This document shows positions 1 to 64,000 of a stretch of 64,000 nucleotides of DNA, in pieces. The notes below the pieces were generated by a model. The model was not told the DNA's origin. It did not search any database and saw nothing but the letters and a program-made list of their open reading frames with translations. The position numbers and the translations under genes are program-made. This DNA is from Kumtagia ephedrae. GTDB taxonomy: Bacteria; Pseudomonadota; Alphaproteobacteria; Rhizobiales; Rhizobiaceae. The stretch is taken from contig NZ_PXYK01000006.1 in NCBI RefSeq assembly GCF_003012745.1, positions 124,001 through 188,000 of the forward strand, in the 5' to 3' direction. Numbering within the stretch: the stretch's first letter is position 1; every line of letters begins with the position of its first letter.

Positions 1-315
1 GACTCGCTGGGCTGGGCCTACTACCGGCTCAACCGCTTCGACGAGGCGGTGGTCGAGCTGGAGCGCGCCGTGTCCCTGAAGCCGGACGACCCGGTGCTCA
101 ACGACCATCTCGGCGACGCCTACTGGCGGGTCGGCCGCAAGCTCGAGGCGACGTTCCAGTGGCGCCACGCGCGCGATCTGAAGCCCGATCCGGACGTGCT
201 GCTTTCCGTCCAGAAGAAGCTGAAGGAAGGCCTGCCGGCGCTGGAAGGCAAGACGGCGCTCGAAGCCCCTGCCCCGCCCGCCCCGAAGGTGGTCGACCCC
301 GACAAGAAGGGGTAG
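1..315 (+). CDS. TPR-repeat protein, C-terminal part
   Basis: The reading frame is open from the first base, so this is the 3' end of a gene whose start lies outside the window. The visible 104 residues contain a tetratricopeptide-like pattern (LGWAYYRLNRFDEAV, then LGDAYWRVGRKLEA), which forms helix-turn-helix pairs used for protein-protein contact. The tail is rich in Ala, Pro and Lys. In Rhizobiales such proteins are usually exported or outer-membrane-associated TPR proteins, but the N-terminus needed to judge location is missing. It ends about 95 bases before the next gene, on the same strand. Confidence 0.8.
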   Translation, partial: DSLGWAYYRLNRFDEAVVELERAVSLKPDDPVLNDHLGDAYWRVGRKLEATFQWRHARDLKPDPDVLLSVQKKLKEGLPALEGKTALEAPAPPAPKVVDPDKKG

Positions 316-410
316 TCCGGGATCGTGACCGGAACCGGTGGCGCGGAAGACCTGCGTCCTCTGGCTCAGGCCACCGGCGGCGAACCGACGGCATGGGAGG
401 AGACGCATCC

Positions 411-995
411 ATGTCAGCCATGAAATTCTCCCGCCAGCGGCTGGAGCGGGAGATCGGCGCCGGTGCGTCGCCTCGCTTCCTGTTCTTTTGGGGCCATCAG
501 CCGTCGAAGGACGGCAAGCCCAACGCCTCCTGCTTCAGCCAGTGGTGGCCAGCGCAGTTCGAGGTCGATGGCGTCCGCTATCCCACGGCCGAACACTGGA
601 TGATGGCCGGCAAGGCGAGGCTCTTCGGCGATGCCGAGACGACCGCGCGCATCATAGCGGCCGACAGCCCGAAGGAAGCCAAGCAGTTCGGACGGCTGGT
701 GCGCGGTTTCGACGAGCGGCGATGGGATGAAGAGAAGCTGGGCATCGTCGTGGAGGGCAGCGTCCACAAGTTCGGGCAGAACGAGCCGCTGAAGGACTTC
801 CTGCTCTCTACCGGCGATGTCGTGCTGGTCGAGGCAAGCCCGGTGGACCGGGTGTGGGGGATCGGGCTTGCAGTCGACGACGAGGGAGCGCTCGACCCAA
901 GGCAGTGGCGCGGCGATAACCTGCTCGGCTTTGCCCTGATGGAGGCTCGCGACAGGCTCAGGTCCGATGCGGACTACCGTGCCATCGCACACTGA
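411..995 (+). CDS. NADAR-domain protein (YbiA-like)
   Basis: The 194-residue product has the NADAR/YbiA signature: FLFFWGHQ near the N-terminus, a PTAEHWMMAGKA block and a late VWGIGL block, and the length suits a single-domain member. NADAR proteins act on N-glycosidic bonds of ADP-ribose-type or riboflavin-pathway metabolites; E. coli YbiA removes reactive riboflavin intermediates, and other members reverse ADP-ribosylation. The ATG at 411 is chosen because GGAGGAG lies 8 bases upstream; an in-frame ATG at 393 is possible. The next genes encode a RES toxin, also an NAD-acting enzyme, and its antitoxin; a functional link is inference. Confidence 0.88.
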   Translation: MSAMKFSRQRLEREIGAGASPRFLFFWGHQPSKDGKPNASCFSQWWPAQFEVDGVRYPTAEHWMMAGKARLFGDAETTARIIAADSPKEAKQFGRLVRGFDERRWDEEKLGIVVEGSVHKFGQNEPLKDFLLSTGDVVLVEASPVDRVWGIGLAVDDEGALDPRQWRGDNLLGFALMEARDRLRSDADYRAIAH

Positions 996-1022
996 AGGCT
1001 TATCGCGGCTTTCCATTGCACA

Positions 1023-1061
1023 TCCGGCAACATGCCCTATATTTTTAGGCAGATTGCCGGA
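1023..1061. promoter_or_regulatory. Inverted-repeat operator with embedded -10 for the Xre-RES operon
   Basis: TCCGGCAA (1023-1030) and TTGCCGGA (1054-1061) are exact reverse complements. Extending inward, the arms reach 14 bases with two mismatches (TGCC and GGCA also pair). The spacer is AT-rich and holds TATATT, a likely -10 box. The site ends 8 bases before the antitoxin ATG, and its last bases supply the Shine-Dalgarno GGAG. Binding by the Xre antitoxin is expected from the family but is inferred here. Confidence 0.65.
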
Positions 1062-1069
1062 GACAGTTC

Positions 1070-1513
1070 ATGGCTGCCTACACAGCAGTAATCGAGAATG
1101 TGGCCCACAAGCTTGGCGGTACTGCCGTGCTTGGAACGGACGTCCGGTCGCAGGCCGACCTAGCAATGGCGGTCCGGCGGCGGCTTCCGCTGTCCGCCTT
1201 GAAAGGTCTTTCGGCAGCCGGCCTGAGTGAGCAGGAGATCGAGCGTTTCATCATCCCGCAACGCACGCGCCGACACCGCGCCGAAAGGAATCAGCGGCTG
1301 ACGGTCGAGGAATCCGACCGTGCCGTCCGGCTCGTCCGCATCCAGTCCCTGGCGGAAGAGACCTTCGGCGATGTCGGAAAGGCGAACCGCTGGCTGCGCA
1401 AGGAGCTGGCCGAGCTGGACGGAGAGGCGCCGCTGACGGTGGCGCAGACCGAGGCCGGGGCGCGCGTAATCGAAACCATTATCGGCAAGATCGCCTGGGG
1501 TGCGGCCGCCTGA
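1070..1513 (+). CDS. Xre/MbcA/ParS-type antitoxin of a RES system
   Basis: The product has 147 residues. Its architecture matches antitoxins of RES toxins: an N-terminal helical DNA-binding-like region (about residues 25-90, with LSEQEIERFIIP) and a C-terminal DUF2384 toxin-binding domain (about 95-147, with FGDVGKANRWLRKEL, then TVAQTEAGARVIETII). It would neutralise the RES enzyme by binding it and would repress its own promoter through the inverted repeat just upstream. The start has GGAG 7 bases before the ATG. The stop overlaps the toxin start (TGATG), so the two are translationally coupled. Confidence 0.9.
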   Translation: MAAYTAVIENVAHKLGGTAVLGTDVRSQADLAMAVRRRLPLSALKGLSAAGLSEQEIERFIIPQRTRRHRAERNQRLTVEESDRAVRLVRIQSLAEETFGDVGKANRWLRKELAELDGEAPLTVAQTEAGARVIETIIGKIAWGAAA

Positions 1514-1974
1514 TGCGGCTGTGGCGGCTTTCCAGCCGGCAATTCGCGGAAAGTTTCGACGGCGGCTACGGCCTGCTGTTCGACGGGCGATGGAATACGG
1601 TGGGGCGGCCGGTAACTTACGCCGCAACCTCTCCGTCACTGTGCGTTCTGGAAAAGCTCGTCCATGTCGAAGATCCGGCGCTGATGCCTTCGCTGGCGAT
1701 GGTGATCTATCGCGTGCCGGACGATGTGCCGGTTGCGCGCCGCGATCTGGACGATCTTCCGCCGGATTGGCGACGCCGGGAAACCGAGACGCAGCACATC
1801 GGCGACGAATGGCTGGCCCGCCTGGAGGCCGCCATCCTGTTCGTCCCCTCGGTAATCGTGCCCATCGCCGGCAGTCCGGATCAGAATCTGATCGTCAACC
1901 ACCGTCACCCGGCCACGGCTGAAATCACGATCGAGCGTATCGAACCGTTTGAGCTGGATGTCCGGCTGTTGTGA
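1513..1974 (+). CDS. RES-domain toxin
   Basis: The 153-residue product is a full-length RES domain, named after conserved Arg, Glu and Ser. MRLWRLS opens the protein, the glycine-rich GGYGLLFDGRWNTVGRPVTY supplies the Arg region, and SLCVLEKLVH supplies Glu. RES toxins degrade or phosphorolyse NAD+ (MbcT) or ADP-ribosylate targets such as phosphoribosyl-pyrophosphate synthetase (ParT). The ATG overlaps the antitoxin stop by one base, the usual antitoxin-first order. No truncation or frameshift is visible, so the toxin looks intact and must be held in check by the upstream partner. Confidence 0.9.
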   Translation: MRLWRLSSRQFAESFDGGYGLLFDGRWNTVGRPVTYAATSPSLCVLEKLVHVEDPALMPSLAMVIYRVPDDVPVARRDLDDLPPDWRRRETETQHIGDEWLARLEAAILFVPSVIVPIAGSPDQNLIVNHRHPATAEITIERIEPFELDVRLL

Positions 1975-2086
1975 CGATTCTCCGACGTGGAGCGACCGGC
2001 GCACCATCCCGTTCCGCCAAACTTGACGCTCCCAGCGCGGAACACTAGGACGGGGCCACCTTTTCCAGCCCGCCGACGAGGCTCCG

Positions 2087-3208
2087 TTGTCTGCCAGCCT
2101 GCCCGACCATATGCACCCCAGCCGTTCGTTCCAGGGGCTGATCCTGACGCTGCACAATTACTGGGCCGCCTATGGCTGCGTGGTTTTGCAGCCCTACGAC
2201 ATGGAGGTCGGCGCCGGCACCTTCCATCCGGCGACGACGCTTCGCGCGCTCGGGCCGAAACGCTGGAACGCCGCCTATGTACAGCCGTCGCGGCGGCCGA
2301 AGGACGGCCGCTATGGCGAGAACCCCAACCGGTTGCAGCACTACTACCAGTACCAGGTCATCCTGAAGCCGAACCCGCCGGACCTCCAAAAACTCTATCT
2401 CGGCTCGCTGGAGGCGATCGGCGTCGATCCGCTGCTGCACGACATCCGCTTCGTCGAGGACGACTGGGAAAGCCCGACGCTGGGCGCCTGGGGGCTCGGC
2501 TGGGAGTGCTGGTGCGACGGCATGGAGGTGTCGCAATTCACCTATTTCCAGCAGGTCTGCGGCATCGAATGCGCGCCGGTGTCGGGCGAGCTCACCTACG
2601 GGCTTGAGCGGCTGGCCATGTATGTGCAGGGCGTCGACAACGTCTACGACTTGAACTTCAACGGCCGCGACGGCGACGAGAAGGTCACCTATGGCGACGT
2701 CTTCCTGCAGGCCGAGCAGGAATATTCGCGCCACAATTTCGAGCATGCCGACACGGCCATGCTGCTGCGCCACTTTGACGACGCCGAGAAGGAATGCCAG
2801 GCCCTGCTGAAGGCCGGCGCGCCCCTCTCCCCCCTCGAGGGGGAGATGGCCGCAAAGCGGCCAGAGGGGGTAACCTCAGAAGGCACCTCCAGAACGTCGA
2901 GCACGGCCGTAGCGACCCCTCCCGACCAGCCTTCGGCTGGCCACCCTCCCCTCAAGGGGGAGGGGAGCCACCGCATGGTCTTCCCCGCCTACGACCAGGC
3001 GATCAAGGCTTCCCACGTCTTCAACCTGCTCGATGCCCGCGGCGTCATCTCGGTCACCGAGCGGCAGAGCTACATTTTCCGGGTAAGAGAATTGGCGAAG
3101 CAATGTGGTCTTGCATTTCTTAAGACCGAGGCGGGCGGATTCGCTCCCAATAATGCTCCCAATAATACTGACGCATACAAGAATCATCCGCTTTTTGGAA
3201 AATTCTAG
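2087..3208 (+). CDS. glyQ: Glycyl-tRNA synthetase alpha subunit, with in-frame repeat insertion
   Basis: This is the catalytic alpha subunit of the alpha2-beta2 glycyl-tRNA synthetase, which charges tRNA-Gly. Recognisable blocks are [43 protein letters not shown] and [16 protein letters not shown]. At 373 residues it exceeds the usual 300-310, mainly because a palindromic element is inserted in frame at about residues 246-294. The C-terminal tail is AT-rich and holds a duplicated PNNAPNN. A TTG start at 2087 is preceded by GAGG; the ATG at 2111 (MHPSRSFQG) is an alternative matching many homologues. glyS follows after 3 bases. Confidence 0.95.
2822..2966. repeat. Palindromic element family A, copy inside glyQ
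   Basis: About 145 bp. It begins with a CTCCCCCCTCGAGGGGGAG hairpin, has a second small hairpin (GGCCGCAAAGCGGCC), a middle segment with ACGTCGAGCAC, a third hairpin (CCAGCCTTCGGCTGG) and ends with CCCTCCCCTCAAGGGGGAGG. It is read in frame as part of GlyQ, starting [10 protein letters not shown]. It lies in the linker between the conserved catalytic part and the C-terminal helical part, a place where homologues have only a short loop. Copies of the same family are in glyS and at 16631. Confidence 0.85.
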
Positions 3209-3211
3209 CCG

Positions 3212-6025
3212 ATGCCCGACATTCTCCTTGAACTCCGCTCCGAGGAAATCCCCGCCCGCATGCAGCGCAAGGCGGCGGGCGACCTGCGCAAGATGGTCAC
3301 GGACGGTCTTGTCGAGGCCGGCCTAATCTACGAGGCGGCGCGCGAATACTGGACGCCGCGGCGGCTCGTGCTCGATGTGCGGGGGCTCACTGCCCGCTCG
3401 AAGGACGTGCGCGAGGAGCGCAAGGGCCCGAGCACAAAAGCGCCCGACCAGGCGATCCAGGGTTTTCTGCGCTCCGCCGGGCTTACCGACATCGCGCAGG
3501 CGGAAATCCAGACGGACCCGAAAAAAGGCGATTTCTACGTCGCCCGCGTCGTCAAGCCGGGCCGCGCGGCGGAGGAGATCATCGCCGCGCTGCTGCCGGA
3601 GGTGATCAGGACGTTTCCGTGGCCGAAATCGATGCGCTGGGGCGCCGCGTCGGGACCGAAAGGGTTGCGCTACGGCAAGACCGAGGGGCGCGGCGGCGAG
3701 GCGCTGCGCTGGGTGCGGCCGCTGCAGTCGATCGTCTGCACCTTCGGGCCGGAGACCGAGGAGCCGGTGGTGGTCGATTTCGCGGTCGACGGCATCCGCT
3801 CGGGCAACACCACCTACGGCCACCGTTTTCACGCGCCCGAGGCGATTTCCGTCAGGCGCTTCGACGACTACGTGGCCAAGCTGGAGGCGGCCAAGGTGAT
3901 CATCGATGCCGAGCGGCGCAAGGAGATCATTCTCAGCGACGCGAAAAATCTCGCTTTCGCCAACGGGCTCGACCTGGTCGAGGACGAGGGCCTGCTGGAG
4001 GAGGTGTCGGGGCTGGTCGAATGGCCGGTCGTGCTGATGGGCGAGTTCGACGAGGCGTTCCTCGCCATCCCGGCCGAGGTGATCCGGCTGACGATCCGGG
4101 CAAACCAGAAGTGTTTCGTGACGGCGCCCCTCTCCCCCCTCGAGGGGGAGATGTCGGCGAAGCCGACAGAGGGGGTAACCTCAGAAGGCACCGCCAAAAG
4201 AACGTCGAGCACTGCCGAGGCAACCCCCTCCGCCGCCTTCGGCGCCACCTCCCCCTCGAGGGGGGAGGGAAGGCTGGCGCCGCGGTTCCTCCTCACCGCC
4301 AACATCGAGGCCAGGGACGGCGGGCGTGAGATCGCCCACGGCAACGGCAAGGTGGTGCGGGCGCGGCTATCCGACGCGCTGTATTTCTGGAAGACCGATC
4401 AGGCCGACCTGCCCGACCTCGACAAGCTGGAAGCATCGGCGGAAAAGTTCGGTCTGAAGCGCGATGCGGTCGGAAAACTCCTGCCGCTCGACCAGCGCAT
4501 GGCCCGCCTCGACCATCTCGGCGTGACCTTTCATGCGAAGCTCGGAACGCAGGGCGAGCGTGTCGAGCGCATCGCAAGACTTGCTGAAGAGCTGGCGCCG
4601 ACGGTCGCGCTAGCTTTCTCCCCCCTTGCGGGGGAGATGGCCGGCAGGCCAGAGGGGGTACCCTCAGAAGGCACCACCGGAACGTCGAGCACTGCCGGAA
4701 CGACCCCACCCGGCCGCTTCGCGGCCACCCTCCCCTCAAGGGGGAGGGAAGCGTCGAGCACTGCCGGGACGCCCCCCTCTGTCGCCTCCGGCGACATCTC
4801 CCCGGAGATTGGCGCCCTCGCCCGCCGCGCCGCGCTGCTCGCCAAGGCGGACCTCACGACCGAGGTGGTCGGCGAGTTTCCCGAGTTGCAGGGCGCCATG
4901 GGCCGCAAATACGCGCTGCTTCAGGGCGAGAACCCGTCCGTCGCTGCCGCGATCGAGGAGCACTACAAGCCGCAAGGCCCGTCCGACCGCGTGCCGACCG
5001 ATCCCGTGTCGATCGCCGTCGCGCTGGCCGACAAGCTGGACACGCTGGTCGGATTCTGGGCGATCGACGAGAAGCCCACAGGGAGCAAAGACCCCTATGC
5101 GCTGCGCCGCGCGGCGCTGGGGGTGATCAGGATTGCGGTAGAGAATCAGGTGCGATTAAGGCTATTTCCTCATTTTCAATCGCTATGGATATTTCATTTG
5201 CTGAATGAGCGGTCTGATCAGCGAAAGATCATCAAAGATCATCTTCTGACACTTGAGCATATGTCTCCATCTGTGCGATTTGCAAGGCTGAAAGAGTTTA
5301 TCGATTCACTTCCTCGCTCGCGAAGAAATCCACACAGCGACGATGCTCTTCCTGATCTCCTCTCCTTCTTCCACGACCGCTTGAAAGTCTACCTCCGCGA
5401 CCAGGGCGCGCGGCATGACCTGATCGACGCGGTGCTGGCGAGCCGGGCGCCACTCTCCCCCCTTGCGGGGGAGATGTCGGCGAAGCCGACAGAGGGGGTA
5501 ACCTCAGGAGGCACCGCCAAAGGAACGTCGAGCACCGCCGAAGCTACCCCCACCGCCGCCTTCGGCGGCACCTCCCCCGCAAGGGGGGAGGGCGCGTCGG
5601 CGAACGACGACCTGCTCACCATCGTGCGCCGGGTCGAGGCGCTGGGCTCCTTCCTCGACAGCGAGGACGGCAAGAACCTGCTCGCCGGGACGAAGCGCGC
5701 CGCCAACATCCTTGCCGCCGAGGAGAAGAAGGGCACGGCGATCGCCGCTATCGTTGACCCGGCGCTGTTCCGCGAGGATGCCGAGAAGGCACTGTTCGCG
5801 GCCGTGAACCAGGCCGAGCGGGAGGCCGGCGAGGCGATCCGGCAGGAGGATTTTTCGGCCGCCATGCGGGCGCTGGCGGCGCTGCGGGCGCCGGTCGACA
5901 GCTTCTTCGACAAGGTGCTGGTGAACGACGAGGACGTGGCGGTGCGGGCCAACCGGCTGGCGCTGCTGGCGCGCATCCGCGCCGCCACCGGCCAGGTCGC
6001 CGATTTCTCGAGAATCGCCGGATGA
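3212..6025 (+). CDS. glyS: Glycyl-tRNA synthetase beta subunit, enlarged by three repeat insertions
   Basis: This is the beta (tRNA-binding, HD- and anticodon-domain) partner of Gly[19 protein letters not shown] is the typical N-terminus, and the [10 protein letters not shown] and anticodon-domain [19 protein letters not shown] blocks are present. The product has 937 residues against about 690-750 normally. The excess is mainly three in-frame copies of palindromic element A, near residues 306-354, 469-532 and 747-793, the second followed by a truncated extra copy. Residues about 640-713 come from unusually AT-rich DNA and resemble the family poorly. No stop or frameshift interrupts the gene, so it is probably functional, since it is essential. 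Confidence 0.95.
4126..4272. repeat. Palindromic element family A, first copy inside glyS
   Basis: This copy has the same order of hairpins as the glyQ copy and the same orientation: CTCCCCCCTCGAGGGGGAG at the left, ACGTCGAGCACTGCC in the middle, GCCGCCTTCGGCGCC near the right and a CCCCCTCGAGGGGGGAGG end. It is read in the same frame as the glyQ copy, giving [10 protein letters not shown] at its start and [10 protein letters not shown] in the middle. It falls just after the conserved RANQKCFV stretch and before [11 protein letters not shown]. Confidence 0.85.
4617..4806. repeat. Palindromic element family A, second glyS copy plus truncated tandem copy
   Basis: Positions 4617-4750 form a complete element with a CCCCCTTGCGGGGG left hairpin and a CCCTCCCCTCAAGGGGGAGG right end. 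It is directly followed by a second right-half-only copy (about 4750-4806) that starts again at GCGTCGAGCACTGCCG and ends in a CTCCGGCGACATCTCCCC segment. The half copy keeps the reading frame (SSTAGTPP). This looks like tandem insertion followed by deletion, or insertion of one element next to another. Confidence 0.75.
5452..5591. repeat. Palindromic element family A, third copy inside glyS
   Basis: About 140 bp in the same orientation and reading frame as the other coding copies, giving [10 protein letters not shown] and [10 protein letters not shown]. The left hairpin is CCCCCCTTGCGGGGG and an internal hairpin is GCCGCCTTCGGCGGC. It is inserted within the C-terminal anticodon-binding domain, between [14 protein letters not shown] and the [13 protein letters not shown] helix, a surface loop in homologues (inferred). 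Confidence 0.85.
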
Positions 6026-6080
6026 TCCTTTCGCCCGAGCCGGCGCCGGCCCGGATGCGTCGGCCCGCCTGTTTCCGGCG

Positions 6081-6590
6081 TCACATGGGCAGGATCGCCG
6101 GTCCCGGCGCGGCTGGCGGCGTGGGCGGCGCCAACTCGGGCCGAGGCGTGGAAACAGGCGCCGGCCCGGAGGCGGCAGGTTGCGGTTCCGCCATTGGCGG
6201 AGCAGGCTGCCGGGACGCCACGGCCTTGTCCTTTTTCCCTTCCTTGCGGCCATTCCGGGACTTCGACTGCGGCGGCTCGACCGGCTCGGCCGCCCCGCCC
6301 GAGGCTTCGTCGACAACGCCGCCGCGGATCACCACAGGGGTGGCGTGGGCCCCGGCCGCTTGCCCCGCCGCCGGCCGGCCGAAAGCGACCATCGACGGGC
6401 TAACCGCCCGCCGCGTCGGGGCGGCGGCATCCGCCGCTGCCCGCTCAGCGCCGGCGGATTGCGGCTTGTCGACAGCCGTGATGGAAGAAGACCCGCTTGC
6501 CTGGTGCGGCGGCGCCTCGACCAGCGACGACGCCTGCGCACTGCCCGAAACCAGCGCGAGAATCGCCAAGGTCGCGCCTGTCAGCCGCAT
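6081..6590 (-). CDS. Secreted Ala/Pro-rich hypothetical protein
   Basis: The product has 169 residues. It begins with a clear signal peptide (MRLTGATLAILALVSGSAQA, with cleavage probable after AQA). The mature part is low complexity: Ala and Pro dominate, a KSRNGRKEGKKDK basic patch lies near residue 115, and the C-terminus is a proline-rich tail. No enzymatic domain was recognised. GGGGGA sits just upstream of the ATG. It is divergent from the Sua5 gene, sharing a 144-base promoter region, and convergent with glyS. It is most likely a periplasmic or cell-surface protein of unknown role. Confidence 0.65.
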   Translation of the reverse strand: MRLTGATLAILALVSGSAQASSLVEAPPHQASGSSSITAVDKPQSAGAERAAADAAAPTRRAVSPSMVAFGRPAAGQAAGAHATPVVIRGGVVDEASGGAAEPVEPPQSKSRNGRKEGKKDKAVASRQPAPPMAEPQPAASGPAPVSTPRPELAPPTPPAAPGPAILPM

Positions 6591-6734
6591 GGGTCCCCCA
6601 AAAACGCTTCGATTGACTTTCGGCGTGCCGAAGCCGATGCCGTGGCCACAATCGCATCGAGTGGTTGATCAAGTTTCACGAGACCGGGGCAAAGCCATGA
6701 TCGCGCGGGCCCATTCTGGAGAGAGGGTTAACGC

Positions 6735-7712
6735 TTGGCTGAGGTGATCGCCGCTGGCTCCGCGATGGAGGCCGCGCTGGCGCTGCTTTCGGCCGGCGAA
6801 GTGGTCGCCGTGCCCACCGAGACCGTGTACGGGCTGGCCGGCGACGCCACCAGCGGCGAGGCGGTGGCGCGCATCTTCGAGGCGAAGGGCCGGCCGCGCT
6901 TCAACCCGCTGATCGCGCATGTCGGCTCGCTCGCCATGGCCGAGGAACTCGCGATCTTCGACCCGCTGTCGCGGCGGCTGGCCGAAAAATTCTGGCCGGG
7001 GCCGTTGACCCTCGTCCTGCCGCTCAAACCCGGATCGGCCATCCATCCGCTGGTCACCGCGGGTCTCGACACGGTGGCGCTGCGCATGCCGCGCGGCTTC
7101 GCCGCCGGGCTGATCGCGCGGCTGGGCCGGCCGTTGGCCGCCCCCAGCGCCAACCGCTCGGGCCGCATCAGCGCCACCACGGCCGCGGCGGTGGCCGAGG
7201 ATCTGGGCGAGCGCATCCCGCTGGTCGTCGACGACGGCCCGACGCCGGTCGGGGTCGAATCCACCATCGTCAAGGTTGAGGACGGGCGGCCGAGGCTGCT
7301 GCGCCCCGGCGGGGTCGCAGCGGCGGAGATCGAGGCGGTTGCCGGCATGGCGCTGGCAAGGAGCGGCGCCGCTGCCGGCATCGAGGCGCCGGGCATGATG
7401 ACCTCGCACTACGCGCCGGGTGCCGCGGTCCGCCTGAACGCGGTCGAGACGTTCGCAGACGAGGCGCTGCTCGCCTTCGGACCGCAGCGCGCCCGCGGCG
7501 CCGAGCAGGCGCTCGCCATCCGCAATCTTTCGGAGCGCGGCGACCTGCGCGAGGCGGCTGCCAACCTGTTCTTCCACCTGAAGGAACTGGACCGGCTCGG
7601 CGCGGCCATGATCGCCGTCGAGCCGGTGCCGGACACCGGCCTCGGCGAGGCGATCAACGACCGGCTGGCGCGCGCCGCGGCGCCGCGCGATGCAGACGAC
7701 GACAATGAGTGA
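6735..7712 (+). CDS. tsaC: L-threonylcarbamoyladenylate synthase (Sua5/YrdC type)
   Basis: This enzyme makes threonylcarbamoyl-AMP from threonine, bicarbonate and ATP, the first step of the t6A37 modification of ANN-decoding tRNAs. The YrdC domain fills residues 1 to about 200, with PTETVYGLAGDA, the KGRPRFNPL nucleotide-binding motif and APSANRSGRIS. A C-terminal Sua5 domain follows, linked by the PGMMTSHYAPGA segment. The 325 residues fit the long Sua5 form. TTG at 6735 is preferred because GAGAGG lies 8 bases upstream; an in-frame ATG exists at 6765. Only 3 bases separate it from the next gene, so the two are probably co-transcribed. Confidence 0.93.
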   Translation: MAEVIAAGSAMEAALALLSAGEVVAVPTETVYGLAGDATSGEAVARIFEAKGRPRFNPLIAHVGSLAMAEELAIFDPLSRRLAEKFWPGPLTLVLPLKPGSAIHPLVTAGLDTVALRMPRGFAAGLIARLGRPLAAPSANRSGRISATTAAAVAEDLGERIPLVVDDGPTPVGVESTIVKVEDGRPRLLRPGGVAAAEIEAVAGMALARSGAAAGIEAPGMMTSHYAPGAAVRLNAVETFADEALLAFGPQRARGAEQALAIRNLSERGDLREAAANLFFHLKELDRLGAAMIAVEPVPDTGLGEAINDRLARAAAPRDADDDNE

Positions 7713-7715
7713 GAG

Positions 7716-9152
7716 ATGACAACCGAGATCTTTGACGACGTGTCCTTCCAGGCAGTGCTCGACCGCTTCGCGAAAATCGTCGGCCCCGCGCATGCGCTGA
7801 CCGACGCCGCCGACATCGCGCCCTTCGTCACCGAGCATCGCGGCCTCTATCCCGGCCTGACGCGACTGGTGCTGAAGCCGGGCAGCGTCGAGGAGGTCGG
7901 CCGCATCCTGAAGCTCGGCAGCGAGACCGGGACGGCCATCGTGCCGCAGGGCGGCAACACCGGTCTGGTGGGCGGCGGCGTGCCTGACCGTTCCGGCCGG
8001 CAGGTGGTGCTGTCGCTGTCCAGGCTGAACCGCATCCGCGAGGTCGACACGCTCTCCAACACCATCACCGCCGAGGCCGGCGTGATCCTGCAGAGCCTGC
8101 ACGACGCGGCCGAGGCGGTGGACCGGCTGTTCCCGCTGTCGCTCGCCTCGCAAGGCTCCTGCGAGATCGGCGGCAATCTCTCCACCAATGCCGGCGGCAC
8201 GGCGGTGCTGGCCTATGGCAATGCGCGCGAACTCTGCCTCGGCGTCGAGGTGGTGCTGCCCACCGGCGAGATCTTCGACGATCTGCGCAAGCTGAAGAAG
8301 GACAATACCGGTTACGACCTGAAGAACCTGTTCGTCGGCGCGGAAGGCACGCTGGGCGTGATCACCGCGGCGGTGCTGAAGCTTTTCCCGAAGCCGCGCG
8401 GCAAGGAGGTGGCCTTTGCCGGGCTGGTCTCGCCGGAAGCGGCGCTCGACCTGCTCGGCCGCGCGCAGGAGCGCGCCGGCTCGGGACTCACCGCCTTCGA
8501 GCTGATCGGCGCGCGCCCGATCGAGTTCGCGCTGCGTCATCTGTCCGGGGGTGTCGCTCCGCTCGCCGATCAATGGCCCTGGTACGTGCTGATGGAGGTC
8601 TCCTCCAGCCGCTCGGCCGAGGAAGCCCGTGCGACGATCGAGGAAATCCTCGGCGAGGCGCTGGAGGCTGAGCTGGTCGGCGACGCGGTGATCGCCGCGA
8701 GCCTGGCGCAGGCCGCCGCCTTCTGGAAGCTGCGCGAGGACATTTCCGACGCGCAGAAGCCCGAGGGCGCCTCGATCAAGCACGACATCTCGGTGCCGGT
8801 CGCCTCGATCCCCGCCTTCATCGCGCGCGCGGCCGAGGCCGTCGCCTCGGTCAGCCCGCAGGCGCGCGTCGTCTGCTTCGGCCACATGGGCGACGGCAAC
8901 CTGCACTACAATGTGTCGCAGCCGGTAGGCGCCGACCCGAAGGAATATCTCGCCCTCTACAAGCCGATGAACAAGGCCGTGCACGATGTCGTGCGCGACC
9001 TCGGCGGCTCGATCTCGGCCGAGCACGGCATCGGGCAGATGAAGCGGGCCGAACTCGCCCTCACCGCCCCGCCCGTGGCACTGGACCTGATGCGGCGCGT
9101 CAAGGCCGCTTTCGACCCGGCCGGGATCATGAATCCGGGCAAGGTGATCTGA
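7716..9152 (+). CDS. FAD-binding oxidoreductase, GlcD / D-2-hydroxyglutarate dehydrogenase type
   Basis: The 478 residues carry an N-terminal PCMH-type FAD domain (PQGGNTGLVGGGVPD at about 86-100, GSCEIGGNLSTNAGGT at about 146-161, GAEGTLGVITAAVLKLF at about 208-224) and a FAD-oxidase C domain with FGHMGDGNLHYN and SAEHGIGQMKR, which carry metal- and substrate-binding residues. Such enzymes oxidise D-2-hydroxyacids (D-lactate, glycolate or D-2-hydroxyglutarate) and pass electrons to quinone or an electron-transfer flavoprotein. The exact substrate is not decidable from sequence alone. It follows the Sua5 gene with a 3-base gap, an arrangement I have seen in other Rhizobiales. Confidence 0.9.
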   Translation: MTTEIFDDVSFQAVLDRFAKIVGPAHALTDAADIAPFVTEHRGLYPGLTRLVLKPGSVEEVGRILKLGSETGTAIVPQGGNTGLVGGGVPDRSGRQVVLSLSRLNRIREVDTLSNTITAEAGVILQSLHDAAEAVDRLFPLSLASQGSCEIGGNLSTNAGGTAVLAYGNARELCLGVEVVLPTGEIFDDLRKLKKDNTGYDLKNLFVGAEGTLGVITAAVLKLFPKPRGKEVAFAGLVSPEAALDLLGRAQERAGSGLTAFELIGARPIEFALRHLSGGVAPLADQWPWYVLMEVSSSRSAEEARATIEEILGEALEAELVGDAVIAASLAQAAAFWKLREDISDAQKPEGASIKHDISVPVASIPAFIARAAEAVASVSPQARVVCFGHMGDGNLHYNVSQPVGADPKEYLALYKPMNKAVHDVVRDLGGSISAEHGIGQMKRAELALTAPPVALDLMRRVKAAFDPAGIMNPGKVI

Positions 9153-9203
9153 GGGATCCGCTTCCGTGCCCTCGGGGCTCTGACAAGGGGCTTTGCACAG
9201 ATT

Positions 9204-9311
9204 TCACCGCACCGGCGGCACCGGGATCGGCCCGGTCGGCGGCACCGGTGTCGGCGTCGGGTCGGGCGCAGGATCGGGATCGGGAAACGGTCTGGGCGGG
9301 TTCGATTGCAT
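9204..9311 (-). CDS. Small proline-rich peptide (35 residues)
   Basis: The minus strand has a near-perfect Shine-Dalgarno, AAAGGAGG, ending 5 bases before an ATG (complement of 9309-9311). The 36-codon frame ends in TGA at 9204-9206. The peptide starts MQSNPPRPFPDPDPAP and continues as alternating Pro with Asp, Thr, Val, Gly or Ile, ending PVPPVR. There is no signal peptide or membrane helix. The repeated GGCACCGG and GGATCGGG seen on the plus strand are simply its codons. It lies alone in a 406-base gap. The strong SD supports translation; function is unknown. Confidence 0.55.
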   Translation of the reverse strand: MQSNPPRPFPDPDPAPDPTPTPVPPTGPIPVPPVR

Positions 9312-9558
9312 CGGGACCTCCTTTGCGCTCAAACGTCCTGCCCACGCCCCGGTTCCGCCGCACCTCCCCGACGCAGGATCGATCGCCCCGGCTTGGCCGC
9401 CCCGAAGCGTCGCGGGACCGGCAGCGAAACTGCGACTGCCTGCTGCTAAGGCTTTCGAGGCGCTCGGCCCGCCCTGTCTCTTGACTGTCGCGCCGATGCC
9501 GGCCTAGCATCTCGCAGATGCGAAGGCATCCCTTCGCAAGCGCGAGAGAGGCGGCCGT

Positions 9559-10263
9559 ATGATCCTGGTGGGTGGCAGCCATGCAACGGCGATACGTCAG
9601 GCGGCCCGGTCGATGGGTGTCGACCTGAACTTCCACGTCTTTCACCGCAACTCCCCGCTCTGGCCATCCGGAAAAGAGCTGTTCCAGCCGGAATTCCTGG
9701 CAGAGTTCAACGGTCTCGAAGGCACCATCTTCTCGTCGCTGGGCGGCAACAGCCACAACGTCATGGGCTTGATCGAGCACCGGGCTCCCTTCGACTTCGT
9801 CCACCCCAGGATCAAGACCAAGGCCAAGACCGACGATGACAGGACCTGGGTGCCGTTTTCGGCCGTCAAGCAGAGCATCGAGCAGACCGCCGGAACATTC
9901 CTGCGGCTCCTGCAGGGCTTTGCGGAACGCTATCCCGGACGCGTGGTCCACCTGCAGTCGCCACCGCAGATCGAGGACGAGACCTTCATTCGCCAGGGTA
10001 TCGTGGACAAGGGAACGGATGCCAGAAAGACCGGGCTGGCAAAATTCGGCATCGCCCCCGCCGCCCTGCGGTACAAGCTGTGGCGGCTCAACTCGGAGAT
10101 ATTCGAAGAAAGGTGCGCCGAACTCGGGGTCAAGTTCGTTCCCGTGCCGTCTGCCTCGATAACGCGGTCGGGCTTCCTGAAGCGGAAATATTGGGGCGAC
10201 CCGACGCACGCCAACGCCGCCTACGGCAAGCTCGTCCTCGAACAGATGAGGCAGCACGCGTGA
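9559..10263 (+). CDS. SGNH/GDSL-like hydrolase family protein
   Basis: This 234-residue protein is not closely recognised. Several blocks resemble the SGNH hydrolase fold: MILVGGSHA at the N-terminus in place of GDS, SSLGGNSHN at about residue 55 where the GxND block would be, and DPTHANAAYGKL near the C-terminus, which fits the DxxH catalytic pair. The usual N-terminal catalytic Ser is therefore in a GGSH context. Its stop overlaps the GTG start of the following GSCFA gene by 4 bases, and GSCFA proteins belong to the same superfamily. An acyl-ester or O-acetyl transfer/hydrolysis role on a surface glycan is plausible but inferred. Confidence 0.6.
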   Translation: MILVGGSHATAIRQAARSMGVDLNFHVFHRNSPLWPSGKELFQPEFLAEFNGLEGTIFSSLGGNSHNVMGLIEHRAPFDFVHPRIKTKAKTDDDRTWVPFSAVKQSIEQTAGTFLRLLQGFAERYPGRVVHLQSPPQIEDETFIRQGIVDKGTDARKTGLAKFGIAPAALRYKLWRLNSEIFEERCAELGVKFVPVPSASITRSGFLKRKYWGDPTHANAAYGKLVLEQMRQHA

Positions 10264-11321
10264 CACATCCCTACAGGAATGCGCCCGACTACCGACGCTG
10301 GAGCCGGGCGATGGGAGGTCTCGCCGGCGAGGCCGTCGATCCCGTCGTGTCGTTCCCCTTCAGGGTCGGCAGAACCGAGCGGGTCGTGACCGCCGGGAGC
10401 TGCTTCGCCCAGCATATCGCCCGCTATCTCACCGAGCAGGGCTTCAACCATTACATCGCCGAGCGGCCGCACACGGTCCTGAGGGAAGAGGTCGCAAGAG
10501 AACACAATTACGGCATGTTCTCGGCCCGGTACGGAAACATCTATACGGCCCGCCAGCTGCGGCAGCTTCTGCAGCGCGCGCATGGCCGCTTCGTGCCGAA
10601 GGAGGAGTACTGGCTGAAGGGAGAACGGTATCTCGATCCGTTTCGTCCGCAGATCAATCCCGGCGGCTTCCATTCCCTGGAGGAGCTTCGCCGCGACCGC
10701 AAGCAGCATCTGGAGCGGGTGCTTCACGCGTTCAAGGCCGCTCGCGTGTTCGTCTTCACGCTCGGGCTGACCGAGGCGTGGGTCGACCGCGAGGACGGAG
10801 CCGTCTTCCCGATCTGCCCGGGGGTGGAGGGCGGCACGTTCAGCCCGGACCGCTACGCATTCGTCAACTTCTCCCTCGCCGAAGTCCTCCTGGACATGAA
10901 ATTGGCGATCCAGGCGCTGCGGCGCCTCAATCCGAAACTCAAGATCATCCTCACGGTCTCGCCCGTTCCCCTGGCGGCGACGGCCGAGGACCGCCATGTC
11001 CTGGTGTCGACGACGCTGTCGAAGAGCGTGCTGCGCGTCGCCGCCGACACGCTGTCGCGCGAGATCGCCAACGTCGCCTATTTCCCGTCCTACGAGATCA
11101 TCACGGGCAACCATGCCCAGGGGCGGTACTTCGACCGGGACCTGCGCTCCGTGACCGAGGAGGGCGTGCGCCACGTCATGAGGCTGTTCTTCCAGCACGC
11201 CGCGGAAGAGGGCGAGGCACCGGTCCCCGCCAAAGCGCCCAGCGCCCGGTTGCGCGAGGAAGATGCCGCCCGGGAGGTGGCCGAAGTCCTCTGCGACGAG
11301 GCCTTGCTCGATCCGACCTGA
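10260..11321 (+). CDS. GSCFA-domain protein
   Basis: The 353-residue product has the family-defining motif as AGSCFAQHIARYL at about residues 41-53, with the conserved NYGMFSARYGNIYTARQL and FVFTLGLTEAWVD blocks after it; this is a complete GSCFA domain. GSCFA proteins are SGNH-superfamily relatives thought to act as acyl hydrolases or transferases and are often found near polysaccharide genes. GTG at 10260 is chosen because it overlaps the upstream stop (GTGA) and the domain starts shortly after; the frame is open for 60 codons further upstream. The C-terminal 50 residues are charged and variable. Confidence 0.85.
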   Translation: MTHPYRNAPDYRRWSRAMGGLAGEAVDPVVSFPFRVGRTERVVTAGSCFAQHIARYLTEQGFNHYIAERPHTVLREEVAREHNYGMFSARYGNIYTARQLRQLLQRAHGRFVPKEEYWLKGERYLDPFRPQINPGGFHSLEELRRDRKQHLERVLHAFKAARVFVFTLGLTEAWVDREDGAVFPICPGVEGGTFSPDRYAFVNFSLAEVLLDMKLAIQALRRLNPKLKIILTVSPVPLAATAEDRHVLVSTTLSKSVLRVAADTLSREIANVAYFPSYEIITGNHAQGRYFDRDLRSVTEEGVRHVMRLFFQHAAEEGEAPVPAKAPSARLREEDAAREVAEVLCDEALLDPT

Positions 11322-11360
11322 TCCGGCGCCGGCACCAGCTGCCGTCGCTTCGGTGTTCAG

Positions 11361-11380
11361 GCGCATGCCATGGCATGCGC
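11361..11380. other. Perfect 20-bp palindrome
   Basis: GCGCATGCCA is followed without spacer by its exact reverse complement. It lies 39 bases past the GSCFA stop, in a 290-base gap before the DUF6101 gene. There is no T-run, so it is not a simple intrinsic terminator. It could be a protein-binding site. Apart from this site, the gap shows only an AT-richer stretch (about 11405-11510) that could hold the promoter of the next gene. Confidence 0.45.
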
Positions 11381-11611
11381 TCGTGAGCGGCGTTCTGCTC
11401 GCGCATTTAACCTCCCGTTGAGATGGATTTCCCAATCCTTGCGGTGGGTTGCATTCCGCTAACCATCGGCCGGATCAGGGAAAATTTAACCGATTTCCTT
11501 AAGCGGGCAGGTAAACCCGCCGCGCTATTGTCTTGCTCATAAAGAACCCGGCCAACCGGGACAGGGAGACCGGAACACCGGCTCTCGAGAGCGACAGGAA
11601 GGCAGTCAAAA

Positions 11612-12184
11612 ATGAGCACGAGCACCCGACTGATGCCAGTCTGGGCGGGACGCAACATGCGCCTCGACCCCTCCCGCTTGCCGCAGGTGGTGAGCTACGC
11701 CAGCCGCGACGACCTCGGCGACGTCACCTTCACCATCGACCGCCGCGGCGCCGTGCTGCGCCGGCGGCTCGACCGCAGCGGCCTGCCGGTGACGGTGGCG
11801 CTGCCGGCGCGCGCCTTTCTCGGCGTGGCGGCCCGCGCCATGGAGGACGAGACGGGCACCGTCACGGTGACGCTTGAGCTCCTGCACCGCGACCCCATGC
11901 TGTCGGTGCCGCTGCTGGTCGCCGACGATCTCGAGGACGTGGCCGCCGACTGGCGCGCCTGGTCGGACGCCTACGGGCTGCCGATGCTGCTGGTCGAGGC
12001 CGACGGCGTCGCCCGCACGCTGGAGGAATCGCTCGGCGCCGCGATCAGGGCGCTGCCGCCGCAGGCGCGGCGCCAGGGGCGCGCCACCCGGGCGCGCCGG
12101 CCGCGCTTCCTGGTGCGCCGCAAGGCCGGCGACCTCGGCCTGCGCCTGGTGGTCGAGGGGCACGAGATCATCGCGCCGTTCTGA
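11612..12184 (+). CDS. DUF6101 family protein
   Basis: The 190-residue product begins with a WAGRNMRLDPSRLPQ block, followed by the RGAVLRRRLDRSGLPVTVALPARAFLGVAAR stretch that I associate with the Rhizobiales family DUF6101. The C-terminal third is very basic (ARRQGRATRARRPRFLVRRK) and ends in IIAPF. No signal peptide or membrane helix is visible. Function is unknown. A strong bidirectional terminator lies 46 bases downstream, shared with the convergent atp operon. Confidence 0.7.
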   Translation: MSTSTRLMPVWAGRNMRLDPSRLPQVVSYASRDDLGDVTFTIDRRGAVLRRRLDRSGLPVTVALPARAFLGVAARAMEDETGTVTVTLELLHRDPMLSVPLLVADDLEDVAADWRAWSDAYGLPMLLVEADGVARTLEESLGAAIRALPPQARRQGRATRARRPRFLVRRKAGDLGLRLVVEGHEIIAPF

Positions 12185-12229
12185 GGCCGAACCGGCGGTG
12201 TCACACGCAAATCACCGCCGGATCACAAC

Positions 12230-12258
12230 AAAAAGCCGCCGGAATCCGGCGGCTTTTT
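12230..12258. terminator. Bidirectional intrinsic terminator
   Basis: AAAAAGCCGCCGG, a 3-base loop (AAT) and CCGGCGGCTTTTT form a perfect hairpin with an A-run on one side and a T-run on the other. It sits between the stop of the DUF6101 gene (plus strand) and the stop of atpF (minus strand) and can end both transcripts. Confidence 0.9.
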
Positions 12259-12281
12259 GTATCTGCTAACCGAAAAAGCGA

Positions 12282-12761
12282 TCAGTTCAGGCGGGTTTTC
12301 AGCGCGTCGAGCGAGGATTTGAACAACTCGCCGCCGACCTTCTGGTCGACCTTGCCCGCGAGCACGGTCCGCGCCGCCTCGACGGCGATATCGACCGCCC
12401 TGGCGCGCACCTCGTTGACGGCGTCGCGCTCGGCCTGGCCGATCTTCTGCTCGGCCAGCGCGGCGCGGCGCGTCACATAATCCTCGGTCTTCTGCTTGGC
12501 CTCGGCGACGAGCTGGCCGGCCTCGCGCTTGGCGTGCTCGACGATCTCGGCCGCTTCCTTCTCGGCTTCCTTGCGCTTGCGCTGGTACTCGGCCAGGAGC
12601 TGCTGCGCCTCTTCGCGCAGGCGGCGGGCTTCCTCCAGCTCGGCCTTGATCTTCTCGGCGCGGGCGTCGAGCGACTTGCCGACCGTGCCCGGCACCTTCA
12701 TGTAGAAGATGAGGGCCAGGAAGAGGACGAGGGCTACGGTGGCCCAGAATGTGGCGTCCAT
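12282..12761 (-). CDS. atpF: F0F1 ATP synthase subunit b
   Basis: This is the peripheral-stalk subunit of the ATP synthase. The 159 residues are an N-terminal membrane helix (FWATVALVLFLALIFYM, residues 5-21) followed by a long charged coiled coil rich in Glu, Lys and Ala, as expected for b. It is the last gene of the minus-strand order atpI-atpB-atpE-atpF'-atpF, 11 bases after the b' gene, and is followed by the strong terminator at 12230. Together with b' it makes the heterodimeric stator of alphaproteobacteria. The F1 genes are not in this window, also normal for Rhizobiales. Confidence 0.96.
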   Translation of the reverse strand: MDATFWATVALVLFLALIFYMKVPGTVGKSLDARAEKIKAELEEARRLREEAQQLLAEYQRKRKEAEKEAAEIVEHAKREAGQLVAEAKQKTEDYVTRRAALAEQKIGQAERDAVNEVRARAVDIAVEAARTVLAGKVDQKVGGELFKSSLDALKTRLN

Positions 12762-12772
12762 GATCCGCTCCC

Positions 12773-13435
12773 TCAGCCTTGCGCCGACTTCACGGCCGCG
12801 GCGACCGCGGCCTTGTCGACGGTCCCGCCGACCAGCTCGCGCACGATGGCGGTTGCCGTGTCCTCGGCGATGGTGCCGACTTCGTTCATGGCCTTGCCCT
12901 TGATCGCGGCGATGCTGGCCTCGGCCTCTCCGAGACGGCGATCCAGATCGGCCTCGACGCGCTTGCGCTCGGCCTCCGCGTCGGCCCGCGCCTTGTCGCG
13001 CGCCTGCTGGCCGATCGTGTTGGCGTTGGCCTTGGCCTCGGCCAGTTCCTGCTCATAGGCGGCGACGGCCGCGTCGGCCTCGCCCTTCATGCGGGCAGCC
13101 TGATCGAGATCCTGGGCGATGCGGTCGCTCCGCACCTCGAGGATGCCGCCGATGCGCGGCAGCACGACCTTCTTCAGGAACAGGTAGAAAAGCCCGAAGG
13201 TGATCGCCAGCCACAGGAGCTGCGACGGGAAGGTCGATGAATCGAACGGCGGAAACAGGTCCGAGCCGTGGTCGGCGCCGGTTTCGGTATGAGCCCCGCC
13301 TGCCGGATGCGCCTGGCCCTCGGGATGGGCTTCTCCGATCGGATGCGCTTCGCCCGCCGGGTGCGTCCCGCCTTGCGTATGAGCTTCGCCTTCCGCCGGG
13401 GCGGTTTCCTGAGCGTAGCCAGGTGTCACAAACAT
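12773..13435 (-). CDS. atpG: F0F1 ATP synthase subunit b', with His-rich N-terminal repeats
   Basis: This is the second b-type stalk subunit (b', also called AtpF2 or AtpG). The membrane helix is at about residues 72-88 ([17 protein letters not shown]) and a coiled coil follows. The 220 residues exceed the usual 160-200. The extra part is residues 10-55, a run of short repeats of the form GEAHPxG/GxAHPxG with seven His residues, after a YAQ motif that resembles a signal cleavage site. This region would lie on the periplasmic side. Metal binding is possible but inferred. The C-terminal dimerisation helix is normal. Confidence 0.94.
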
Positions 13436-13496
13436 CTTCTTCCCCTGTCCGGAACCGGCCGCGCCATGCGGCCGGCAACATCTTCACCCGAAAAGA

Positions 13497-13721
13497 TCAG
13501 GTGAAGAGGAGCAGGAGGGCGACGAGCAGCGAGAAGATGCCCAGCGCTTCCGTCACGGCGAAGCCGAAGATCAGGCGGCCGAACTGGCCGTCGGCGGCCG
13601 ACGGATTGCGCAGCGCGCCCGCCAGATAATTGCCGAAAATGGTGCCCAGGCCGATACCGGCGCCGCCCATGCCGAGGCAGGCGATACCCGCGCCGATCGC
13701 CTTTGCTGCATCTACTTCCAT
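13497..13721 (-). CDS. atpE: F0F1 ATP synthase subunit c
   Basis: This is the ring-forming proteolipid of the proton-driven rotor. The 74 residues form two membrane helices joined by the polar RNPSA loop (residues 38-42). The first helix carries the glycine-rich [10 protein letters not shown] packing motif, and the second holds the proton-carrying Glu in [10 protein letters not shown] (about residue 58). Length and sequence are typical of alphaproteobacteria. It lies between atpB and atpF' in the F0 operon. Confidence 0.97.
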
Positions 13722-13791
13722 GTCAAACTCCTTGTGGATCGTAATCCGGTTGAGAAAATCTACGAGAGCGGCGCGCGCCGCCGGTTCGTCC

Positions 13792-14541
13792 TTAGTGGCT
13801 GGGGTGCAGCGCGTCGTTCAGGTACATGCAGGTCAGCACGGCGAAGACGTAGGCCTGCAGGAACGCCACGAGGAATTCGAGGGCGGTGATGGCGACCGTC
13901 ATGATCAGCGGCAGGATGGCGCCGAAGACGCCGACCGCGCCGAACGCGCTGAGCGAGGTGACAAAGCCCGCGAAGACCTTCAGCGTGATGTGGCCGGCGA
14001 GCATGTTGGCGAACAGACGGACCGAGAGGCTGATCGGCCGCGACAGGAACGAGATCACCTCGATCAGCACGACCAGCGGCACGAGGATGCCCGGCACGCC
14101 CTGCGGCACGAACAGTTTCAGAAAGCCGAAACCGTGCTTCATGAAGCCGTAGACGATCACCGTGCCGATCACCAGCAGCGCCAGGGCGAAGGTGACGATG
14201 ATGTGGCTGGTGACGGTGAAGAAATAGGGGAACAGGCCGAGCAGGTTCGCGACCAGCACGAACATGAACAGCGAAAACACCATCGGGAAGAACTTCATGC
14301 CGTGCGAGCCGGCGGCGTCGCGCAACATGTTGGCGACGAACTCGTAGGACATTTCCGACAGCGACTGCAGCCGGCTCGGCACCAGGCCGCGGCTCGACGT
14401 CGTCAGATAGAGGAAGGCGCCGGAGACGGCGACCGTCGCCACCATGAAGGCGGAGGAATTGGTGAATGAGAAGTCCATGCCGCCGATCTCGATCGGAATC
14501 AGCTTCGCGATCTGGAACTGATGGATCGGATCGTTGGCCAT
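13792..14541 (-). CDS. atpB: F0F1 ATP synthase subunit a
   Basis: This is the stator channel subunit that passes protons to the c-ring. The 249 residues start at [11 protein letters not shown], the usual family start; the frame is open 28 codons further upstream, but that part is not conserved and would run almost to the atpI stop. Five to six membrane helices are visible. The essential Arg is in [15 protein letters not shown] (about residue 165), followed by the last helix with [14 protein letters not shown]. It is in the atpI-B-E-F'-F operon. Confidence 0.96.
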
Positions 14542-14581
14542 TCGGCCCCCCTCGGCTTGCGGCGCAGCGCGCCAGTCAAAT

Positions 14582-14983
14582 TCAATCCTCGCGGCGGTCC
14601 GGGGTTGGCACCCTGGCGCCTGCATCGGCGATCTTTCCCGCCGACCGCATCACGTTGAGCACGCCGGCGGCAAACCCGAGCAGCAGGAACACGATCAGTC
14701 CCCAGGGCGAGGTTCCGGCCAACCGGTCGATGAACCAGCCAAGGCCGGCTCCAACCGCCACTCCGGCGATGAATTCGCTCGACAGCCTTAGCGCCTGGCC
14801 GTAGCCGACCGCGCCAGACGATCTGGCTGCATTCCCCGTGTCGCCCTCGCCGCGGCCGCGCGCCGCAAGCGATGCTTCGAGCCTTTGCCTTCGGCGCTCC
14901 AGCTCGTCGTCCGCAGCATGCTGCGGGTCGCCGCTTCCGGGTCCGGTTCTTCCGGCTTTACCTGGCTTTTTTTCGCCAGCCAC
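14582..14983 (-). CDS. atpI: ATP synthase protein I (AtpI/AtpQ family)
   Basis: This is the first gene of the F0 operon. The C-terminal half has two membrane helices ([20 protein letters not shown] and [20 protein letters not shown]), the AtpI signature; family members help assemble the c-ring or act as Mg2+ transport factors. The N-terminal 60 residues are charged and disordered. GTG at 14983 is chosen because GAGGGG precedes it by 5 bases, giving 133 residues; the frame stays open to an ATG at 15085 without a clear ribosome site. A 41-base gap separates it from atpB. Confidence 0.85.
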
Positions 14984-15211
14984 CGCAACCCCCTCGCCCG
15001 GACGGGAGCTCGTGTCCGTCCGCTTCAAAGTCGCCGGCAACATAGTTAGAGGCCCTGCCCCCGTCAAGCCGCGTCGGGACTTCACAGCAGTTGTATTTTC
15101 CTGATATGATTCAATGGCTTGCTCGGGTGCGACATCCTGACCCGCGATTTCGGCAGCCGTGTCGGCGCCGGATCGGGCAAAAGCCGTGGTCGACGCGCCC
15201 TTGGAGAGTCG

Positions 15212-16513
15212 TCAGCTCCAGCCGCCGCCATAGGTGCGGTAGAAGATGTGCAGGCCGATCTTGGTCATCTTCTGCATGGCGCGCGCCCAGCCCGGGCTCA
15301 CATATTCGGCGTAATAATGCGTCGCGGAGCCGACCTCCTGAATGAATATCTTTCCAGCCGTGACCGCCATCGCCACTTCCTGGGCGCGGCGGTAGTGGCC
15401 GGGGCTGAGTATGCGGTCCTTCTTGCCGTCGCAGGCGAAGGAGAACTGGCAGCGGTTGAACCAGGAATCGTTCTGATAGACGACGCCGCAGATCGTCTTC
15501 GGATAGGTGGGGTTGCGCACCCGGTTCAGCACCACCTGGGCGACGGCCGCCTGCCCGCGCAAGGATTCGCCGCGCGCCTCGAAATAGACGGCGCTGGCGA
15601 GGCATTGCTGCTCCTTGTCGGAGAATACCGAAGCCGGCAGCGGCTGCTGCATCCAGGCGTGGTCGCCCTCGGCGAGCGGCGGCACGAAGCGCCCGTCATT
15701 GGGATCGTCGTTCAGCAGCGCCTCGAAGGGCGAGGCGCTGGCATAGTCGGGCTCGCGCGCCGCATAGGCGGTGGCCAGGACGTCGGCCTTGTCGCTGGTG
15801 ACCAGGTCGGCGAGATAGGCGGGAATCGCAGGGTCCGGCTTCTTCGCCTCCTTGACGTAGAAGGCGGTGGCGATCTGGATCTCCTTGCCTTTGATGTCGG
15901 GCTTGGCGAAGGCCATCTTCAGCTCGGGCTCGATCGTGGGCCTCAGCAGCATCGAGGTGCGCTCGAGGATCGAGCCGGCATTGAAGAATTTCGGCGGGGC
16001 CACCGGCGCGACATTGACGATGCGGCCCTTCTTGTCGGCGCGGTTGATGCGATCCTCGTCCGGAAGCGCAGCGGCGGCACCGACCTTGCCGCGGAAAGCC
16101 ACCGCGCCGATGCCGGGCGCGGACATGCCGGAGCCGGAGATCGTTCCGGTAACGTCCGTATCGGTGAAAGGCATCTCGGCGGCATGCACCGAGCCGGCGA
16201 CCGCCTTCTCGACATAGCCGCTCCAGCGCGTCGACCCGGCCTCGGTGCCGGAGACCATGCTGGCCATGTCCTGGTAGGCGACGCTGGTGGGGAAGCCGAG
16301 CCAGATGCCGGTTCCCACGACCAGCGCAGGCAGCACCGCCAGCCGGGGCACGAGGCGCGGCAGCGACCGCGCCGCCCGCCGCGCCATGCCGCCCGCGGCG
16401 ACGCCCAGCGCCCGTGCCGCGCGGGCGCCGGCGACCAGACAGGAAATGACAATGAGAAGGGTCTTCGCGACCAAGGCAACGGCAAACCGTCGCGACACAA
16501 GATGTCGAAACAA
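15212..16513 (-). CDS. Cell wall hydrolase, SleB type
   Basis: The C-terminal 130 residues are a Hydrolase_2/SleB domain (CLASAVYFEARGESLRGQAAVAQVVLNRV, then CDGKKDRI and ATHYYAEYVSPGWA), a family that cleaves peptidoglycan at N-acetylmuramic acid. The Glu of YFEARGE is the probable catalytic acid. The N-terminus has a membrane helix (about residues 10-32) and a second hydrophobic stretch near 65, so the enzyme is membrane-anchored with the domain in the periplasm. A long linker lies between. TTG at 16513 has GGAGAG 6 bases upstream; another TTG at 16540 is in frame. The gene is monocistronic, upstream of atpI. Confidence 0.88.
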   Translation of the reverse strand: MFRHLVSRRFAVALVAKTLLIVISCLVAGARAARALGVAAGGMARRAARSLPRLVPRLAVLPALVVGTGIWLGFPTSVAYQDMASMVSGTEAGSTRWSGYVEKAVAGSVHAAEMPFTDTDVTGTISGSGMSAPGIGAVAFRGKVGAAAALPDEDRINRADKKGRIVNVAPVAPPKFFNAGSILERTSMLLRPTIEPELKMAFAKPDIKGKEIQIATAFYVKEAKKPDPAIPAYLADLVTSDKADVLATAYAAREPDYASASPFEALLNDDPNDGRFVPPLAEGDHAWMQQPLPASVFSDKEQQCLASAVYFEARGESLRGQAAVAQVVLNRVRNPTYPKTICGVVYQNDSWFNRCQFSFACDGKKDRILSPGHYRRAQEVAMAVTAGKIFIQEVGSATHYYAEYVSPGWARAMQKMTKIGLHIFYRTYGGGWS

Positions 16514-16630
16514 GACTGACTCTCCAGGACGCAACAGCAACCCACCGGAGAGCGAGAGTGATGCATTAACCTTGATGGACGGTTAACAGGCGGGGTGAGG
16601 CGGGAATGAGGCGGCTGCCAGCCGCAACGA

Positions 16631-16775
16631 TCCCTCCCCCTCGAGGGGAGGGTGGCCGCGAAGCGGCCGGGTGGGGTCATCGCGGCCGTACTCGACGCAA
16701 GGCAGCGTTGGAGTACGGCCGCGATGACCCCACCCGCCTCGCTTCGCTCGGCACCCTCCCCTCAAGGGGGAGGGA
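16631..16775. repeat. Palindromic element family A, intergenic full copy
   Basis: A 145-bp element with TCCCTCCCCC at the left end and its exact complement GGGGGAGGGA at the right end. The two halves (about 68 bases each) are near reverse complements over their whole length: both contain the GTGGGGTCATCGCGG sequence in opposite orientation. It lies between der and the SleB-type gene. This undamaged copy shows that the family is one large imperfect palindrome, and the glyQ/glyS copies are derivatives of it. Confidence 0.85.
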
Positions 16776-16784
16776 TCGCCGCAG

Positions 16785-18215
16785 TCACCGCTTCTTCGCC
16801 TTCCCGGCGTAGGGATTGTCGGATGCCCTGAGCGCGATGCGGATCGGCACGCCCGGCATGTCGAAGGACTCGCGCAGGCTGTTCGACAGATAACGCACAT
16901 AGGACTGCGGCATCGCGTCGGGCCGCGAGCAGGAGACGACGAAGCCCGGCGGGCGCGCCTTCACCTGGGTGATGTATTTCACCTTGAGCCGGCGCCCCGC
17001 CACGGCGGGTGGCGGGTGGTGCGCCAGGATGCCCTCCAGCCAGCGGTTGAGACGCCCGGTGGAGACGCGGCTGTTCCAGACGCGGTGCGTCTCGACCACC
17101 GCTTCCATCAGCTTGTCCAGCCCGCGGCCGGTCTCGGCCGAGATCGGCACGGCGCGCAGCCCGCGCACCTGCGGCAGGAGCCGCTCCGTCTTCTCGCGCA
17201 GTTCGGCGAGCGTCGCCTGCGGCGTGTCGATCAGGTCCCATTTGTTGAAGGCGATCACCAGCGCCCTGCCCTCGCGGATGATCAGGTCGGCGATCTGCAG
17301 ATCCTGCTTCTCGAACGGGATGGTGGCATCGAAGACGATGACCACGACTTCGGCGAACTTGATGGCGCGCAGGCCGTCGGCGACCGAGAGCTTCTCCAGC
17401 TTCTCCTGCACCTTGGCCTTGCGGCGCATGCCGGCCGTGTCGAACAGTTTTATCCTGCGGCCGCGCCAGTCCCAGTCGACCGAGATCGAGTCGCGTGTGA
17501 TGCCGGCCTCAGGGCCGGTCAACAGCCGCTCCTCGCCGATCAGCGTGTTGATCAGCGTCGACTTTCCGGCGTTGGGCCGGCCGACCACGGCGATCCGCAG
17601 CGGCTTCGTCTCGTCATAGGCAGGCTCGTGATCCGCGTCGGCCTCGGAAATGTCCTCGCCGACCAGCACGTCGCTCTCGGCCGGCAGGTCGTCTTCCTCG
17701 TCGTCCGGAAAGCAGCGCGCCTCGCCGAGCGCCTCGACGATGGCGTCGCGCAGGTCGGGCATGCCCTGGCCGTGCTCGGCCGAGATCGGGATCGGCTCGC
17801 CGAGGCCCGCCTCCCACGCCTCCAGCGTGCCGCCTTCGGAGGCACGCGATTCCGACTTGTTGGCGGCCAGCACCACCGGCTTGCCGGATTTTCGCACGAT
17901 ATCGGCGAAGGCCTTGTCGTCGGGCAGCAGGCCGGCGCGGGCGTCGACCATGAAGATCACCAGGTCGGCCTCGCGGATGGCGATCTCCGTCTGCTCGCGC
18001 ATGCGGCCCTGCAAGGTGTGCGGCGCCGCCGTCTCGAACCCGGCCGTGTCGATGACGTCGAAGGAAAGGTCGTAGAGTTTCGCCGGATGGATGCGCCGGT
18101 CGCGCGTCACGCCCGGCGTGTCGTCGACCAGCGCCAGCTTCTTGCCGGCCAGCCGGTTGAACAGGGTCGACTTGCCGACATTCGGCCGGCCGATGATGGC
18201 TACCTTGAAGCTCAT
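16785..18215 (-). CDS. der: Ribosome biogenesis GTPase Der (EngA)
   Basis: An essential double GTPase for 50S assembly. The 476 residues have two G domains: G1 GRPNVGKST with DTPG and NKSE (residues 8-120), and GRPNAGKST with DTAG and NKWD (about 210-325). A C-terminal KH-like domain follows ([16 protein letters not shown]). An acidic linker between the G domains ([10 protein letters not shown] region) is usual for alphaproteobacteria. The gene starts only 4 bases after the stop of the TPR/YfgM-like gene, so both are in one transcript. Its 3' end is bordered by a repeat element. Confidence 0.97.
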
Positions 18216-18219
18216 GGCC

Positions 18220-18882
18220 CTAGGAAGCGCCGGAGCCGCGGATCAGCTCGGACATCATCGAGGCGCGGTCGCGCAGGCCGCGCGGCGCCGCCTCGTCGTT
18301 GACGATCTGCTCGAAGAAGGCGAGCGCGTCCTTGCCCCTGCCCTCCTTCCAGGCCGACAGGCCGAGCGCCTCGCGCGCCGAATGGCGCAACGTGTTGGTG
18401 TCGGCGGCGAGCACCTCGACGCGCGTCGAGACATCCTGGTAGGAGCCGGTGTCGACGAGGATGTAGCCGGCGCGCAGCTTGGCCATGTCGCGGATCACCT
18501 GCGGGATCGACGTGTCGGCCGCCACCTTGTCGAACTCGGCCACCGCGCCGGCGAGGTCGCCCTTGTCGGCAAGCACCGTGGCGGCGCGCATTCGGGCGAG
18601 CAGCGGATAGGCGCCGTAGCCGTCAGTCTCGAGCGCACGCAATTCGGTCAGCGCCTCGTCCGGCTTGCCGCTGCCGGCGAGCGTGAGCGCCTGCGAGAAC
18701 CGGTCGCCGGAAGCGTTCGCCCGGGTCTCGACCCAGTATTGGTAGCCGACATACGCGGCGGTCCCAAGCACGACGACAACCGCGACCGCGATCGCCGCGG
18801 GACCAAAACGGTTCCACAGCGCCTTCGCCTGCTCCTGGCGGATCTCCTGATTGACTTCGCGGATAAAGCTGTCGTCCGACAT
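18220..18882 (-). CDS. Membrane-anchored TPR protein, YfgM-like
   Basis: The 220 residues are a short cytoplasmic N-terminus ([23 protein letters not shown]), one membrane helix ([21 protein letters not shown], about 31-51) and a periplasmic domain with tetratricopeptide-like helices. This is the layout of YfgM, an ancillary subunit of the SecYEG translocon that works with periplasmic chaperones. Its position directly before der matches the yfgM-bamB-der neighbourhood of other proteobacteria; bamB is absent here. The assignment comes from architecture and context. Confidence 0.85.
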
Positions 18883-19086
18883 CGTTCCAAAAACCGTTTT
18901 CGCCGCCGGGGCGACCTGGAACCGCCTTGTAGCGGAATTTTGTCGGCATGGAAGGGGCGCGCCCCAGAATCGGGCTTTTGCGCGCTGCGGTGGGGTTCAC
19001 ATGTTGGTTGGGGACCCTGGACGCATTCCCAACCGTGCCACAATCATGGCATAGCTGGCATCTTTGTACCTTGTCCACGAGTGCCG

Positions 19087-20082
19087 ATGTCCCTTTATCC
19101 GCGCGTCGCCGCCGCCCTGACAGCCTGCCTGATCGCCTTCCCGGCAGCCGCGGAAAACCTCCCGGCAAAGCCGCGGCAGGTGGTGATCGTCTCCTTCGAC
19201 GGCGCCAACGACATCGCCCAGTGGCAGCGCAGCCGCTCGCTCGCCGCGGTCACCGGCGCGCGCTTCACCTATTTCCTCTCCTGCGTCTTCCTGCTGACGC
19301 GCGACACGCGCGGCCTCTACCAGGCGCCCGGCGAGAAGGCCGGACGCTCCAATGTCGGCTTCGCGCCGTCGACCTCCGACGTCGCGGCGCGGCTCGACCA
19401 GATCCGGCTGGCGCGCAACGAAGGCCACGAGATCGCCAGCCACGGCTGCGGCCATTTCGACGGCGCCAAATGGAGTGCCGCCGACTGGCGACGCGAATTC
19501 GCTTCCTTCTCTACCATCCTGCGCGACGCCTGGCGCATCAACGGCCTCGCCGGCGAGCCGCAGGGGTGGCGGCACTTCGCCGAGACCGAGGTGAAGGGTT
19601 TTCGCGCGCCTTACCTGTCAACCGGTCGCCATCTTGACCAGGCGCTCGCCGAAGCCGGCTTCGCCTACGACGCGTCGGGCGTGTCGCGCGGGCCGGCCGA
19701 GCCGGTGCGCAAGGGCGGGCTGCTCGCCTTCGCCCTGCCGCAGATCCCGGAAGGCCCGGCCGGCCGCAAGGTGATCGCCATGGACTACAACCTCTATGTC
19801 CGCCATTCCGGCGGTTTCGAGAGGGGCGACGAGACCGGCGCATTCGAGGAGCGCACGGTGAAGGCGCTGCTCGCCGCCTTCGACAAGGAATATCGCGGCG
19901 ACCGCACCCCGCTGCAGGTCGGCTTCCATTTCACGCTGATGAACGGCGGCGCCTACTGGCGCGCGCTGGAACGCTTTGCCCGTGACGTCTGCACGCGGCC
20001 GGACGTCGACTGCATCAGCTATGCCGACTTCGTGGCGCGGCAGACGGAGAAGGACAAGCCGGCGGGCGGCGTCGGCGGCTGA
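19087..20082 (+). CDS. Polysaccharide deacetylase family protein, secreted
   Basis: The 331 residues begin with a signal peptide (ALTACLIAFPAAAEN). The mature part shows a carbohydrate-esterase-4-like NodB fold: VVIVSFDGAND for the first metal-binding Asp pair, GHEIASHGCGHFDG for the His motif (HxxxH-like), and FRAPYLSTG for the substrate Arg. Such enzymes remove N- or O-acetyl groups from chitin-like or peptidoglycan sugars in the periplasm. The frame is open far upstream, but MSLYPRV is the only start followed by a signal peptide. The gene is convergent with bacA. Confidence 0.85.
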   Translation: MSLYPRVAAALTACLIAFPAAAENLPAKPRQVVIVSFDGANDIAQWQRSRSLAAVTGARFTYFLSCVFLLTRDTRGLYQAPGEKAGRSNVGFAPSTSDVAARLDQIRLARNEGHEIASHGCGHFDGAKWSAADWRREFASFSTILRDAWRINGLAGEPQGWRHFAETEVKGFRAPYLSTGRHLDQALAEAGFAYDASGVSRGPAEPVRKGGLLAFALPQIPEGPAGRKVIAMDYNLYVRHSGGFERGDETGAFEERTVKALLAAFDKEYRGDRTPLQVGFHFTLMNGGAYWRALERFARDVCTRPDVDCISYADFVARQTEKDKPAGGVGG

Positions 20083-20131
20083 CGACGCCTACGCTGCATC
20101 TCAAGCTTGTGATCCCGGTCGGCCCGTCGCC

Positions 20132-21406
20132 TCATTCGGCGCCGGCCGCCTCCTGGCCGAGCTTGGCCCGGTGTTCGAGATAAAGCTGGTCGATGTCGGG
20201 CAGCGGCTCGCCGCGGAGCGTTGCCTCGAAGGCACGCAGGCGCTTGTGCACCGATTGCAGCTCGACGATGGTCGACCAGGAATTGAGCAGGAACTGCAGC
20301 GACGACGTCACGCGCCCGAAGGCGTTCGATATCTGGTTGAGCGGTCCGAACGTGATCTTGTGCGCGACCAGCGAGGGCCCGAGGATGATGAAGGAGAAGA
20401 TGTTGTCGGCCTGCAAATAGGTGTAGCGGACGACATTGAAGTAGACGTAGTGGGCATAGAGGCGGAAATAGTTCCGGCGCACATTGCCGAACAGCTCGGT
20501 GGTGGTCGCCGGCTGGGCACGGTCGGCGTGATCCTCGCCATAGACCAGCTCCTTGCGGTACGCCGCCTCGACACGCTGGTTGCGGAACTGCAGGCCCGGC
20601 AGCTTGATGCCGGCGAGCATGACGGACAGCGTCCCGAACAGGCACCAGCCAAGCGCAGCCACGAGGAGCGGATGCGGCACCGCCCCGATGATCGGCAGTT
20701 CGCTGATGTGTTTCTCCAATTCGAGCATCACCGGAACGAAGGCGATCAGCGTCATGATGGACGTCACGAAGCTGGATCCCAGATCCTCCATGATCTGCGA
20801 AAAGCGCATCGTGTCTTCCTGGATACGCTGCGAGGCGCCTTCGATGTGGCGAAGCTTGCCCCAATTCTCCATGAAGTAGTCGTTCATGGCCGTGCGCCAG
20901 CGGAATATCCAATGCTGGACGACGAAGGCATTGACGACGGAGACGTTCATGCCGATCAGCGCCAGCCAGGCGAAGCTGGATGCACCCGCGTAGAACTCCG
21001 CATTGGTAGACTGGCGCGTCCCGGCCATCAGGCCCTGGACGTAGTCGAAGAATGGCCCGTACCAGTTGTTCACCGCCACGCTGACCTGAACGTTGAAGTA
21101 GAGCAGGAAAAGGATGACGGAGGTGACGAGGATGGACCATTCCAGCCAGGGATGGGGCGAAAACCAGCGCCAGAAGGCATAGAAAATCAGGGCGCCGGCG
21201 ATAAAATACAGATAAAACCATATGAAAGGCGTCGACCAGAACACGCTGATGCCGATGATCGGCGGCGCGTCGGGCGCGGCCGGCGGCAGACCGAAAAGCC
21301 CGCCAAGGCGCGCGCCGCCCAGATACCACAGAGCAATCAGCACCGCGCTCCACAGGACGGCCGAGAGAAAGAACAGCTTCGGCCGCGGGAAGAAGGATAC
21401 GAACAC
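20132..21406 (-). CDS. bacA: Peptide transporter of the SbmA/BacA family
   Basis: An inner-membrane, proton-driven importer of proline-rich and other small peptides. The 424 residues start MFVSFFPRPKLFF, the exact family N-terminus; the start codon is GTG with AAGGAAA 8 bases upstream, although the frame stays open to an ATG at 21469. About seven to eight membrane helices are visible, and there is no ATP-binding domain, as expected for SbmA/BacA. In rhizobia BacA is needed for bacteroid survival in legumes that make NCR peptides, and it affects very-long-chain fatty acids of lipid A. Confidence 0.9.
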   Translation of the reverse strand: MFVSFFPRPKLFFLSAVLWSAVLIALWYLGGARLGGLFGLPPAAPDAPPIIGISVFWSTPFIWFYLYFIAGALIFYAFWRWFSPHPWLEWSILVTSVILFLLYFNVQVSVAVNNWYGPFFDYVQGLMAGTRQSTNAEFYAGASSFAWLALIGMNVSVVNAFVVQHWIFRWRTAMNDYFMENWGKLRHIEGASQRIQEDTMRFSQIMEDLGSSFVTSIMTLIAFVPVMLELEKHISELPIIGAVPHPLLVAALGWCLFGTLSVMLAGIKLPGLQFRNQRVEAAYRKELVYGEDHADRAQPATTTELFGNVRRNYFRLYAHYVYFNVVRYTYLQADNIFSFIILGPSLVAHKITFGPLNQISNAFGRVTSSLQFLLNSWSTIVELQSVHKRLRAFEATLRGEPLPDIDQLYLEHRAKLGQEAAGAE

Positions 21407-21563
21407 GTTGGCGGTTTCCTTGGGCGGGGCGCGGGAGCGCATGGTTGGACGGCCGCCGTCACCCGGCATTTCGCCCGAGCGGCGGCGTCTGGCGGCATGA
21501 AGTCACAGTTCGGCGCGAAAGAGAATGCGCGCCGGTCGCCATTTCCGCGCAGGAAGAAGCAAA

Positions 21564-22730
21564 TTATGGCGATTTTGCCGTGCCACGCGACATCAGGCTC
21601 GCCAACCCCGCCGCAAGCAGCGCCACGGCCGCCAAAACCGAGGCCAGGACGAAGTCGCCGGTCCGCTCGGCGATGAAGCCGGCGGCGATCGGCCCGAGGA
21701 TCTGGCCGATGCCGAAGGCGGCGGTCATCACCGCCAGCACGCGGCGCGGCGACGCAGGCGCCAGCTCGCGGCCGGCCTGCAGGCCGAGCGCGGTGAGGCC
21801 GACGAAGGTGCCGCCGAGCAGAACGCCGCCCAGCAGCGGGCCGGTCCAGCCGCCGAGGCCGACGCTGGCCGCCACGCCCAGGGCCTCGACCAGGCAGCCG
21901 AGCACGAAGGCGGCGGCCAGACCGATGCGGCGCGCCACCGCGTTCCACAGGAAGACCGACGGCAGGGCGGCGAGCCCGGTCACCAGCCAGACGCCGGTCT
22001 CGAACAGGCGCCCGCCGCCGCCGTCCCGCACGATGGCTATCAGGAAGGTCGCCGTCACGATGTAGCCGAAGCCGAACAGCCCGTAGGCGAGGATGGTGAA
22101 GACGATCGGCCGCCCGCCCGACAGCGGCGGCTCGCGGCGGATGCTGCCACCTGTGGCGACGGGCCCGCGGTCGATGACAAGGCCAGCAACCGCGATACCG
22201 GCTGCCGACAGTGCCGCCGCGCCGAGCCAGCCCGCCTGCCAGCCGGCATGGACGCCGATCAGCCCCGCCATCATGACCGAGGAGGCGACGATGCCGAGAC
22301 CGACGCCGGCGAAGTGGAAGGCCTGCAGATCGTCGCGACCGCCCGCCGCAAGATGGCTGAAGACGATGCCGGTGGTGAAGATCATGACGAAGGCGCTGGC
22401 CAGACCCGCGAGGAAGCGCAGCACGATGAAGGCGAGGACGCCGGTGCCGACCGCCATCGCGGCCGACAGCAGCGCGTTGGCGACCAGGCCGGCGATCATG
22501 ATCGTCCGCTCCCGTCCCTGCGCCCAATTCCCGCCCGCCGCCACGGCACCGAGGAGATAGCCGAGAAAGTTGGCCGAGGCGATCAGTCCTGCATCGCGTG
22601 CCGACAGCCCGACCTCCTCCATCATGCCGGGCAGGATCGGCGTGTAGACGAAGCGGCCGATGCCCATGGCCACCGCCATCGCCACCATGCCGGCAAGGGC
22701 AAGTCGGAGCGGTGGCAGCGGTGCGAGCAT
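21564..22730 (-). CDS. MFS transporter, YbfB/YjiJ family
   Basis: About 388 residues with twelve predicted membrane helices. The N-terminal GMVAMAVAMGIGRFVYTPILPGMMEEVGLS is the signature of the YbfB/YjiJ subgroup of the major facilitator superfamily, whose substrates are mostly unknown. The ATG at 22730 (MLAPLPPLRLAL) places the first helix normally; an in-frame start at 22763 would add 11 residues. The gene has no close partners: bacA lies 157 bases downstream on the same strand and a small hypothetical gene upstream. Confidence 0.88.
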   Translation of the reverse strand: MLAPLPPLRLALAGMVAMAVAMGIGRFVYTPILPGMMEEVGLSARDAGLIASANFLGYLLGAVAAGGNWAQGRERTIMIAGLVANALLSAAMAVGTGVLAFIVLRFLAGLASAFVMIFTTGIVFSHLAAGGRDDLQAFHFAGVGLGIVASSVMMAGLIGVHAGWQAGWLGAAALSAAGIAVAGLVIDRGPVATGGSIRREPPLSGGRPIVFTILAYGLFGFGYIVTATFLIAIVRDGGGGRLFETGVWLVTGLAALPSVFLWNAVARRIGLAAAFVLGCLVEALGVAASVGLGGWTGPLLGGVLLGGTFVGLTALGLQAGRELAPASPRRVLAVMTAAFGIGQILGPIAAGFIAERTGDFVLASVLAAVALLAAGLASLMSRGTAKSP

Positions 22731-22929
22731 GGCCGGCAGGATAGGTTTGCTGCGCCGCAACACAACAGGCTTCGATTGGGCCAGTCCCCGGGAGACATGT
22801 CGCCTCCGTCGCGTCGCGGCATGTCAAACCGGGCCGGTCAGCATTCGCCGATCCATGCGCGTCGATCCGGAGCAGCGATCGTGCGTGCCGGGCACGAGCC
22901 GGCCGGACGCCGCCGGGATGCAGGCAGGA

Positions 22930-23124
22930 TCAGCCCTCGGCGAATCCCCGGGGCAGCCGATAGCAGCGGTCGAACGGCAGGTCGGCGAGCTCGCGCGGCG
23001 ACATCGCCGCCAGGACCGGGTGGGCGATCGGATCGCGCCGCCAGTCCTCATCCCCAGCGAATTCCGGTTCCGCCGGCTCGAAGAGGATGCGGCCGACCGC
23101 TGGTATCCTTGAGAAAAACTTCAT
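22930..23124 (-). CDS. Small conserved-looking hypothetical protein
   Basis: The 64-residue product begins MKFFSRIPAVGRILFEP and has a DPIAHPVLAAMSPRELADLPF block that resembles short Rhizobiales proteins of unknown function. The ATG is preceded by GGAGAG at 5 bases, good support for translation. The protein is acidic overall, with no signal peptide or membrane helix. It is divergent from the LysR-type gene at 23226, sharing a 101-base promoter region, so it is the likely regulatory neighbour. Confidence 0.6.
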   Translation of the reverse strand: MKFFSRIPAVGRILFEPAEPEFAGDEDWRRDPIAHPVLAAMSPRELADLPFDRCYRLPRGFAEG

Positions 23125-23225
23125 CTCGGCTCTCCTGCGAAGCCTTTCACGTTCCGCCATTCTGATCCAAGATGGCATTTCCGCAATCCAGAATGCGGAT
23201 AGGCGCCATTAGAGAATCTAAACCC

Positions 23226-24137
23226 ATGCCGCTCAATTCCGTGCATCTCAACGGGCTTCGCGCCGTCGAAGCGGTGGCGCGGCGCGGATCGCTGCAGAAG
23301 GCGGCCGAGGAGCTCGGCGTGTCGGCGAGCGCGGTGAGCCAGCAGATCGGCCGCACCGAGGCGCGGATCGGCCAGGCGGTGTTCGAGCGTTCGCCGACCG
23401 GCCTGCAGCCGACCGCCTTCGGCCGCGAGTTCACGGCGCGGCTGACCGCCGGCTTCCGCGAGCTGGAAGGCGCCGTCGCCCTGGCCGAGCGGGCGAAGGC
23501 CTGCGTGCTCGCCGTGTCGGTGGCGCCCGCCTTCGCCTCGAAATGGCTGCTGCCGCGGCTGTCGCGCCACTTCACCCGCTATCCCGAGGTGATCCTGCGC
23601 ATCGACGCCTCGACGAAACTGGTCGACATCGACCACTCCGACATCGACATCGCCATCCGCATGGGCGACGGCACCTGGCCCGGCGCGCACTCCGAGCTGC
23701 TGATCGCGCAGGAGATCTTTCCCGTCTGCGCCCCGGCAGTCGCGGCGACGCTGAAGACGCCCGCCGACCTCGCCGGGGCCTGGGAGATCACCGACGAGAA
23801 TGCGATGTTCACCTGGGAACAATGGTTCCGGGCGGCCGGCGCCGAGCCGGTGACGATGCATCGCGGCGCCCGCTTCACCGATCCGATGCTCTGCCTCGAA
23901 TCGGCGATCGCCGGCCACGGCGTGACGCTCGCCTGGCAATTGCTCGCCGCCGACGCGCTTGCGGACGGCCGGCTGGTCGCGCCCTTCGGCGTGCGCGCCA
24001 CCAGCGGCCTCGGCTACTGGCTGGTCTCCTCGCAGTCGGAGCGGGAGCAGCGCAAGGTGACGCAGTTCAAGGCCTGGATCCGCGAGGAGATCGAGCAGAC
24101 GATCCGCCAGTTCGGGCCGCTGGTCTGCGCGCAGTGA
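23226..24137 (+). CDS. LysR-family regulator, GcvA-like
   Basis: The 303-residue product has a winged-helix DNA-binding domain (LNGLRAVEAVARRGSLQKAAEELGVSASAVSQQIGRTE, residues 8-45) and a periplasmic-binding-like effector domain. The HSDIDIAIRMGDGTWPG block is typical of the GcvA subgroup. The start MPLNSVHLNG at 23226 fits the family. The divergent gene at 22930 is the best candidate target: the shared 101-base region contains ATTCTG and CAGAAT half-sites (23159-23193) in inverted order. The effector is not predictable. Confidence 0.9.
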   Translation: MPLNSVHLNGLRAVEAVARRGSLQKAAEELGVSASAVSQQIGRTEARIGQAVFERSPTGLQPTAFGREFTARLTAGFRELEGAVALAERAKACVLAVSVAPAFASKWLLPRLSRHFTRYPEVILRIDASTKLVDIDHSDIDIAIRMGDGTWPGAHSELLIAQEIFPVCAPAVAATLKTPADLAGAWEITDENAMFTWEQWFRAAGAEPVTMHRGARFTDPMLCLESAIAGHGVTLAWQLLAADALADGRLVAPFGVRATSGLGYWLVSSQSEREQRKVTQFKAWIREEIEQTIRQFGPLVCAQ

Positions 24138-24217
24138 GCATGGCTTTTGGCGTGGAATGGCACCCGACACTGCCCTATCTAGGAAGGCCCGATCCCGATT
24201 CTGAAGGTATTTTCTCC

Positions 24218-25474
24218 ATGACCTCGCATCCCGGCTCGCTTTCCGCCTCGATCGATCCAGAAAAACTCGACCGGCTGGCCGAGGTGGCGGTTAAGATCGG
24301 CCTGCAGCTTCAGGCGGGGCAGGATCTGGTGCTGACGGCGCCGATGGCGGCGCTGCCGCTGGTGCGCCGCATCGCCGCGCATGCCTACGAGGCCGGCGCC
24401 GGGCTGGTCACGCCGATCTTCGCCGACGAGGAGATCACGCTGGCGCGCTATCGCCATGCCGCGGATGCCAGCTTCGACAAGGCGCCGGGCTGGCTCTACG
24501 ACGGCATCGCCAAGGCGTTCGACGCCAACACGGCGCGGCTCGCCATTGTCGGCGACAATCCGATGCTGCTGTCCGGCGAGGACCCGGCCTTGGTGGCGCG
24601 CGCCAACAAGGCGAACTCGCTCGCCTACAAGCCGGCGCTGGAGAAGATCGCCGGCTTCGACATCAACTGGAACATCGTCGCCTATCCCGGCCCGTCCTGG
24701 GCGAAGCTGGTGTTCCCGGACGACGCAGAGGACGTCGCCGTCGCCAAGCTGGCCGACGCCATCTTCGCGGCGTCGCGAGTGGACGTCGACGATCCGGTCG
24801 CCGCCTGGCGCGAGCACAATGCGACGCTGGCCGAGCGCACCGCCTGGCTGAACGGCGAGCGCTTCGACGCGCTGCACTATACCGGGCCCGGCACCGACCT
24901 CACCATCGGGCTCGCCGACGGGCACGAGTGGAACGGCGGCGCCTCGACCGCCAGGAACGGCATCACCTGCAATCCCAACATCCCGACCGAGGAGGTGTTC
25001 ACCACGCCGCATGCGCGCCGCGTCGAGGGTTTTGTCGCCAGCACGAAACCGCTGTCGCACCAGGGCACGCTGATCGACAACATCCAGGTGCGCTTCGAGC
25101 AGGGCCGGATCGTCGAGGCGAAGGCCTCGCGCGGCGAGGAGGTGCTGAACAAGGTGCTCGACACCGACGAGGGCGCCCGCCGGCTGGGCGAAGTGGCGCT
25201 GGTGCCGCATTCCTCGCCGATCTCGAAGAGCGGGCTTTTGTTCTACAACACGCTGTTCGACGAGAACGCCGCCAGCCACATCGCGCTCGGCCAGTGCTAC
25301 GCGAAATGCTTCGTCGACGGCGACAAGCTCCCGCCCGACCAGATCGCCGCGCAGGGCGGCAATCGGAGCTTGATCCACATCGACTGGATGATCGGCTCCG
25401 ATCGGATCGACATCGACGGCCTGCGCGCCGACGGCACGAGGGTGCCGGTGATGCGCAAGGGCGAATGGGCGTAA
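24218..25474 (+). CDS. Aminopeptidase of peptidase family M29
   Basis: A cytoplasmic metallo-aminopeptidase that releases N-terminal residues. The 418 residues contain the M29 blocks in order: GTDLTIGLADGHEWNGG, NIPTEEVFTTPHARRVEG (metal ligand Glu and His), ALVPHSSPISKSGLLFYNTLFDENAASHIALGQCY and HIDWMIGSD. The family is best known from the thermophilic aminopeptidase T but is common in mesophiles. The ATG at 24218 follows the LysR stop by 80 bases and starts just before the conserved IDPEKLDRLAEVAVKIGL helix. The GNAT toxin gene is convergent with it. Confidence 0.92.
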   Translation: MTSHPGSLSASIDPEKLDRLAEVAVKIGLQLQAGQDLVLTAPMAALPLVRRIAAHAYEAGAGLVTPIFADEEITLARYRHAADASFDKAPGWLYDGIAKAFDANTARLAIVGDNPMLLSGEDPALVARANKANSLAYKPALEKIAGFDINWNIVAYPGPSWAKLVFPDDAEDVAVAKLADAIFAASRVDVDDPVAAWREHNATLAERTAWLNGERFDALHYTGPGTDLTIGLADGHEWNGGASTARNGITCNPNIPTEEVFTTPHARRVEGFVASTKPLSHQGTLIDNIQVRFEQGRIVEAKASRGEEVLNKVLDTDEGARRLGEVALVPHSSPISKSGLLFYNTLFDENAASHIALGQCYAKCFVDGDKLPPDQIAAQGGNRSLIHIDWMIGSDRIDIDGLRADGTRVPVMRKGEWA

Positions 25475-25476
25475 GC

Positions 25477-25974
25477 CTATTTATCCTGCGCTGCGGTCAT
25501 GCCCTTCAACGACAGGACCAGGGTCATCGGGTTGGCCGGTGACGCAGTGAAGCCGTATCGCTCATAAAACGCCTTGGCTTCGCCGGAAATCGCGTGGACC
25601 AGCACGCCGCGAATGCCGACGATCATCGCGGCCTGAGCGACGCGCACCACCGCATCCTGCAACAAGGCGACGCCGATGCCCCTCCCCTGCCAGTTCGCAT
25701 CGACGGCCAGCCGACCGAGAACGGCCATCGGAATCGGATCCGGCATGTTCCGCCGCAGCGAGCCGGTCGCTTCGGCCAGCGCGAGCGCGCCGGACGACAG
25801 GCAGTAGTAGCCGACCACGCGCTGGTCTTCGGCCACGACATAGGTGCGCGAAGCCCCGCTCAGCTGATTGGCGCGCGCCCGCCGCCGCAGCCACTGGTCG
25901 AGCGCGCCGTTGCCGCTGTCGAAGGAGTCCAGGTCGTGCGCGTCGGCCAGCAGCGACGGCGCGGACAGCATCAC
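25477..25974 (-). CDS. GNAT-fold toxin, TacT-like
   Basis: The 165 residues form a GNAT acetyltransferase domain with the acetyl-CoA loop VDANWQGRGIGVALLQDA (about 93-110) and the FYERYGFTASPANPMTLVL end typical of TacT-like toxins. These acetylate the amino group of charged tRNAs and block translation. The start opens MMLSAPSLLADAHDLDSFDSGN, matching the family N-terminus. It overlaps the antitoxin stop by 4 bases, the canonical tacA-tacT order. It is convergent with the aminopeptidase, with only 2 bases between stops. Confidence 0.9.
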   Translation of the reverse strand: MMLSAPSLLADAHDLDSFDSGNGALDQWLRRRARANQLSGASRTYVVAEDQRVVGYYCLSSGALALAEATGSLRRNMPDPIPMAVLGRLAVDANWQGRGIGVALLQDAVVRVAQAAMIVGIRGVLVHAISGEAKAFYERYGFTASPANPMTLVLSLKGMTAAQDK

Positions 25975-26246
25975 GCTTTCCAGGGTTTTGGCGCATTCAT
26001 CAGCCGGGCAAAGCCTGCCCCGCCGGGCGGCTGGTCCAGGATTGCCAGGTAGCGGCTGTAGCTCTCAGCATCGACCTTGACGAGCGTCTGGTCGAGCAGC
26101 GTATCCTCGGCGGCACGATAGGCCGCGTCGATCATGAAATCCGAGCGCGTCTTGCCGCGGATTTTAGCAGCGCGGTCGATCACCGCGCGCACGTCCTCGC
26201 GCATGCGCAGGTTGACGGCGCGGGCGTGGGCTGCGGACTTGGCCAT
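25971..26246 (-). CDS. DUF1778 antitoxin, TacA-like
   Basis: The 91-residue product is a ribbon-helix-helix antitoxin: AVNLRMREDVRAVIDRAAKIRGKTRSDFMIDAAYRAAEDTLLDQ is the DUF1778 domain, and the C-terminal tail (ILDQPPGGAGFARLMNAPKPW) is the toxin-binding segment. The second ATG, at 26246, is chosen because GGAG lies 7 bases before it; the first ATG at 26252 is only 1 base from the SD. It is translated first and overlaps the toxin gene. A palindrome 31 bases upstream is a likely operator for autoregulation. Confidence 0.9.
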   Translation of the reverse strand: MAKSAAHARAVNLRMREDVRAVIDRAAKIRGKTRSDFMIDAAYRAAEDTLLDQTLVKVDAESYSRYLAILDQPPGGAGFARLMNAPKPWKA

Positions 26247-26277
26247 GATCATGCTCCTTCCTGTCCATAATGCACGC

Positions 26278-26292
26278 ATACACATTGTGTAT
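26278..26292. promoter_or_regulatory. Palindromic operator for the TacAT-type operon
   Basis: ATACACA, a central T and TGTGTAT form a perfect 15-bp palindrome. On the minus strand it lies 31 bases before the antitoxin start, next to a CATTAT sequence that could act as -10. Ribbon-helix-helix antitoxins bind short symmetric sites of this kind; the assignment is by position and symmetry. Confidence 0.6.
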
Positions 26293-26393
26293 CAAGCCAG
26301 CGATGGCAATATCTCCAGCCGTGTCGAGTGCTTCGCCGTGAGCGCCTCGCCGAGCGCTTTGCCGGGAGCCTTGGATAGTCAGGGGCTCTGGAC

Positions 26394-26744
26394 TCAGCCC
26401 GCCAAGACCTGCGCATACACCTCCGGCTTGAAGCCGACGGTCAGCTTTCCGTCGACGTCCAGCACCGGACGCTTGACCATGGTCGGCTGCCTGAGCATCA
26501 GCGCCGCCGCCTTTGCGGCATCGAGGTTCTCCTTCTCCGCGGCCGGCAGCTCGCGGAAGGTGGTGCTGCCCTTGTTGAGCAGCTTTTCCCAGCCGACCTG
26601 CCCGATCCAGCGGTCGAGCGTCTTCGCGTCGAGGCCGTCCACCCGATAGTCGTGGAAGCGATAGGCGTGTCCGTGGCCGTCGAGCCAGGTCCACGCCTTC
26701 TTCATCGTGTCGCAGGTCTTGATGCCGTAGATGATCGTCGCCAT
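26394..26744 (-). CDS. ArsC/Spx-like thioredoxin-fold protein (YffB type)
   Basis: The 116 residues carry the ArsC/Spx family fold with the active-site-like ATIIYGIKTCDTMKKAWTWL (single Cys at about residue 11) and the C-terminal MVKRPVLDVDGKLTVGFKPE block. Only one Cys is present, as in YffB and Spx-type members, so genuine arsenate reductase activity is unlikely; a glutathione-dependent reductase role is usual for YffB. MATIIYG at 26744 is the family start; the open frame upstream is unconserved. The gene is divergent from tctC. Confidence 0.88.
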   Translation of the reverse strand: MATIIYGIKTCDTMKKAWTWLDGHGHAYRFHDYRVDGLDAKTLDRWIGQVGWEKLLNKGSTTFRELPAAEKENLDAAKAAALMLRQPTMVKRPVLDVDGKLTVGFKPEVYAQVLAG

Positions 26745-26950
26745 CGGTCCTCTTCCCGGTCGAATCGGCGGTTTCCCGCGCCTTATAGCAAGCTGCGCGC
26801 GATCCGGCCGCCCGGCGGACGTCCCCTCCAAGACCGGCGCGGAGACGCCGGCGGCGGGATTCCTTATTTCGCTTTACCGGGTGCGAGCCCGTTCTTTCTG
26901 TGGCAGAGTTCGCCCGAGGCACCGGAGGACGTGCCCTTGGAGGAGAACAC

Positions 26951-27922
26951 ATGCTGAGCAGACGCAGCCTTCTTTTGAGCGGCGCGGCGATCGGCGCCGC
27001 CGGTCTCGCCGGCTGGCAGACGCCCGCCTTCGCGCAGGCGCCGCAACTGAACATCTTCGTGCCGGCCGCCCCCGGTGGCGGCTGGGACCAGACGGCGCGC
27101 ACCATGGACGAGGTGCTGCGCAAGGAAGGCCTGATCTCCGGCTCGCAGATCACCAATGTCGGCGGCGCCGGCGGCACGGTCGGCCTGCCGCAATTCGTCA
27201 ACCAGTGGAAGGGCAAGGGCAATTCGCTGATGGTCGGCGGCATGGTGATGGTCGGCGCCATCATCGCCAACAAGGCGCCGGTCACGCTTGCCCAGACCAC
27301 GCCGATCGCCCGCCTGACCGGCGAGTTTGAGGCGCTGGTGGTGCCCGCCGCCTCGCCGTTCAAGACCGCGCAGGACTTCGTCGCCGCGCTGAAGGCCGAT
27401 CCCGGAAAAGTGCCGGTGGCCGGCGGCTCGGCCGGCGGCACCGACCACATCATGTTCGGCCTGATCGCCAAGGGCGCGGGCGTCGACCCGACGACGATCT
27501 CCTACGTGCCTTATGCCGGCGGCGGCGAGGCGCTGGCGGCCCTGCTCGGCAACCAGGTGGCGGCCGGCATCTCCGGCTACGGCGAGTTTTCCGAGCAGGT
27601 GGCGGCGGGCGCGCTCAGGCTGCTGGCGATCTCCGCCGGCGAGCGCCAGCAGGGCATCGACGCGCCGACGCTCAAGGAACAGGGCATCGACGTCGAGCTG
27701 TTCAACTGGCGCGGCGTGTTCGCCCCGCCCGAGGTCTCGGCCGAGGACAAGGACGCGATGATCAAGCTGGTCCAATCCATGGCCGACAGCGCTTCCTGGA
27801 AGGAGCAGCTCGGCAAGCGCAACTGGACGCCGATCCTGCTCACCGGCGACGACTTCGCAAAATTCCTCGCCGAGGATGCCGCGCGGGTCGAGGGCATCCT
27901 GAAGGATCTCGGCCTGGCGTAA
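26951..27922 (+). CDS. tctC: Tripartite tricarboxylate transporter substrate-binding protein
   Basis: A periplasmic solute receptor of the TTT family that hands tricarboxylate or related carboxylates to TctAB. The 323 residues start with a twin-arginine-like signal (MLSRRSLLLSGAAIGAAGLAGW, cleavage near AFAQA). The mature part has the Bug-family NIFVPAAPGGGWDQTARTM, NVGGAGGTVG and PVAGGSAGGTDH carboxylate-binding loops. GGAGGAG precedes the ATG. It is separated from tctB by 478 bases of repeats, so co-transcription depends on read-through. Confidence 0.92.
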   Translation: MLSRRSLLLSGAAIGAAGLAGWQTPAFAQAPQLNIFVPAAPGGGWDQTARTMDEVLRKEGLISGSQITNVGGAGGTVGLPQFVNQWKGKGNSLMVGGMVMVGAIIANKAPVTLAQTTPIARLTGEFEALVVPAASPFKTAQDFVAALKADPGKVPVAGGSAGGTDHIMFGLIAKGAGVDPTTISYVPYAGGGEALAALLGNQVAAGISGYGEFSEQVAAGALRLLAISAGERQQGIDAPTLKEQGIDVELFNWRGVFAPPEVSAEDKDAMIKLVQSMADSASWKEQLGKRNWTPILLTGDDFAKFLAEDAARVEGILKDLGLA

Positions 27923-27955
27923 AGGCGGAGCGGCCGGCGCTGCGGCCCCGCTCCC

Positions 27956-27986
27956 TTCCCGTCCTGAGCTTGTCGAAGGACGGGAA
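27956..27986. repeat. Hairpin repeat with GAGCTTGTCGAA loop
   Basis: TTCCCGTCC and GGACGGGAA flank the loop TGAGCTTGTCGAA. The same loop sequence occurs inside a longer stem (CCCTCTCCTCG with CGAGGGGAGAGGG) at 34570-34613. It is a short intergenic repeat, 33 bases after the tctC stop, and may attenuate or stabilise the tctC 3' end. Confidence 0.65.
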
Positions 27987-28069
27987 GAAGGTGCCGCAGG
28001 GGCGGATGGAGGACACCCATTCTGAAGGTTCCGCGCCTCATCCGCCTGCCGGCATCTTCTCTCTATGAG

Positions 28070-28283
28070 CAGCAGGGCAATCGCAGATGACGAGCAATGA
28101 GGGATTGCGCAACTTCTCACCCCCACCCCTAACCCCTCCCCACAAGGGGGAGGGGACTTTGCGGCCGCCGTGCGGAGCGAAATTGCCGACGATTGGCGTC
28201 TGGCGGAGCCGCAGCAATATCCCCCTCCCCCTTGTGGGGAGGGGTTAGGGGTGGGGGTAATCCCGCATACGATTGCCCTGCTG
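28070..28283. repeat. Composite palindromic element family B
   Basis: Outer arms CAGCAGGGCAATCG (28070-28083) and CGATTGCCCTGCTG (28270-28283) are exact complements. Inside lies a second palindrome (28119-28258) with ACCCCCACCCCTAACCCC at the left and its complement at the right, and a GACGATTGGCG core. A CCTCATCCGCCTGCCGGCA segment (family C) precedes it at about 28027-28055. The 478-base tctC-tctB gap consists almost wholly of this structure and the hairpin at 27956; no gene was seen in it. The second copy is at 34316. Confidence 0.85.
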
Positions 28284-28400
28284 TCGACAGGGCGTAGATG
28301 CCGGACGCTGCGGCGCCCGCCGCCGAGTTGCTAACTGGCCAAGCCACTGCAACGTTGCAAGCCGGGCTCCGAAGAACAGAAACGCCAGGGGAAGAGCAGC

Positions 28401-28901
28401 ATGTCCATCGAACAACCGCCCGCCCGCCCGCCATTCGCCCTGCCGGAGGCGACGATCGGGGTCGGCCTGCTGCTCGTGGCGGCCGTGGTGTTGTGGCAGA
28501 CCGCGATAATGCCGGTCTCGCCGATGTATTCGAAGGTCGGGCCGACTGTCTTCCCCTACATGACCGCGTTCGGGCTGGCTCTGTTCGCGGTGTTGCTGAT
28601 CATTCAGGCGTGGCGGGGCGGCTGGCAGCCGGACGACGAGAAGGAGGTGGCCGTCGACTGGCGCTCGACCGGCTTCGTCGCCGCGGGCCTGCTCGCCAAC
28701 GTCCTGCTGATCAAGCCGCTCGGCTTCACCTTCGCCTCGACCGTGCTCTTCGTGCTGGTCACGCACGGCTTCGGCAGCCGCAAGCCGCTGCACAACGCGG
28801 CGATCGGCCTCGTCCTGTCGCTCGCCGCCTATTTCGGCTTCGCCAAGGCACTCGGCGTCAACATCGGCGCCGGCGTCATCGAACGGCTGCTCGGAGCCTG
28901 A
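28401..28901 (+). CDS. tctB: Tripartite tricarboxylate transporter small membrane subunit
   Basis: The small membrane subunit of the TTT transporter. The 166 residues show four membrane helices (first IGVGLLLVAAVVLWQTAIM; then VFPYMTAFGLALFAVLLIIQAW; then FVAAGLLANVLLIKPLGFTFASTVLFVLV; then LVLSLAAYFGFAKALGV), the usual TctB topology. It ends 3 bases before tctA, so the two are translationally close. The ATG at 28401 lies 12 bases after AAGAG, a weak ribosome site. Substrate is set by TctC and is unknown. Confidence 0.92.
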   Translation: MSIEQPPARPPFALPEATIGVGLLLVAAVVLWQTAIMPVSPMYSKVGPTVFPYMTAFGLALFAVLLIIQAWRGGWQPDDEKEVAVDWRSTGFVAAGLLANVLLIKPLGFTFASTVLFVLVTHGFGSRKPLHNAAIGLVLSLAAYFGFAKALGVNIGAGVIERLLGA

Positions 28902-28904
28902 TGC

Positions 28905-30428
28905 ATGGACACGCTGTCGCAACTCGCAAACGGCTTCGCCATCGCCTTCACTCCGATGAACCTGTTGTGGTGCCTGCTCGGCACCACGCTCGGCACGGCG
29001 ATCGGCGTGCTGCCGGGCCTCGGGCCGGCGCTCACCATCGCGCTGCTTTTGCCGATCACCTTCCAGGTGCCGGCCGAGGCCTCCTTCATCCTGTTCGCCG
29101 GTATCTACTACGGCGCCATGTATGGCGGCTCGACCACCTCGATCCTGCTCAACACGCCCGGCGAGAGCGCCACCATCGTCACCGCGCTCGAGGGCAACAA
29201 GATGGCCCGCAACGGCCGCGCCGGCGCCGCACTCGCGACCTCGGCGATCGGCTCCTTCGTCGCCGGCACGATCGGCACCGCCGGCATCGCCTTCCTGGCG
29301 CCGGTGGTGGTCGGCCTGGCACTGGCCTTCGGGCCGGCCGAGTATTTTTCGCTGATGGTGCTCGCCTTCGTCATGGTCTCGGCGGTGCTCGGCTCCTCCT
29401 CGGTGCGCGGCCTGACCAGCCTGTTCATCGGCTTCTTCATCGGCATGGTCGGCATTGACCTGCAGACCGGCCAGGCGCGCTTCACCTTCGGCCTGCCGGA
29501 GCTGCTGGACGGCATCGACGTCATCATCGCCGCGGTCGGCCTGTTCGCCGTCGGCGAGACGCTCTACGTCGCAGCGCGGCGCTACACGGGCCGCGACGAG
29601 ATCATCCCGCTGAAAGGCTCGCTCTACATGTCGGCGCAGGAATGGGGGCGCTCGTGGAAGGCGTGGTTCCGCGGCGCCCTCATCGGCTTCCCCATCGGCG
29701 CCATGCCGGCGGGCGGCGCTGAGATCCCGACCTTCCTGTCCTACGCCGTCGAAAAGAAGCTGTCGAAACACAAGGAGGAGTTCGGCACCACCGGCGCCAT
29801 CGAGGGCGTCGCCGGGCCGGAAGCAGCCAACAACGCCTCGGCCGCCGGCGTGCTGGTGCCGATGCTCACCCTCGGCCTGCCGACCTCGGCGACCGCCGCG
29901 ATCATGCTGTCGGCGTTCCAGAGCTACGGCATCAACCCCGGGCCGCTGCTGCTCACCACGCAGTCCAGCCTGGTCTGGGGGCTGATCGCCAGCCTGTTCA
30001 TCGCCAACGTCATCCTGGTCATCCTCAACCTGCCGCTGATCGGGCTGTGGGTCAGGCTTCTCCGTATCCCCGCGCCGCAGCTCTATGCCGGCATCCTGGT
30101 GTTCGCTACGGTCGGCACCTACGGCATCTCGCAGTCACCCGTCGACCTGGTGCTGCTCTACGTTCTCGGCGCCATGGGCTTCCTGATGCGACGCTTCGAC
30201 TTCCCAACGGCGCCCGTCATCATCGGCATGATCCTCGGACCGCTGGCGGAGCAGCAGTTCCGCCGCGCCATGACGATCTCCGCCGGCGACTGGTCGGTGT
30301 TCTACACGCACCCGCTGTCGCTGACGCTGCTGCTGCTTGCGCTGCTCGCCCTGCTCGCGCCGAAGATCTACAGCTTCATCCAGCATCGCCGCACGCGCGG
30401 GCCCGAGCATGTGCCGGGAGATGCGTGA
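28905..30428 (+). CDS. tctA: Tripartite tricarboxylate transporter large permease
   Basis: The 507-residue large permease of the TTT system. Family motifs are present: [21 protein letters not shown] near residue 27, [15 protein letters not shown] near 70, and [25 protein letters not shown] near 305. About ten to twelve membrane helices are evident. It carries out ion-coupled uptake of the ligand delivered by TctC. It completes the tctCBA cluster; no sensor-kinase pair of the tctDE type is adjacent. Convergent with the mgd genes. Confidence 0.95.
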
Positions 30429-30558
30429 CATAAGATGCTGATTTGACCGGCGGGGCGTCCTCCGACGCCCGTTTCCGCCGGCAAGGCGCCGACGATATGG
30501 TGCGACACGACCGGGCGCCCCGCAAAAGCGCCGTCACATCGGCGAACGCACTGTATGT

Positions 30559-31194
30559 CTATGCGAAGACACCCGCCCGCGACGCGTCCACGCCGTATTC
30601 GGCGGCGGCATCCAGGATGGTGTGCCAAAGGCTGTCGGCGAAGCTGGTGAAGACGAGCAGGTGGTAGACCGGGCTGCCGTCGGCCGCATCCGCGGCGCGC
30701 CACAGGCCGACATTGGTGTGGTCGATCGATGTCGCCGCCGCTGTGCCCACCGGAAACGCCGTGTCGTGGAAGTCGAGCGACGAGACCTTGGCAAGCGCGT
30801 CGCGGACGCGCGCTCCTGATATCCGGATCAGGCAGCGGCCGCCCGACTGGTCGGACAGCGACGCTATTCCGGCAAAAACGCCGCGCAACGGAGCCAGTGG
30901 ATCGGCCAGGCCGTCGGCGGAGGTCAACGCGAAGAACTGGTCGGGACCGGACCAGACCAGCGTGGCCTGCTTACCGAACAGCGCGGTCGGGCGGTCCGGC
31001 GCGGCGACGCCGTAATGCGTCTTTGCAGCCTTCGCCGTGTCGGCCCAGCGGCCGCGTCGCGCCATCACCTGGACCAGGCTGAAACCGGTCAGCTCGGCCA
31101 GAAAAACGCCGGCCTCGCCGGAGAGAACACCCTGTCGGCCCGGCACGAAAGCCTTCCGCAGCGGCGAGCCCACGCTCCACAGATAATCAGCCAC
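30559..31194 (-). CDS. mgdD: N-methylglutamate dehydrogenase gamma-type subunit (SoxG family)
   Basis: The fourth subunit of the heterotetrameric sarcosine oxidase/N-methylglutamate dehydrogenase family, 211 residues of GcvT-like fold with the late RCLIRISGARVRDALAKVSSLDFHD block. GTG at 31194 is the start because the SoxG domain starts with VADYLW and it overlaps the end of the alpha gene by 8 bases; the open frame upstream is only antisense or shadow coding. Being next to mgs and gmaS genes favours a role in the N-methylglutamate pathway over simple sarcosine oxidation. Confidence 0.88.
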   Translation of the reverse strand: MADYLWSVGSPLRKAFVPGRQGVLSGEAGVFLAELTGFSLVQVMARRGRWADTAKAAKTHYGVAAPDRPTALFGKQATLVWSGPDQFFALTSADGLADPLAPLRGVFAGIASLSDQSGGRCLIRISGARVRDALAKVSSLDFHDTAFPVGTAAATSIDHTNVGLWRAADAADGSPVYHLLVFTSFADSLWHTILDAAAEYGVDASRAGVFA

Positions 31195-34100
31195 GCTGGC
31201 GCCCTCCCTCGGGATCGTAGAAGACCGGGCTGCAGATTTCGACGTCCATGTCCTCGCCGCGCAGCGGGTCGTGGGCACGCACGATCTCGCCAAGACGCTC
31301 GCGGCCACGCTCGACCAGCCCCAGGCCGATCCACTGGCCGAGCATCGGCGAGAAGCAGACGGAGGTGACATAGCCCTGGTCGGTGTCGGGGCCGGGAATG
31401 GCGTCTTTCGGAACAATGTGCGCGCCGGAGCGCAGGCGGCTCGCCGGGTTCACAGGCTTGATGCCGACCACGACCTGCCGGTCGGGAGCGTTCAGCGCCT
31501 CGCGCCCGGCCATGGCGCGGCCGATAAAATCCTTCTTCTTCGAGGCCATCTTGCCGAGGCCGAGATCGCCGGCCGTCGTCGTGCCGTTAAGTTCGGGACC
31601 GGCGACATGGCCCTTCTCGATGCGCATGACGCCGAGCGCCTCGGTGCCGTAGGGCGTCACGCCGTATCGCTCGCCGGCCTGCATCAGATTGCGCGCCATC
31701 GCCTCGCCATACTGCGCCGGCACGCCGATCTCGAAGGCCAGTTCGCCGGAGAAGGAGATGCGGTAGAGCCGCGCCCGCATGCCGCCCCTCAGCGCCACCG
31801 CGCGCGCGCCCATGAACGGGAAAGCCTCGTTGGAAAGGTCTTCGGCAGGGTCGACCAGCTCGCGCAGCAGGTCGCGGGTCTTCGGCCCGGCGATCGAGAA
31901 CTGCGCCCACTGGTCGGTGACCGAGGTCAGCTGTACGTCGAGCTCCGGCCACAGCACCTGCCGGCAGAATTCGAGATGCTGCATGACCGGGCCGGCCTTG
32001 GCGGTCGTGGTGGTGAGGAAATAGTGGTCCTCGGCCAGCCGCGCGGTGGTGCCGTCGTCCATGACGAGGCCATCCTCGCGCAGCATCAGGCCGTAGCGTG
32101 CCTTGCCAACGGCAAGCGTCGAGAAGGAATTGATGTAGACGCGGTCGAGGAAGATGCCGGCGTCGCGCCCCTGCACGTCGACCTTGCCGAGCGTGGAGAC
32201 GTCACAGAAGCCGACGCCGCCGCGCACCGCCTTCACCTCGCGGTTGACCGAGTCCAGCCAGTCCTTCTCGCCTGGCAGCGGATACCATTGCGCGCGCTTC
32301 CACAGGCCGGTGTCGACGAAGACGGCGCCGCGCTCGGCGGCCCAGTGGTGCGACGGGGTCAGGCGCCAAGCGTGGAAATTCTCGTCGCGATGGTGGCCGG
32401 CGAGCGCGCCGATCGCCACCGGCGCATAGGGCGGCCGGTAGATGGTGGTGCCGGTGTCGGCGATGGCGCGGCCGGTCGCCTCGGCCATGATGGCGAGGCC
32501 GTTGACGTTGGAGAGCTTGCCCTGGTCCGTCGCCATGCCGAGCGTGGTGTAGCGCTTCAGGTGTTCGACGGATTCGAAACCCTCGCGCTGCGCCAGCGTC
32601 ACGTCGGAAGCGGTCACGTCGTGCTGGAAGTCGACGAAAGCCTTGCCGCCCTTGACATGCCAGAGCGGCCTGATCGCGAAGGGCTCGTCGTCCGCCGTCG
32701 CGGCAGCGCCGGTTTCGCCCGAGAAGTCTGTGTCCGCGGCGGCCTGTGCTCCGGCGGCATGACCGTCGCGCAGGCATGCGCCGAGCGAAAGATCGCCATT
32801 GGCGGCCCCGGCCATCACCATGCCGGGCGGGCACTGACCGGGACCGAAAGCGGCGATGTCGTCGCGCCAGGCCGGGCGGCCGCGATGGAAGGAGGACAGC
32901 GCCACGTTGGGGTTCCAGCCGCCGGACATCGCCAGGCAGTCCGCCTCGATCTCGTGCCGGCCGCCGCTTGATGGCGCAACCACGACCTTGGAGACGCCGT
33001 CGACGCCGCCCTTCACATCCACGACCTGGCCGGCGATCAGCGGCACACCCGCGGCCGCCTCCCTGTACCGGTCGGGTGCAGCGCCGCGCGGGTCGACCAC
33101 CGCGGCGACGTCGACGCCTGCCTGGCGCAGGGCCGCGACGGTGCGCCAGCCGTCGTCATTGTTGGTGAACAGCGCGATGCGTTTGCCCGGCAGGGCAGCG
33201 AAGCGGTTGAGATAGGTGCGCACGGCCGACGCCATCATCACACCGGGCTTGTCGTTGCCCGGAAAGACGATCGGCCGCTCCAGCGCACCGGCCGCCACCA
33301 CGGCGCGCCTGGCGACGATACGCCAGACCCGCTGGCGCGGCTGGTGCTGGGGCGGCTCCGCGACATGGTCGTTGACGCGCTCGAGCGCGCCGTAGGTGCC
33401 GCCGTCATAGACGCCGAACACGGCGGTGCGGCTCATGATGCGGACGTTAGGCAGGCCGGAGAGCTCGCCGAGTGCCGCGGCCAGCCACTCGGCTGCCGGC
33501 TTGCCGTCGATCTCGCCGCCGTCGGAGAGCAGGCGGCCGCCGAGGCGGCTGTCCTCCTCGGCGAGGATGACGCGCGCGCCGGCTCTGGCCGCGGCAAGCG
33601 CGGCCGACAGGCCGGCCGGGCCGCTGCCCACCACCAGCACGTCGCAATGCGCCCACGCCTTCTCGTAGTGATCGGGATCGGCGACGCCCGCCGTCCTGCC
33701 GAGCCCGGCGGCGCGGCGGATCGCCGGCTCGTACAGCTTTTCCCAAAGTTTCGCCGGCCACATGAAGGTCTTGTAGTAGAAGCCGGCGACGAAGATCGGC
33801 GACAGCAGCGAGTTCACCGCCATGACGTCGTGGCGCAGCGATGGCCAGCGGTTCTGGCTCTGCGCGCTGAGCCCGTCATAAAGCTCGGTCGTGGTCGCCC
33901 GCGTATTGGCCTCGCGCCGCGCGCCGGTGCGCAGCTCGACCAGCGCGTTGGGCTCCTCCGCGCCGGCGGTCAGGATGCCGCGTGGCCGGTGATACTTGAA
34001 CGAGCGGCCGACCAGTCTTACGCCGTTGGCCACCAGCGCCGAGGCGAGCGTGTCGCCGGCGAAGCCGGTCATGACCTTGCCGTCGAAGCTGAAGGACAGC

Positions 34101-34225
34101 GGTTCTGCGCGGTCGACTAGCCCGCCCGATGCGAGGCGATGCGACTGGGCGGTCGCCGATGCCGACGCAGCATGGCCGGAGGCGTCGACGCGCCGCAGCC
34201 GGTCGGTTTGCACGGCCTCAGCCAT
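31187..34225 (-). CDS. mgdC: N-methylglutamate dehydrogenase alpha-type subunit (SoxA family)
   Basis: The large subunit, 1012 residues. Order of domains: a 2Fe-2S-like N-terminal fold (FDGKVMTGFAGDTLASALVANG, about 45-130), a FAD/NAD-binding Rossmann domain (VLVVGSGPAGLSAALAAARAGARVILAEE at about 195), and a C-terminal GCV_T tetrahydrofolate-binding domain (from about 640; ending near VFYDPEGGR). It releases formaldehyde units to folate while oxidising N-methylglutamate (family knowledge). MAEAVQTDRLRRV at 34225 has GGGAG 7 bases upstream. A repeat block separates it from mgdB, a 420-base gap unusual for this operon. Confidence 0.92.
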   Translation of the reverse strand: MAEAVQTDRLRRVDASGHAASASATAQSHRLASGGLVDRAEPLSFSFDGKVMTGFAGDTLASALVANGVRLVGRSFKYHRPRGILTAGAEEPNALVELRTGARREANTRATTTELYDGLSAQSQNRWPSLRHDVMAVNSLLSPIFVAGFYYKTFMWPAKLWEKLYEPAIRRAAGLGRTAGVADPDHYEKAWAHCDVLVVGSGPAGLSAALAAARAGARVILAEEDSRLGGRLLSDGGEIDGKPAAEWLAAALGELSGLPNVRIMSRTAVFGVYDGGTYGALERVNDHVAEPPQHQPRQRVWRIVARRAVVAAGALERPIVFPGNDKPGVMMASAVRTYLNRFAALPGKRIALFTNNDDGWRTVAALRQAGVDVAAVVDPRGAAPDRYREAAAGVPLIAGQVVDVKGGVDGVSKVVVAPSSGGRHEIEADCLAMSGGWNPNVALSSFHRGRPAWRDDIAAFGPGQCPPGMVMAGAANGDLSLGACLRDGHAAGAQAAADTDFSGETGAAATADDEPFAIRPLWHVKGGKAFVDFQHDVTASDVTLAQREGFESVEHLKRYTTLGMATDQGKLSNVNGLAIMAEATGRAIADTGTTIYRPPYAPVAIGALAGHHRDENFHAWRLTPSHHWAAERGAVFVDTGLWKRAQWYPLPGEKDWLDSVNREVKAVRGGVGFCDVSTLGKVDVQGRDAGIFLDRVYINSFSTLAVGKARYGLMLREDGLVMDDGTTARLAEDHYFLTTTTAKAGPVMQHLEFCRQVLWPELDVQLTSVTDQWAQFSIAGPKTRDLLRELVDPAEDLSNEAFPFMGARAVALRGGMRARLYRISFSGELAFEIGVPAQYGEAMARNLMQAGERYGVTPYGTEALGVMRIEKGHVAGPELNGTTTAGDLGLGKMASKKKDFIGRAMAGREALNAPDRQVVVGIKPVNPASRLRSGAHIVPKDAIPGPDTDQGYVTSVCFSPMLGQWIGLGLVERGRERLGEIVRAHDPLRGEDMDVEICSPVFYDPEGGRQRG

Positions 34226-34280
34226 TGGGGAACTCCCTGCTTGAGGCGACAAGAGGCGTGCGCACCGAAGACCATGTCCG

Positions 34281-34613
34281 CCCCTCATCCGCCTGCGGGG
34301 ACCTTCCCCCCGCCAGCGGCAGGGCAATCGCATATGGCAAACAGCGATGAATTTCGCCGCTTCGTGCCCCCACTCCTAATCCCTCCCCACAAGGGGGAGG
34401 GGGACTTTGTGGCTGCCATGTCGCACGAAACCGTCGACGATTGGCGCCTAGCGGAGAGGCCAGCAAGTCCCCCTCCCCCTTGTGGGGAGGGGTTAGGGGT
34501 GGGGGTGAACCCATATGCGATAGCCCTGCCGCGAGCGGAGAGAAGGGGCCCGGCCGCAACGGTGCCGCTTCCCTCTCCTCGTCCCGAGCTTGTCGAAGGA
34601 TCGAGGGGAGAGG
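34281..34613. repeat. Composite repeat block: families C and B plus hairpin repeat
   Basis: Arms at 34316-34337 and 34511-34532 (GCGGCAGGGC... with its complement) match over 22 bases with one mismatch. Nested inside is a second palindrome with CCCTCCCCACAAGGGGGAGG and its complement around a GACGATTGGCG core, as at 28070. To the left is a family C segment (CCCCTCATCCGCCTGCGGGG), to the right the GAGCTTGTCGAAGGA hairpin (34570-34613). The 420-base gap (34226-34645) holds no gene; it splits mgdC from mgdB. Confidence 0.8.
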
Positions 34614-34645
34614 GCTGGGGTGGGGGGCAAAGCTCGTTGGTTGCA

Positions 34646-34942
34646 TCATCCCGCCCTCGACGCTCCGGCACCCGGGGCTGGCCTGACGGCCTTGATCTCA
34701 TGCGTGGTCGTGCTGCGGGTGACGGCCAGCCATGAGCGGCAGCCGCCGCCGTGATACCAGTGCTCGGTCATGTCGCCGGCAAGATTGTCGCGCAGGTAGA
34801 CGTAGTCGAAAAAATCATCCTGCGCGGAGGGCAGCTCGCCGCCGTCGGCGGCAAAGCCGGCGGGCCGTTTCGGCGCGGCGTCGCCGAGATAGGTGAACTC
34901 GCCGAGCTCGCGCTCTCCGCAGAACGGGCAGGCTATGCGCAT
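34646..34942 (-). CDS. mgdB: N-methylglutamate dehydrogenase delta-type subunit (SoxD family)
   Basis: The small zinc-binding subunit, 98 residues. The N-terminus MRIACPFCGERELGEFTYLGDA supplies CxxC, and a His-Cys pair appears later in EHWYHGGGCRSWLAVTRST; this matches SoxD, where Cys and His ligands hold zinc. It starts 11 bases after the beta gene stop. Order beta-delta-alpha-gamma (mgdABCD = soxBDAG type) is kept, although repeats separate it from mgdC. The Ala/Gly-rich tail (PGAGASRAG) is not conserved. Confidence 0.92.
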   Translation of the reverse strand: MRIACPFCGERELGEFTYLGDAAPKRPAGFAADGGELPSAQDDFFDYVYLRDNLAGDMTEHWYHGGGCRSWLAVTRSTTTHEIKAVRPAPGAGASRAG

Positions 34943-34952
34943 GGCGCTTCTC

Positions 34953-36206
34953 TCAATGCAGATTGGGTTGGGCGCCCTGGCCCTTCTCGTCGATCATGGC
35001 GCCACGGCGGAAGCGGTCGAGCCGGAAGCGCTTCGCCTCCTCGTGCGGCTCGTCGCGGGCGAGCAGATGGGCGAAGACCAGGCCGGAGGCCGGCGTCGCC
35101 TTGAAGCCGCCGTAACACCAGCCGGCATTGACGTAGAGGCCGTCGACCGGCGTCCGGTCGATGATCGGCGTGCCGTCCATCGACATGTCCATGATGCCGC
35201 CCCACTGGCGCAGCAGCCGCACCCGGCCGATCATCGGCATCAGCGCCATGCCGCCCTCGCAGACGTCCTCCATGACCGGCATGTTGCCGCGCTGGGCATA
35301 GGAGTTGTAGCCGTCGATGTCGCCGCCGAACACCAGGCCGCCCTTGTCAGACTGGCTGACGTAGAAATGGCCGGCGCCGAAGGTGATGACGCCGGGGATG
35401 AGCGGCTTGATCGCCTCGGAGACGAAGGCCTGCAGCACATGGCTCTCGATCGGCAGGCGCAGGCCGGCCATGGCCGCCACCCGCGAGCTGCTGCCGGCCA
35501 CCGCCATGCCGACCTTGCCGGCGCCGATCGCGCCGCGCGTCGTCTCGACGCCGGTCACCTTGCCGTTCTGGTCGCGGGTGAAGCCGGTGACCTCGCAGTT
35601 CTGGATGATGTCGACGCCGAAGGAATCGGCGGCGCGCGCATAGCCCCACACCACGGCGTCGTGGCGGGCGGTGCCGGCGCGGCGCTGCAGCAGCCCGCCC
35701 ATCACCGGGAAGCGGGCGTTGTCGTAGTTGAGGAACGGCAGCATCTTGCGGATCTGCACGGCGTCCAGCAGCTCCGCGTCGATGCCGTTGATGCGCATGA
35801 CGTTGCCACGCCGCGCGAAGGCGTCGCGCTGCCCGTCGGAGTGGTAGAGGTTGATGATGCCGCGCTGGCTCACCATGGTGTTGTAGTTGAGGTCCTGCTC
35901 TTGGCGCTCCCACAGCTTCATCGACAGCTCGTAGAAGCCGGTATTGCCGGGAAGCATGTAGTTGGAGCGGATGATGGTGGTGTTGCGGCCGGCATTGCCG
36001 GAGCCGATCCAGCCCTTCTCCAGCACGGCGACGTTGCGGATGCCGTATTCCCTGGCCAGGAAATAGGCGGTCGCCAGCCCGTGGCCGCCGCCGCCGATTA
36101 TGACCACGTCGTAGTGCTTCTTGGGCTCGGGATCGCGCCAGGCGCGCGTCCAGCCCTTGTGGCCGGAAAGCGCCGCCCTGGCGAGCGAGAAGATCGAATA
36201 CCGCAT
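34953..36206 (-). CDS. mgdA: N-methylglutamate dehydrogenase beta-type subunit (SoxB family)
   Basis: The 417-residue flavin-binding subunit with the DAO/SoxB fold. The dinucleotide-binding loop is DVVIIGGGGHGLATAYFLA at residues 34-52, preceded by the subunit's usual RYSIFSLARAAL N-terminus, and followed by GRNTTIIRSNYM with the Arg typical of SoxB. The enzyme oxidises the N-methyl amine; the covalent flavin sits at the alpha/beta interface in relatives. It follows gmaS after 28 bases on the same strand. Sarcosine oxidase is the alternative name; context favours N-methylglutamate. Confidence 0.92.
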   Translation of the reverse strand: MRYSIFSLARAALSGHKGWTRAWRDPEPKKHYDVVIIGGGGHGLATAYFLAREYGIRNVAVLEKGWIGSGNAGRNTTIIRSNYMLPGNTGFYELSMKLWERQEQDLNYNTMVSQRGIINLYHSDGQRDAFARRGNVMRINGIDAELLDAVQIRKMLPFLNYDNARFPVMGGLLQRRAGTARHDAVVWGYARAADSFGVDIIQNCEVTGFTRDQNGKVTGVETTRGAIGAGKVGMAVAGSSSRVAAMAGLRLPIESHVLQAFVSEAIKPLIPGVITFGAGHFYVSQSDKGGLVFGGDIDGYNSYAQRGNMPVMEDVCEGGMALMPMIGRVRLLRQWGGIMDMSMDGTPIIDRTPVDGLYVNAGWCYGGFKATPASGLVFAHLLARDEPHEEAKRFRLDRFRRGAMIDEKGQGAQPNLH

Positions 36207-36234
36207 TTGCCTCTTCCGGTCCTTGCCGGCAGCC

Positions 36235-37575
36235 TCAGACGTCGAGCGTGTTGTCGCGTTCCCACTGGGTGAAGTGCGACGCGAAGGCGTTCCACTCCTG
36301 GTGCTTCAGCCGCAGGAAGGCCTGCGAGAACTCCTCGCCCATGGCCGCCTTCAGCGACGTGTCCTTGTCGTATTCGCGCAGCGCGTCGAGCAGATTGAGC
36401 GGCAGCTTCGCGCCATGGCTGACGGTGTGGCCGTCCTTGTACATGTCGATGTCGCTGCGCGGGCCGGGATCGGCCTTCGAGCGGATGCCGTCCAGGCCGG
36501 CGGCGATGATGACGGCCTGCATCAGATACGGGTTGGCGGCGCCGTCGGGCAGGCGCAGCTCGAAGCGGCCGGGGCCGGGCACGCGCACCATGTGGGTGCG
36601 GTTGTTGCCGGTCCAGGTCACCGTGTTCGGCGCCCAGGTGGCGCCGGAGACGGTGCGCGGCGCGTTGATGCGCTTGTAGGAATTGACGGTCGGGTTGGTG
36701 ATGGCGGCGAGCGCGGAGGCGTGCTTCATGATGCCGCCGAGGAAGTGGCGGCCCTGCTCGGACAGGCCGAGCTCCATGTTCTTATCTGCGAAGGCATTGG
36801 TCTTGCCGGCGAGATCCCACACCGAGATGTGGGCATGGCAGCCATTGCCGGTCAGCCCCTGGAACGGTTTCGGCATGAAGGTGGCGCGCAGGCCATGCTT
36901 CTCGGCGATCGACTTCACCATGAACTTGAAGAAGGAGTGCTTGTCGGCGGTCGCCAGCACGTTGTCGAAGGCCCAGTTCATCTCGAACTGGCCGTTCGCG
37001 TCCTCATGGTCGTTCTGGTAGGGCTCCCAGCCGAGACCCAGCATGCCGTCGCAGATCTCGGCGATCACGTCGTAGCGGCGCATCACCGCCTGCTGGTCGT
37101 AGCAGGATTTTGCCGCCGTGTCGTATTCGTCGGAGATCTGCTTGCCGTCCGGCGTAGTCAGGAAGAATTCCGGCTCGACGCCGGTCTTCACCGACATGCC
37201 GAGCTCTGCCGCCTCGGCGACCAGCCGCTTCAGCGTGTTGCGCGGCGCCTGGGCGACGCTCTTGCCTTCCATCAGGCAGTCCGAGGCGAGCCACGCGACG
37301 TCCGGCTTCCACGGCAGCTGGATGACCGAGGCCGGGTCCGGCACGGCGAGCATGTCCGGATGCGCAGGGGTCAGGTCGAGCCAGGTGGCGAAGCCGGCGA
37401 AACCCGCGCCGTCCTGCTGCATGTCCGCGATCGCCTGCGCCGGCACCAGCTTGGCGCGCTGGCCGCCGAACAGGTCGGTATAGGAGATCATGAAATATTT
37501 GACGCCGCGCGCCTTGGCGAATTCCCGAAGATCGCCCACCTCGGCGTTCACCTTCGTTTCGACCGTCTTGTTCAT
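36235..37575 (-). CDS. gmaS: Gamma-glutamylmethylamide synthetase (GlnA-like, type III GlnT family)
   Basis: A 446-residue glutamine-synthetase-fold enzyme. It has the catalytic-domain blocks MSVKTGVEPEFFL (Glu), DHEDANGQFEMNW, GNGCHAHISVWD (His) and the nucleotide loop RFELRLPDGAANPYL. GS type III/GlnT members next to mgs and mgd genes ligate methylamine to glutamate to give gamma-glutamylmethylamide, the entry step of the N-methylglutamate pathway. Ordinary glutamine synthesis is less likely in this context but cannot be excluded by sequence. MNKTVETK at 37575 is the start; the 187-base gap upstream shows no gene. Confidence 0.88.
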   Translation of the reverse strand: MNKTVETKVNAEVGDLREFAKARGVKYFMISYTDLFGGQRAKLVPAQAIADMQQDGAGFAGFATWLDLTPAHPDMLAVPDPASVIQLPWKPDVAWLASDCLMEGKSVAQAPRNTLKRLVAEAAELGMSVKTGVEPEFFLTTPDGKQISDEYDTAAKSCYDQQAVMRRYDVIAEICDGMLGLGWEPYQNDHEDANGQFEMNWAFDNVLATADKHSFFKFMVKSIAEKHGLRATFMPKPFQGLTGNGCHAHISVWDLAGKTNAFADKNMELGLSEQGRHFLGGIMKHASALAAITNPTVNSYKRINAPRTVSGATWAPNTVTWTGNNRTHMVRVPGPGRFELRLPDGAANPYLMQAVIIAAGLDGIRSKADPGPRSDIDMYKDGHTVSHGAKLPLNLLDALREYDKDTSLKAAMGEEFSQAFLRLKHQEWNAFASHFTQWERDNTLDV

Positions 37576-37762
37576 TGCCGTTCCCCTGTCTGGCGCCGGG
37601 ACAGTTCCTGTTGTCCGCCGCGCCTCCTTCCGATTGCCGGTTTCTCCCGGGGCTTTCCCCGCGAATGCGCTGGGCACGGTTTACCTTTTGCCCCGGACGC
37701 CATGTCCTGAACTGCCGCTCCTTCTCCGGGGCAAGAACGCAAACCGTCCCCGGCGGGACCTC

Positions 37763-39091
37763 CTAGAAACCGCCCTGCCCCGGTATCCAGCTCGTTCCGG
37801 CAAGCGGAACGCCGGCCATGGCGGCGGCTTCGATGGTCAGGGCGCAGAGATCCTCCGGCTCGAGATTGTGGACATGATTCTTGCCGCAGGCGCGCGCGAT
37901 CGTCTGTGCCTCCAGCGTCATGACTTTCAGATAATTCGCCAGGCGCCTGCCGGCCGCGATCGGATCGACGCGCTTCATCAGCTCCGGATCCTGGGTGGTG
38001 ATGCCCGCCGGGTCCTTGCCCTCATGCCAGTCGTCATAGGCGCCGGCGGTGGTGCCGAGCTTCTCGTATTCGCTCTCCCAGCGCGGGTCGTTGTCGCCGA
38101 GCGCCACCAGCGCGGCCGTGCCGATGGACACGGCGTCGGCGCCCAGCGCCAGCGCCTTGGCCACGTCGGCGCCGTTGCGGATGCCGCCGGAGACGACGAG
38201 CTGGACCTTTCGGTGCATGCCGAGTTCCTGCAGCGCCTTCACCGCCGGACGGATGCAGGCGAGCGTCGGCTGGCCGACATTCTCGATGAACACCTCCTGC
38301 GTCGCCGCCGTGCCGCCCTGCATGCCGTCGAGCACCACCACGTCGGCGCCCGACTTCACCGCCAGCGCGGTGTCGTAATAGGGCCGCGCGCCGCCGACCT
38401 TCACATAGATCGGCTTCTCCCAGTCGGTGATCTCGCGCAGCTCGAGGATCTTGATCTCGAGGTCGTCCGGGCCGGTCCAGTCGGGATGCCGGCAGGCCGA
38501 GCGCTGGTCGATGCCCTTGGGCAGCGTGCGCATCTCGGCGACACGGTCGGAAATCTTCTGGCCGAGGAGCATGCCGCCGCCGCCCGGCTTGGCGCCCTGC
38601 CCCACCACGATCTCGATGGCGTCGGCGCGGCGCAGATCGCGCGGGTTCATGCCGTAGCGCGACGGCAGGTACTGGTAGACCAGCGTCCTGGAATGGCCGC
38701 GCTCCTCCTCGGTCATGCCGCCGTCGCCGGTGGTGGTGGAGGTGCCGGCGATGGTGGCGCCGCGGCCCAGCGCCTCCTTGGCGGGGCCGGACAGCGAGCC
38801 GAAGCTCATGCCGGCGATGGTGATCGGGATCTTCAGCTCGATCGGCTTCTTCGCGTAGCGAGTGCCGAGCGTGACGCTGGTCTCGCACTTCTCGCGATAG
38901 CCTTCGAGCGGATAGCGCGAGATCGAGGCACCGAGGAACAACAGGTCGTCGAAATGCGGGACCTTGCGCTTGGCGCCGCCGCCGCGGATGTCATAGATAC
39001 CCGTCGCCGCGGCGCGGCGGATTTCCGACAGCGTGTAGTCGTCGAACGTCGCCGAGCGGCGCGGCGTCGTCGGCGGATTGTGGTAGGTCAT
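37763..39091 (-). CDS. mgsC: N-methylglutamate synthase subunit C (FMN-binding GltB-like)
   Basis: The 442-residue FMN-binding core of the glutamate-synthase family: PITIAGMSFGSLSGPAKEALGRGA, a TTTGDGGMTEEERGHS block, QGAKPGGGGMLLGQK and the phosphate-binding VVSGGIRNGADVAKALALGADAVSIG. With subunits A (amidase) and B (GXGXG) it converts gamma-glutamylmethylamide and 2-oxoglutarate to N-methylglutamate and glutamate (pathway knowledge). The start MTYHNPPTTP at 39091 is chosen; the frame is open much further upstream only because it shadows mgsB. Sinorhizobium calls the homologue glxD. Confidence 0.9.
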   Translation of the reverse strand: MTYHNPPTTPRRSATFDDYTLSEIRRAAATGIYDIRGGGAKRKVPHFDDLLFLGASISRYPLEGYREKCETSVTLGTRYAKKPIELKIPITIAGMSFGSLSGPAKEALGRGATIAGTSTTTGDGGMTEEERGHSRTLVYQYLPSRYGMNPRDLRRADAIEIVVGQGAKPGGGGMLLGQKISDRVAEMRTLPKGIDQRSACRHPDWTGPDDLEIKILELREITDWEKPIYVKVGGARPYYDTALAVKSGADVVVLDGMQGGTAATQEVFIENVGQPTLACIRPAVKALQELGMHRKVQLVVSGGIRNGADVAKALALGADAVSIGTAALVALGDNDPRWESEYEKLGTTAGAYDDWHEGKDPAGITTQDPELMKRVDPIAAGRRLANYLKVMTLEAQTIARACGKNHVHNLEPEDLCALTIEAAAMAGVPLAGTSWIPGQGGF

Positions 39092-39102
39092 GCTGGCGCC
39101 CC

Positions 39103-39840
39103 TCAATACGCGTCGGCGTTGTCGATGTTGAAATTGTAGAGCGTGCGGGCCGAGCCGTAGCGCGTGAACTCCTCGGGCTTGACGTCGGTGATGCCGGCGC
39201 GATCGAGGATCGCCTGGAGCCGGGCGAGATGTTTCGGGTGCATCTTCTTCTTGATGCAGTCGGCGCCGAGGCTCTTCACGCTGCCGCGCACGAACAGCTT
39301 TGCCTCGTAGATCGAATCGCCCAGCGCGTCGCCGGCGTCGCCGAGCACGACGAGGTTGCCGGACTGCGCCATGAAGGCCGACATGTGGCCGACATTGCCG
39401 CGCACGACGATGTCGATGCCCTTCATCGAGATGCCGCAGCGCGACGAGGCATTGCCCTCGATGACCAGCAGGCCGCCGCGGCCTGTGGCGCCCGCATACT
39501 GGCTGGCGTCGCCCTTCACCACGATCTTGCCGGACATCATGTTCTCGCCGACGCCGGGGCCGGCGGAGCCGTGGACGGTGATCTCGCCGCCGTCGTTCAT
39601 GCCGCCGCAATAATAGCCGACGCTGCCGCGTACCTCGACCGCGACCGGCTTGTCGACGCCGGCGGCCACCGCGTGGCTGCCCTTCGGATTGACGACCTCC
39701 CAGGCCGGCTCGTCGGCCGCGTCGGCGATCTGGTGGAGAGCAAGGTTGAGCTCGCGCAGCGGCGTCGCCGCAAGGTCGAAGACCCGCGGCGCGTAGTTCA
39801 CCGCGCGCGCCGGCGCCGTCGCGACATTGGAAACGTTCAT
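39103..39840 (-). CDS. mgsB: N-methylglutamate synthase subunit B (GXGXG domain)
   Basis: The 245 residues form a right-handed GXGXG beta-helix, the structural domain found at the C-terminus of glutamate synthases. Repeated turns such as GSVGYYCGGMNDGGEITVHGSAGPGVGENMMSGKIVVKGDASQYAGATGRGG are visible as separate GxxG steps from residue 70 to 200. The ATG at 39840 lies 4 bases after the stop of mgsA, and mgsC follows after 11 bases, so all three are co-translated. It has no catalytic residues of its own. Rhizobial glxC is the homologue name. Confidence 0.9.
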   Translation of the reverse strand: MNVSNVATAPARAVNYAPRVFDLAATPLRELNLALHQIADAADEPAWEVVNPKGSHAVAAGVDKPVAVEVRGSVGYYCGGMNDGGEITVHGSAGPGVGENMMSGKIVVKGDASQYAGATGRGGLLVIEGNASSRCGISMKGIDIVVRGNVGHMSAFMAQSGNLVVLGDAGDALGDSIYEAKLFVRGSVKSLGADCIKKKMHPKHLARLQAILDRAGITDVKPEEFTRYGSARTLYNFNIDNADAY

Positions 39841-39844
39841 GATC

Positions 39845-40741
39845 TCAATGCTCCCAGAAATAGACGGTGGAGGGCTCGGGCTCCCAGACCTTGGCGTCCT
39901 CGATTCCGGGAAGATTGGCCAGCGCCCGGTATTCCGAGCCGAAGGCGACGTAGCGGTCGGTCTCGGCCAGCACCGCCGGCTTGCAGGCGATCGGGTCGCG
40001 CAGCACGCCGAAGCCGTTCTTGGTGCCGACAACGAAGGTGTAGAACCCGTCGAGATCCTTGAGCCCGCTCTCCAGCGCCTCGCCCAGGTTCTGGCCGTGC
40101 GCGATCTTCGAGGACAGATAGGCGGCGGCGACCTCGGTGTCGTTCTCCGTCTCGAAGCTCATGCCTTCGCGCTTCAGCTCGCGGCGCAGATTGTTGTGGT
40201 TGGACAGCGAGCCGTTGTGGACGAGGCACTGGTCGGGGCCGGTCGAGAACGGGTGGGCGCCCATGGTGGTGACGGCCGATTCGGTCGCCATGCGGGTATG
40301 GCCGATGCCGTGCGTGCCGGTCATGGCGGAGAGATCGAAGCGCTTCGCCACCGCCTCGGGCAGGCCGACCTCCTTGTAGATCTCGACTGCCTCGCCCGAG
40401 CCCATGATGCGCACGTCCGGGCGCAGCGCCAGGATGACCTCGCGCGCCTCGCCGACCTTGTCGGCCGGCACCTCGACGACGGCATGGGTCGACTTGACCG
40501 TCACCGTCGGCCTGGCGCCGATCTCCTTCTCCAGCTCGACGGCGAGTTTTGGAAAATCCCTGGCCGGCGACGGCGACTGGATGGTGATCTTGGCCCGTCC
40601 TTCCTTGGCGCCGCCATATATGGCGATGCCGGCGCTGTCGGGCCCGCGATCGGTCAGCAGGACCAGCATTTCGGACAGCAAGGCGCCGAGCTGCGGTTCC
40701 AGCGATTTGTCCTTCAGAAACAGTCCGACAATTCCGCACAT
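39845..40741 (-). CDS. mgsA: N-methylglutamate synthase subunit A (class II amidase)
   Basis: A 298-residue class II glutamine-amidotransferase (PurF-type Ntn) domain. After Met removal, Cys2 in MCGIVGLFL is the catalytic nucleophile. Conserved DRGPDSAG, GIGHTRMATES, and CLVHNGSLSNHNNLR are present. It hydrolyses gamma-glutamylmethylamide, channelling methylamine to the FMN subunit (pathway knowledge). MCGIVG at 40741 is the only start that exposes Cys2. It is the first gene of mgsABC, after a 126-base gap from the upstream membrane operon. Rhizobial glxB is the homologue name. Confidence 0.9.
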   Translation of the reverse strand: MCGIVGLFLKDKSLEPQLGALLSEMLVLLTDRGPDSAGIAIYGGAKEGRAKITIQSPSPARDFPKLAVELEKEIGARPTVTVKSTHAVVEVPADKVGEAREVILALRPDVRIMGSGEAVEIYKEVGLPEAVAKRFDLSAMTGTHGIGHTRMATESAVTTMGAHPFSTGPDQCLVHNGSLSNHNNLRRELKREGMSFETENDTEVAAAYLSSKIAHGQNLGEALESGLKDLDGFYTFVVGTKNGFGVLRDPIACKPAVLAETDRYVAFGSEYRALANLPGIEDAKVWEPEPSTVYFWEH

Positions 40742-40867
40742 GGCTGCAATCTCCCGTGTGATCAGACTGCTATCAGGAAGGCGCGACGTTTTCAACTCCC
40801 ATGAAACTAATCTTCATATGAGGAAGCGATTTTCGTAACGTCCAGCGTTTACGGAAAACGGGGCGCT

Positions 40868-41143
40868 TCAGCCCCGGACGCCCGCCCGGCGAAACGCTTC
40901 CCAGCGTATCTTCGCCAGCTTGTAGGCGTCGGTGATCGACAGCGCCCAGACGAACAGCCCGCCGGCGTGGCGGCCTATGAAGGACTGATCGGGCGTGGTG
41001 GTGACGTACGTCAAGACCATCAGCAGGATGGCGAAGAGCACGAAGCACAGCCCGCGCAGCACCTGGCCGATCGCGACATGCCCGGCGCCGGGCAGCAGGA
41101 TGGCGAGGAGGAGGACGAGACGGGGGTTGATCGGGCGGTTCAT
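40868..41143 (-). CDS. Small membrane protein with PGAGH motif
   Basis: The 91 residues contain two membrane helices: LVLLLAILLPGAGHVAIGQVLRG (with PGAGH, similar to TM2-like families that have PGxGH-xxx-G-xxxRG) and LCFVLFAILLMVLTYVTT, then a third weak one near LFVWALSITDAY. It is the last gene of a tightly spaced six-gene minus-strand operon (gaps of 9-12 bases) with an APC permease. The family is not recognised precisely. Its role may be assembly or regulation of the neighbouring transporter, which is inference. Confidence 0.65.
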   Translation of the reverse strand: MNRPINPRLVLLLAILLPGAGHVAIGQVLRGLCFVLFAILLMVLTYVTTTPDQSFIGRHAGGLFVWALSITDAYKLAKIRWEAFRRAGVRG

Positions 41144-41153
41144 CGAAACTCCG

Positions 41154-41897
41154 TCACGCGGGAATGGATTCCGGCTCGCGGTCCGCTTCGTGACCGAGCG
41201 CCTCGTTAAGCAGCCTCAGCTCCGCGAGCGCGGTGCGCACGAGGTCGGCCGGCACCGAAGCGACCGGAAAGCGCATCTGCCTGTAGAGCACATGCGCGCC
41301 GCGATCGCCCTCGGCGATGCGCCGGACGATGCCCGCACCGCGCGGCGTGATGACGGCTTCCTTCAAGGTCGGATCGGCGAACAGCGTGCGGAAAAGTGCG
41401 CCTGTCTTCTCGACGGTCGCAGCGGTGACGCCACGGCCGCGCGCGAGAAGGGAAAAATCGGCGGCGAAGGGCGGCACGATCGTGTCGGGCAGGCCGAGCA
41501 CGCGCGAATAGAATTCGGTACCGAAGGGCCGCGCCAGCACGCCGATGGAGGCGCCACTCTGTCGAGAATCGGCGGCTTCGGGATTCAGCATGGTGAGCTT
41601 CAGCCAGAGTTGCGGCAGCCGGCGCGGCACGAGGCTGTCGGCGACGACTTCCAGGCTGACCCGGTTGCCGCCACTCTTGCCGTCGAGCCGGGGATAACCG
41701 TCGGCGCCGATCGAGACGCGCGCGTCGTCGATCAGCGCGGCGGCCGTGTCGAGCAGGGCTTTTCGCGCCTGGAGGTCGCGTGACAGTTCCCTGCGGGCCA
41801 GCATCGCGATGACCGCGACGCCGGCTAGGCAGAAGACGAGCAGCCCAATGCCCTGGAGGGAGAGCGGCATCGCGAACTGCTCGAACGCCGAGGGCAT
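41154..41897 (-). CDS. Membrane-anchored hypothetical protein
   Basis: The 247 residues have one N-terminal membrane helix (LQGIGLLVFCLAGVAVIAML, about 14-33) and then a soluble domain with a basic-acidic linker (RRELSRDLQARKALLDTAAA). The motif LDGKSGGNRVSLEVVADSLVPRRLPQLWLKLTML and later VRRIAEGDRGAHVLYRQMRFP are distinctive, but no family was recognised. It is fifth in the APC-permease operon, 12 bases after the permease. No catalytic motif is visible. It is likely cytoplasmic-membrane-associated. Confidence 0.7.
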   Translation of the reverse strand: MPSAFEQFAMPLSLQGIGLLVFCLAGVAVIAMLARRELSRDLQARKALLDTAAALIDDARVSIGADGYPRLDGKSGGNRVSLEVVADSLVPRRLPQLWLKLTMLNPEAADSRQSGASIGVLARPFGTEFYSRVLGLPDTIVPPFAADFSLLARGRGVTAATVEKTGALFRTLFADPTLKEAVITPRGAGIVRRIAEGDRGAHVLYRQMRFPVASVPADLVRTALAELRLLNEALGHEADREPESIPA

Positions 41898-41909
41898 GGG
41901 TCTACGCCC

Positions 41910-43304
41910 TCAGTAACCCTGCGGCCTGGGCCAAGGCATGGTGAACTGGTCGCCACGCTTGACGAAGCGGTAGCGCCAGAAATGGAACCACAGCGACGCG
42001 ATGATGTAGAAGCAGAGCATCGCAATGAGCTGCGTGCCGTAGCCGAGGAACACCGCGAAATAGGTCGCCGCGCACAGCACCAGCAGCACGACCGCCGGCA
42101 GCGGATGCCAGGGATGCACGTAGCCGCGCTTGATCGTGTCGAGCGGCCATTTCTTTCTGAACATCACCATGTTGAAGGTCATGAAGGTGTAGCCGAGCAG
42201 GCCCGACAGGATGGAGAAGGTCACCACCTGGTCGAGCGGTGCGCCGAGCGCGAAGATCAGCGCGATCGGGATGAGGAAGACGATCGACCGGTAGGGCGTG
42301 CGGTAGCGCGGATGCACCGCGCCGAACCAGCTCGGCAGGTAGCGGTCGCGGCCCATGGAGAACCACGCGCGCGACGCATCGTTGATGCAGCCGTTGGCCG
42401 ATGCGGTCGTCGCGAAGACCGTTCCGATGAAGAGCAGCACCATCAGGCTCGAATTGCCCGTCACGCGCGCCGCGTCGAAGAGCGGCGTGCCGGCGCTGCC
42501 GAGATACTCCCACGGGATCAGACCCGAGCAGACGTACCAGGTCAGCGTCGCGGCGATCACCAGCGTCATGATGCCGGCCATCGTGCCGAAGGGCAGCGAG
42601 CGGGCGGGCGAGCGCACTTCCTCGGCCGCCTGGCAGGTGCCTTCGATGCCGAGATAGTACCAGAGCCCGAAATGCAGCGCCGCGATGATGCCGAGCCAGC
42701 CATAGGGCAGCGGCTCGTTGGTCACCGCCGAGAAGTCGAGCGGCACCGCCGACGCGCCGAACTGCACCGCGAGGAACAGCACGATGATGGCGACGAAGGC
42801 AAAGGCCGTGATGACAAGGTTGAAGGACAGCGAGGCCAGCACGCCGCGATAGTTGAGATAGGCGAGCGCCAGGATGGTCATGATGATGAAGGGCTGCTGG
42901 TTGAGGCCGGTATGGCCGAGCATGCCCGCCACCGTGTCGAGCAGGAAGCCGATGGTGATGGCGTTCGCCGCTTCCAGCATGGTGTAGGCCATGACGAGGA
43001 ACAGGCCGACATTGAAGGCCATCAGCGGGCCGACGATGTGCTTGGCCTGCGCGTACTGGCCGCCCGCGGCAGCGACCGTCGAGGTCACCTCGGAGTCGAT
43101 CATGGCGACGCAGGTGTAGAGCAGGCCGGCGACCCAGCAGGCCACAAGGCCGGCGATCATGCCGCCTTTGCCGACCGAGAAATTCCAACCCATGTATTCG
43201 CCGACCAGCACGATGCCGACGCCGAGCGCCCAGACATGGCCGGGACCAAGCACGCGCAGGAGGCCGAGCCTCTCTGGCGCCTGAACAGCAGAAGCGTTGC
43301 TCAT
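41910..43304 (-). CDS. APC-family amine/amino-acid permease
   Basis: The 464 residues show twelve membrane helices of the APC (EAT-like) fold. The first helix has the GIVLVGEYMGWNFSVGKGGM substrate-loop region, and later GIEGTCQAAEEVRSPARSLPFG is typical of ethanolamine-type permeases (acidic residue plus RSPARSLP). Ethanolamine-permease-like proteins occur near methylamine genes in other bacteria, so uptake of methylamine or N-methylated amines is likely but inferred. It is fourth of six genes in a compact operon upstream of mgsABC. Confidence 0.85.
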   Translation of the reverse strand: MSNASAVQAPERLGLLRVLGPGHVWALGVGIVLVGEYMGWNFSVGKGGMIAGLVACWVAGLLYTCVAMIDSEVTSTVAAAGGQYAQAKHIVGPLMAFNVGLFLVMAYTMLEAANAITIGFLLDTVAGMLGHTGLNQQPFIIMTILALAYLNYRGVLASLSFNLVITAFAFVAIIVLFLAVQFGASAVPLDFSAVTNEPLPYGWLGIIAALHFGLWYYLGIEGTCQAAEEVRSPARSLPFGTMAGIMTLVIAATLTWYVCSGLIPWEYLGSAGTPLFDAARVTGNSSLMVLLFIGTVFATTASANGCINDASRAWFSMGRDRYLPSWFGAVHPRYRTPYRSIVFLIPIALIFALGAPLDQVVTFSILSGLLGYTFMTFNMVMFRKKWPLDTIKRGYVHPWHPLPAVVLLVLCAATYFAVFLGYGTQLIAMLCFYIIASLWFHFWRYRFVKRGDQFTMPWPRPQGY

Positions 43305-43313
43305 CGTCGTCCC

Positions 43314-43481
43314 CTAAAGCTCGTGACGTTCTTGCGTCAGCTCGAGTTCACCCTCTCGAGATGAAGTGAGAAGCTCGTTGTCGTAGGTCGTGTCGACCTT
43401 GATCATGTCGAGCAGCATGATCCCCGCGATGATCGCCGAGATCACCCAGGCCGCGATTTCGAGATAATTCCAGATATCCAT
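43314..43481 (-). CDS. Very small membrane protein (55 residues)
   Basis: This gene starts with ATG at the complement of 43479-43481, preceded by GAGGGG at 6 bases, and ends in TAG at 43314-43316. The peptide has a membrane helix (YLEIAAWVISAIIAGIMLLDMI) and an acidic C-terminal tail (EGELELTQERHEL). It lies 10 bases after the 128-residue membrane gene and 9 bases before the APC permease, so it is co-translated with them. Its size, SD and spacing argue for a true gene. It is a candidate small accessory subunit of the permease. Confidence 0.7.
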   Translation of the reverse strand: MDIWNYLEIAAWVISAIIAGIMLLDMIKVDTTYDNELLTSSREGELELTQERHEL

Positions 43482-43491
43482 GACGCGCCCC

Positions 43492-43878
43492 TCAGCCCTT
43501 GCCGCTCTTGCCGAAGCGCTCGTCGATCACCTCGCGGTATTCCTTGTCGGAAAGCCGGACCACGAGGATGAAGTAGCCGACGACTGCGACCACCATGACG
43601 ATCAGCGCGGTCCAGCTGAAAGTGTAATCGAAGCGCGCGGTGATGATGTCGTTTGCCGACGCCGCGTCCGGGAAGCCGAGCGCCGCCCACTGCTGCTGTT
43701 CGGCCGCGTTCTGGCCGAGCGCTTCCCAGGTCGGGTTCTCGATCGGAGCCGGCGTCTTGGCCGCGCCCGCGAGTCCCATGTAGAGCGGCAGGTAGAGTGC
43801 CCCGACGGTCAGCACGAGCAGCACGATGACGTCGACGACCTGGCCGGCGAGGCTCTGTTTCGGAGGTTGATAAGCCAT
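43492..43878 (-). CDS. Small membrane protein with two helices
   Basis: The 128 residues have two membrane helices, VVDVIVLLVLTVGALYLPLYMGLAG (about 14-38) and WTALIVMVVAVVGYFILVVRL (about 89-109). Between them is a 50-residue loop, probably periplasmic, with ENPTWEALGQNAAEQQQWAAL and a conserved-looking FDYTFSW. The C-terminus is cytoplasmic and charged (SDKEYREVIDERFGKSG). It is second in the operon, 12 bases after the first gene. The family is not recognised. Confidence 0.7.
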   Translation of the reverse strand: MAYQPPKQSLAGQVVDVIVLLVLTVGALYLPLYMGLAGAAKTPAPIENPTWEALGQNAAEQQQWAALGFPDAASANDIITARFDYTFSWTALIVMVVAVVGYFILVVRLSDKEYREVIDERFGKSGKG

Positions 43879-43890
43879 GACGCGCTCCTC

Positions 43891-44211
43891 CTAGATCCGC
43901 TTGCGGCGACGCATCTCGTCGAGATGCTTGATGTCGAGGCCGTAGATGAAATGCTTGTCGTCGCGGTAGTGGCGCAGCATCGCGACGATGGCCGCCGTGT
44001 TGAAGGCGAGCACCGCGATGCCGGCCACCGCCAGCACGATGCGGATGGCGCCGTCGCCGACCAGCGGCCACATGGTGAACAGCACGAACAGCACCGCGAC
44101 CCACAGGCCGACGACGAAGGCGATCGCGCCCTTTCTGTCTCGCTGATGCATGCGCTCGATGCGCGTTTCGAGGGATCGTGCATCGATCCCTTCTCCGACA
44201 CTGACTGCCAA
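43891..44211 (-). CDS. Small membrane protein, first gene of the permease operon
   Basis: About 106 residues with a charged N-terminus (ETRIERMHQRDRKG), two adjacent membrane helices (AIAFVVGLWVAVLFVLFTMWPLV and IRIVLAVAGIAVLAFNTAAIVAML) joined by a short GDGA turn, and a charged tail (RHYRDDKHFIYGLDIKHLDEMRRRKRI). The TTG at 44211 has GGGAGG 5 bases upstream; the frame is open to 44529 but lacks a better site there. It is a head-of-operon gene, so its promoter lies in the gap upstream. Confidence 0.65.
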   Translation of the reverse strand: MAVSVGEGIDARSLETRIERMHQRDRKGAIAFVVGLWVAVLFVLFTMWPLVGDGAIRIVLAVAGIAVLAFNTAAIVAMLRHYRDDKHFIYGLDIKHLDEMRRRKRI

Positions 44212-44424
44212 GGTTCCCTCCCGGAGGCAAGCCGCCCGTCCGGCGGCGATTGTCTGATAAAAAAACTTGCCTGCGAGGAATGTCCGCTCGTTCGCCGGCT
44301 GCGTCAAGCGGTCGCACGTGCTGCATTGCAGCAATTCGATGCAAATGCACATCTTTTGATCAGGCCATACCCAACGCTTCGGCAAATCTCCAACATCGGC
44401 GATTGGCCGAGGCGGAAAGCAACG

Positions 44425-44482
44425 CTCCCCCTTCTCCCCTTGCGAAAGAAGGTGGCCTCGCGAAGCGAGGCCGGATGAGGGG
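44425..44482. repeat. Palindromic repeat family C copy
   Basis: CTCCCCCTTCTCCCCTTGCG, then AAAGAAGGTGGCCTCGCGAAGCGAGGCC and GGATGAGGGG; the GCCTCGCGAAGCGAGGC hairpin is clear. It is related to the CCCTCATCCG segments at 28027, 34281 and 51300. It sits in the 404-base gap (44212-44615), which otherwise shows only AT-rich stretches that could hold divergent promoters. Confidence 0.7.
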
Positions 44483-44615
44483 TACTGGACGGAGCGCCGC
44501 CGAGGCCAGCCCCGGATCATTGTCAGCATCCGTCAGGATTATTTTCCTTCATTTTATCCCCTCCCTTCCCGACCACAGCGATAATTGCGCCGCCTGTGCT
44601 GGAAAGGAGGCGGCG

Positions 44616-45416
44616 GTGGACTGGGATGCGGCAATCGAGAAGAATCGCGAGGCGCTGAAGCGCATCCTCGCCATGCTCGTCGCCATGGCCGGGCTGGATC
44701 TCGAGGAACTCAGGGGACAGTTTACTTTGTTTCGGCAGAAGGGCACAGCCGCTTCAAGGTTTTCGCGGGCCGAAAAAAGTAAACTGTCCCCAGAACTTAC
44801 CCTTCAACGCCGCCTCCACCGTGCCATACTCCGGCTCTTGCGCCCTGCCGAAGCCGCGGTGCGGCGCCTCATCGTCGTGGCCGCGCGCGGCCTCGTGGTC
44901 GTCCTGCCGCCGCCCCGGCAGAAGCCGCAGCCGAAATTCCGGCCCGGGGCCGGCCCCGTCCGCATGCCGGCGCGGCCGAAAGCCCGCGCCCGCAGCACCT
45001 CCCTGCCGCTGCTCGATCCGCTGAAACCCTGGAACCGCCGCCCGCGGCGGGCGCCCAGGGGCGTGCCGCGCATCTCCTGTCCCGGCTACAGCGAGCCGTT
45101 CCGCATCCCCGCCTGGTCGCCCAACGACCCGATCGACGCGTCACGGCTGGACTCGCGGCTGCGGGCGCTGGTTTTGGCGCTGGACGACCTGCCCGGCCAG
45201 GCCAGACGCTTCGCCCGCTGGCGAGCACGCCGCGACGCGGCCCTCGCGCGCGAGCGGGAAACCGGCGGTCTGCGCCGGTTCGGCCGCTTCTCGCCGCTGA
45301 AGCCCGGCCGGCCTCCGGGCTGGCGGCGAAAAAAGCCCGTTCACGAGGTGCACGAGGTTCTGGACGTCGTGCACGGGCTTGCCCAGTGGGCGCTGGAGCC
45401 GCCCGACACATCGTGA
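44616..45416 (+). CDS. Conserved hypothetical protein with in-frame repeat insertion
   Basis: The 266-residue product of a GTG start with the strong SD AAAGGAGG at 5 bases. It begins MDWDAAIEKNREALKRILAMLVAMAGLDLEE and continues with RRLHRAILRLLRPAEAAVRRLIVVAARGLVV, LDDLPGQARRFARWRARRDA and PVHEVHEVLDVVHGLAQWALE; these blocks I associate with an uncharacterised Rhizobiales family. The protein is very rich in Arg and Pro. Residues about 33-59 come from a 78-bp palindromic element that replaces a linker and keeps the frame. Function is unknown. Confidence 0.8.
   Translation: MDWDAAIEKNREALKRILAMLVAMAGLDLEELRGQFTLFRQKGTAASRFSRAEKSKLSPELTLQRRLHRAILRLLRPAEAAVRRLIVVAARGLVVVLPPPRQKPQPKFRPGAGPVRMPARPKARARSTSLPLLDPLKPWNRRPRRAPRGVPRISCPGYSEPFRIPAWSPNDPIDASRLDSRLRALVLALDDLPGQARRFARWRARRDAALARERETGGLRRFGRFSPLKPGRPPGWRRKKPVHEVHEVLDVVHGLAQWALEPPDTS
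44713..44790. repeat. 78-bp palindromic element family D, copy in coding sequence
   Basis: GGGGACAGTTTACTTT at the left and AAAGTAAACTGTCCCC at the right are exact complements, and the arms pair further with few mismatches. The core holds CACAGCCGCTTCAAGG. The length of 78 is a multiple of three, so the host gene stays in frame. Copies of the same size are at 48890-48967 (inverted) and 49354-49432. Confidence 0.85.
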
Positions 45417-45538
45417 CGGCGGCCTGCCGGGCACGAAGATCGGGATGCACGGTCCGCGCGGCGTTTTTCGCGGCGTGGCGGCGATATCTGCTGTCGGGAA
45501 TACCGTCTCGCAGGGGAGAAATCTCAATACGATCCTCG

Positions 45539-46207
45539 TCACGTCGCCAGTTTCCATCGGCACAGATCGTGGTGGCGCGAAAGACCCTGAAGACTGTGGA
45601 CGAGGACGAAGCTTTCGACGCGCCAGCGAATGGGCGCGATCGCCTCCGCCGCCACCGCGCGCCTGTCGTAGAGCAGCGTCATGTGCGGCGTGAAGGATTT
45701 GCGGATATTTCCGAGCCGGGCCGTTTTCATGACCTCGCCGAGCCGCCGGTGGAAGGCGTGCAGTTGCACGAGATCGTCGCCGCGGCCGCACAGCACCAGC
45801 GGCCGGCCGCCGTCCTCCTGCCCAAAACTCATCGCACGGTCGAAACAGACCTCGAAACTTGCCTCCCGCAGCAACCCGGCCGCCGCGATCGCCCTGGCTT
45901 CGATCCCCGCCGGCACGCCTTCATAGATCCCGACGCCATGCAGGCTTACGTGAAGGCGTTTCGTGCCGAGCGGCCTGCCGGTGAGGCCATGCTCGGCACG
46001 CAGCCTTTCCGTTTCGGCAGTGATCCGCAGAGCGGCGGCGCCGTCGGGGCGGATGCCGAAGAAGAGACTGTCGAGCCGGGCGACCTGGCAACCGGGAAGG
46101 AATGGCTGCCCTTCATCCGTCCGGCGAAACCGAGGACGGGGTGCCGGCTTCGGACGCACCTTGCCCGCGACCTCCGGGCCGCCGTCCAGCTCCAGTTCGT
46201 ACTGCAT
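45539..46207 (-). CDS. 2'-5' RNA ligase family protein (LigT-like phosphodiesterase)
   Basis: The 222 residues have the two catalytic HxT/S motifs of the 2H phosphoesterase fold: HVSLHGVG at about residue 86 and HMTLLYD at about residue 177. Members act as cyclic phosphodiesterases on 2',3'-cyclic ends or ligate RNA. A basic leader (GKVRPKPAPRPRFRR) lies before the domain. ATG at 46207 is used; GTG at 46213 is also possible. The gene follows gntK by 70 bases on the same strand and is convergent with the hypothetical gene at 44616. Confidence 0.85.
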   Translation of the reverse strand: MQYELELDGGPEVAGKVRPKPAPRPRFRRTDEGQPFLPGCQVARLDSLFFGIRPDGAAALRITAETERLRAEHGLTGRPLGTKRLHVSLHGVGIYEGVPAGIEARAIAAAGLLREASFEVCFDRAMSFGQEDGGRPLVLCGRGDDLVQLHAFHRRLGEVMKTARLGNIRKSFTPHMTLLYDRRAVAAEAIAPIRWRVESFVLVHSLQGLSRHHDLCRWKLAT

Positions 46208-46277
46208 CGGCACAGCTTAGAACAAATCATGAACATGGAAAAGTCGAAAAAAGCTCGGAAGGTCCGAACTCGGCGCT

Positions 46278-46808
46278 TCAGGCTTCGGCCAGGACGGCAG
46301 CCGCCTCGGAGACCAGTTCGTCCACGGGCCGCGTCCCGTCGAGGGGAAGTGCCGCCTCATCCGGCCCCGGCGGCTCGAGGGCGGCAAACTGGCTGTCGAC
46401 CAGGCTGGACGGCATGAAATGCCCGCGCCGCGCCGCGACGCGGCGATGCGCGGTCTCGCGGTCGATGACGAGATGGACGAAGACAAGTCGCGGATTTTTC
46501 GCGCGCAGCCGGTCGCGGTAGCGGCGCTTGAGCGCGGAGCAGCCGGCAACCGTCCTCTCGCCGGCTGCGGTCGATGCTGCAATCTCCGCGGCGATCTTTT
46601 CCAGCCAGCCGGCGCGGTCCTCGTCCGTGAGCGGAACGCCGGCCGACATCTTGGCGATGTTCTCGGGCGGGTGAAGGCTGTCGCCTTCGATGAAGCGCGC
46701 ACCGAGGCGGGCGGCGAGCGCCCGGCCGACCTCGGTCTTGCCGCAGCCGGTCACGCCCATCACCGCGACGGAAAGGATGCCCGCCGCAGCGCCAGATCGT
46801 ATGTTCAT
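46278..46808 (-). CDS. gntK: Gluconokinase
   Basis: A P-loop kinase of 176 residues that phosphorylates D-gluconate to 6-phosphogluconate, feeding the Entner-Doudoroff and pentose phosphate routes. The Walker A loop is VMGVTGCGKTEVG (residues 16-28), followed by the family block FIEGDSLHPPENIAKMSAGVPLTDEDRAGW, which contains substrate-binding Asp and His, and later CSALKRRYRDRLR. It is the last gene of the minus-strand sugar cluster, 12 bases after the second permease, suggesting that the imported substrate leads to gluconate or a similar acid. Confidence 0.92.
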   Translation of the reverse strand: MNIRSGAAAGILSVAVMGVTGCGKTEVGRALAARLGARFIEGDSLHPPENIAKMSAGVPLTDEDRAGWLEKIAAEIAASTAAGERTVAGCSALKRRYRDRLRAKNPRLVFVHLVIDRETAHRRVAARRGHFMPSSLVDSQFAALEPPGPDEAALPLDGTRPVDELVSEAAAVLAEA

Positions 46809-46820
46809 GGACTGCCCAAT

Positions 46821-47810
46821 TCACCGGACCGGAGGCGTGCGGCCGTAAAGCAGCAGCATCGCCACGATCACCACGCCGTAGATGATCTGCCGGCCGGCCT
46901 CCGGCATCTGCATGACCGACAGGATCGACTGCAGCAGCGTGATCAGGATGACGCCGGCGACGGTGCCGAGATAGGAACCCCGGCCGCCGAGGATGGACGT
47001 GCCGCCGAGCACCACCGCGGCGATTGCCGGCAGCAGGTAGGTGTCGCCCATGGACTGCGCCGCCTTGGATGCGTAGCCGGCAAGCAGCACGCCGCCGAAG
47101 GCGCTGAGCGCGCCCGAGATGATGAAGGCCACCATGACGATGCGCCGCGTGTCGACGCCGGAGAGGTAGGCGGCGCGCTCGCGGTTGCCGATGCCGTAGA
47201 CGGATCGGCCGAAGGTCGTGCGGGTGAGCAGGAAGACCGCCACCGCTCCGATGATCGCCCAGATCACCACGGCGTTGGGCACGCCCGGCAGAAGCGAGCC
47301 GGTGGCCAGCCAGCGCATGGCCGCGGTCGCCGAATCCTGCGGCGAGAAGCCGCCGGTGTAGACGACCATGAGGCCCTGGGCGACGGCGTTGGTGGCGAGC
47401 GTGATGATCATCGACGGGATGCGCAGATACGCCACGCCGATGCCGTTGACCAGGCCTATCGCCATGCCGCAGGCGATGCCGAAGGGAATGGCCAGCACCT
47501 CGCCCGCCGGCCCGAAGGCGGCGGCGGCGCAGGCCATCATGCCGCCGACGGCCACCGACCACGGCACCGACAGGTCGATCTGGCCGAGCAGGATGACCAG
47601 CATCATGCCGGTGGCGATGACGCCGAGGAAGGAGGCGACCTTGAGCTGCTGCAGCAGATATTCGGGCGACAGGAAGCTGGTCGAGTAGAAGCTGCCGAAG
47701 GCAAGCAGCAGCAGGATGCAGGCGAAGGCGGTCGCCACCGCCGGGTCGACCCCGTGCAGGAATTTCGGCAGGCGCCGCGCCGGCTGCCGCTCGGTCGTCA
47801 TCTCGCTCAT
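46821..47810 (-). CDS. Sugar ABC transporter permease (CUT2 type)
   Basis: The 329-residue second permease of the RbsC/YjfF type, with eight to ten membrane helices. The conserved BPD_transp_2 features are ILLGQIDLSVPWSVAVGGM and VVLGGTSILGGRGSYLGTVAGVILI. The start at 47810 overlaps the stop of the other permease by 4 bases, so they are translationally coupled; they presumably form a heterodimer in the membrane. gntK follows after 12 bases. The ligand is unknown. Confidence 0.9.
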   Translation of the reverse strand: MSEMTTERQPARRLPKFLHGVDPAVATAFACILLLLAFGSFYSTSFLSPEYLLQQLKVASFLGVIATGMMLVILLGQIDLSVPWSVAVGGMMACAAAAFGPAGEVLAIPFGIACGMAIGLVNGIGVAYLRIPSMIITLATNAVAQGLMVVYTGGFSPQDSATAAMRWLATGSLLPGVPNAVVIWAIIGAVAVFLLTRTTFGRSVYGIGNRERAAYLSGVDTRRIVMVAFIISGALSAFGGVLLAGYASKAAQSMGDTYLLPAIAAVVLGGTSILGGRGSYLGTVAGVILITLLQSILSVMQMPEAGRQIIYGVVIVAMLLLYGRTPPVR

Positions 47811-48787
47811 CCGAACCACTCCAGACGGTTCTTGACCCGGAACAGCGCGAAGGCGCCGAGGCTGACGGCCACCAATAGCACCACGCCCTGGAACAGCGGC
47901 TGCCACAGCGGCTCAAGGTCGAAGACGAACAGCAGGTCGCCGATGGTGCGGAAGGCGAGCGCCCCGAAGATCGCGCCGATGACGCTGCCCTTGCCGCCGA
48001 ACAGCGACACGCCGCCCAGCACCACGGCGGCGATGGAGAACAGCGTGTAGGCGTTGCCGCTGGCCAGCGCCGCCTCGCCCGTATAGGTGAAGAAGGTGAG
48101 GAACAGCCCGCCGATCGACGCAAGCAGTCCCGCCAGCGTATAGGCGGCGAATTTCGCCCGCCGGATCGGCACGCCCGACATGTAGGCCGCGACCTCGGAG
48201 GATCCCGAGGCATAGGCGGTGCGGCCGGTGAGCGAGCGGCTGAACGGCACCCAGACCACCAGCACCACGGCCGCCAGCACCACCAGGCTGGCGGGTATCA
48301 AGCCGAACAGCCGGCCGGTCAAAGCGTCTGCCAGGCCCTCGTTGACCGAGCCGCCGGGGAACGGCCGCAGCAGCAGCGCCAGGCCGAAATAGATGGCGCC
48401 CGTGGCGATGGTGGCGACGATCGGCTGCAGCCGCCCGAAAATGACGATTGCCCCGTTGAGCGCCCCGCAGGCGAGGCCGGTGCCGAGCACGGCGAACAGG
48501 CCCAGCGTCGTCTCCATGGCGGTGCCGACCACCAGCCACGAGGCCAGGCAGTTGGTGAGGATGAAGATCATGCCGACCGACAGGTCGATGCCGGCGGTGA
48601 TGACCACCAGCGTCTGCGCCATCGCCACGAAGGCGAGCAGCACGCCCTTGTTGGAGGCCGTCTGCACCACGTTGGCGGTGAGACCGGCCGGATGGTTGGC
48701 GACATAGATCAGGAACATCAGGGCGAAGATGCCGACCGCCATCAGCGTGGCGCGCTGCTCGGCAAGCCAGTAGCGCCATTCACTCAT
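47807..48787 (-). CDS. Sugar ABC transporter permease (CUT2 type), first permease
   Basis: The 326 residues start MSEWRYWLAEQRATLMAVG and have the BPD_transp_2 motif VVITAGIDLSVGMIFILTNC and VVLGGVSLFGGKGSVIGAIFGAL. CGGAG lies 8 bases before the ATG; the open frame upstream lies in repeat DNA and is not coding. It overlaps the second permease gene by 4 bases. The ATP-binding gene, normally adjacent, is separated by 780 bases of repeats. Together with the SBP and ATPase the four genes form one importer. Confidence 0.9.
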   Translation of the reverse strand: MSEWRYWLAEQRATLMAVGIFALMFLIYVANHPAGLTANVVQTASNKGVLLAFVAMAQTLVVITAGIDLSVGMIFILTNCLASWLVVGTAMETTLGLFAVLGTGLACGALNGAIVIFGRLQPIVATIATGAIYFGLALLLRPFPGGSVNEGLADALTGRLFGLIPASLVVLAAVVLVVWVPFSRSLTGRTAYASGSSEVAAYMSGVPIRRAKFAAYTLAGLLASIGGLFLTFFTYTGEAALASGNAYTLFSIAAVVLGGVSLFGGKGSVIGAIFGALAFRTIGDLLFVFDLEPLWQPLFQGVVLLVAVSLGAFALFRVKNRLEWFG

Positions 48788-48889
48788 GCGCGTGGCTCCG
48801 GATTGGGAAGCACCGGGGACATTTTTCTCCGTCCAGCGGATAAGCCGGAATCGGCTTCGGAGGCTCGTGGCCGCAACGGCGCAAGCGCC

Positions 48890-49432
48890 GGGGACCGTTG
48901 CTTTCTTCCACCGGCACCAACCTTGAAGCGGCACTGCTTTTCTGCGGAAGGAAAATAAACTGTCCCCTGCGGCCAAGCTTCATCCTCGCCACGCTGCCCT
49001 TCGGCCCTGGCCATTGAAAGAAACTGCGGGAAGCGGGGCGCGGGGCCGAGCCTCTAATGAAATACGTGGCGCGGTGACCCGCGCCCCGCCGGCGTTCTTG
49101 CCCGTCCGCTAGCCCGCATTCGCGCGACCTTCGCGGCTGGGGCCCGGGTCTCCAGCTCTCGCCAGCCGCGCTACCGATTGCACGACCGACCCGGCGCCGA
49201 CGCTCCCTCCTGATACCCGGTGCGCACCAAGTTCCCGCAAGGGAGCGGCTTTCGGACGCAAGTATAGGGCAAGCGAGAGCGGAGGGGATAAAATACCCGC
49301 GAAAAGCGGATGTCTTCAAATGTGAACGCCGCGCCGCAGGGCGGGCAAGCGACGGAAAGAGTTTACTTTTTCCCGCGTAAAGGCACTGCCGCTTCAAGGC
49401 TGGCGGGGACGGAAACAAAATAAACTGCCCCC
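48890..49432. repeat. Repeat-filled gap with two family D elements
   Basis: Two copies of the 78-bp family D element bound this span: 48890-48967 (inverted, with CCTTGAAGCGGCACTGC and AAATAAACTGTCCCC) and 49354-49432 (AGTTTACTTTTTCCCGCG, GGCACTGCCGCTTCAAGG). A partial end (GGGGACATTTTTCTCCG) lies at about 48821. The 780-base gap 48788-49567 interrupts the ABC transporter operon and holds no convincing gene; all its short frames lack SD sites and family similarity. Confidence 0.75.
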
Positions 49433-49567
49433 CCTGGCCGCGCTTCGAGCGTCGATCCCGCGCGGGCGAGTTTCGGGTTACCCTGTGGACCGGACGAAAC
49501 TCTCTCCCGAGTCCAGCCGGCGCCGCGGCCCGACCGGGCGGCTTGCCTTCCCCCTGGTCTCGCGCGT

Positions 49568-51115
49568 TCATGCGGCCGCCCCTCTCGTCTCCGCCTCGAC
49601 ATTGAGCGCGCTGGAGATCAGCGCATGCTCGGTGATGCCGCTGCCCTCGAGCTCGCGCACGATGCGGCCGTCATAGAGGACAAGCACACGGTCGCAGCAG
49701 CCGATCAGCTCGTCATAGTCGGTGGAATAGAACAGGATCGCCGCCCCGGCGTCGGCGAGACGGCGCAGCAGCTGATAGATCTCCTGCTTGGTGCCTACGT
49801 CGATGCCGCGGGTCGGATCGTTGAGCAGGATGATGCGGGGTTTGCGCATCAGCCATTTGGCGATCACCACCTTCTGCTGGTTGCCGCCCGACAGCGCGCC
49901 GACCGGCACATCGATGCCGGCGGTCTTGATGGCGAGCAACTGCACCATCTCGTCGATCAGCCGCTCCTCCGCCTCGCGGTCGATGATGCCGGCCATCGAC
50001 ACCCGGTCGAGCACTGCGAAGGACAGGTTCTCGCGCACCGTCATGGGCAGCATCAAGCCCTCGGTCTTGCGATCCTCGGGGATCAGCGCCATGCCGACCT
50101 TGGCCGATCGCGCCTGCGCCGGGCTGGCGATGGTGGCCGGCCGGCCGTCGACCAGCACCTCGCCGGTCGTGCCGCGCAGCACGCCGAACAGCGCCAGCAG
50201 CAGGTCGCGCTGGCCCTGCCCGTCCAGCCCGCCGAGCCCGACGACCTCGCCGGCGCGGACGGAAAAATTGATGTCGCGCAGCCGGCCGCCCCAGCCGAGC
50301 TCCCGGCATTCGAGCATGGGCGGCGCTGCGTCATCCGATCGCTGCGGTTTTGGCGGGAACACGTTGCTGTATTCGCGCCCGATCATCATCTGGACGACTT
50401 CCGCGTCTGTCCGCGTGCCGGCCTTGTAGCTTTCGACGTTGCGGCCGTTGCGGAAGACGGTGCACTCGTCCGCCAGCTCGGCGATCTCGTGCATCCGGTG
50501 CGAGATGTAGAGCAGCGCCAGGCCCTCGGCGCGCAGCCGCTTGAGCACGGCAAAGACTTTTGCGACATCGGCGGCGGTCAGCGCCGAGGTCGCCTCATCG
50601 AGGATGAGGATGCGCGGCCTCGACGCCAGCGCCTTGGCGATCTCGACCATCTGCCGGCGCGACAGCGGCAGGTCGCGGACCAGGGCGCGCGGGTGGATGT
50701 CGCCGGCGCCGGCGCGCGCCAGCGCCTCCTCGGCGAGCAGGCGCTGGGCGCGCCGGTCGATCAGGCCGAAACGCCTCGGCGGATCGGCGATGGCGATGTT
50801 GTCGGCGACGCTGAGGTCGGGGACGAGCGACAGCTCCTGGAAGATGCAGGCGATGCCGGCGGCCCTGGCGTCGGCGGGCGCGGCGAAGCGCACCTCCTTT
50901 CCGTCGAGCAGCATCCTGCCCTCGTCCGGCGAGACGACGCCGGCCATGACCTTGATCAGCGTCGACTTGCCGGCGCCGTTCTCGCCGAGGATGGCGTGGA
51001 TACGGCCCGCCTCGACCACGAGTTCGGCCTTCTCCAGCGCGCGCACGCCGCCGTAGCGCTTGGAGATGCCTTCCATGCGGAAGAGGGAAGGTCGGTCCGC
51101 TTGTTCCTGAAGCAT
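49568..51115 (-). CDS. Sugar ABC transporter ATP-binding protein (CUT2, two domains)
   Basis: The 515-residue double ATPase of the RbsA/XylG class. Domain 1 has Walker A GENGAGKSTLIKVMAGV (about 44-60), ABC signature LPLSRRQMVEIAKAL and Walker B ILILDEATSAL. Domain 2 has a degenerate Walker A (GLDGQGQRDLLLALFG), signature ALSGGNQQKVVIAKWL and IILLNDPTRGIDVG, as usual for CUT2 ATPases. The start at 51115 is an ATG without a clear SD; an ATG at 51064 (MEGISKRYGG) is an alternative. It is downstream of the substrate-binding gene in the same direction. Confidence 0.93.
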   Translation of the reverse strand: MLQEQADRPSLFRMEGISKRYGGVRALEKAELVVEAGRIHAILGENGAGKSTLIKVMAGVVSPDEGRMLLDGKEVRFAAPADARAAGIACIFQELSLVPDLSVADNIAIADPPRRFGLIDRRAQRLLAEEALARAGAGDIHPRALVRDLPLSRRQMVEIAKALASRPRILILDEATSALTAADVAKVFAVLKRLRAEGLALLYISHRMHEIAELADECTVFRNGRNVESYKAGTRTDAEVVQMMIGREYSNVFPPKPQRSDDAAPPMLECRELGWGGRLRDINFSVRAGEVVGLGGLDGQGQRDLLLALFGVLRGTTGEVLVDGRPATIASPAQARSAKVGMALIPEDRKTEGLMLPMTVRENLSFAVLDRVSMAGIIDREAEERLIDEMVQLLAIKTAGIDVPVGALSGGNQQKVVIAKWLMRKPRIILLNDPTRGIDVGTKQEIYQLLRRLADAGAAILFYSTDYDELIGCCDRVLVLYDGRIVRELEGSGITEHALISSALNVEAETRGAAA

Positions 51116-51289
51116 CGCTGGTTTTCGATCACCGGAGCTGGATTTGGCCGATCCGAGCAGCCTTCATTCGCCTGCCCGCACCTGCTTTCCACGAAGGGCG
51201 GGAAGAGAGCCGGCCGGCGATGACGCCCCTTCCCCGGCCGCCCGAAGAATCACGGGCGGAGGGTAAGATGAGGGGTTGCGCCAGGTACG

Positions 51290-51352
51290 ATCACGCGGCC
51301 CCCCATCTGTCTGCCGGCATCTTCTCCCCGTAAGCGGGGAGAAGAGAGCCAC
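51290..51352. repeat. Family C-like repeat with CTTCTCCCCG hairpin
   Basis: The CATCTGTCTGCCGGCATC segment is followed by CTTCTCCCCGTAAGCGGGGAGAAG, a 10-bp-stem hairpin. This is the usual Rhizobiales intergenic repeat. It lies in the 241-base gap between the SBP gene and the ATPase gene, just after the SBP stop (minus strand), where it could reduce read-through and favour SBP expression (inference). Confidence 0.65.
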
Positions 51353-51356
51353 TCGC

Positions 51357-52481
51357 CTACTGGTTCTCCTTGGTCTGCCCCATGATCTCCTGCGCGGTGA
51401 AGTTGATGCCGCAGGTCGGGAAGGAGTTGCCGACGAAGAAGTTGTCCGACTGGTCGGGATAAAAATCCTCGCCTTCCTTGAAGTTCGGGTCCTCGACGAT
51501 GGCGGTCGGCAGCTTGACCGACTGCGGCACCACCTGGCCTTCCAAAGCGGCGATCGCCGTCTTGATGGCGACCGCGACCTGTGCCGGACCTGTGCCGGCC
51601 GACGAGCACTTCAGCCCCTCGCCGGCGAACTTGGCGCAGAATTTGCGGAAGCCGTTCTCCGTCTCGCCGCCGAACGGCACGAACGGATGCTTGGCATCGA
51701 TCATCGCCTGCACGACGCCGGTGTCGCCGCCCTGCGCGGTGATGCCGTCGAACTTCTTGTGCACGGCGATCGCGTCGGCGGTCGCCTTCTGCGCGGTCGG
51801 GTCATCCCACTTGCCGAGCACCTCGACGACGTCCCATTTCTTGCCGGTCGCGGCGAAGGTCTCGTGGATGCCGGTGTGGCGATCGGTGTCGACCGACGTG
51901 CCGGCGACGCCGCGCACCTCGAGGATCTTGCCGCCCTCGGGCAGGTGTTTCGCCAGCCAGTTGGCCCACAGCACGCCAAGACCCTTCTGGTCGACATTGA
52001 CGTTGATGGCGTCCTCGGTGTCGAGGATGTTGTCGAAGGCGACCAGCACGACGCCGGCTTCCTTGGCCCGCTTGATCACCGGCGTGAAGGCGGTCGGGTT
52101 CTGCGCATTGACGACGATGGCGTCATAGCCGGAATCGATGAAGTTGTTGATCGCCGAGATCTGCGCCGGCACGTCCTCGCCGGTCGAGACCACCTTGAAC
52201 TCCTTCAGCTTGGCGGCGACATCCGGCTGCGCCGCATAGGCCTTGGCGGTCTGGATCATCTGGATGCGCCAGGTGTTGGCGATGTAGCCGTTGGCGAGCG
52301 CGATCCGATAAGGGCCTTCCTTGGCCGGGTATTTGAAGAACTTGGTTTCCGACGCCCACGGCGCGAAGCAGTTGGGGTCGCCGGCCGGACCGCTGACCAC
52401 CTCCGGCTCGGCGAGCGCCGATGACGATAAATACACGAGTGCTGCGGCGGCAACCACGCCGCCAGCGACGAACCTGATCAT
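51357..52481 (-). CDS. Sugar ABC transporter substrate-binding protein
   Basis: A periplasmic type-1 binding protein of 374 residues. The signal peptide is MIRFVAGGVVAAAALVYLSSSALA. The mature part carries the CUT2 blocks IALANGYIANTWRIQMIQTAKAYA, SGYDAIVVNAQNPTAF, GKWDDPTAQKATADAI and GITAQGGDTGVVQAMIDAKHPFVPFGGETENGF. GGAGG precedes the ATG by 6 bases. A perfect LacI-type operator lies 140 bases upstream. The ligand cannot be named; gluconokinase and inositol-like genes near it hint at a polyol or sugar acid. Confidence 0.9.
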   Translation of the reverse strand: MIRFVAGGVVAAAALVYLSSSALAEPEVVSGPAGDPNCFAPWASETKFFKYPAKEGPYRIALANGYIANTWRIQMIQTAKAYAAQPDVAAKLKEFKVVSTGEDVPAQISAINNFIDSGYDAIVVNAQNPTAFTPVIKRAKEAGVVLVAFDNILDTEDAINVNVDQKGLGVLWANWLAKHLPEGGKILEVRGVAGTSVDTDRHTGIHETFAATGKKWDVVEVLGKWDDPTAQKATADAIAVHKKFDGITAQGGDTGVVQAMIDAKHPFVPFGGETENGFRKFCAKFAGEGLKCSSAGTGPAQVAVAIKTAIAALEGQVVPQSVKLPTAIVEDPNFKEGEDFYPDQSDNFFVGNSFPTCGINFTAQEIMGQTKENQ

Positions 52482-52620
52482 TGTAGTCCTCCCATGGATG
52501 GCTTTTTGGCCTTCGTCGAGCGGCCTCCGTTCCGCTCTTGCCAGCCGCACCTCGTCTCTCCGGGAATTATCTTGGTATGCCGGACGAGACCAAGTTTAAG
52601 CTGTCATGACGCAAGGGAAA

Positions 52621-52634
52621 TGGTAGCGCTACCA
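52621..52634. promoter_or_regulatory. LacI-family operator palindrome
   Basis: TGGTAGCGCTACCA is a perfect 14-bp palindrome with the CG centre typical of LacI/GntR operators. It lies between the LacI-family gene (stop at 52673) and the SBP start (52481). A weaker inverted pair, CTTGG and CCAAG, is at 52571-52594. Both probably control the transporter operon. Confidence 0.75.
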
Positions 52635-52672
52635 AGATCGCGAGTAAAGCGGAATCGTACGGGGTCGCGACC

Positions 52673-53752
52673 TCAGCGGGCCGTGCTTTCCCGCCGCATC
52701 AGTTCGAAGCCCGTGTCGACTACCCGCTGCTCGGGACGCTCCCCAGCGATCGCCGCGCGCGCCATGGCGATCGCGCGCCTGCCGATGTCATAGCGGGGGG
52801 TACGAACGCTGGTGATCGAGGGATAGGCGACGTCCATCATCTCCAGATCATTGAAACCGGCAATGCCGATCTTGCCCGGCACGGCGAGCGCGGCGCGGTT
52901 GCACTCGAACAGCACGCCGACCGCCAAGTCGTCGTTGTTGCAGAAGACGGCGTCCAGGGTCGGCACCTTGGCCAACGCATCGCGGAAGAGCTCGCGCCCG
53001 AGCGACACGCTCGACGGTGCGGTCGTCGTGGTGACGAGCCGCAGGTCGAACAGCCCCGCCTCCTCGAGCGCCGCCCGGTAACCCGCCAGGCGCCGCTGCG
53101 AGCGCGGGTCCATGCGCGCGCCGATGAAGCCGATCCGGCGATAGCCGGCCTCGATCAGGTGGCGCGTCACCGCGCGGCCGCCCTCGACATGCGAGAAGCC
53201 GATCATCATGTCGATCGGGTCGGTGCCGATCTCCATGATCTGCACCACGGGACAGCCCGCCTCCTTCAGGATCGCCCGCGACGTCGCCGTCTGGTCGATG
53301 CCGGACAGGACCACCGCGGAAGGACGCTGGCCGATGAAACCCTGCAGCAGCCGCTCCTCCTCGAGCCCGGAATAATGGGTATTGCCGATGTGGAGCTGCA
53401 GGTGGCTGTCACCGAGGCCGTCATAGAGGCCGCGCACGACATCGGCGAAGACGTTGTTGGTGAGCGACGGCACCAGCACCGCCACCACGTCGGCACGCGC
53501 CGAGGCGAGCGCCCGGGCATTGCGGTCGAGCACATAGCCGAGCTCCGCCACGGCCTTGTCGATCTGCTCGCGCAGCTCGCGGGAAACGCGGTCCGGCTCG
53601 CGCAGGGCGCGCGACACGGTGATGGCGCCGACGCCGGCCTTGCGCGCCACGTCGGCGATGGTCGGCCGCCCGCCGCCGCGTCGCGTGCGCGGCCTCATCG
53701 CGACCTGCCGACGCGGCGCGATGCGCCTGTGCATTGCGGGAGCCGCAACCAT
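52673..53752 (-). CDS. LacI-family regulator, GntR-like
   Basis: The 359 residues have an N-terminal helix-turn-helix (RPTIADVARKAGVGAITVSRALREPDRVSRELREQI, about 29-64) and a periplasmic-binding-protein-like ligand domain. The HTH resembles GntR of the gluconate regulons. It lies directly upstream of the sugar ABC operon on the same strand and probably represses it through the palindrome at 52621; gntK in the same operon supports control by gluconate or 6-phosphogluconate. Alternative starts are ATGs at 53734 and 53698; the basic leader (HRRIAPRRQVAMRPRTRRGG) is not conserved. Confidence 0.9.
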   Translation of the reverse strand: MVAAPAMHRRIAPRRQVAMRPRTRRGGGRPTIADVARKAGVGAITVSRALREPDRVSRELREQIDKAVAELGYVLDRNARALASARADVVAVLVPSLTNNVFADVVRGLYDGLGDSHLQLHIGNTHYSGLEEERLLQGFIGQRPSAVVLSGIDQTATSRAILKEAGCPVVQIMEIGTDPIDMMIGFSHVEGGRAVTRHLIEAGYRRIGFIGARMDPRSQRRLAGYRAALEEAGLFDLRLVTTTTAPSSVSLGRELFRDALAKVPTLDAVFCNNDDLAVGVLFECNRAALAVPGKIGIAGFNDLEMMDVAYPSITSVRTPRYDIGRRAIAMARAAIAGERPEQRVVDTGFELMRRESTAR

Positions 53753-53841
53753 CCGAGCCGCACGCCGCCCTCCCTCACCTGGACGAACATAGCCGTCGGT
53801 TCGCGCAACGGCAGGTGCTTGTCAAGCGCGTGTCCGCTCCG

Positions 53842-54714
53842 TCACCCCGGCTGCGTGACGGTCGGGATGCGGATATGCGTCACCTCGACCGACTGCAGCT
53901 TTGCCGCGAGCGCCACCATCAGCGCCTGGGCGAGGCACATCGGCGCGGCGAGCGAGCGCGAGAAGGTGTACTCGTCCTCCGGAATCTCGAACAGCACGCT
54001 TGCCGTCTTGGTGAGCGGCGACAGCCGGCTGTCGGTGATGGCGACAACGGGAATGCCGGCCGCATGCGCGGTCTCGGCGATGGCGACGACCTCCTTGGCG
54101 TAGAAGCGGAACGACACCGCGACGAGCGCGTCGCCCGCGCGCATGACCTTGGCCATCTCGGTGGCGAGTCCGCCATTGGCATCGAGAAGCACCACCCGGC
54201 GGTTCAGCATCGACAGCACGTAACGCATGAACAGCGCGATCGGCTCGGACCGCAGCTGGCCGGCAAGATAGATGGTGTCGGCTGCCGCGAGCACGTCGAC
54301 CGCCCGGGCGAACTTGTCCCCGTCGGCCTGGCCGAGCAGATCCTGCAGCGAGGCGATGTCGCGCGCCACCAGGTCGCCAAGCACGCCGCGCGGGCCGCTC
54401 TTGTGCAGCTCCAGCTCGGACTTCAGCGCACTCACCCTGGTCTCGTAGCCGGGAGCCGCGGTGGCCAGCCGGGCCTGGAAGATGCTCTGCAGTTCCTTGA
54501 AGCCGGAGTAGCCGAAGAGCTGGGCGAAGCGGACGAGGCTGGAAGCATGCACGCCGCAACGATCGGCGATCCAGTTGAGCGTCCGGATCGCCACGTCGTT
54601 GGGGTTTTGGGTCAGGAACCGCCCGATGAGCTGGTAAGTCGCGCTGAGGTCGTCATAGCTTTCCTCGATGACGCGCATGAAGGCTTCGTAGTTGGCTGGC
54701 GGCATCTTTGCCAC
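53842..54714 (-). CDS. MurR/RpiR-family regulator
   Basis: The 290-residue product has an RpiR HTH (NPNDVAIRTLNWIADRCGVHASSLVRFAQLFGYSGFKELQ, about 36-75) and a SIS sugar-phosphate-binding domain (LAAADTIYLAGQLRSEPIALFMRYVLSML; DALVAVSFRFYAKEVV). The start is GTG with GAGGGA 6 bases upstream. In rhizobia RpiR proteins regulate inositol and other sugar pathways (IolR type). Genes upstream encode Gfo/Idh/MocA, SDR and IolE-like enzymes, so it is the likely regulator of these genes; operator unproven. Confidence 0.9.
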   Translation of the reverse strand: MAKMPPANYEAFMRVIEESYDDLSATYQLIGRFLTQNPNDVAIRTLNWIADRCGVHASSLVRFAQLFGYSGFKELQSIFQARLATAAPGYETRVSALKSELELHKSGPRGVLGDLVARDIASLQDLLGQADGDKFARAVDVLAAADTIYLAGQLRSEPIALFMRYVLSMLNRRVVLLDANGGLATEMAKVMRAGDALVAVSFRFYAKEVVAIAETAHAAGIPVVAITDSRLSPLTKTASVLFEIPEDEYTFSRSLAAPMCLAQALMVALAAKLQSVEVTHIRIPTVTQPG

Positions 54715-54843
54715 GTCGGTTCCCTCTTTCCTGGCCGCGTGCCGACAGCGGTTCTTACCGTTGTCCCGGTCCGTTGGAAGCCCTTCGTTCAGACACGGGC
54801 CAGCCGTCTCGTCCGGCCGCTCGCGCAGGTCGGGCGAGGCTTG

Positions 54844-55884
54844 TCACGACACCTCGACCGGCTTGCTGCGCATCCGGGCAACCGTCTCGCGTTCCGCGCG
54901 CTTGCAGATCTGTGGCGGCAGGCCGCGCAGCAGGAGTTCGGTGTCGGCGAGCACGAGGCGGCCGATCTCCAGGAAGCTCTCGCGCATGCCGCCGCTGCGG
55001 TGGCTGGACAGGATCACTCCGTCCAGCTTGCGCAGGGGCGCGTCGGCGGAGAGCGGCTCGACCGGAAAGACGTCGATGCCGGCGCGGATGTGGCCGCTGC
55101 GCAACGCCTCCTCCAGTGCCGGAAAATCGACGATGCCGGCCCGACTCATCAGCAGCAGCACCGCCCCCTTCGGCATCAGCGCCAACTCGCGGGCGCCGAT
55201 GAAACCCTGGTTCTCGCTGGTCGAACTGGCGAACAGAAAGACGACGCGCGACGCCGACAGCAACTCGTCCAGCCCGCTCGGAATGCAGTTCTGCTCGAGG
55301 ATGCGGCGCTCCGGCTGCCACGGGTCGTAGACGCGCACCTCGCAGTGGAACGGCACCAGCATGCGGCGCAGCGCCGTGCCGAGATCGCCCAGGCCGACGA
55401 TGCCGACCTTTGCGCCGGTGAGCAGGAAGCTGCCGGCATTGCTGGCCAGTCCCCATTTCTCCGAACCGTCGCGGAAGGCCTCGTGGGTGGCGGTGATCTC
55501 GCGCGAAAGATCGAGCGCCATGCCGAGCGCCGTTTCGGCCACCGAGGTCGCGAAGACCGGGCTGGTGACGAGCACGTGGATGCCATGGGCGAAGCAGTGG
55601 TCGTAGTCGACATTGGGCAAAAAATTGCCCTCGACATTGATGACGCCGCGCAGGTTCGGCATGCGCGACAGCCGCTCGGCCGGCAGGTCGACCTGGCCGA
55701 TCACCACTTTCGCGCTCGCCAGCGCCGCCTCCAGATCGGCGGCGGCGAGCCGGCTGCCGTCGGCATGGACGATCACCTCGCCCAGCGCATGAAGACGTCG
55801 GAGATCGTCCGGCTCGAAGATCATGTCGAGCGTGCGCGGTTCCGGATCGGCGATCAGGATCAGCGGTTTTTCTTCCGCGGTCAT
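54844..55884 (-). CDS. D-isomer 2-hydroxyacid dehydrogenase
   Basis: A 346-residue NAD(P)-dependent dehydrogenase. The Rossmann loop is GAKVGIVGLGDLGTALRRML (about 158-177), and catalytic Arg (about 241), Glu and His can be placed at FLFASSTSENQGFIGARE, GIDVFPVEPL and VILSSHRSGGMRESF. The His is in HRSG instead of the usual HxxG variants such as HTAG, a minor deviation. Such enzymes reduce 2-keto acids or oxidise D-2-hydroxyacids (glycerate/phosphoglycerate type). It lies between the Gfo/Idh/MocA gene and the regulator in the minus-strand catabolic operon. Confidence 0.88.
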   Translation of the reverse strand: MTAEEKPLILIADPEPRTLDMIFEPDDLRRLHALGEVIVHADGSRLAAADLEAALASAKVVIGQVDLPAERLSRMPNLRGVINVEGNFLPNVDYDHCFAHGIHVLVTSPVFATSVAETALGMALDLSREITATHEAFRDGSEKWGLASNAGSFLLTGAKVGIVGLGDLGTALRRMLVPFHCEVRVYDPWQPERRILEQNCIPSGLDELLSASRVVFLFASSTSENQGFIGARELALMPKGAVLLLMSRAGIVDFPALEEALRSGHIRAGIDVFPVEPLSADAPLRKLDGVILSSHRSGGMRESFLEIGRLVLADTELLLRGLPPQICKRAERETVARMRSKPVEVS

Positions 55885-56017
55885 AGGGCGGGCTCCGAAT
55901 GCCGGTACCGATTCCGTTGGTTATGCATGCCGGTCACACCTCCAGCCTGCCTCCAGTCGCGGCAGCCGCGACGGCGGCGGGGAGCGGCCGTCATCGTCCG
56001 TCCTCCCGCGCCCGATG

Positions 56018-57010
56018 TCAGACCGCGACGGCCCGGCCGGTGGCGGCCGATTCCACCGCGCAGTCGGCGAGCCGCAGCGCCTGGCGGCCGTCATGCACAG
56101 TGACCGGCATCGGCTGCCCGTCGACCACCGCGTCGATGAAGGCGTCGAGCTCCAGCCTGTAGGCGTCGGCATAGCGCTCGAGGAAGAAGTTGAGCAGCGG
56201 CTCGCGAACCTCCGTGGCGGTGCTCGACCAGCGGCGGATGGTGGAAGGGCGCAGGTTCTCGTTCATCACCATCCCCCGGGCGCCGTAGATCTCGAAGCGC
56301 TGGTCGTAGCCGTAGACCGCCTCGCGGCAGCAGTTGATGTGGCACTGCTTGCCGGACGCCGTCTTCATCTGCACCATGACCGTGTCGTAGTCGTCGAGCT
56401 CGTCGAGCGTCGGGTCGACGAGGCGGCTGCCGACGGCGGAGACCTCGACCGGCTCCTCGCCGAGGAACCAGCGCGCCATATCGAAATCGTGGATGGTCAT
56501 GTCGCGGAAGATGCCGCCGGAGCTGCGCAGATAGTCACGCGGGGCTAGTCCCGGGTCGCGGCTGGTGATGACCACCTGCCGGACGTCGCCGATCTCGCCG
56601 TCGTCGATCGCCTTGCGCAACTGCCGCGCGGAGGGATCGAAGCGGCGGTTGAAGGCGACCATGACACGGGCGCCGAGCCGGCCGATCTCCTTCGCGGCCA
56701 TGTCGGCGCGCGCAAGGTCGAGGTCGACCGGCTTCTCGCACAGCACCGCCTTGCCGAGTTTTGCCGCGTGCAGCATCAGCTCCACATGGGTCGGCGTCGG
56801 CGTGCCGATGACGATCGCATCGACGTCGGCGCGTTCGATCGCGGCGATCGGATCGGCGAGCGGGGCGGCGCCCCATTCCGCCGCGAGGGCGGCCGCCGCC
56901 GCGTCGACCGGGTCGGCGACGGCGACCAGCCTGCTCCGCTTGTTCGTGGCTGCGTTCGCCGCGTGGATCTTGCCTATCCGTCCGGCGCCCAGAACGGCTA
57001 TTCCCAGCAT
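56018..57010 (-). CDS. iolG: Gfo/Idh/MocA dehydrogenase, inositol 2-dehydrogenase type
   Basis: The 330 residues start with MLGIAVLGAGRIGKIHAAN, a Rossmann NAD(P)-binding domain. The conserved EKPVDLDLARAD motif (Lys-Pro of the active site) and RRFDPSARQLRKAIDDGEIGDV follow, and HDFDMARWFLGEEP supplies the Asp-x-x-x-His-like catalytic dyad. This is close to inositol 2-dehydrogenase, which oxidises myo-inositol or scyllo-inositol. An IolE-like gene is in the same run of genes. GGAG precedes the ATG. The gfo/idh family has broad substrates, so iolG is a probable name only. Confidence 0.85.
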   Translation of the reverse strand: MLGIAVLGAGRIGKIHAANAATNKRSRLVAVADPVDAAAAALAAEWGAAPLADPIAAIERADVDAIVIGTPTPTHVELMLHAAKLGKAVLCEKPVDLDLARADMAAKEIGRLGARVMVAFNRRFDPSARQLRKAIDDGEIGDVRQVVITSRDPGLAPRDYLRSSGGIFRDMTIHDFDMARWFLGEEPVEVSAVGSRLVDPTLDELDDYDTVMVQMKTASGKQCHINCCREAVYGYDQRFEIYGARGMVMNENLRPSTIRRWSSTATEVREPLLNFFLERYADAYRLELDAFIDAVVDGQPMPVTVHDGRQALRLADCAVESAATGRAVAV

Positions 57011-57026
57011 GGAAGTTCTCCTGGTT

Positions 57027-57200
57027 TCAATGGCGAGTTGCTCCCGGCTTGCGGGTAGAAGTCGCAGACGGGGAGGTAATTGCATCCCGCCAGTATTTGT
57101 ACTGTCCGGCATTCTCCCCGGCGACGAGTTGCGTGCCCGTGTCGATCACCTCGTCGACGGTCTTGCCCGCCTTGATCAGCGTCCACTTGTCGCCGAGCAC
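57027..57200 (-). pseudogene. Remnant of a sugar-binding protein gene, C-terminal part
   Basis: Reading the minus strand from the GTG at 57200, the frame gives VLGDKWTLIKAGKTVDE and VIDTGTQLVAGENAGQYKYW, then unrelated residues to a TGA. The first 37 residues look like the C-terminal end of a periplasmic sugar-binding protein, and no frame continues upstream through 57201-57430. This is probably a relic of a second transporter, now eroded to a fragment, in a 420-base gap before iolG. The remainder of the gap shows only promoter-like AT-richer DNA with a GTTGCAAC palindrome near 57352. Confidence 0.45.
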
Positions 57201-57430
57201 TTAGCCGGCATCGACGTGGAATTCACGCCATGCAATGCGATGATCGCCCCGAAATATTTCGAAATGCCCTTCGCTTCGAGAAGCGGAGCCGGAGCAGCGT
57301 CAGCCAATCCCACTCAACTCCCCAGGTTGGAAAGTCGGCCGGCGAGTTTGTTGCAACGACTTTTCCCTCCACATCAATTGCGCAATATTTAGTGCATCCC
57401 TGCATGGCTCTGTCAACGGCGAAGCCGCAT

Positions 57431-58243
57431 TCAGAGCTTCATCGGGCCATCCGGCACCGGCATGCCGCCGGCTGCCGCGCCCCAGACCGTCTGATCGTAA
57501 TTGACGATGGCGCCCGTCATCAGGCCGGCATCGTCGGAAGCCAGGAAGTTGATCGCGCGCGCCGCCTCCTCGGGATCGATCAGCCGCCCGAACGGAAGGT
57601 TCGCCGCAGCCTTGGCTTCCCAGTCGGGATCGCCGGAGCGCGCCTGCAGCGCTCGCTCGTTGTCGGACGACATCCAGCCGACGTTGAGCTGGTTCACCCT
57701 GATGCGGTTGGCCGCGACGGAGAAGGCGGTATTGGCGGTCAGCGTCGTCAGCGCGCCCTTGGAGGCGCAATAGGTGTTGATGAACGGCTGGCCGGAAAGC
57801 GCCGAGATCGAGCCGATGTTGACGATCGCACCCTCGATGCCGTCGCGGATCATGCGGCGGATCGCCTCCTGCATCAGGAAATAGGGGCCGCGCACATTGA
57901 CAGCGAACATGCGGTCGAACAGCTCCGGCGAGGTGTCGAGGATGGTGCCGCGATCGGTCATGCCGGCGGCGTTGACAAGCACATGCACCTTGCCGAACAG
58001 GCGGTCCGTCTCGGCCATGACCTTGCGGCAATCCTCGACGCTGCCGACGTCGGCGGCGACGAAATGCGCGGCAACGCCGATGTCGCGGGTGATCGCCTCG
58101 GCCACCGCCCCGCCCTTCTCCGCATTGCGGCCGAGCACCACGATGCCCGCCGCGCCGGCTTCGGCGAAGCGGCGTGCGACCGCCGCGCCGAGCCCCTGGG
58201 TGGAGCCGGTGACGACGCAGATCTTCCCATCCATGCGGTTCAT
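57431..58243 (-). CDS. Short-chain dehydrogenase/reductase
   Basis: A 270-residue classical SDR. NAD(P) binds at VVTGSTQGLGAAVARRFAEAG (TGxxxGxG, residues 10-30), NAAGMTDRGT marks the NNAG block and the catalytic Tyr-Lys is in NTYCASKGALT (YxxxK), with Ser in IGSISALSG before it. Full length and intact. ATG at 58243 is preceded by the iolE stop by only 2 bases, so it is co-translated. It oxidises or reduces a polyol or keto-sugar in the local pathway, substrate unknown. Confidence 0.9.
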   Translation of the reverse strand: MNRMDGKICVVTGSTQGLGAAVARRFAEAGAAGIVVLGRNAEKGGAVAEAITRDIGVAAHFVAADVGSVEDCRKVMAETDRLFGKVHVLVNAAGMTDRGTILDTSPELFDRMFAVNVRGPYFLMQEAIRRMIRDGIEGAIVNIGSISALSGQPFINTYCASKGALTTLTANTAFSVAANRIRVNQLNVGWMSSDNERALQARSGDPDWEAKAAANLPFGRLIDPEEAARAINFLASDDAGLMTGAIVNYDQTVWGAAAGGMPVPDGPMKL

Positions 58244-58245
58244 GC

Positions 58246-59145
58246 TCACCCCTCCACCGTATAGCCAGACGCAGCCATGACGCGCAGCAGCTCGGCATGG
58301 CCGATCCGCGCCATCTCCAGCGGCGGGCTCTTCAGCGGGTCCTGCTCGGCCTCGACGACGAACCAGCCCTCGTAGCCGTAGCCCGCCAGCTTTCTGACGA
58401 TCGCGACGAAGTCGAGCGAGCCGTCGCCCGGCACGGTGAAGGCGCCCTTCACCACCGCGTCGAGAAAACTCTCCTTCGTCCGGTCGAGGCCGTCGATCAC
58501 GGTCCGGCGCACGTCCTTGGTGTGGACATGGGAGATGCGCCTGTGGTGCCTGTCGATGACGCGAAGCACGTCGCCGCCGGCGAAAGCCATATGGCCGGCA
58601 TCGTAGAGCAGCGGCAGTCCCTCGCCGGAATGCTTCATCAAAAGCTCGACGTCCTCCTCCGACTCGATCGGCGCAGCCATGTGGTGGTGATAGGAGATCG
58701 GCATGCCCTGGTCGGCGCACCACTCGCCGAAGGCCGTCATCTTGCGGCCGTAGGCCTTGATCTGATCCTCGTCGAGGCGCAGCCGCGTGGCGAGCGGCGC
58801 GTTGCGGTCGCCCTGGATGGTGCCGGCGGTCTCGCCGTAGACGATGCAGGGCGCGTCCATCGCCTTGAACAGCGCCATCTGCGCCGCGATGCGGTCCTTC
58901 TCCGCTTCGATGTCGCCGTCCAGCAGGCGTCCGGAGAACCAGCCGCCGCACACCTGGATGCCATGCGCTGTCAGGATGGGGCCGAGCTCGTTCGGATCGA
59001 GCGGAAAGCGGCGGCCCGTCTCGATGCCGGTGAAGCCGGCCTGGCGGGCCTGCAACAGGCACTCCTCCAGCGAGACGTCGTCGCTGAGTTCGGCGAGATC
59101 GTCGTTCCACCAGGCGATGGGCGCGATGCCCAGTTTGGCTTTCAT
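58246..59145 (-). CDS. iolE: Inosose dehydratase-like TIM-barrel protein
   Basis: The 299-residue product matches myo-inosose-2 dehydratase: LGIAPIAWWNDDLAELSDDVSLEECL at the N-terminus, GFTGIETGRRFP, metal-ligand Glu and His in HHHMAAPIESEEDVELL and DAGHMAFAGGDV, and the FVVEAEQDPLKSPP end. IolE removes water from 2-keto-myo-inositol. Single-substrate assignment is a family inference because related sugar isomerase-like TIM barrels exist. ATG at 59145 has GGAG 7 bases upstream; the first gene of the minus-strand catabolic operon, its control region is the 384-base divergent gap 59146-59529. Confidence 0.88.
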   Translation of the reverse strand: MKAKLGIAPIAWWNDDLAELSDDVSLEECLLQARQAGFTGIETGRRFPLDPNELGPILTAHGIQVCGGWFSGRLLDGDIEAEKDRIAAQMALFKAMDAPCIVYGETAGTIQGDRNAPLATRLRLDEDQIKAYGRKMTAFGEWCADQGMPISYHHHMAAPIESEEDVELLMKHSGEGLPLLYDAGHMAFAGGDVLRVIDRHHRRISHVHTKDVRRTVIDGLDRTKESFLDAVVKGAFTVPGDGSLDFVAIVRKLAGYGYEGWFVVEAEQDPLKSPPLEMARIGHAELLRVMAASGYTVEG

Positions 59146-59483
59146 GTCAGGTCTCCGCTTCGACAAGGTGACGGGACGATACTAGAGCCGAATACGATCA
59201 GGAATGGATCGGCACTCCGCCTTTTGGCGCATGATCTTTGTCTGAAACGCCTGCAACTTCCGGGATCATGCCCCAGCCTCCAACTGCCGGCGCGGCGAAG
59301 CGGGGGAGGCCTAAGCCCTCACCGCGCCGGCAGAGCGCCCCTGCGGGCAGTGCCGGCCAAAGCCGGACGGGAAAGTCAGACCCCGACGCGTTGACGTGGG
59401 CGTCCCACCTGCGCCGCATGCGCGGCACGGATTCCCGCCCCCCGCGACGATTTTCTCGATTCCTACAGAATGATTATTGACAG

Positions 59484-59510
59484 TGCAATTCGATCGCAAC
59501 GATCATTGCA
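59484..59510. promoter_or_regulatory. Inverted-repeat operator upstream of the plus-strand catabolic operon
   Basis: TGCAATTCGATCG and CGATCATTGCA pair as imperfect arms around CAA. The site is 20 bases before the leader ORF ATG, following TTGACA-like TATTGACAG at 59475-59483. It lies in the 384-base gap between divergent operons that otherwise shows no gene; its left part is GC-rich with no clear signal. LacI- or RpiR-type regulators bind such sites. Confidence 0.5.
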
Positions 59511-59529
59511 AAAATCCTCGGAGGATTAG

Positions 59530-59808
59530 ATGTTGCGCATTGCCGTCGTCGGCTGCGGTCGCATCGGCAGGATGCATTCGGCGGACATCGCTGCGCGCCC
59601 TCGCGCCTCGCGGGCTGACGCCCGGCACGCGGCGGCCGACGAGATGATCAGCCGCAAGGCGGCAGCGGCCCGCGCCATCCGCTGGGGTTTCGAGATGGCC
59701 ACCGTACCCAACGACGTGCGCATGCGCGCCGCCACGGCGGAGGCGAGCGTCAGGAAATTCACCGCGCTGGCCGGCGACGAGGCGACGGGCGGCAAGGGAG
59801 GCTACTGA
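59530..59808 (+). pseudogene. Chimeric leader ORF with inositol dehydrogenase start
   Basis: The 92-residue frame has a good SD (GGAGG, 5 bases) and starts MLRIAVVGCGRIGRMHSADIA, the Rossmann N-terminus of inositol 2-dehydrogenases. After about residue 25 the homology stops, and a different sequence follows (ADEMISRKAAAARAIRWGFEMATVPNDVRM) that I could not place. This looks like a deletion that fused the start of an iolG gene to the end of another gene. The stop overlaps the next start (TGATG), so it still drives translation of the downstream dehydrogenase. Confidence 0.6.
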
Positions 59809-60773
59809 TGCCGCATGTGCTGGTCGCCGGAAAGATCCACCCGAGCGGGATGGCGCTGCTCGAGGGCGCCCCCGATGTCACCTACGACTATGTCGAGGCG
59901 GTATCGGAGCCGAGTTATGCGCCGCTGATTTCCGCCGCCGACGGCCTGGTGATCCGCACGCAGCCGCTTTCGGCCGCCACGGTGGCGCGGGCGGAAAGGC
60001 TGAAGATCGTGTCGCGCCACGGCGTCGGCTACGATGCCGTGCACCTGCCCTCGCTCAACGCGCGCGGCATCGCGCTGGCGATCGTCGGCGACGTCAATTC
60101 GGTGTCGGTGGCCGAGCATGCGATGATGCTGCTGCTTGCCGCCGCCAAGCGGGCGCTGCCGGCCGACCGTTCGGTGCGGCAAGGCGACTGGAGCTGGCGC
60201 GGCCGGCTGGAGCCGGTCGACCTCGCCGGAAAGCACCTGCTCATCGTCGGCTACGGCCGCATCGGCCGGCATCTGGCGCGCATGGCCGCCGCCTTCAGAA
60301 TGGAGGTCAGGGCGCACGACCCCTATCTCGAACGGTCCGGCTGGCCGGACGGGCCGGCCTTGCCGGCCAGGGATCTGCCGGCGGCGCTCGCCTGGGCCGA
60401 TTTCGTGTCGCTCAACGTGCCGAGGACCGAGCGGCCGCTGATCGGCGCCGCCGAGCTCGCCGCCATGAAACCCTCCGCCATCCTGGTCAACGCCGCGCGC
60501 GGCGGCCTGGTCGACGAGGCGGCCCTTGCCGAGGCGCTGCGCGCCGGCCGCATCGCCGGCGCCGGCCTCGACGTGTTCGACGACGAGCCGCCGAAGCCGG
60601 ACAATCCGCTGCTCGCGCTCGACCAGGTGGTGCTGACGCCGCACATTGCCGGGCTCAGCGCCGAATGCGGCGAGCGCATGGCGATCTCTGCCGTGCAGAA
60701 CGTGCTGGATTTCTTCGCCGGCCGCATCGATCCTGCCCTTGTCGTCAACGGAGCCTACCTCAATGGCAAGTGA
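59808..60773 (+). CDS. D-isomer 2-hydroxyacid dehydrogenase, SerA-like
   Basis: The 321-residue enzyme has the NAD loop LLIVGYGRIGRHLARMAAAF (about 145-164), catalytic Arg in NAARGGLVDEAALAEAL, Glu in DVFDDEPP and His in VVLTPHIAGLSAE. This is a typical phosphoglycerate-dehydrogenase-like 2-hydroxyacid dehydrogenase without a regulatory ACT domain. Translation is coupled to the leader ORF (1-base overlap) and its end overlaps the next gene by 11 bases. It may oxidise a sugar-acid-derived hydroxyacid; no biosynthetic serine role is implied. Confidence 0.9.
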   Translation: MPHVLVAGKIHPSGMALLEGAPDVTYDYVEAVSEPSYAPLISAADGLVIRTQPLSAATVARAERLKIVSRHGVGYDAVHLPSLNARGIALAIVGDVNSVSVAEHAMMLLLAAAKRALPADRSVRQGDWSWRGRLEPVDLAGKHLLIVGYGRIGRHLARMAAAFRMEVRAHDPYLERSGWPDGPALPARDLPAALAWADFVSLNVPRTERPLIGAAELAAMKPSAILVNAARGGLVDEAALAEALRAGRIAGAGLDVFDDEPPKPDNPLLALDQVVLTPHIAGLSAECGERMAISAVQNVLDFFAGRIDPALVVNGAYLNGK

Positions 60774-61887
60774 CAAGCCGCCCCTGCGCCTCGGCCTGAT
60801 CGGCACCGGCTTCATGGGCAAGACCCATGTGTTCGGCTTCACCACCGCGCAACGGGTGTTCGACCTGCCGTTCGAGATCGTGCTGCACGCGATAGCCGAC
60901 CGCACCGAAGCGTTGGCGGCGGACGCCGCACGCACGCTCGGCTTCGAAAAATCGAGCGGCGACTGGAGGGCGCTCGTCGCCGACCCCGAGATCGACCTGA
61001 TCGACATCACCGCGCCCAACGCCTTTCACAAGGAGATGGCGCTGGCGGCGATCGCGGCGGGAAAACACGTCTATTGCGAGAAGCCGCTGGCGCCCTCCGC
61101 GCAGGATGCGCGGACGATGGCGGAGGCGGCCGAGAAGGCCGGCGTGAAGACGCAGGTCGGCTTCAACTATCTGTGCAACCCGATGCTCGGCCTGGCGCGC
61201 GAGCTGATCGCCGGCGGCGAGCTCGGCGAGATCCGCAGCTATCGCGGCGTCCATGCCGAGGACTACATGGCCGATGCGGACGGCCCCTTCACCTTCCGCC
61301 ACGACCCGGCGGGCGGCGGCGCGCTCGCCGACATCGGCAGCCATGCGCTCGCCACCGCGGAATACCTGCTCGGGCCGATCAGCGCGGTGACGGGCGAGTG
61401 CATCACCGTGATCGGCGAACGCCCCGACGGCAGGGGCGGACGGCGCAGCGTCGAGGTGGACGACATCGGCCGCGCCTTCCTGCGTTTCGCCAGCCGCGCC
61501 ACCGGCTGCATCGAGGCCAACTGGATCGCCATGGGCCGCAAGATGCAGCACGATTTCGAAGTCTACGGCAGCAAGGGCGCGCTGGTCTTCAGCCAGGAGC
61601 GCTTCAACGAACTCCACTTCTACAGCGCCGCCGATCCCTCCGGCCGGCGCGGCTTCCGCAGGATCGAGGCCGGGCCGGACCACGAGCCCTACGGCCTGTT
61701 CTGCGTGGCGCCCGGCCACCAGCTCGGCTTCAACGACTTGAAGGCGATCGAGGCCGCCCGCTTCCTCGAGGCGATCGCCGGCAGGCGGCCGGAACCGTTC
61801 GGTTTCCGCGCCGGCCAGCGCGTGCAAGAGCTGGTGGAGGCCATCCAGCGCTCCTCGCGCGAAGGCGTCCGGGTCCGGGTGGGCTAA
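60763..61887 (+). CDS. Gfo/Idh/MocA family dehydrogenase
   Basis: A 374-residue NAD(P)-dependent sugar dehydrogenase. RLGLIGTGFMGKTHVFGF is the Rossmann loop, EKPLAPSAQDARTM holds the Lys-Pro active-site motif, and GGGALADIGSHALATAEYLLG supplies the catalytic Asp-x-x-x-His. It overlaps the hydroxyacid dehydrogenase stop by 11 bases, so the pair is co-translated. It differs clearly from iolG at 56018, so the two are not recent duplicates. The substrate may be a polyol or amino-sugar derivative. Confidence 0.9.
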   Translation: MASDKPPLRLGLIGTGFMGKTHVFGFTTAQRVFDLPFEIVLHAIADRTEALAADAARTLGFEKSSGDWRALVADPEIDLIDITAPNAFHKEMALAAIAAGKHVYCEKPLAPSAQDARTMAEAAEKAGVKTQVGFNYLCNPMLGLARELIAGGELGEIRSYRGVHAEDYMADADGPFTFRHDPAGGGALADIGSHALATAEYLLGPISAVTGECITVIGERPDGRGGRRSVEVDDIGRAFLRFASRATGCIEANWIAMGRKMQHDFEVYGSKGALVFSQERFNELHFYSAADPSGRRGFRRIEAGPDHEPYGLFCVAPGHQLGFNDLKAIEAARFLEAIAGRRPEPFGFRAGQRVQELVEAIQRSSREGVRVRVG

Positions 61888-62013
61888 GCTCGCGGCGGTG
61901 CCGACGCGAAGGTCCGTCCGGGCGCCACGAGACTGCATCGAGGCGGCGGGGATGCTTTTCCATTCGATCTTCCGCTAGAAGGGTGCCCGGACGAGGCGCC
62001 CGGGGAGAGACCG

Positions 62014-63078
62014 ATGGACACGATCGAGGCAGAGGGCATCACGCTTTCCTTCCGGCCGGAGGGCGGGGTCATCGACGGCCTCGTCATCGCCACGGAGACG
62101 GGCGACCTGCGCCCGCTGCACCGAGCACCGTGGCTGGACGGCGGCGAGGTGCTGCCCGACCATGTGGCGCCGGTCGAGCGGCGGCTCGCCGGCGACTTCT
62201 TCTGCGCACCGTTCGGCGATGCCGGGCCGGACGTGCCGATCCATGGCTGGCCGGCCAACGGCACCTGGGAGAGCGCCGGCACGGTCGCGCGGACGGGCGG
62301 GACGGTGACGGCACGCTACCGCCTGCGCGAGACGGTCGAAGGCGCGCGGCTCACCAAGGAGATCGCGCTGCGCGACGGCCATCCGGTCGTCTACCAGACC
62401 CATGTCTTCGAGGGCGGTGCCGGAAAGATCCCGGTGGCGCACCATGCCATGCTGCATGTTCCGGGCGGCGCACGGCTCAGCTTCTCGCCCAAATCGGCGG
62501 GCAGGACCCCCTCCGGCGCGCCGGAGCCCGATCCGGCCCGCGGCCGCTCCATCCTCGCCTACCCGCAGCGCTTCGCGTCGCTTGCGGCGGTGCGGCGGGC
62601 CGACGGCGGCGTCACCGATGCGCGCCTCTATCCGTTCGACGGTGGACACGAGGATCTGGTGGCGCTGTCGGAAATGCCCGGCACCGCGATCGGCTGGACG
62701 GCGGCGCTGGCGGCGTCCGGCGGCTTCCTGTTCTTCGCCGTCAAGGATGCGCGGGCCCTGCCGCACACCGTGCTGTGGATGAGCAATGGCGGCCGCAGTT
62801 ATTCCCCCTGGAACAGCCGGCACCGGGCGGTGATCGGCATGGAGGAAGCCGTCGTCGGCTTTCATCTCGCCGGCGGCGGCGATACCGACGGCCTGCCGAC
62901 CGGGCTGACGCTCGGCGACGGCAAGACGACGGCGATCCGCTATGCCTTCGGCGCCATCGCCGCGCCGCAAGGCTGGACCGAGGTGGGCGACATCCAGATC
63001 GCCGCCGACACGATCACGCTGACCGACGTCGGCGGCGATGCACGCGTCCTGCCGTTCGACGGCGGGCACTTCAGGTGA
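62014..63078 (+). CDS. Aldose 1-epimerase/galactose-mutarotase-like protein
   Basis: A 354-residue beta-sandwich protein with the galactose-mutarotase fold suggested by FFCAPFGDAGPDVPIHGWPANGTW near residue 65 and a later LYPFDGGHEDLVAL and HTVLWMSNGGRSYSPW block. The His in IHGW may serve as substrate-binding residue. It is less conserved than true GalM and may act on an inositol or sugar-acid substrate or have lost activity. It is 126 bases after the dehydrogenase gene, probably in the same transcript; no terminator is seen between. Confidence 0.72.
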   Translation: MDTIEAEGITLSFRPEGGVIDGLVIATETGDLRPLHRAPWLDGGEVLPDHVAPVERRLAGDFFCAPFGDAGPDVPIHGWPANGTWESAGTVARTGGTVTARYRLRETVEGARLTKEIALRDGHPVVYQTHVFEGGAGKIPVAHHAMLHVPGGARLSFSPKSAGRTPSGAPEPDPARGRSILAYPQRFASLAAVRRADGGVTDARLYPFDGGHEDLVALSEMPGTAIGWTAALAASGGFLFFAVKDARALPHTVLWMSNGGRSYSPWNSRHRAVIGMEEAVVGFHLAGGGDTDGLPTGLTLGDGKTTAIRYAFGAIAAPQGWTEVGDIQIAADTITLTDVGGDARVLPFDGGHFR

Positions 63079-63103
63079 TCGTTCCGGCGGCGCCCGGCCG
63101 GGC

Positions 63104-63814
63104 TCAGGCGTAGGCCGCGCCAAGCCGCTCCAGCGCCTCGTCGAGGCCGACATGGCCGCGGAAGCCGCCGGCGCCGCGCGCCTCCTCGCCACGCTCGATC
63201 GCATGGGCGAACCGCACCGCCGGATCGGCCTCCAGGCGCTCGAACAGGCGCTGCAGCCCCGGATAGTCCTTGCGGTCGATGACGTCGTGGTATTTCGTCC
63301 AGCGGGCGATGCCGGCGAAATAGGCGTCGGCCAGCGTGCGGCTCTCGCCCAGGAGCCAGTCGCTCGCGCCGAGCATCCGCTCCAGATCGGCGTGCACCTT
63401 GTGCAGGTTGGCGGCGCCGTAGGACCGCAGGGCCTTCTTCTCGCCGCCCTCCAGCTCGTGCTCGAGTGCGTACCAGAGCGGGCTGAAGCCGTTGAAGAGG
63501 CTGGTGTTCAGATAGGCGATCATCTGGTTGAGACGGTCGAAGCCGGGTGTGCCCTGCGCAAAGGCGAGGCCCTTGCCGACGCCGTGTGGGGCGAGATGGT
63601 TGAGGATCGCCATGCTTTCCGAGATCAGCCGGCCGTCGGCGGTCATCAGCGTCGGCGTCTCGCCGACCGGGTTGATGCGGCGGTAGCGCCCGCTCTGCAC
63701 CGTTTCGGGCATCTCGATGCGGCTGAGCCTGTAGGGAATGCCGAGCCATTCGAGCGCCACGATCGAGCCGAACGAGCAGCCCGAAGGGATGCCGTAGAAA
63801 AGGATGGGTTCCAT
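63104..63814 (-). CDS. Glutathione S-transferase family protein
   Basis: The 236 residues have an N-terminal thioredoxin-like GST domain (LFYGIPSGCSFGSIVALEWLGIPYRL, then GETPTLMTADGRLISESMAIL, where Glu-Ser binds glutathione) and an all-helical C-terminal domain (DWLLGESRTLADAYFAGIARW). The active residue would be Ser or Cys in SGCSFGS. It conjugates or reduces using glutathione; the substrate is unknown. It is divergent from a LysR gene that starts at 63916, with a shared inverted repeat between them, so regulation by that LysR is likely. Confidence 0.9.
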   Translation of the reverse strand: MEPILFYGIPSGCSFGSIVALEWLGIPYRLSRIEMPETVQSGRYRRINPVGETPTLMTADGRLISESMAILNHLAPHGVGKGLAFAQGTPGFDRLNQMIAYLNTSLFNGFSPLWYALEHELEGGEKKALRSYGAANLHKVHADLERMLGASDWLLGESRTLADAYFAGIARWTKYHDVIDRKDYPGLQRLFERLEADPAVRFAHAIERGEEARGAGGFRGHVGLDEALERLGAAYA

Positions 63815-63855
63815 GTGCCGTCTCCTTGGTTGTCGATGACGGCAATATGGCTGTA

Positions 63856-63899
63856 TGGACTTTGAACCTGTAGCGGGGCATTATGCGCTTCAAAGTCCA
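63856..63899. promoter_or_regulatory. Inverted repeat between divergent GST and LysR genes
   Basis: TGGACTTTGAA (63856-63866) and TTCAAAGTCCA (63889-63899) are exact complements with a 22-base spacer. More TGGAC half-sites follow at 63906. The site lies between the GST start (63814) and the LysR start (63916), where a LysR-type regulator would bind. Confidence 0.65.
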
Positions 63900-63915
63900 C
63901 ATATATGGACATTGC

Positions 63916-64000
63916 ATGTACAACCTCAACGATCTGGTGATTTTCGTGCAGGCTGTCGAGACGGGCGGATTCGCGGCGGCGGGGCGGCGGCTCGGCCTGC
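63916..64000 (+). CDS. LysR-family regulator, N-terminal part
   Basis: The ATG at 63916 opens MYNLNDLVIFVQAVETGGFAAAGRRLGL, the beginning of a LysR winged-helix domain, and the frame runs off the window. It is divergent from the GST gene and probably controls it through the repeat at 63856. Only 28 residues are visible, so the effector class is unknown. Confidence 0.8.
   Translation, partial: MYNLNDLVIFVQAVETGGFAAAGRRLGL

Follow-up and report, generated by a model that had tools for sequence, protein, structure and literature searches.

How does an essential enzyme come to carry the same hairpin-forming repeat in both of its subunits, and is the encoded peptide an old part of the protein or a repeat that happens to be translated? 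The question is raised by a stretch of 64,000 nucleotides (hereafter the window) from a soil bacterium related to Mesorhizobium, in which such repeats lie in frame inside the only glycyl-tRNA synthetase (GlyRS) found. The genes and repeat copies concerned are listed here in window coordinates:

2111..3208, + strand: glyQ, glycine--tRNA ligase alpha subunit (NCBIfam NF006827/TIGR00388), with one in-frame element; the only glyQ found in the genome
2819..2966, + strand: element copy in glyQ (blastn), first unit in phase 0, second unit in phase 2
3212..6025, + strand: glyS, glycine--tRNA ligase beta subunit, 937 aa (NCBIfam/Pfam), with three in-frame elements
4124..4270, + strand: glyS element copy 1 (site 1), between two predicted beta strands
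4617..4749, + strand: glyS element copy 2 (site 2), between two predicted helices
4750..4803, + strand: extra half unit, immediately 3' of glyS copy 2
5446..5592, + strand: glyS element copy 3 (site 3), between two predicted helices
16626..16782, + strand: intergenic copy, related but of another subfamily, 85% self-complementary

The reading frames of glyQ (~365 aa) and glyS (~937 aa) are unbroken. A pseudogene or a backup enzyme is ruled out, as the draft genome yielded a single glyQ and no GlyRS of the dimeric type. Pairwise, the genic copies are 77-92% identical over 139-151 bp on one strand (blastn within the window, E ~1e-26 to 1e-57), for example 91.8% over 147 bp between glyS copies 1 and 3 and 83.4% over 151 bp between the glyQ copy and glyS copy 1. 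Their peptides follow the pattern PLSPLxGEM..EGV.S.GT..SSTA..TP, with glyS copy 2 starting as FSPLAGEM. An earlier reading of the sequence only had counted four copies (one in glyQ, three in glyS) in the same orientation and frame, which blastn and the translations bear out. It had also put the addition at about 200 residues. This figure is right, because GlyS sites 1, 2 and 3 gain 42, 65 and 52 residues over unfilled rows (46, 69 and 52 residues in the window against medians of 4, 4 and 0 in the rows counted as empty) and the GlyQ insert segment comprises 51 residues, compared with at most 12 in the unfilled rows that could be parsed.

The element consists of two inverted REP-like units of ~48 bp around a spacer, ~145 bp overall, and its inverted arms appear as a self-match in blastn. 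The intergenic copy, 85% self-complementary over 157 bp (blastn), had been taken for the undamaged full palindrome, placed at 16631, and thus for the intact parent. It belongs to another subfamily, because it is only 72% and 68% identical to the glyQ copy and glyS copy 1, respectively, and its centre differs. A known RNA family was rejected as the identity of the element, since all 10 Rfam hits in window positions 2000-17000 remain below gathering scores. Mobilisation by a RAYT was likewise discarded: the Y1/RAYT transposase profile PF01797 has 0 matches in the 99.74% complete draft genome, and the control is positive in 5 of 14 genomes. Of the marks of a MITE (terminal inverted repeats, target-site duplication and a parent transposase), the inverted arms are present; clean insertion with a target-site duplication was looked for and none was seen. 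Judged by rough z-scores from 30 mononucleotide shuffles per sequence, 59 of 60 inserts at GlyS sites 1-3 fold at z <= -3.2, and they match at least one place of the source-genome sample. Another variable region of glyS (window aa 662-707) has no repeat match in 55 of 58 rows and reaches that z in 1 of 58.

The phenomenon extends beyond glyQS in the source genome. The element is also found in frame in ileS, polA, uvrD/pcrA, uvrB, helicases, cobN, xdhC and others (NCBIfam/Pfam names). Within 1.18 Mb of contigs there are 29 element places, 10 of them within genes as called by a simple home-made caller; density and genic share are biased as genome figures, since the five contigs scanned (C3, C5, C6, C8 and C12) were chosen among contigs already known to carry matches and 25 further loci were likewise drawn from known matches. 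The underlying search gave at least 71 matches (40 of 213 candidates scored). As a control, another palindromic family in this genome was counted: 24 of its 26 places are intergenic. For family A, the element of glyQS, this is so for 7 of the 16 full-length copies, and 4 of its 9 genic full-length copies are those of glyQS (the family letters A-D are our own labels, given by peptide pattern). Of the two genic copies of the control family, one nevertheless keeps the frame of a 770-aa gene, and one lies at a possibly mis-called gene start.

The reading phase is nearly fixed. In genes of the source genome, first units are in phase 0 in 16 of 17 cases and second units in phase 1 in 14 of 18, in phase 2 in 4 and in phase 0 in none, counting one unit at a possibly mis-called gene start (C12:114419) and one at a locus edge (L279:1-30). 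In relatives, 32 of 33 glyS first units are in phase 0. Avoidance of stop codons was rejected as the cause, because nearly all six frames are open in intergenic full-length units (each in 24-28 of 28). The preference for one frame that had been proposed from the window is real.

Among relatives, the filling of GlyS sites 1-3 is patchy. It requires no fewer than 12, 13 and 13 state changes on a core tree of 96 rows, which was built by a quick method, has 30 open forks, includes the window and two identical pairs, leaves out L158 (369 aa) and four cut-off rows, and counts as empty some rows with short remnants. One GlyS slot and one IleRS loop each hold four repeat families, each in different genomes, and different families are also found in the same GlyQ slot. 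Families B, C and D are each multi-copy in their own genome. The same-genus genome G002 is empty at the IleRS loop and at the three GlyS sites. The sequence-only reading had proposed comparing the glyQ/glyS insertion sites of relatives, with conserved inserts in all of them as the mark of old structural domains; such inserts were not found at GlyS sites 1-3 or in the IleRS loop, where filling is patchy and the families differ. An old structural domain is thus rejected for these sites and for these only, since the lhr, uvrB, uvrD and cobN inserts are common to the source genome and G002 at the same place, as vertical inheritance would give.

Ancestral inserts could also have been lost patchily or exchanged by homologous recombination, their content being converted by other copies in the genome. 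The inserts shared with G002 fit this, as do the short remnants, the loop and phase shared by the GlyQ inserts of the window and of Mesorhizobium, and the flanking residues of filled rows: the 20 rows with at least 20 residues at site 2 are all without the GADP-like four residues that most unfilled rows have, and the filled rows at site 3 share a local haplotype, VLASG..SN, unlike most unfilled rows. Such a history is nevertheless unlikely in view of up to four families in one slot and of the 12-13 or more changes that the quick core tree demands for each site. Moreover, pS is lower in inserts than in flanks at site 2 (0.22 vs 0.48) and site 3 (0.18 vs 0.46), as expected for younger or homogenised DNA. 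Because filled rows have these local features in common, some of the spread may reflect filled alleles passing between strains instead of new insertions.

The recurrence of slots and the near-fixed phase might also follow from targeting at the DNA level, where repeats seek particular sequences and frame and slot are given by the target. This is very improbable, considering that the residues immediately upstream vary between genes and that families whose ends differ are found in the same slots.

All three GlyS inserts have AlphaFold pLDDT values below 50 and are flanked by better-predicted strands or helices; they are predicted to be unstructured, low-confidence loops, in a model with a mean pLDDT of 72.3 and further low stretches outside the inserts, e.g. 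162-185 and 198-217. In hand-chosen rows (6 of 8 filled rows for GlyQ, 11 of 18 for site 2 and 8 of 26 for site 3), dN/dS is 0.46-0.84 in inserts compared with 0.10-0.21 in flanks, about two- to seven-fold higher. A value below 1 leaves room for some constraint on the peptide, and it is one of the points that would suit functional, selected peptides that tune the enzymes, for instance in tRNA binding, stability or DNA repair, and hence recur in the same enzymes and slots. Among neighbouring genes, the copies are also strongly concentrated in glyQS, which holds all 77 coding units of the 80 loci, and enzymes of repair and of tRNA recur both here and in the literature (PMC3733652). Yet one slot holds unrelated peptides from different families, close relatives are empty, the inserts are predicted to be unstructured and their dN/dS lies well above that of the flanks, which makes a function of this kind distinctly unlikely. 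The sequence-only reading had held the peptide to be tolerated or even selected: for selection the support is at best weak. Tolerance is the better fit of the two, because dN/dS is closer to 1 in the inserts than in the flanks and unrelated peptides occupy the same slots.

Our preferred explanation, to which we assign a probability of roughly 0.8, is that dispersed palindromes entered tolerant linkers of housekeeping enzymes and were filtered by translation. A REP-like repeat would enter a flexible linker of such an enzyme and survive where its length keeps the host frame. In a surviving copy, [10 protein letters not shown] would be the reading of the first unit, and [16 protein letters not shown] or else [14 protein letters not shown] that of the second, giving a Pro/Ser/Gly/Thr/Glu-rich unstructured loop that the enzyme would tolerate. 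Readings other than these, including an arginine-rich one, are seldom or never found in genes and would presumably have been purged. A small set of linkers, three in GlyS and one each in GlyQ and IleRS, would then be refilled in different lineages by different multi-copy families, which points to repeated colonisation of linkers and not to old protein domains. The copies, their frames, the predicted lack of structure, the patchy filling and the presence of several families per slot are observations; that the repeats have moved, that the peptide is retained in the protein and that its effect is near neutral we infer. As a point against the explanation, in one row, from a MAG (L124), the GlyS frame departs from the family directly after the site 3 insert.

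It is conceivable, if somewhat doubtful, that loops and linkers of essential Phyllobacteriaceae enzymes form a shared niche colonised in parallel by unrelated palindromic families. If so, some repeat lineages may have become adapted to translation, since the best-matching relatives of genic copies are often genic themselves (glyS and ileS in G035 and G003; ileS, polA and uvrD in the source genome). The low-complexity linkers found in the PolA slot of other relatives might then be decayed remains, and the repeats would steadily supply new disordered protein sequence. A given slot of one essential enzyme, either empty or filled by unrelated repeats, provides many natural replicates of one experiment. 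With these it can be asked whether translated selfish repeats are only tolerated or acquire a use, and how new disordered loops originate. As a caution, odd lengths of GlyRS, IleRS, PolA and UvrB in these bacteria may stem from repeats and not from domains.

Rickettsia palindromic elements (RPE), with which the element had been compared from the outset, are described as lying in frame in conserved genes with the peptide being tolerated (PMC2229807, PMC10969869, PMC3767692); a gmk carrying an RPE is translated and active (PMC2229807). The comparison holds in behaviour, a palindrome of ~100-150 bp being found in frame in protein genes here as well, and it was drawn from descriptions. The present host has GC-rich DNA and is no obligately intracellular Rickettsia. 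Where the insert of Rickettsia orthologs occupies one and the same locus (PMC3767692), GlyS and IleRS orthologs differ here in presence and family, and in this respect the comparison fails.

Dispersed repeats of Rhizobiales are represented by RIME, Sm repeats and ABC palindromes, described as intergenic in PMC2573895. The likeness to them drawn from that description is that of dispersed repeats in Rhizobiales. A 147-base query matched 10 plasmid records at E 1e-5, mostly over about one unit, and none of these records is from Sinorhizobium. In the open-licence literature, as far as its searchable text reaches, no paper was found that reports these elements in genes of Rhizobiales.

REPs and RPEs that lie in frame in uvrB, polA and tRNA synthetase genes have already been published, and the kind of phenomenon was in print by 2013 (PMC3733652). 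There, Di Nocera and co-workers (2013) describe GTAG/CGTC REPs as short palindromic units, mostly head-to-head dimers and many of them intergenic, some of which lie in frame in uvrB, UvrD, DNA polymerase I, helicases, tRNA synthetases and pseudouridine synthases; two Xanthomonas carry different REPs at about the same recB site (PMC3733652). In-frame units inside repair genes and tRNA synthetases are a trait that the element shares with these REPs, as they are portrayed in that text. It differs in that the tags are not constant (of 53 units, 10 have GTAG and 11 have CGTC near an end, on either strand, with ~12 expected by chance by our own estimate) and in that no Y1 transposase (PF01797) was found, unlike GTAG REPs. 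The unit pair is also longer (~145 bp, ~48 aa), a near-fixed reading phase was measured, and up to four families occupy one slot across genomes.

The glyQ and glyS genes are arranged in tandem within the window, which spans G000:C6:124001-188000 of the 6.11-Mb draft genome of Kumtagia ephedrae (G000), and the top-matching named GlyS proteins are those of Mesorhizobium and Aquamicrobium. As the sequence-only reading had proposed, glyQ contains one copy of a palindromic element and glyS three, all in the same orientation and in frame, with 77-92% identity to one another.

Palindromic element copies in the window
2819-2966, coding strand: element copy in glyQ, in frame
4124-4270, coding strand: element copy 1 in glyS, in frame
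4617-4749, plus a half unit to 4803, coding strand: element copy 2 in glyS, in frame
5446-5592, coding strand: element copy 3 in glyS, in frame
16626-16782: intergenic palindromic copy, different subfamily, 68-72% identity to the glyQ copy and glyS copy 1

The intergenic copy had been regarded as the intact full palindrome. It is indeed a better palindrome than the genic copies but represents a different subfamily. No second glycyl-tRNA synthetase was found in G000 (draft, 99.74% complete), so the glyQ/glyS enzyme would have to work with about 200 extra residues. An AlphaFold2 model computed from an alignment of 42 GlyS proteins has a mean pLDDT of 72.3, and its predicted fold agrees with solved bacterial GlyRS. 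Residues 313-351, 473-525 and 747-795 have pLDDT <50 and are placed once between a pair of strands and twice between pairs of helices; a few stretches beyond the inserts also have low pLDDT.

A second kind of variable region is found at 5150-5365 (GlyS residues ~647-718), where relatives carry unrelated, ordinary-looking sequences. Its GC content is 0.44 vs 0.69 in the remaining glyS (median across 58 rows 0.553 vs 0.639), and 55 of the 58 rows lack a repeat match there. The GlyQ C-terminal tail (3085-3208) is AT-rich (GC 0.44) and differs from the tails in 13 other rows compared.

Comparison of glyQ and glyS across relatives shows that the insert sites are patchily filled, and by different families. 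In an alignment of 97 GlyS sequences, at least 20 residues are present at sites 1, 2 and 3 in 16, 20 and 26 rows; the filled sequence is not element-like in L067 (sites 1 and 2) and L079 (site 2). A core-protein tree of 96 rows, among them the window, built with a quick method, requires at least 12, 13 and 13 switches between filled and unfilled at these sites, respectively. Four families were distinguished by peptide pattern: A, that of the window; B, PLWGGRAEGAGGG..PPPQGEG; C, SPAGPSPR..SPSLRGEGKGEG; and D, GPSGHLLPQGEK..SPLVGEGG. All four occur at site 3, A, B and D at site 1, and A and B at site 2. The GlyQ insert (8 filled among 67 parsed of 93 rows) is of family A in the window and six Mesorhizobium rows and of family B in the same-genus genome G001. 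One IleRS loop is occupied by A in G000, by B in G001, by C in the same-genus G003 and by D or a D-like sequence in the relatives G035 and G005, and is empty in the same-genus G002. Multiple copies of families B, C and D occur in G001, G003 and G035, respectively (27, 44 and 42 matches, both palindrome strands counted, hence fewer places), and in both G035 and G003 the ileS copy is among those most closely related to the copy in glyS. L124, a row from a MAG, loses the GlyS reading frame directly after the site 3 insert. Split matches at the IleRS loci L300, L301, L302 and L303 suggest that this protein is also interrupted in some relatives at other positions, residues ~235 and ~335 of the G000 protein.

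The family A element consists of two inverted, individually hairpin-forming units of ~48 bp flanking a spacer. Its spread was surveyed in five contig parts of G000 (1,179,663 bases), all from contigs already known to hold matches, with genic status assigned by our own gene caller. A unit profile yielded 53 units, 20 genic and 33 intergenic. A whole-element profile yielded 29 places, 10 of them genic: 8/9 of those scoring >=80 bits and 2/20 of the weaker ones, a score biased by the origin of the profile in glyQ/glyS copies. Of the full-length family A places, 9 of 16 lie in genes; a second family of palindromes, surveyed in the same contig parts, is genic at 2 of its 26 places and intergenic at the other 24. 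This second family (~118 bp) has copies at 28130-28247 and 34377-34495 of the window; another is found in frame inside a 770-aa gene (L168:17631-19940, G000:C3:157631-159940), which we take to resemble penicillin-binding protein 1C.

Further in-frame copies in G000 are located in ileS, polA, uvrD/pcrA, uvrB, cobN, xdhC and the genes of a ligase-associated DEXH helicase, a biotin carboxylase, a GNAT protein, an ABC ATPase, an RluB-like pseudouridine synthase (close to the C-terminus) and an ADP-forming acyl-CoA synthetase; that in hrpB partly belongs to another family. Insert sites are common to relatives in lhr (G002, G010), uvrB and uvrD (G002) and cobN (G002, G003). In ADP-forming acyl-CoA synthetases of G000 (L377:2575-4815) and G001 (L287:2574-4805), in-frame units lie between domains.

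The suggested preference for one reading frame was confirmed. In two G000 sets (53 and 72 units, 35 genic), 16/17 first units share one phase, and second units fall 14/18 in a second phase, 4/18 in another and 0/18 in the third. Across 80 named loci around glyS, 32/33 first and 32/33 second units in glyS each use their own main phase; in glyQ 6/6 first and 5/5 second units are consistent, the second always in the alternative phase. All 77 coding units of these loci lie in glyQ or glyS, with 27 further units intergenic and none in the other called genes, which amount to ~535 kb; phase and locus tallies include units sharing a site by descent, which are not independent events. Stop codons are ruled out as the cause of the fixed phase, since each of the six frames is open in 24 to 28 of 28 full-length intergenic units. 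When a representative unit is translated, the preferred reading contains a single basic residue, and one unused reading has six arginines in 15 residues.

With flanks of up to 150 residues, dN/dS in insert vs flanks is 0.51 vs 0.10 for GlyQ (6 rows), 0.84 vs 0.12 for site 2 (11 rows) and 0.46 vs 0.21 for site 3 (8 rows), and pS is lower in inserts than in flanks, with a clear difference at sites 2 and 3. Such values fit DNA that is young or homogenised and weakly constrained at the protein level. Rows filled at site 2 do not have a GADP-like stretch that most unfilled rows have, and those filled at site 3 have common flanking residues other than in unfilled rows. These differences count against simple insertion and make it likely that filled alleles have in part been exchanged locally, or that sequence was replaced when elements entered. 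The best reading is that putatively mobile palindromic repeats disperse through the genome and that a translation filter would then act on copies lying in linkers that tolerate them. A search of the G000 draft for a Y1 transposase gave no match.

A literature search, as far as the accessible parts of the sources extend, returned no published account of these Rhizobiales families inside genes, of a near-fixed reading phase or of four families that fill the same slots of GlyRS and IleRS in parallel. In-frame palindromes in genes are nevertheless a known kind of phenomenon, as in-frame RPEs and REPs have been published. Two reviews present RPEs as the established example of palindromes that often lie in frame (PMC2229807, PMC10969869). 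PMC3733652 describes two Xanthomonas whose recB genes carry different REPs at roughly one position, and tagged REPs which, like the G000 elements, are read in frame within genes of excision repair and of polymerase I, helicases, tRNA synthetases and pseudouridine synthases.
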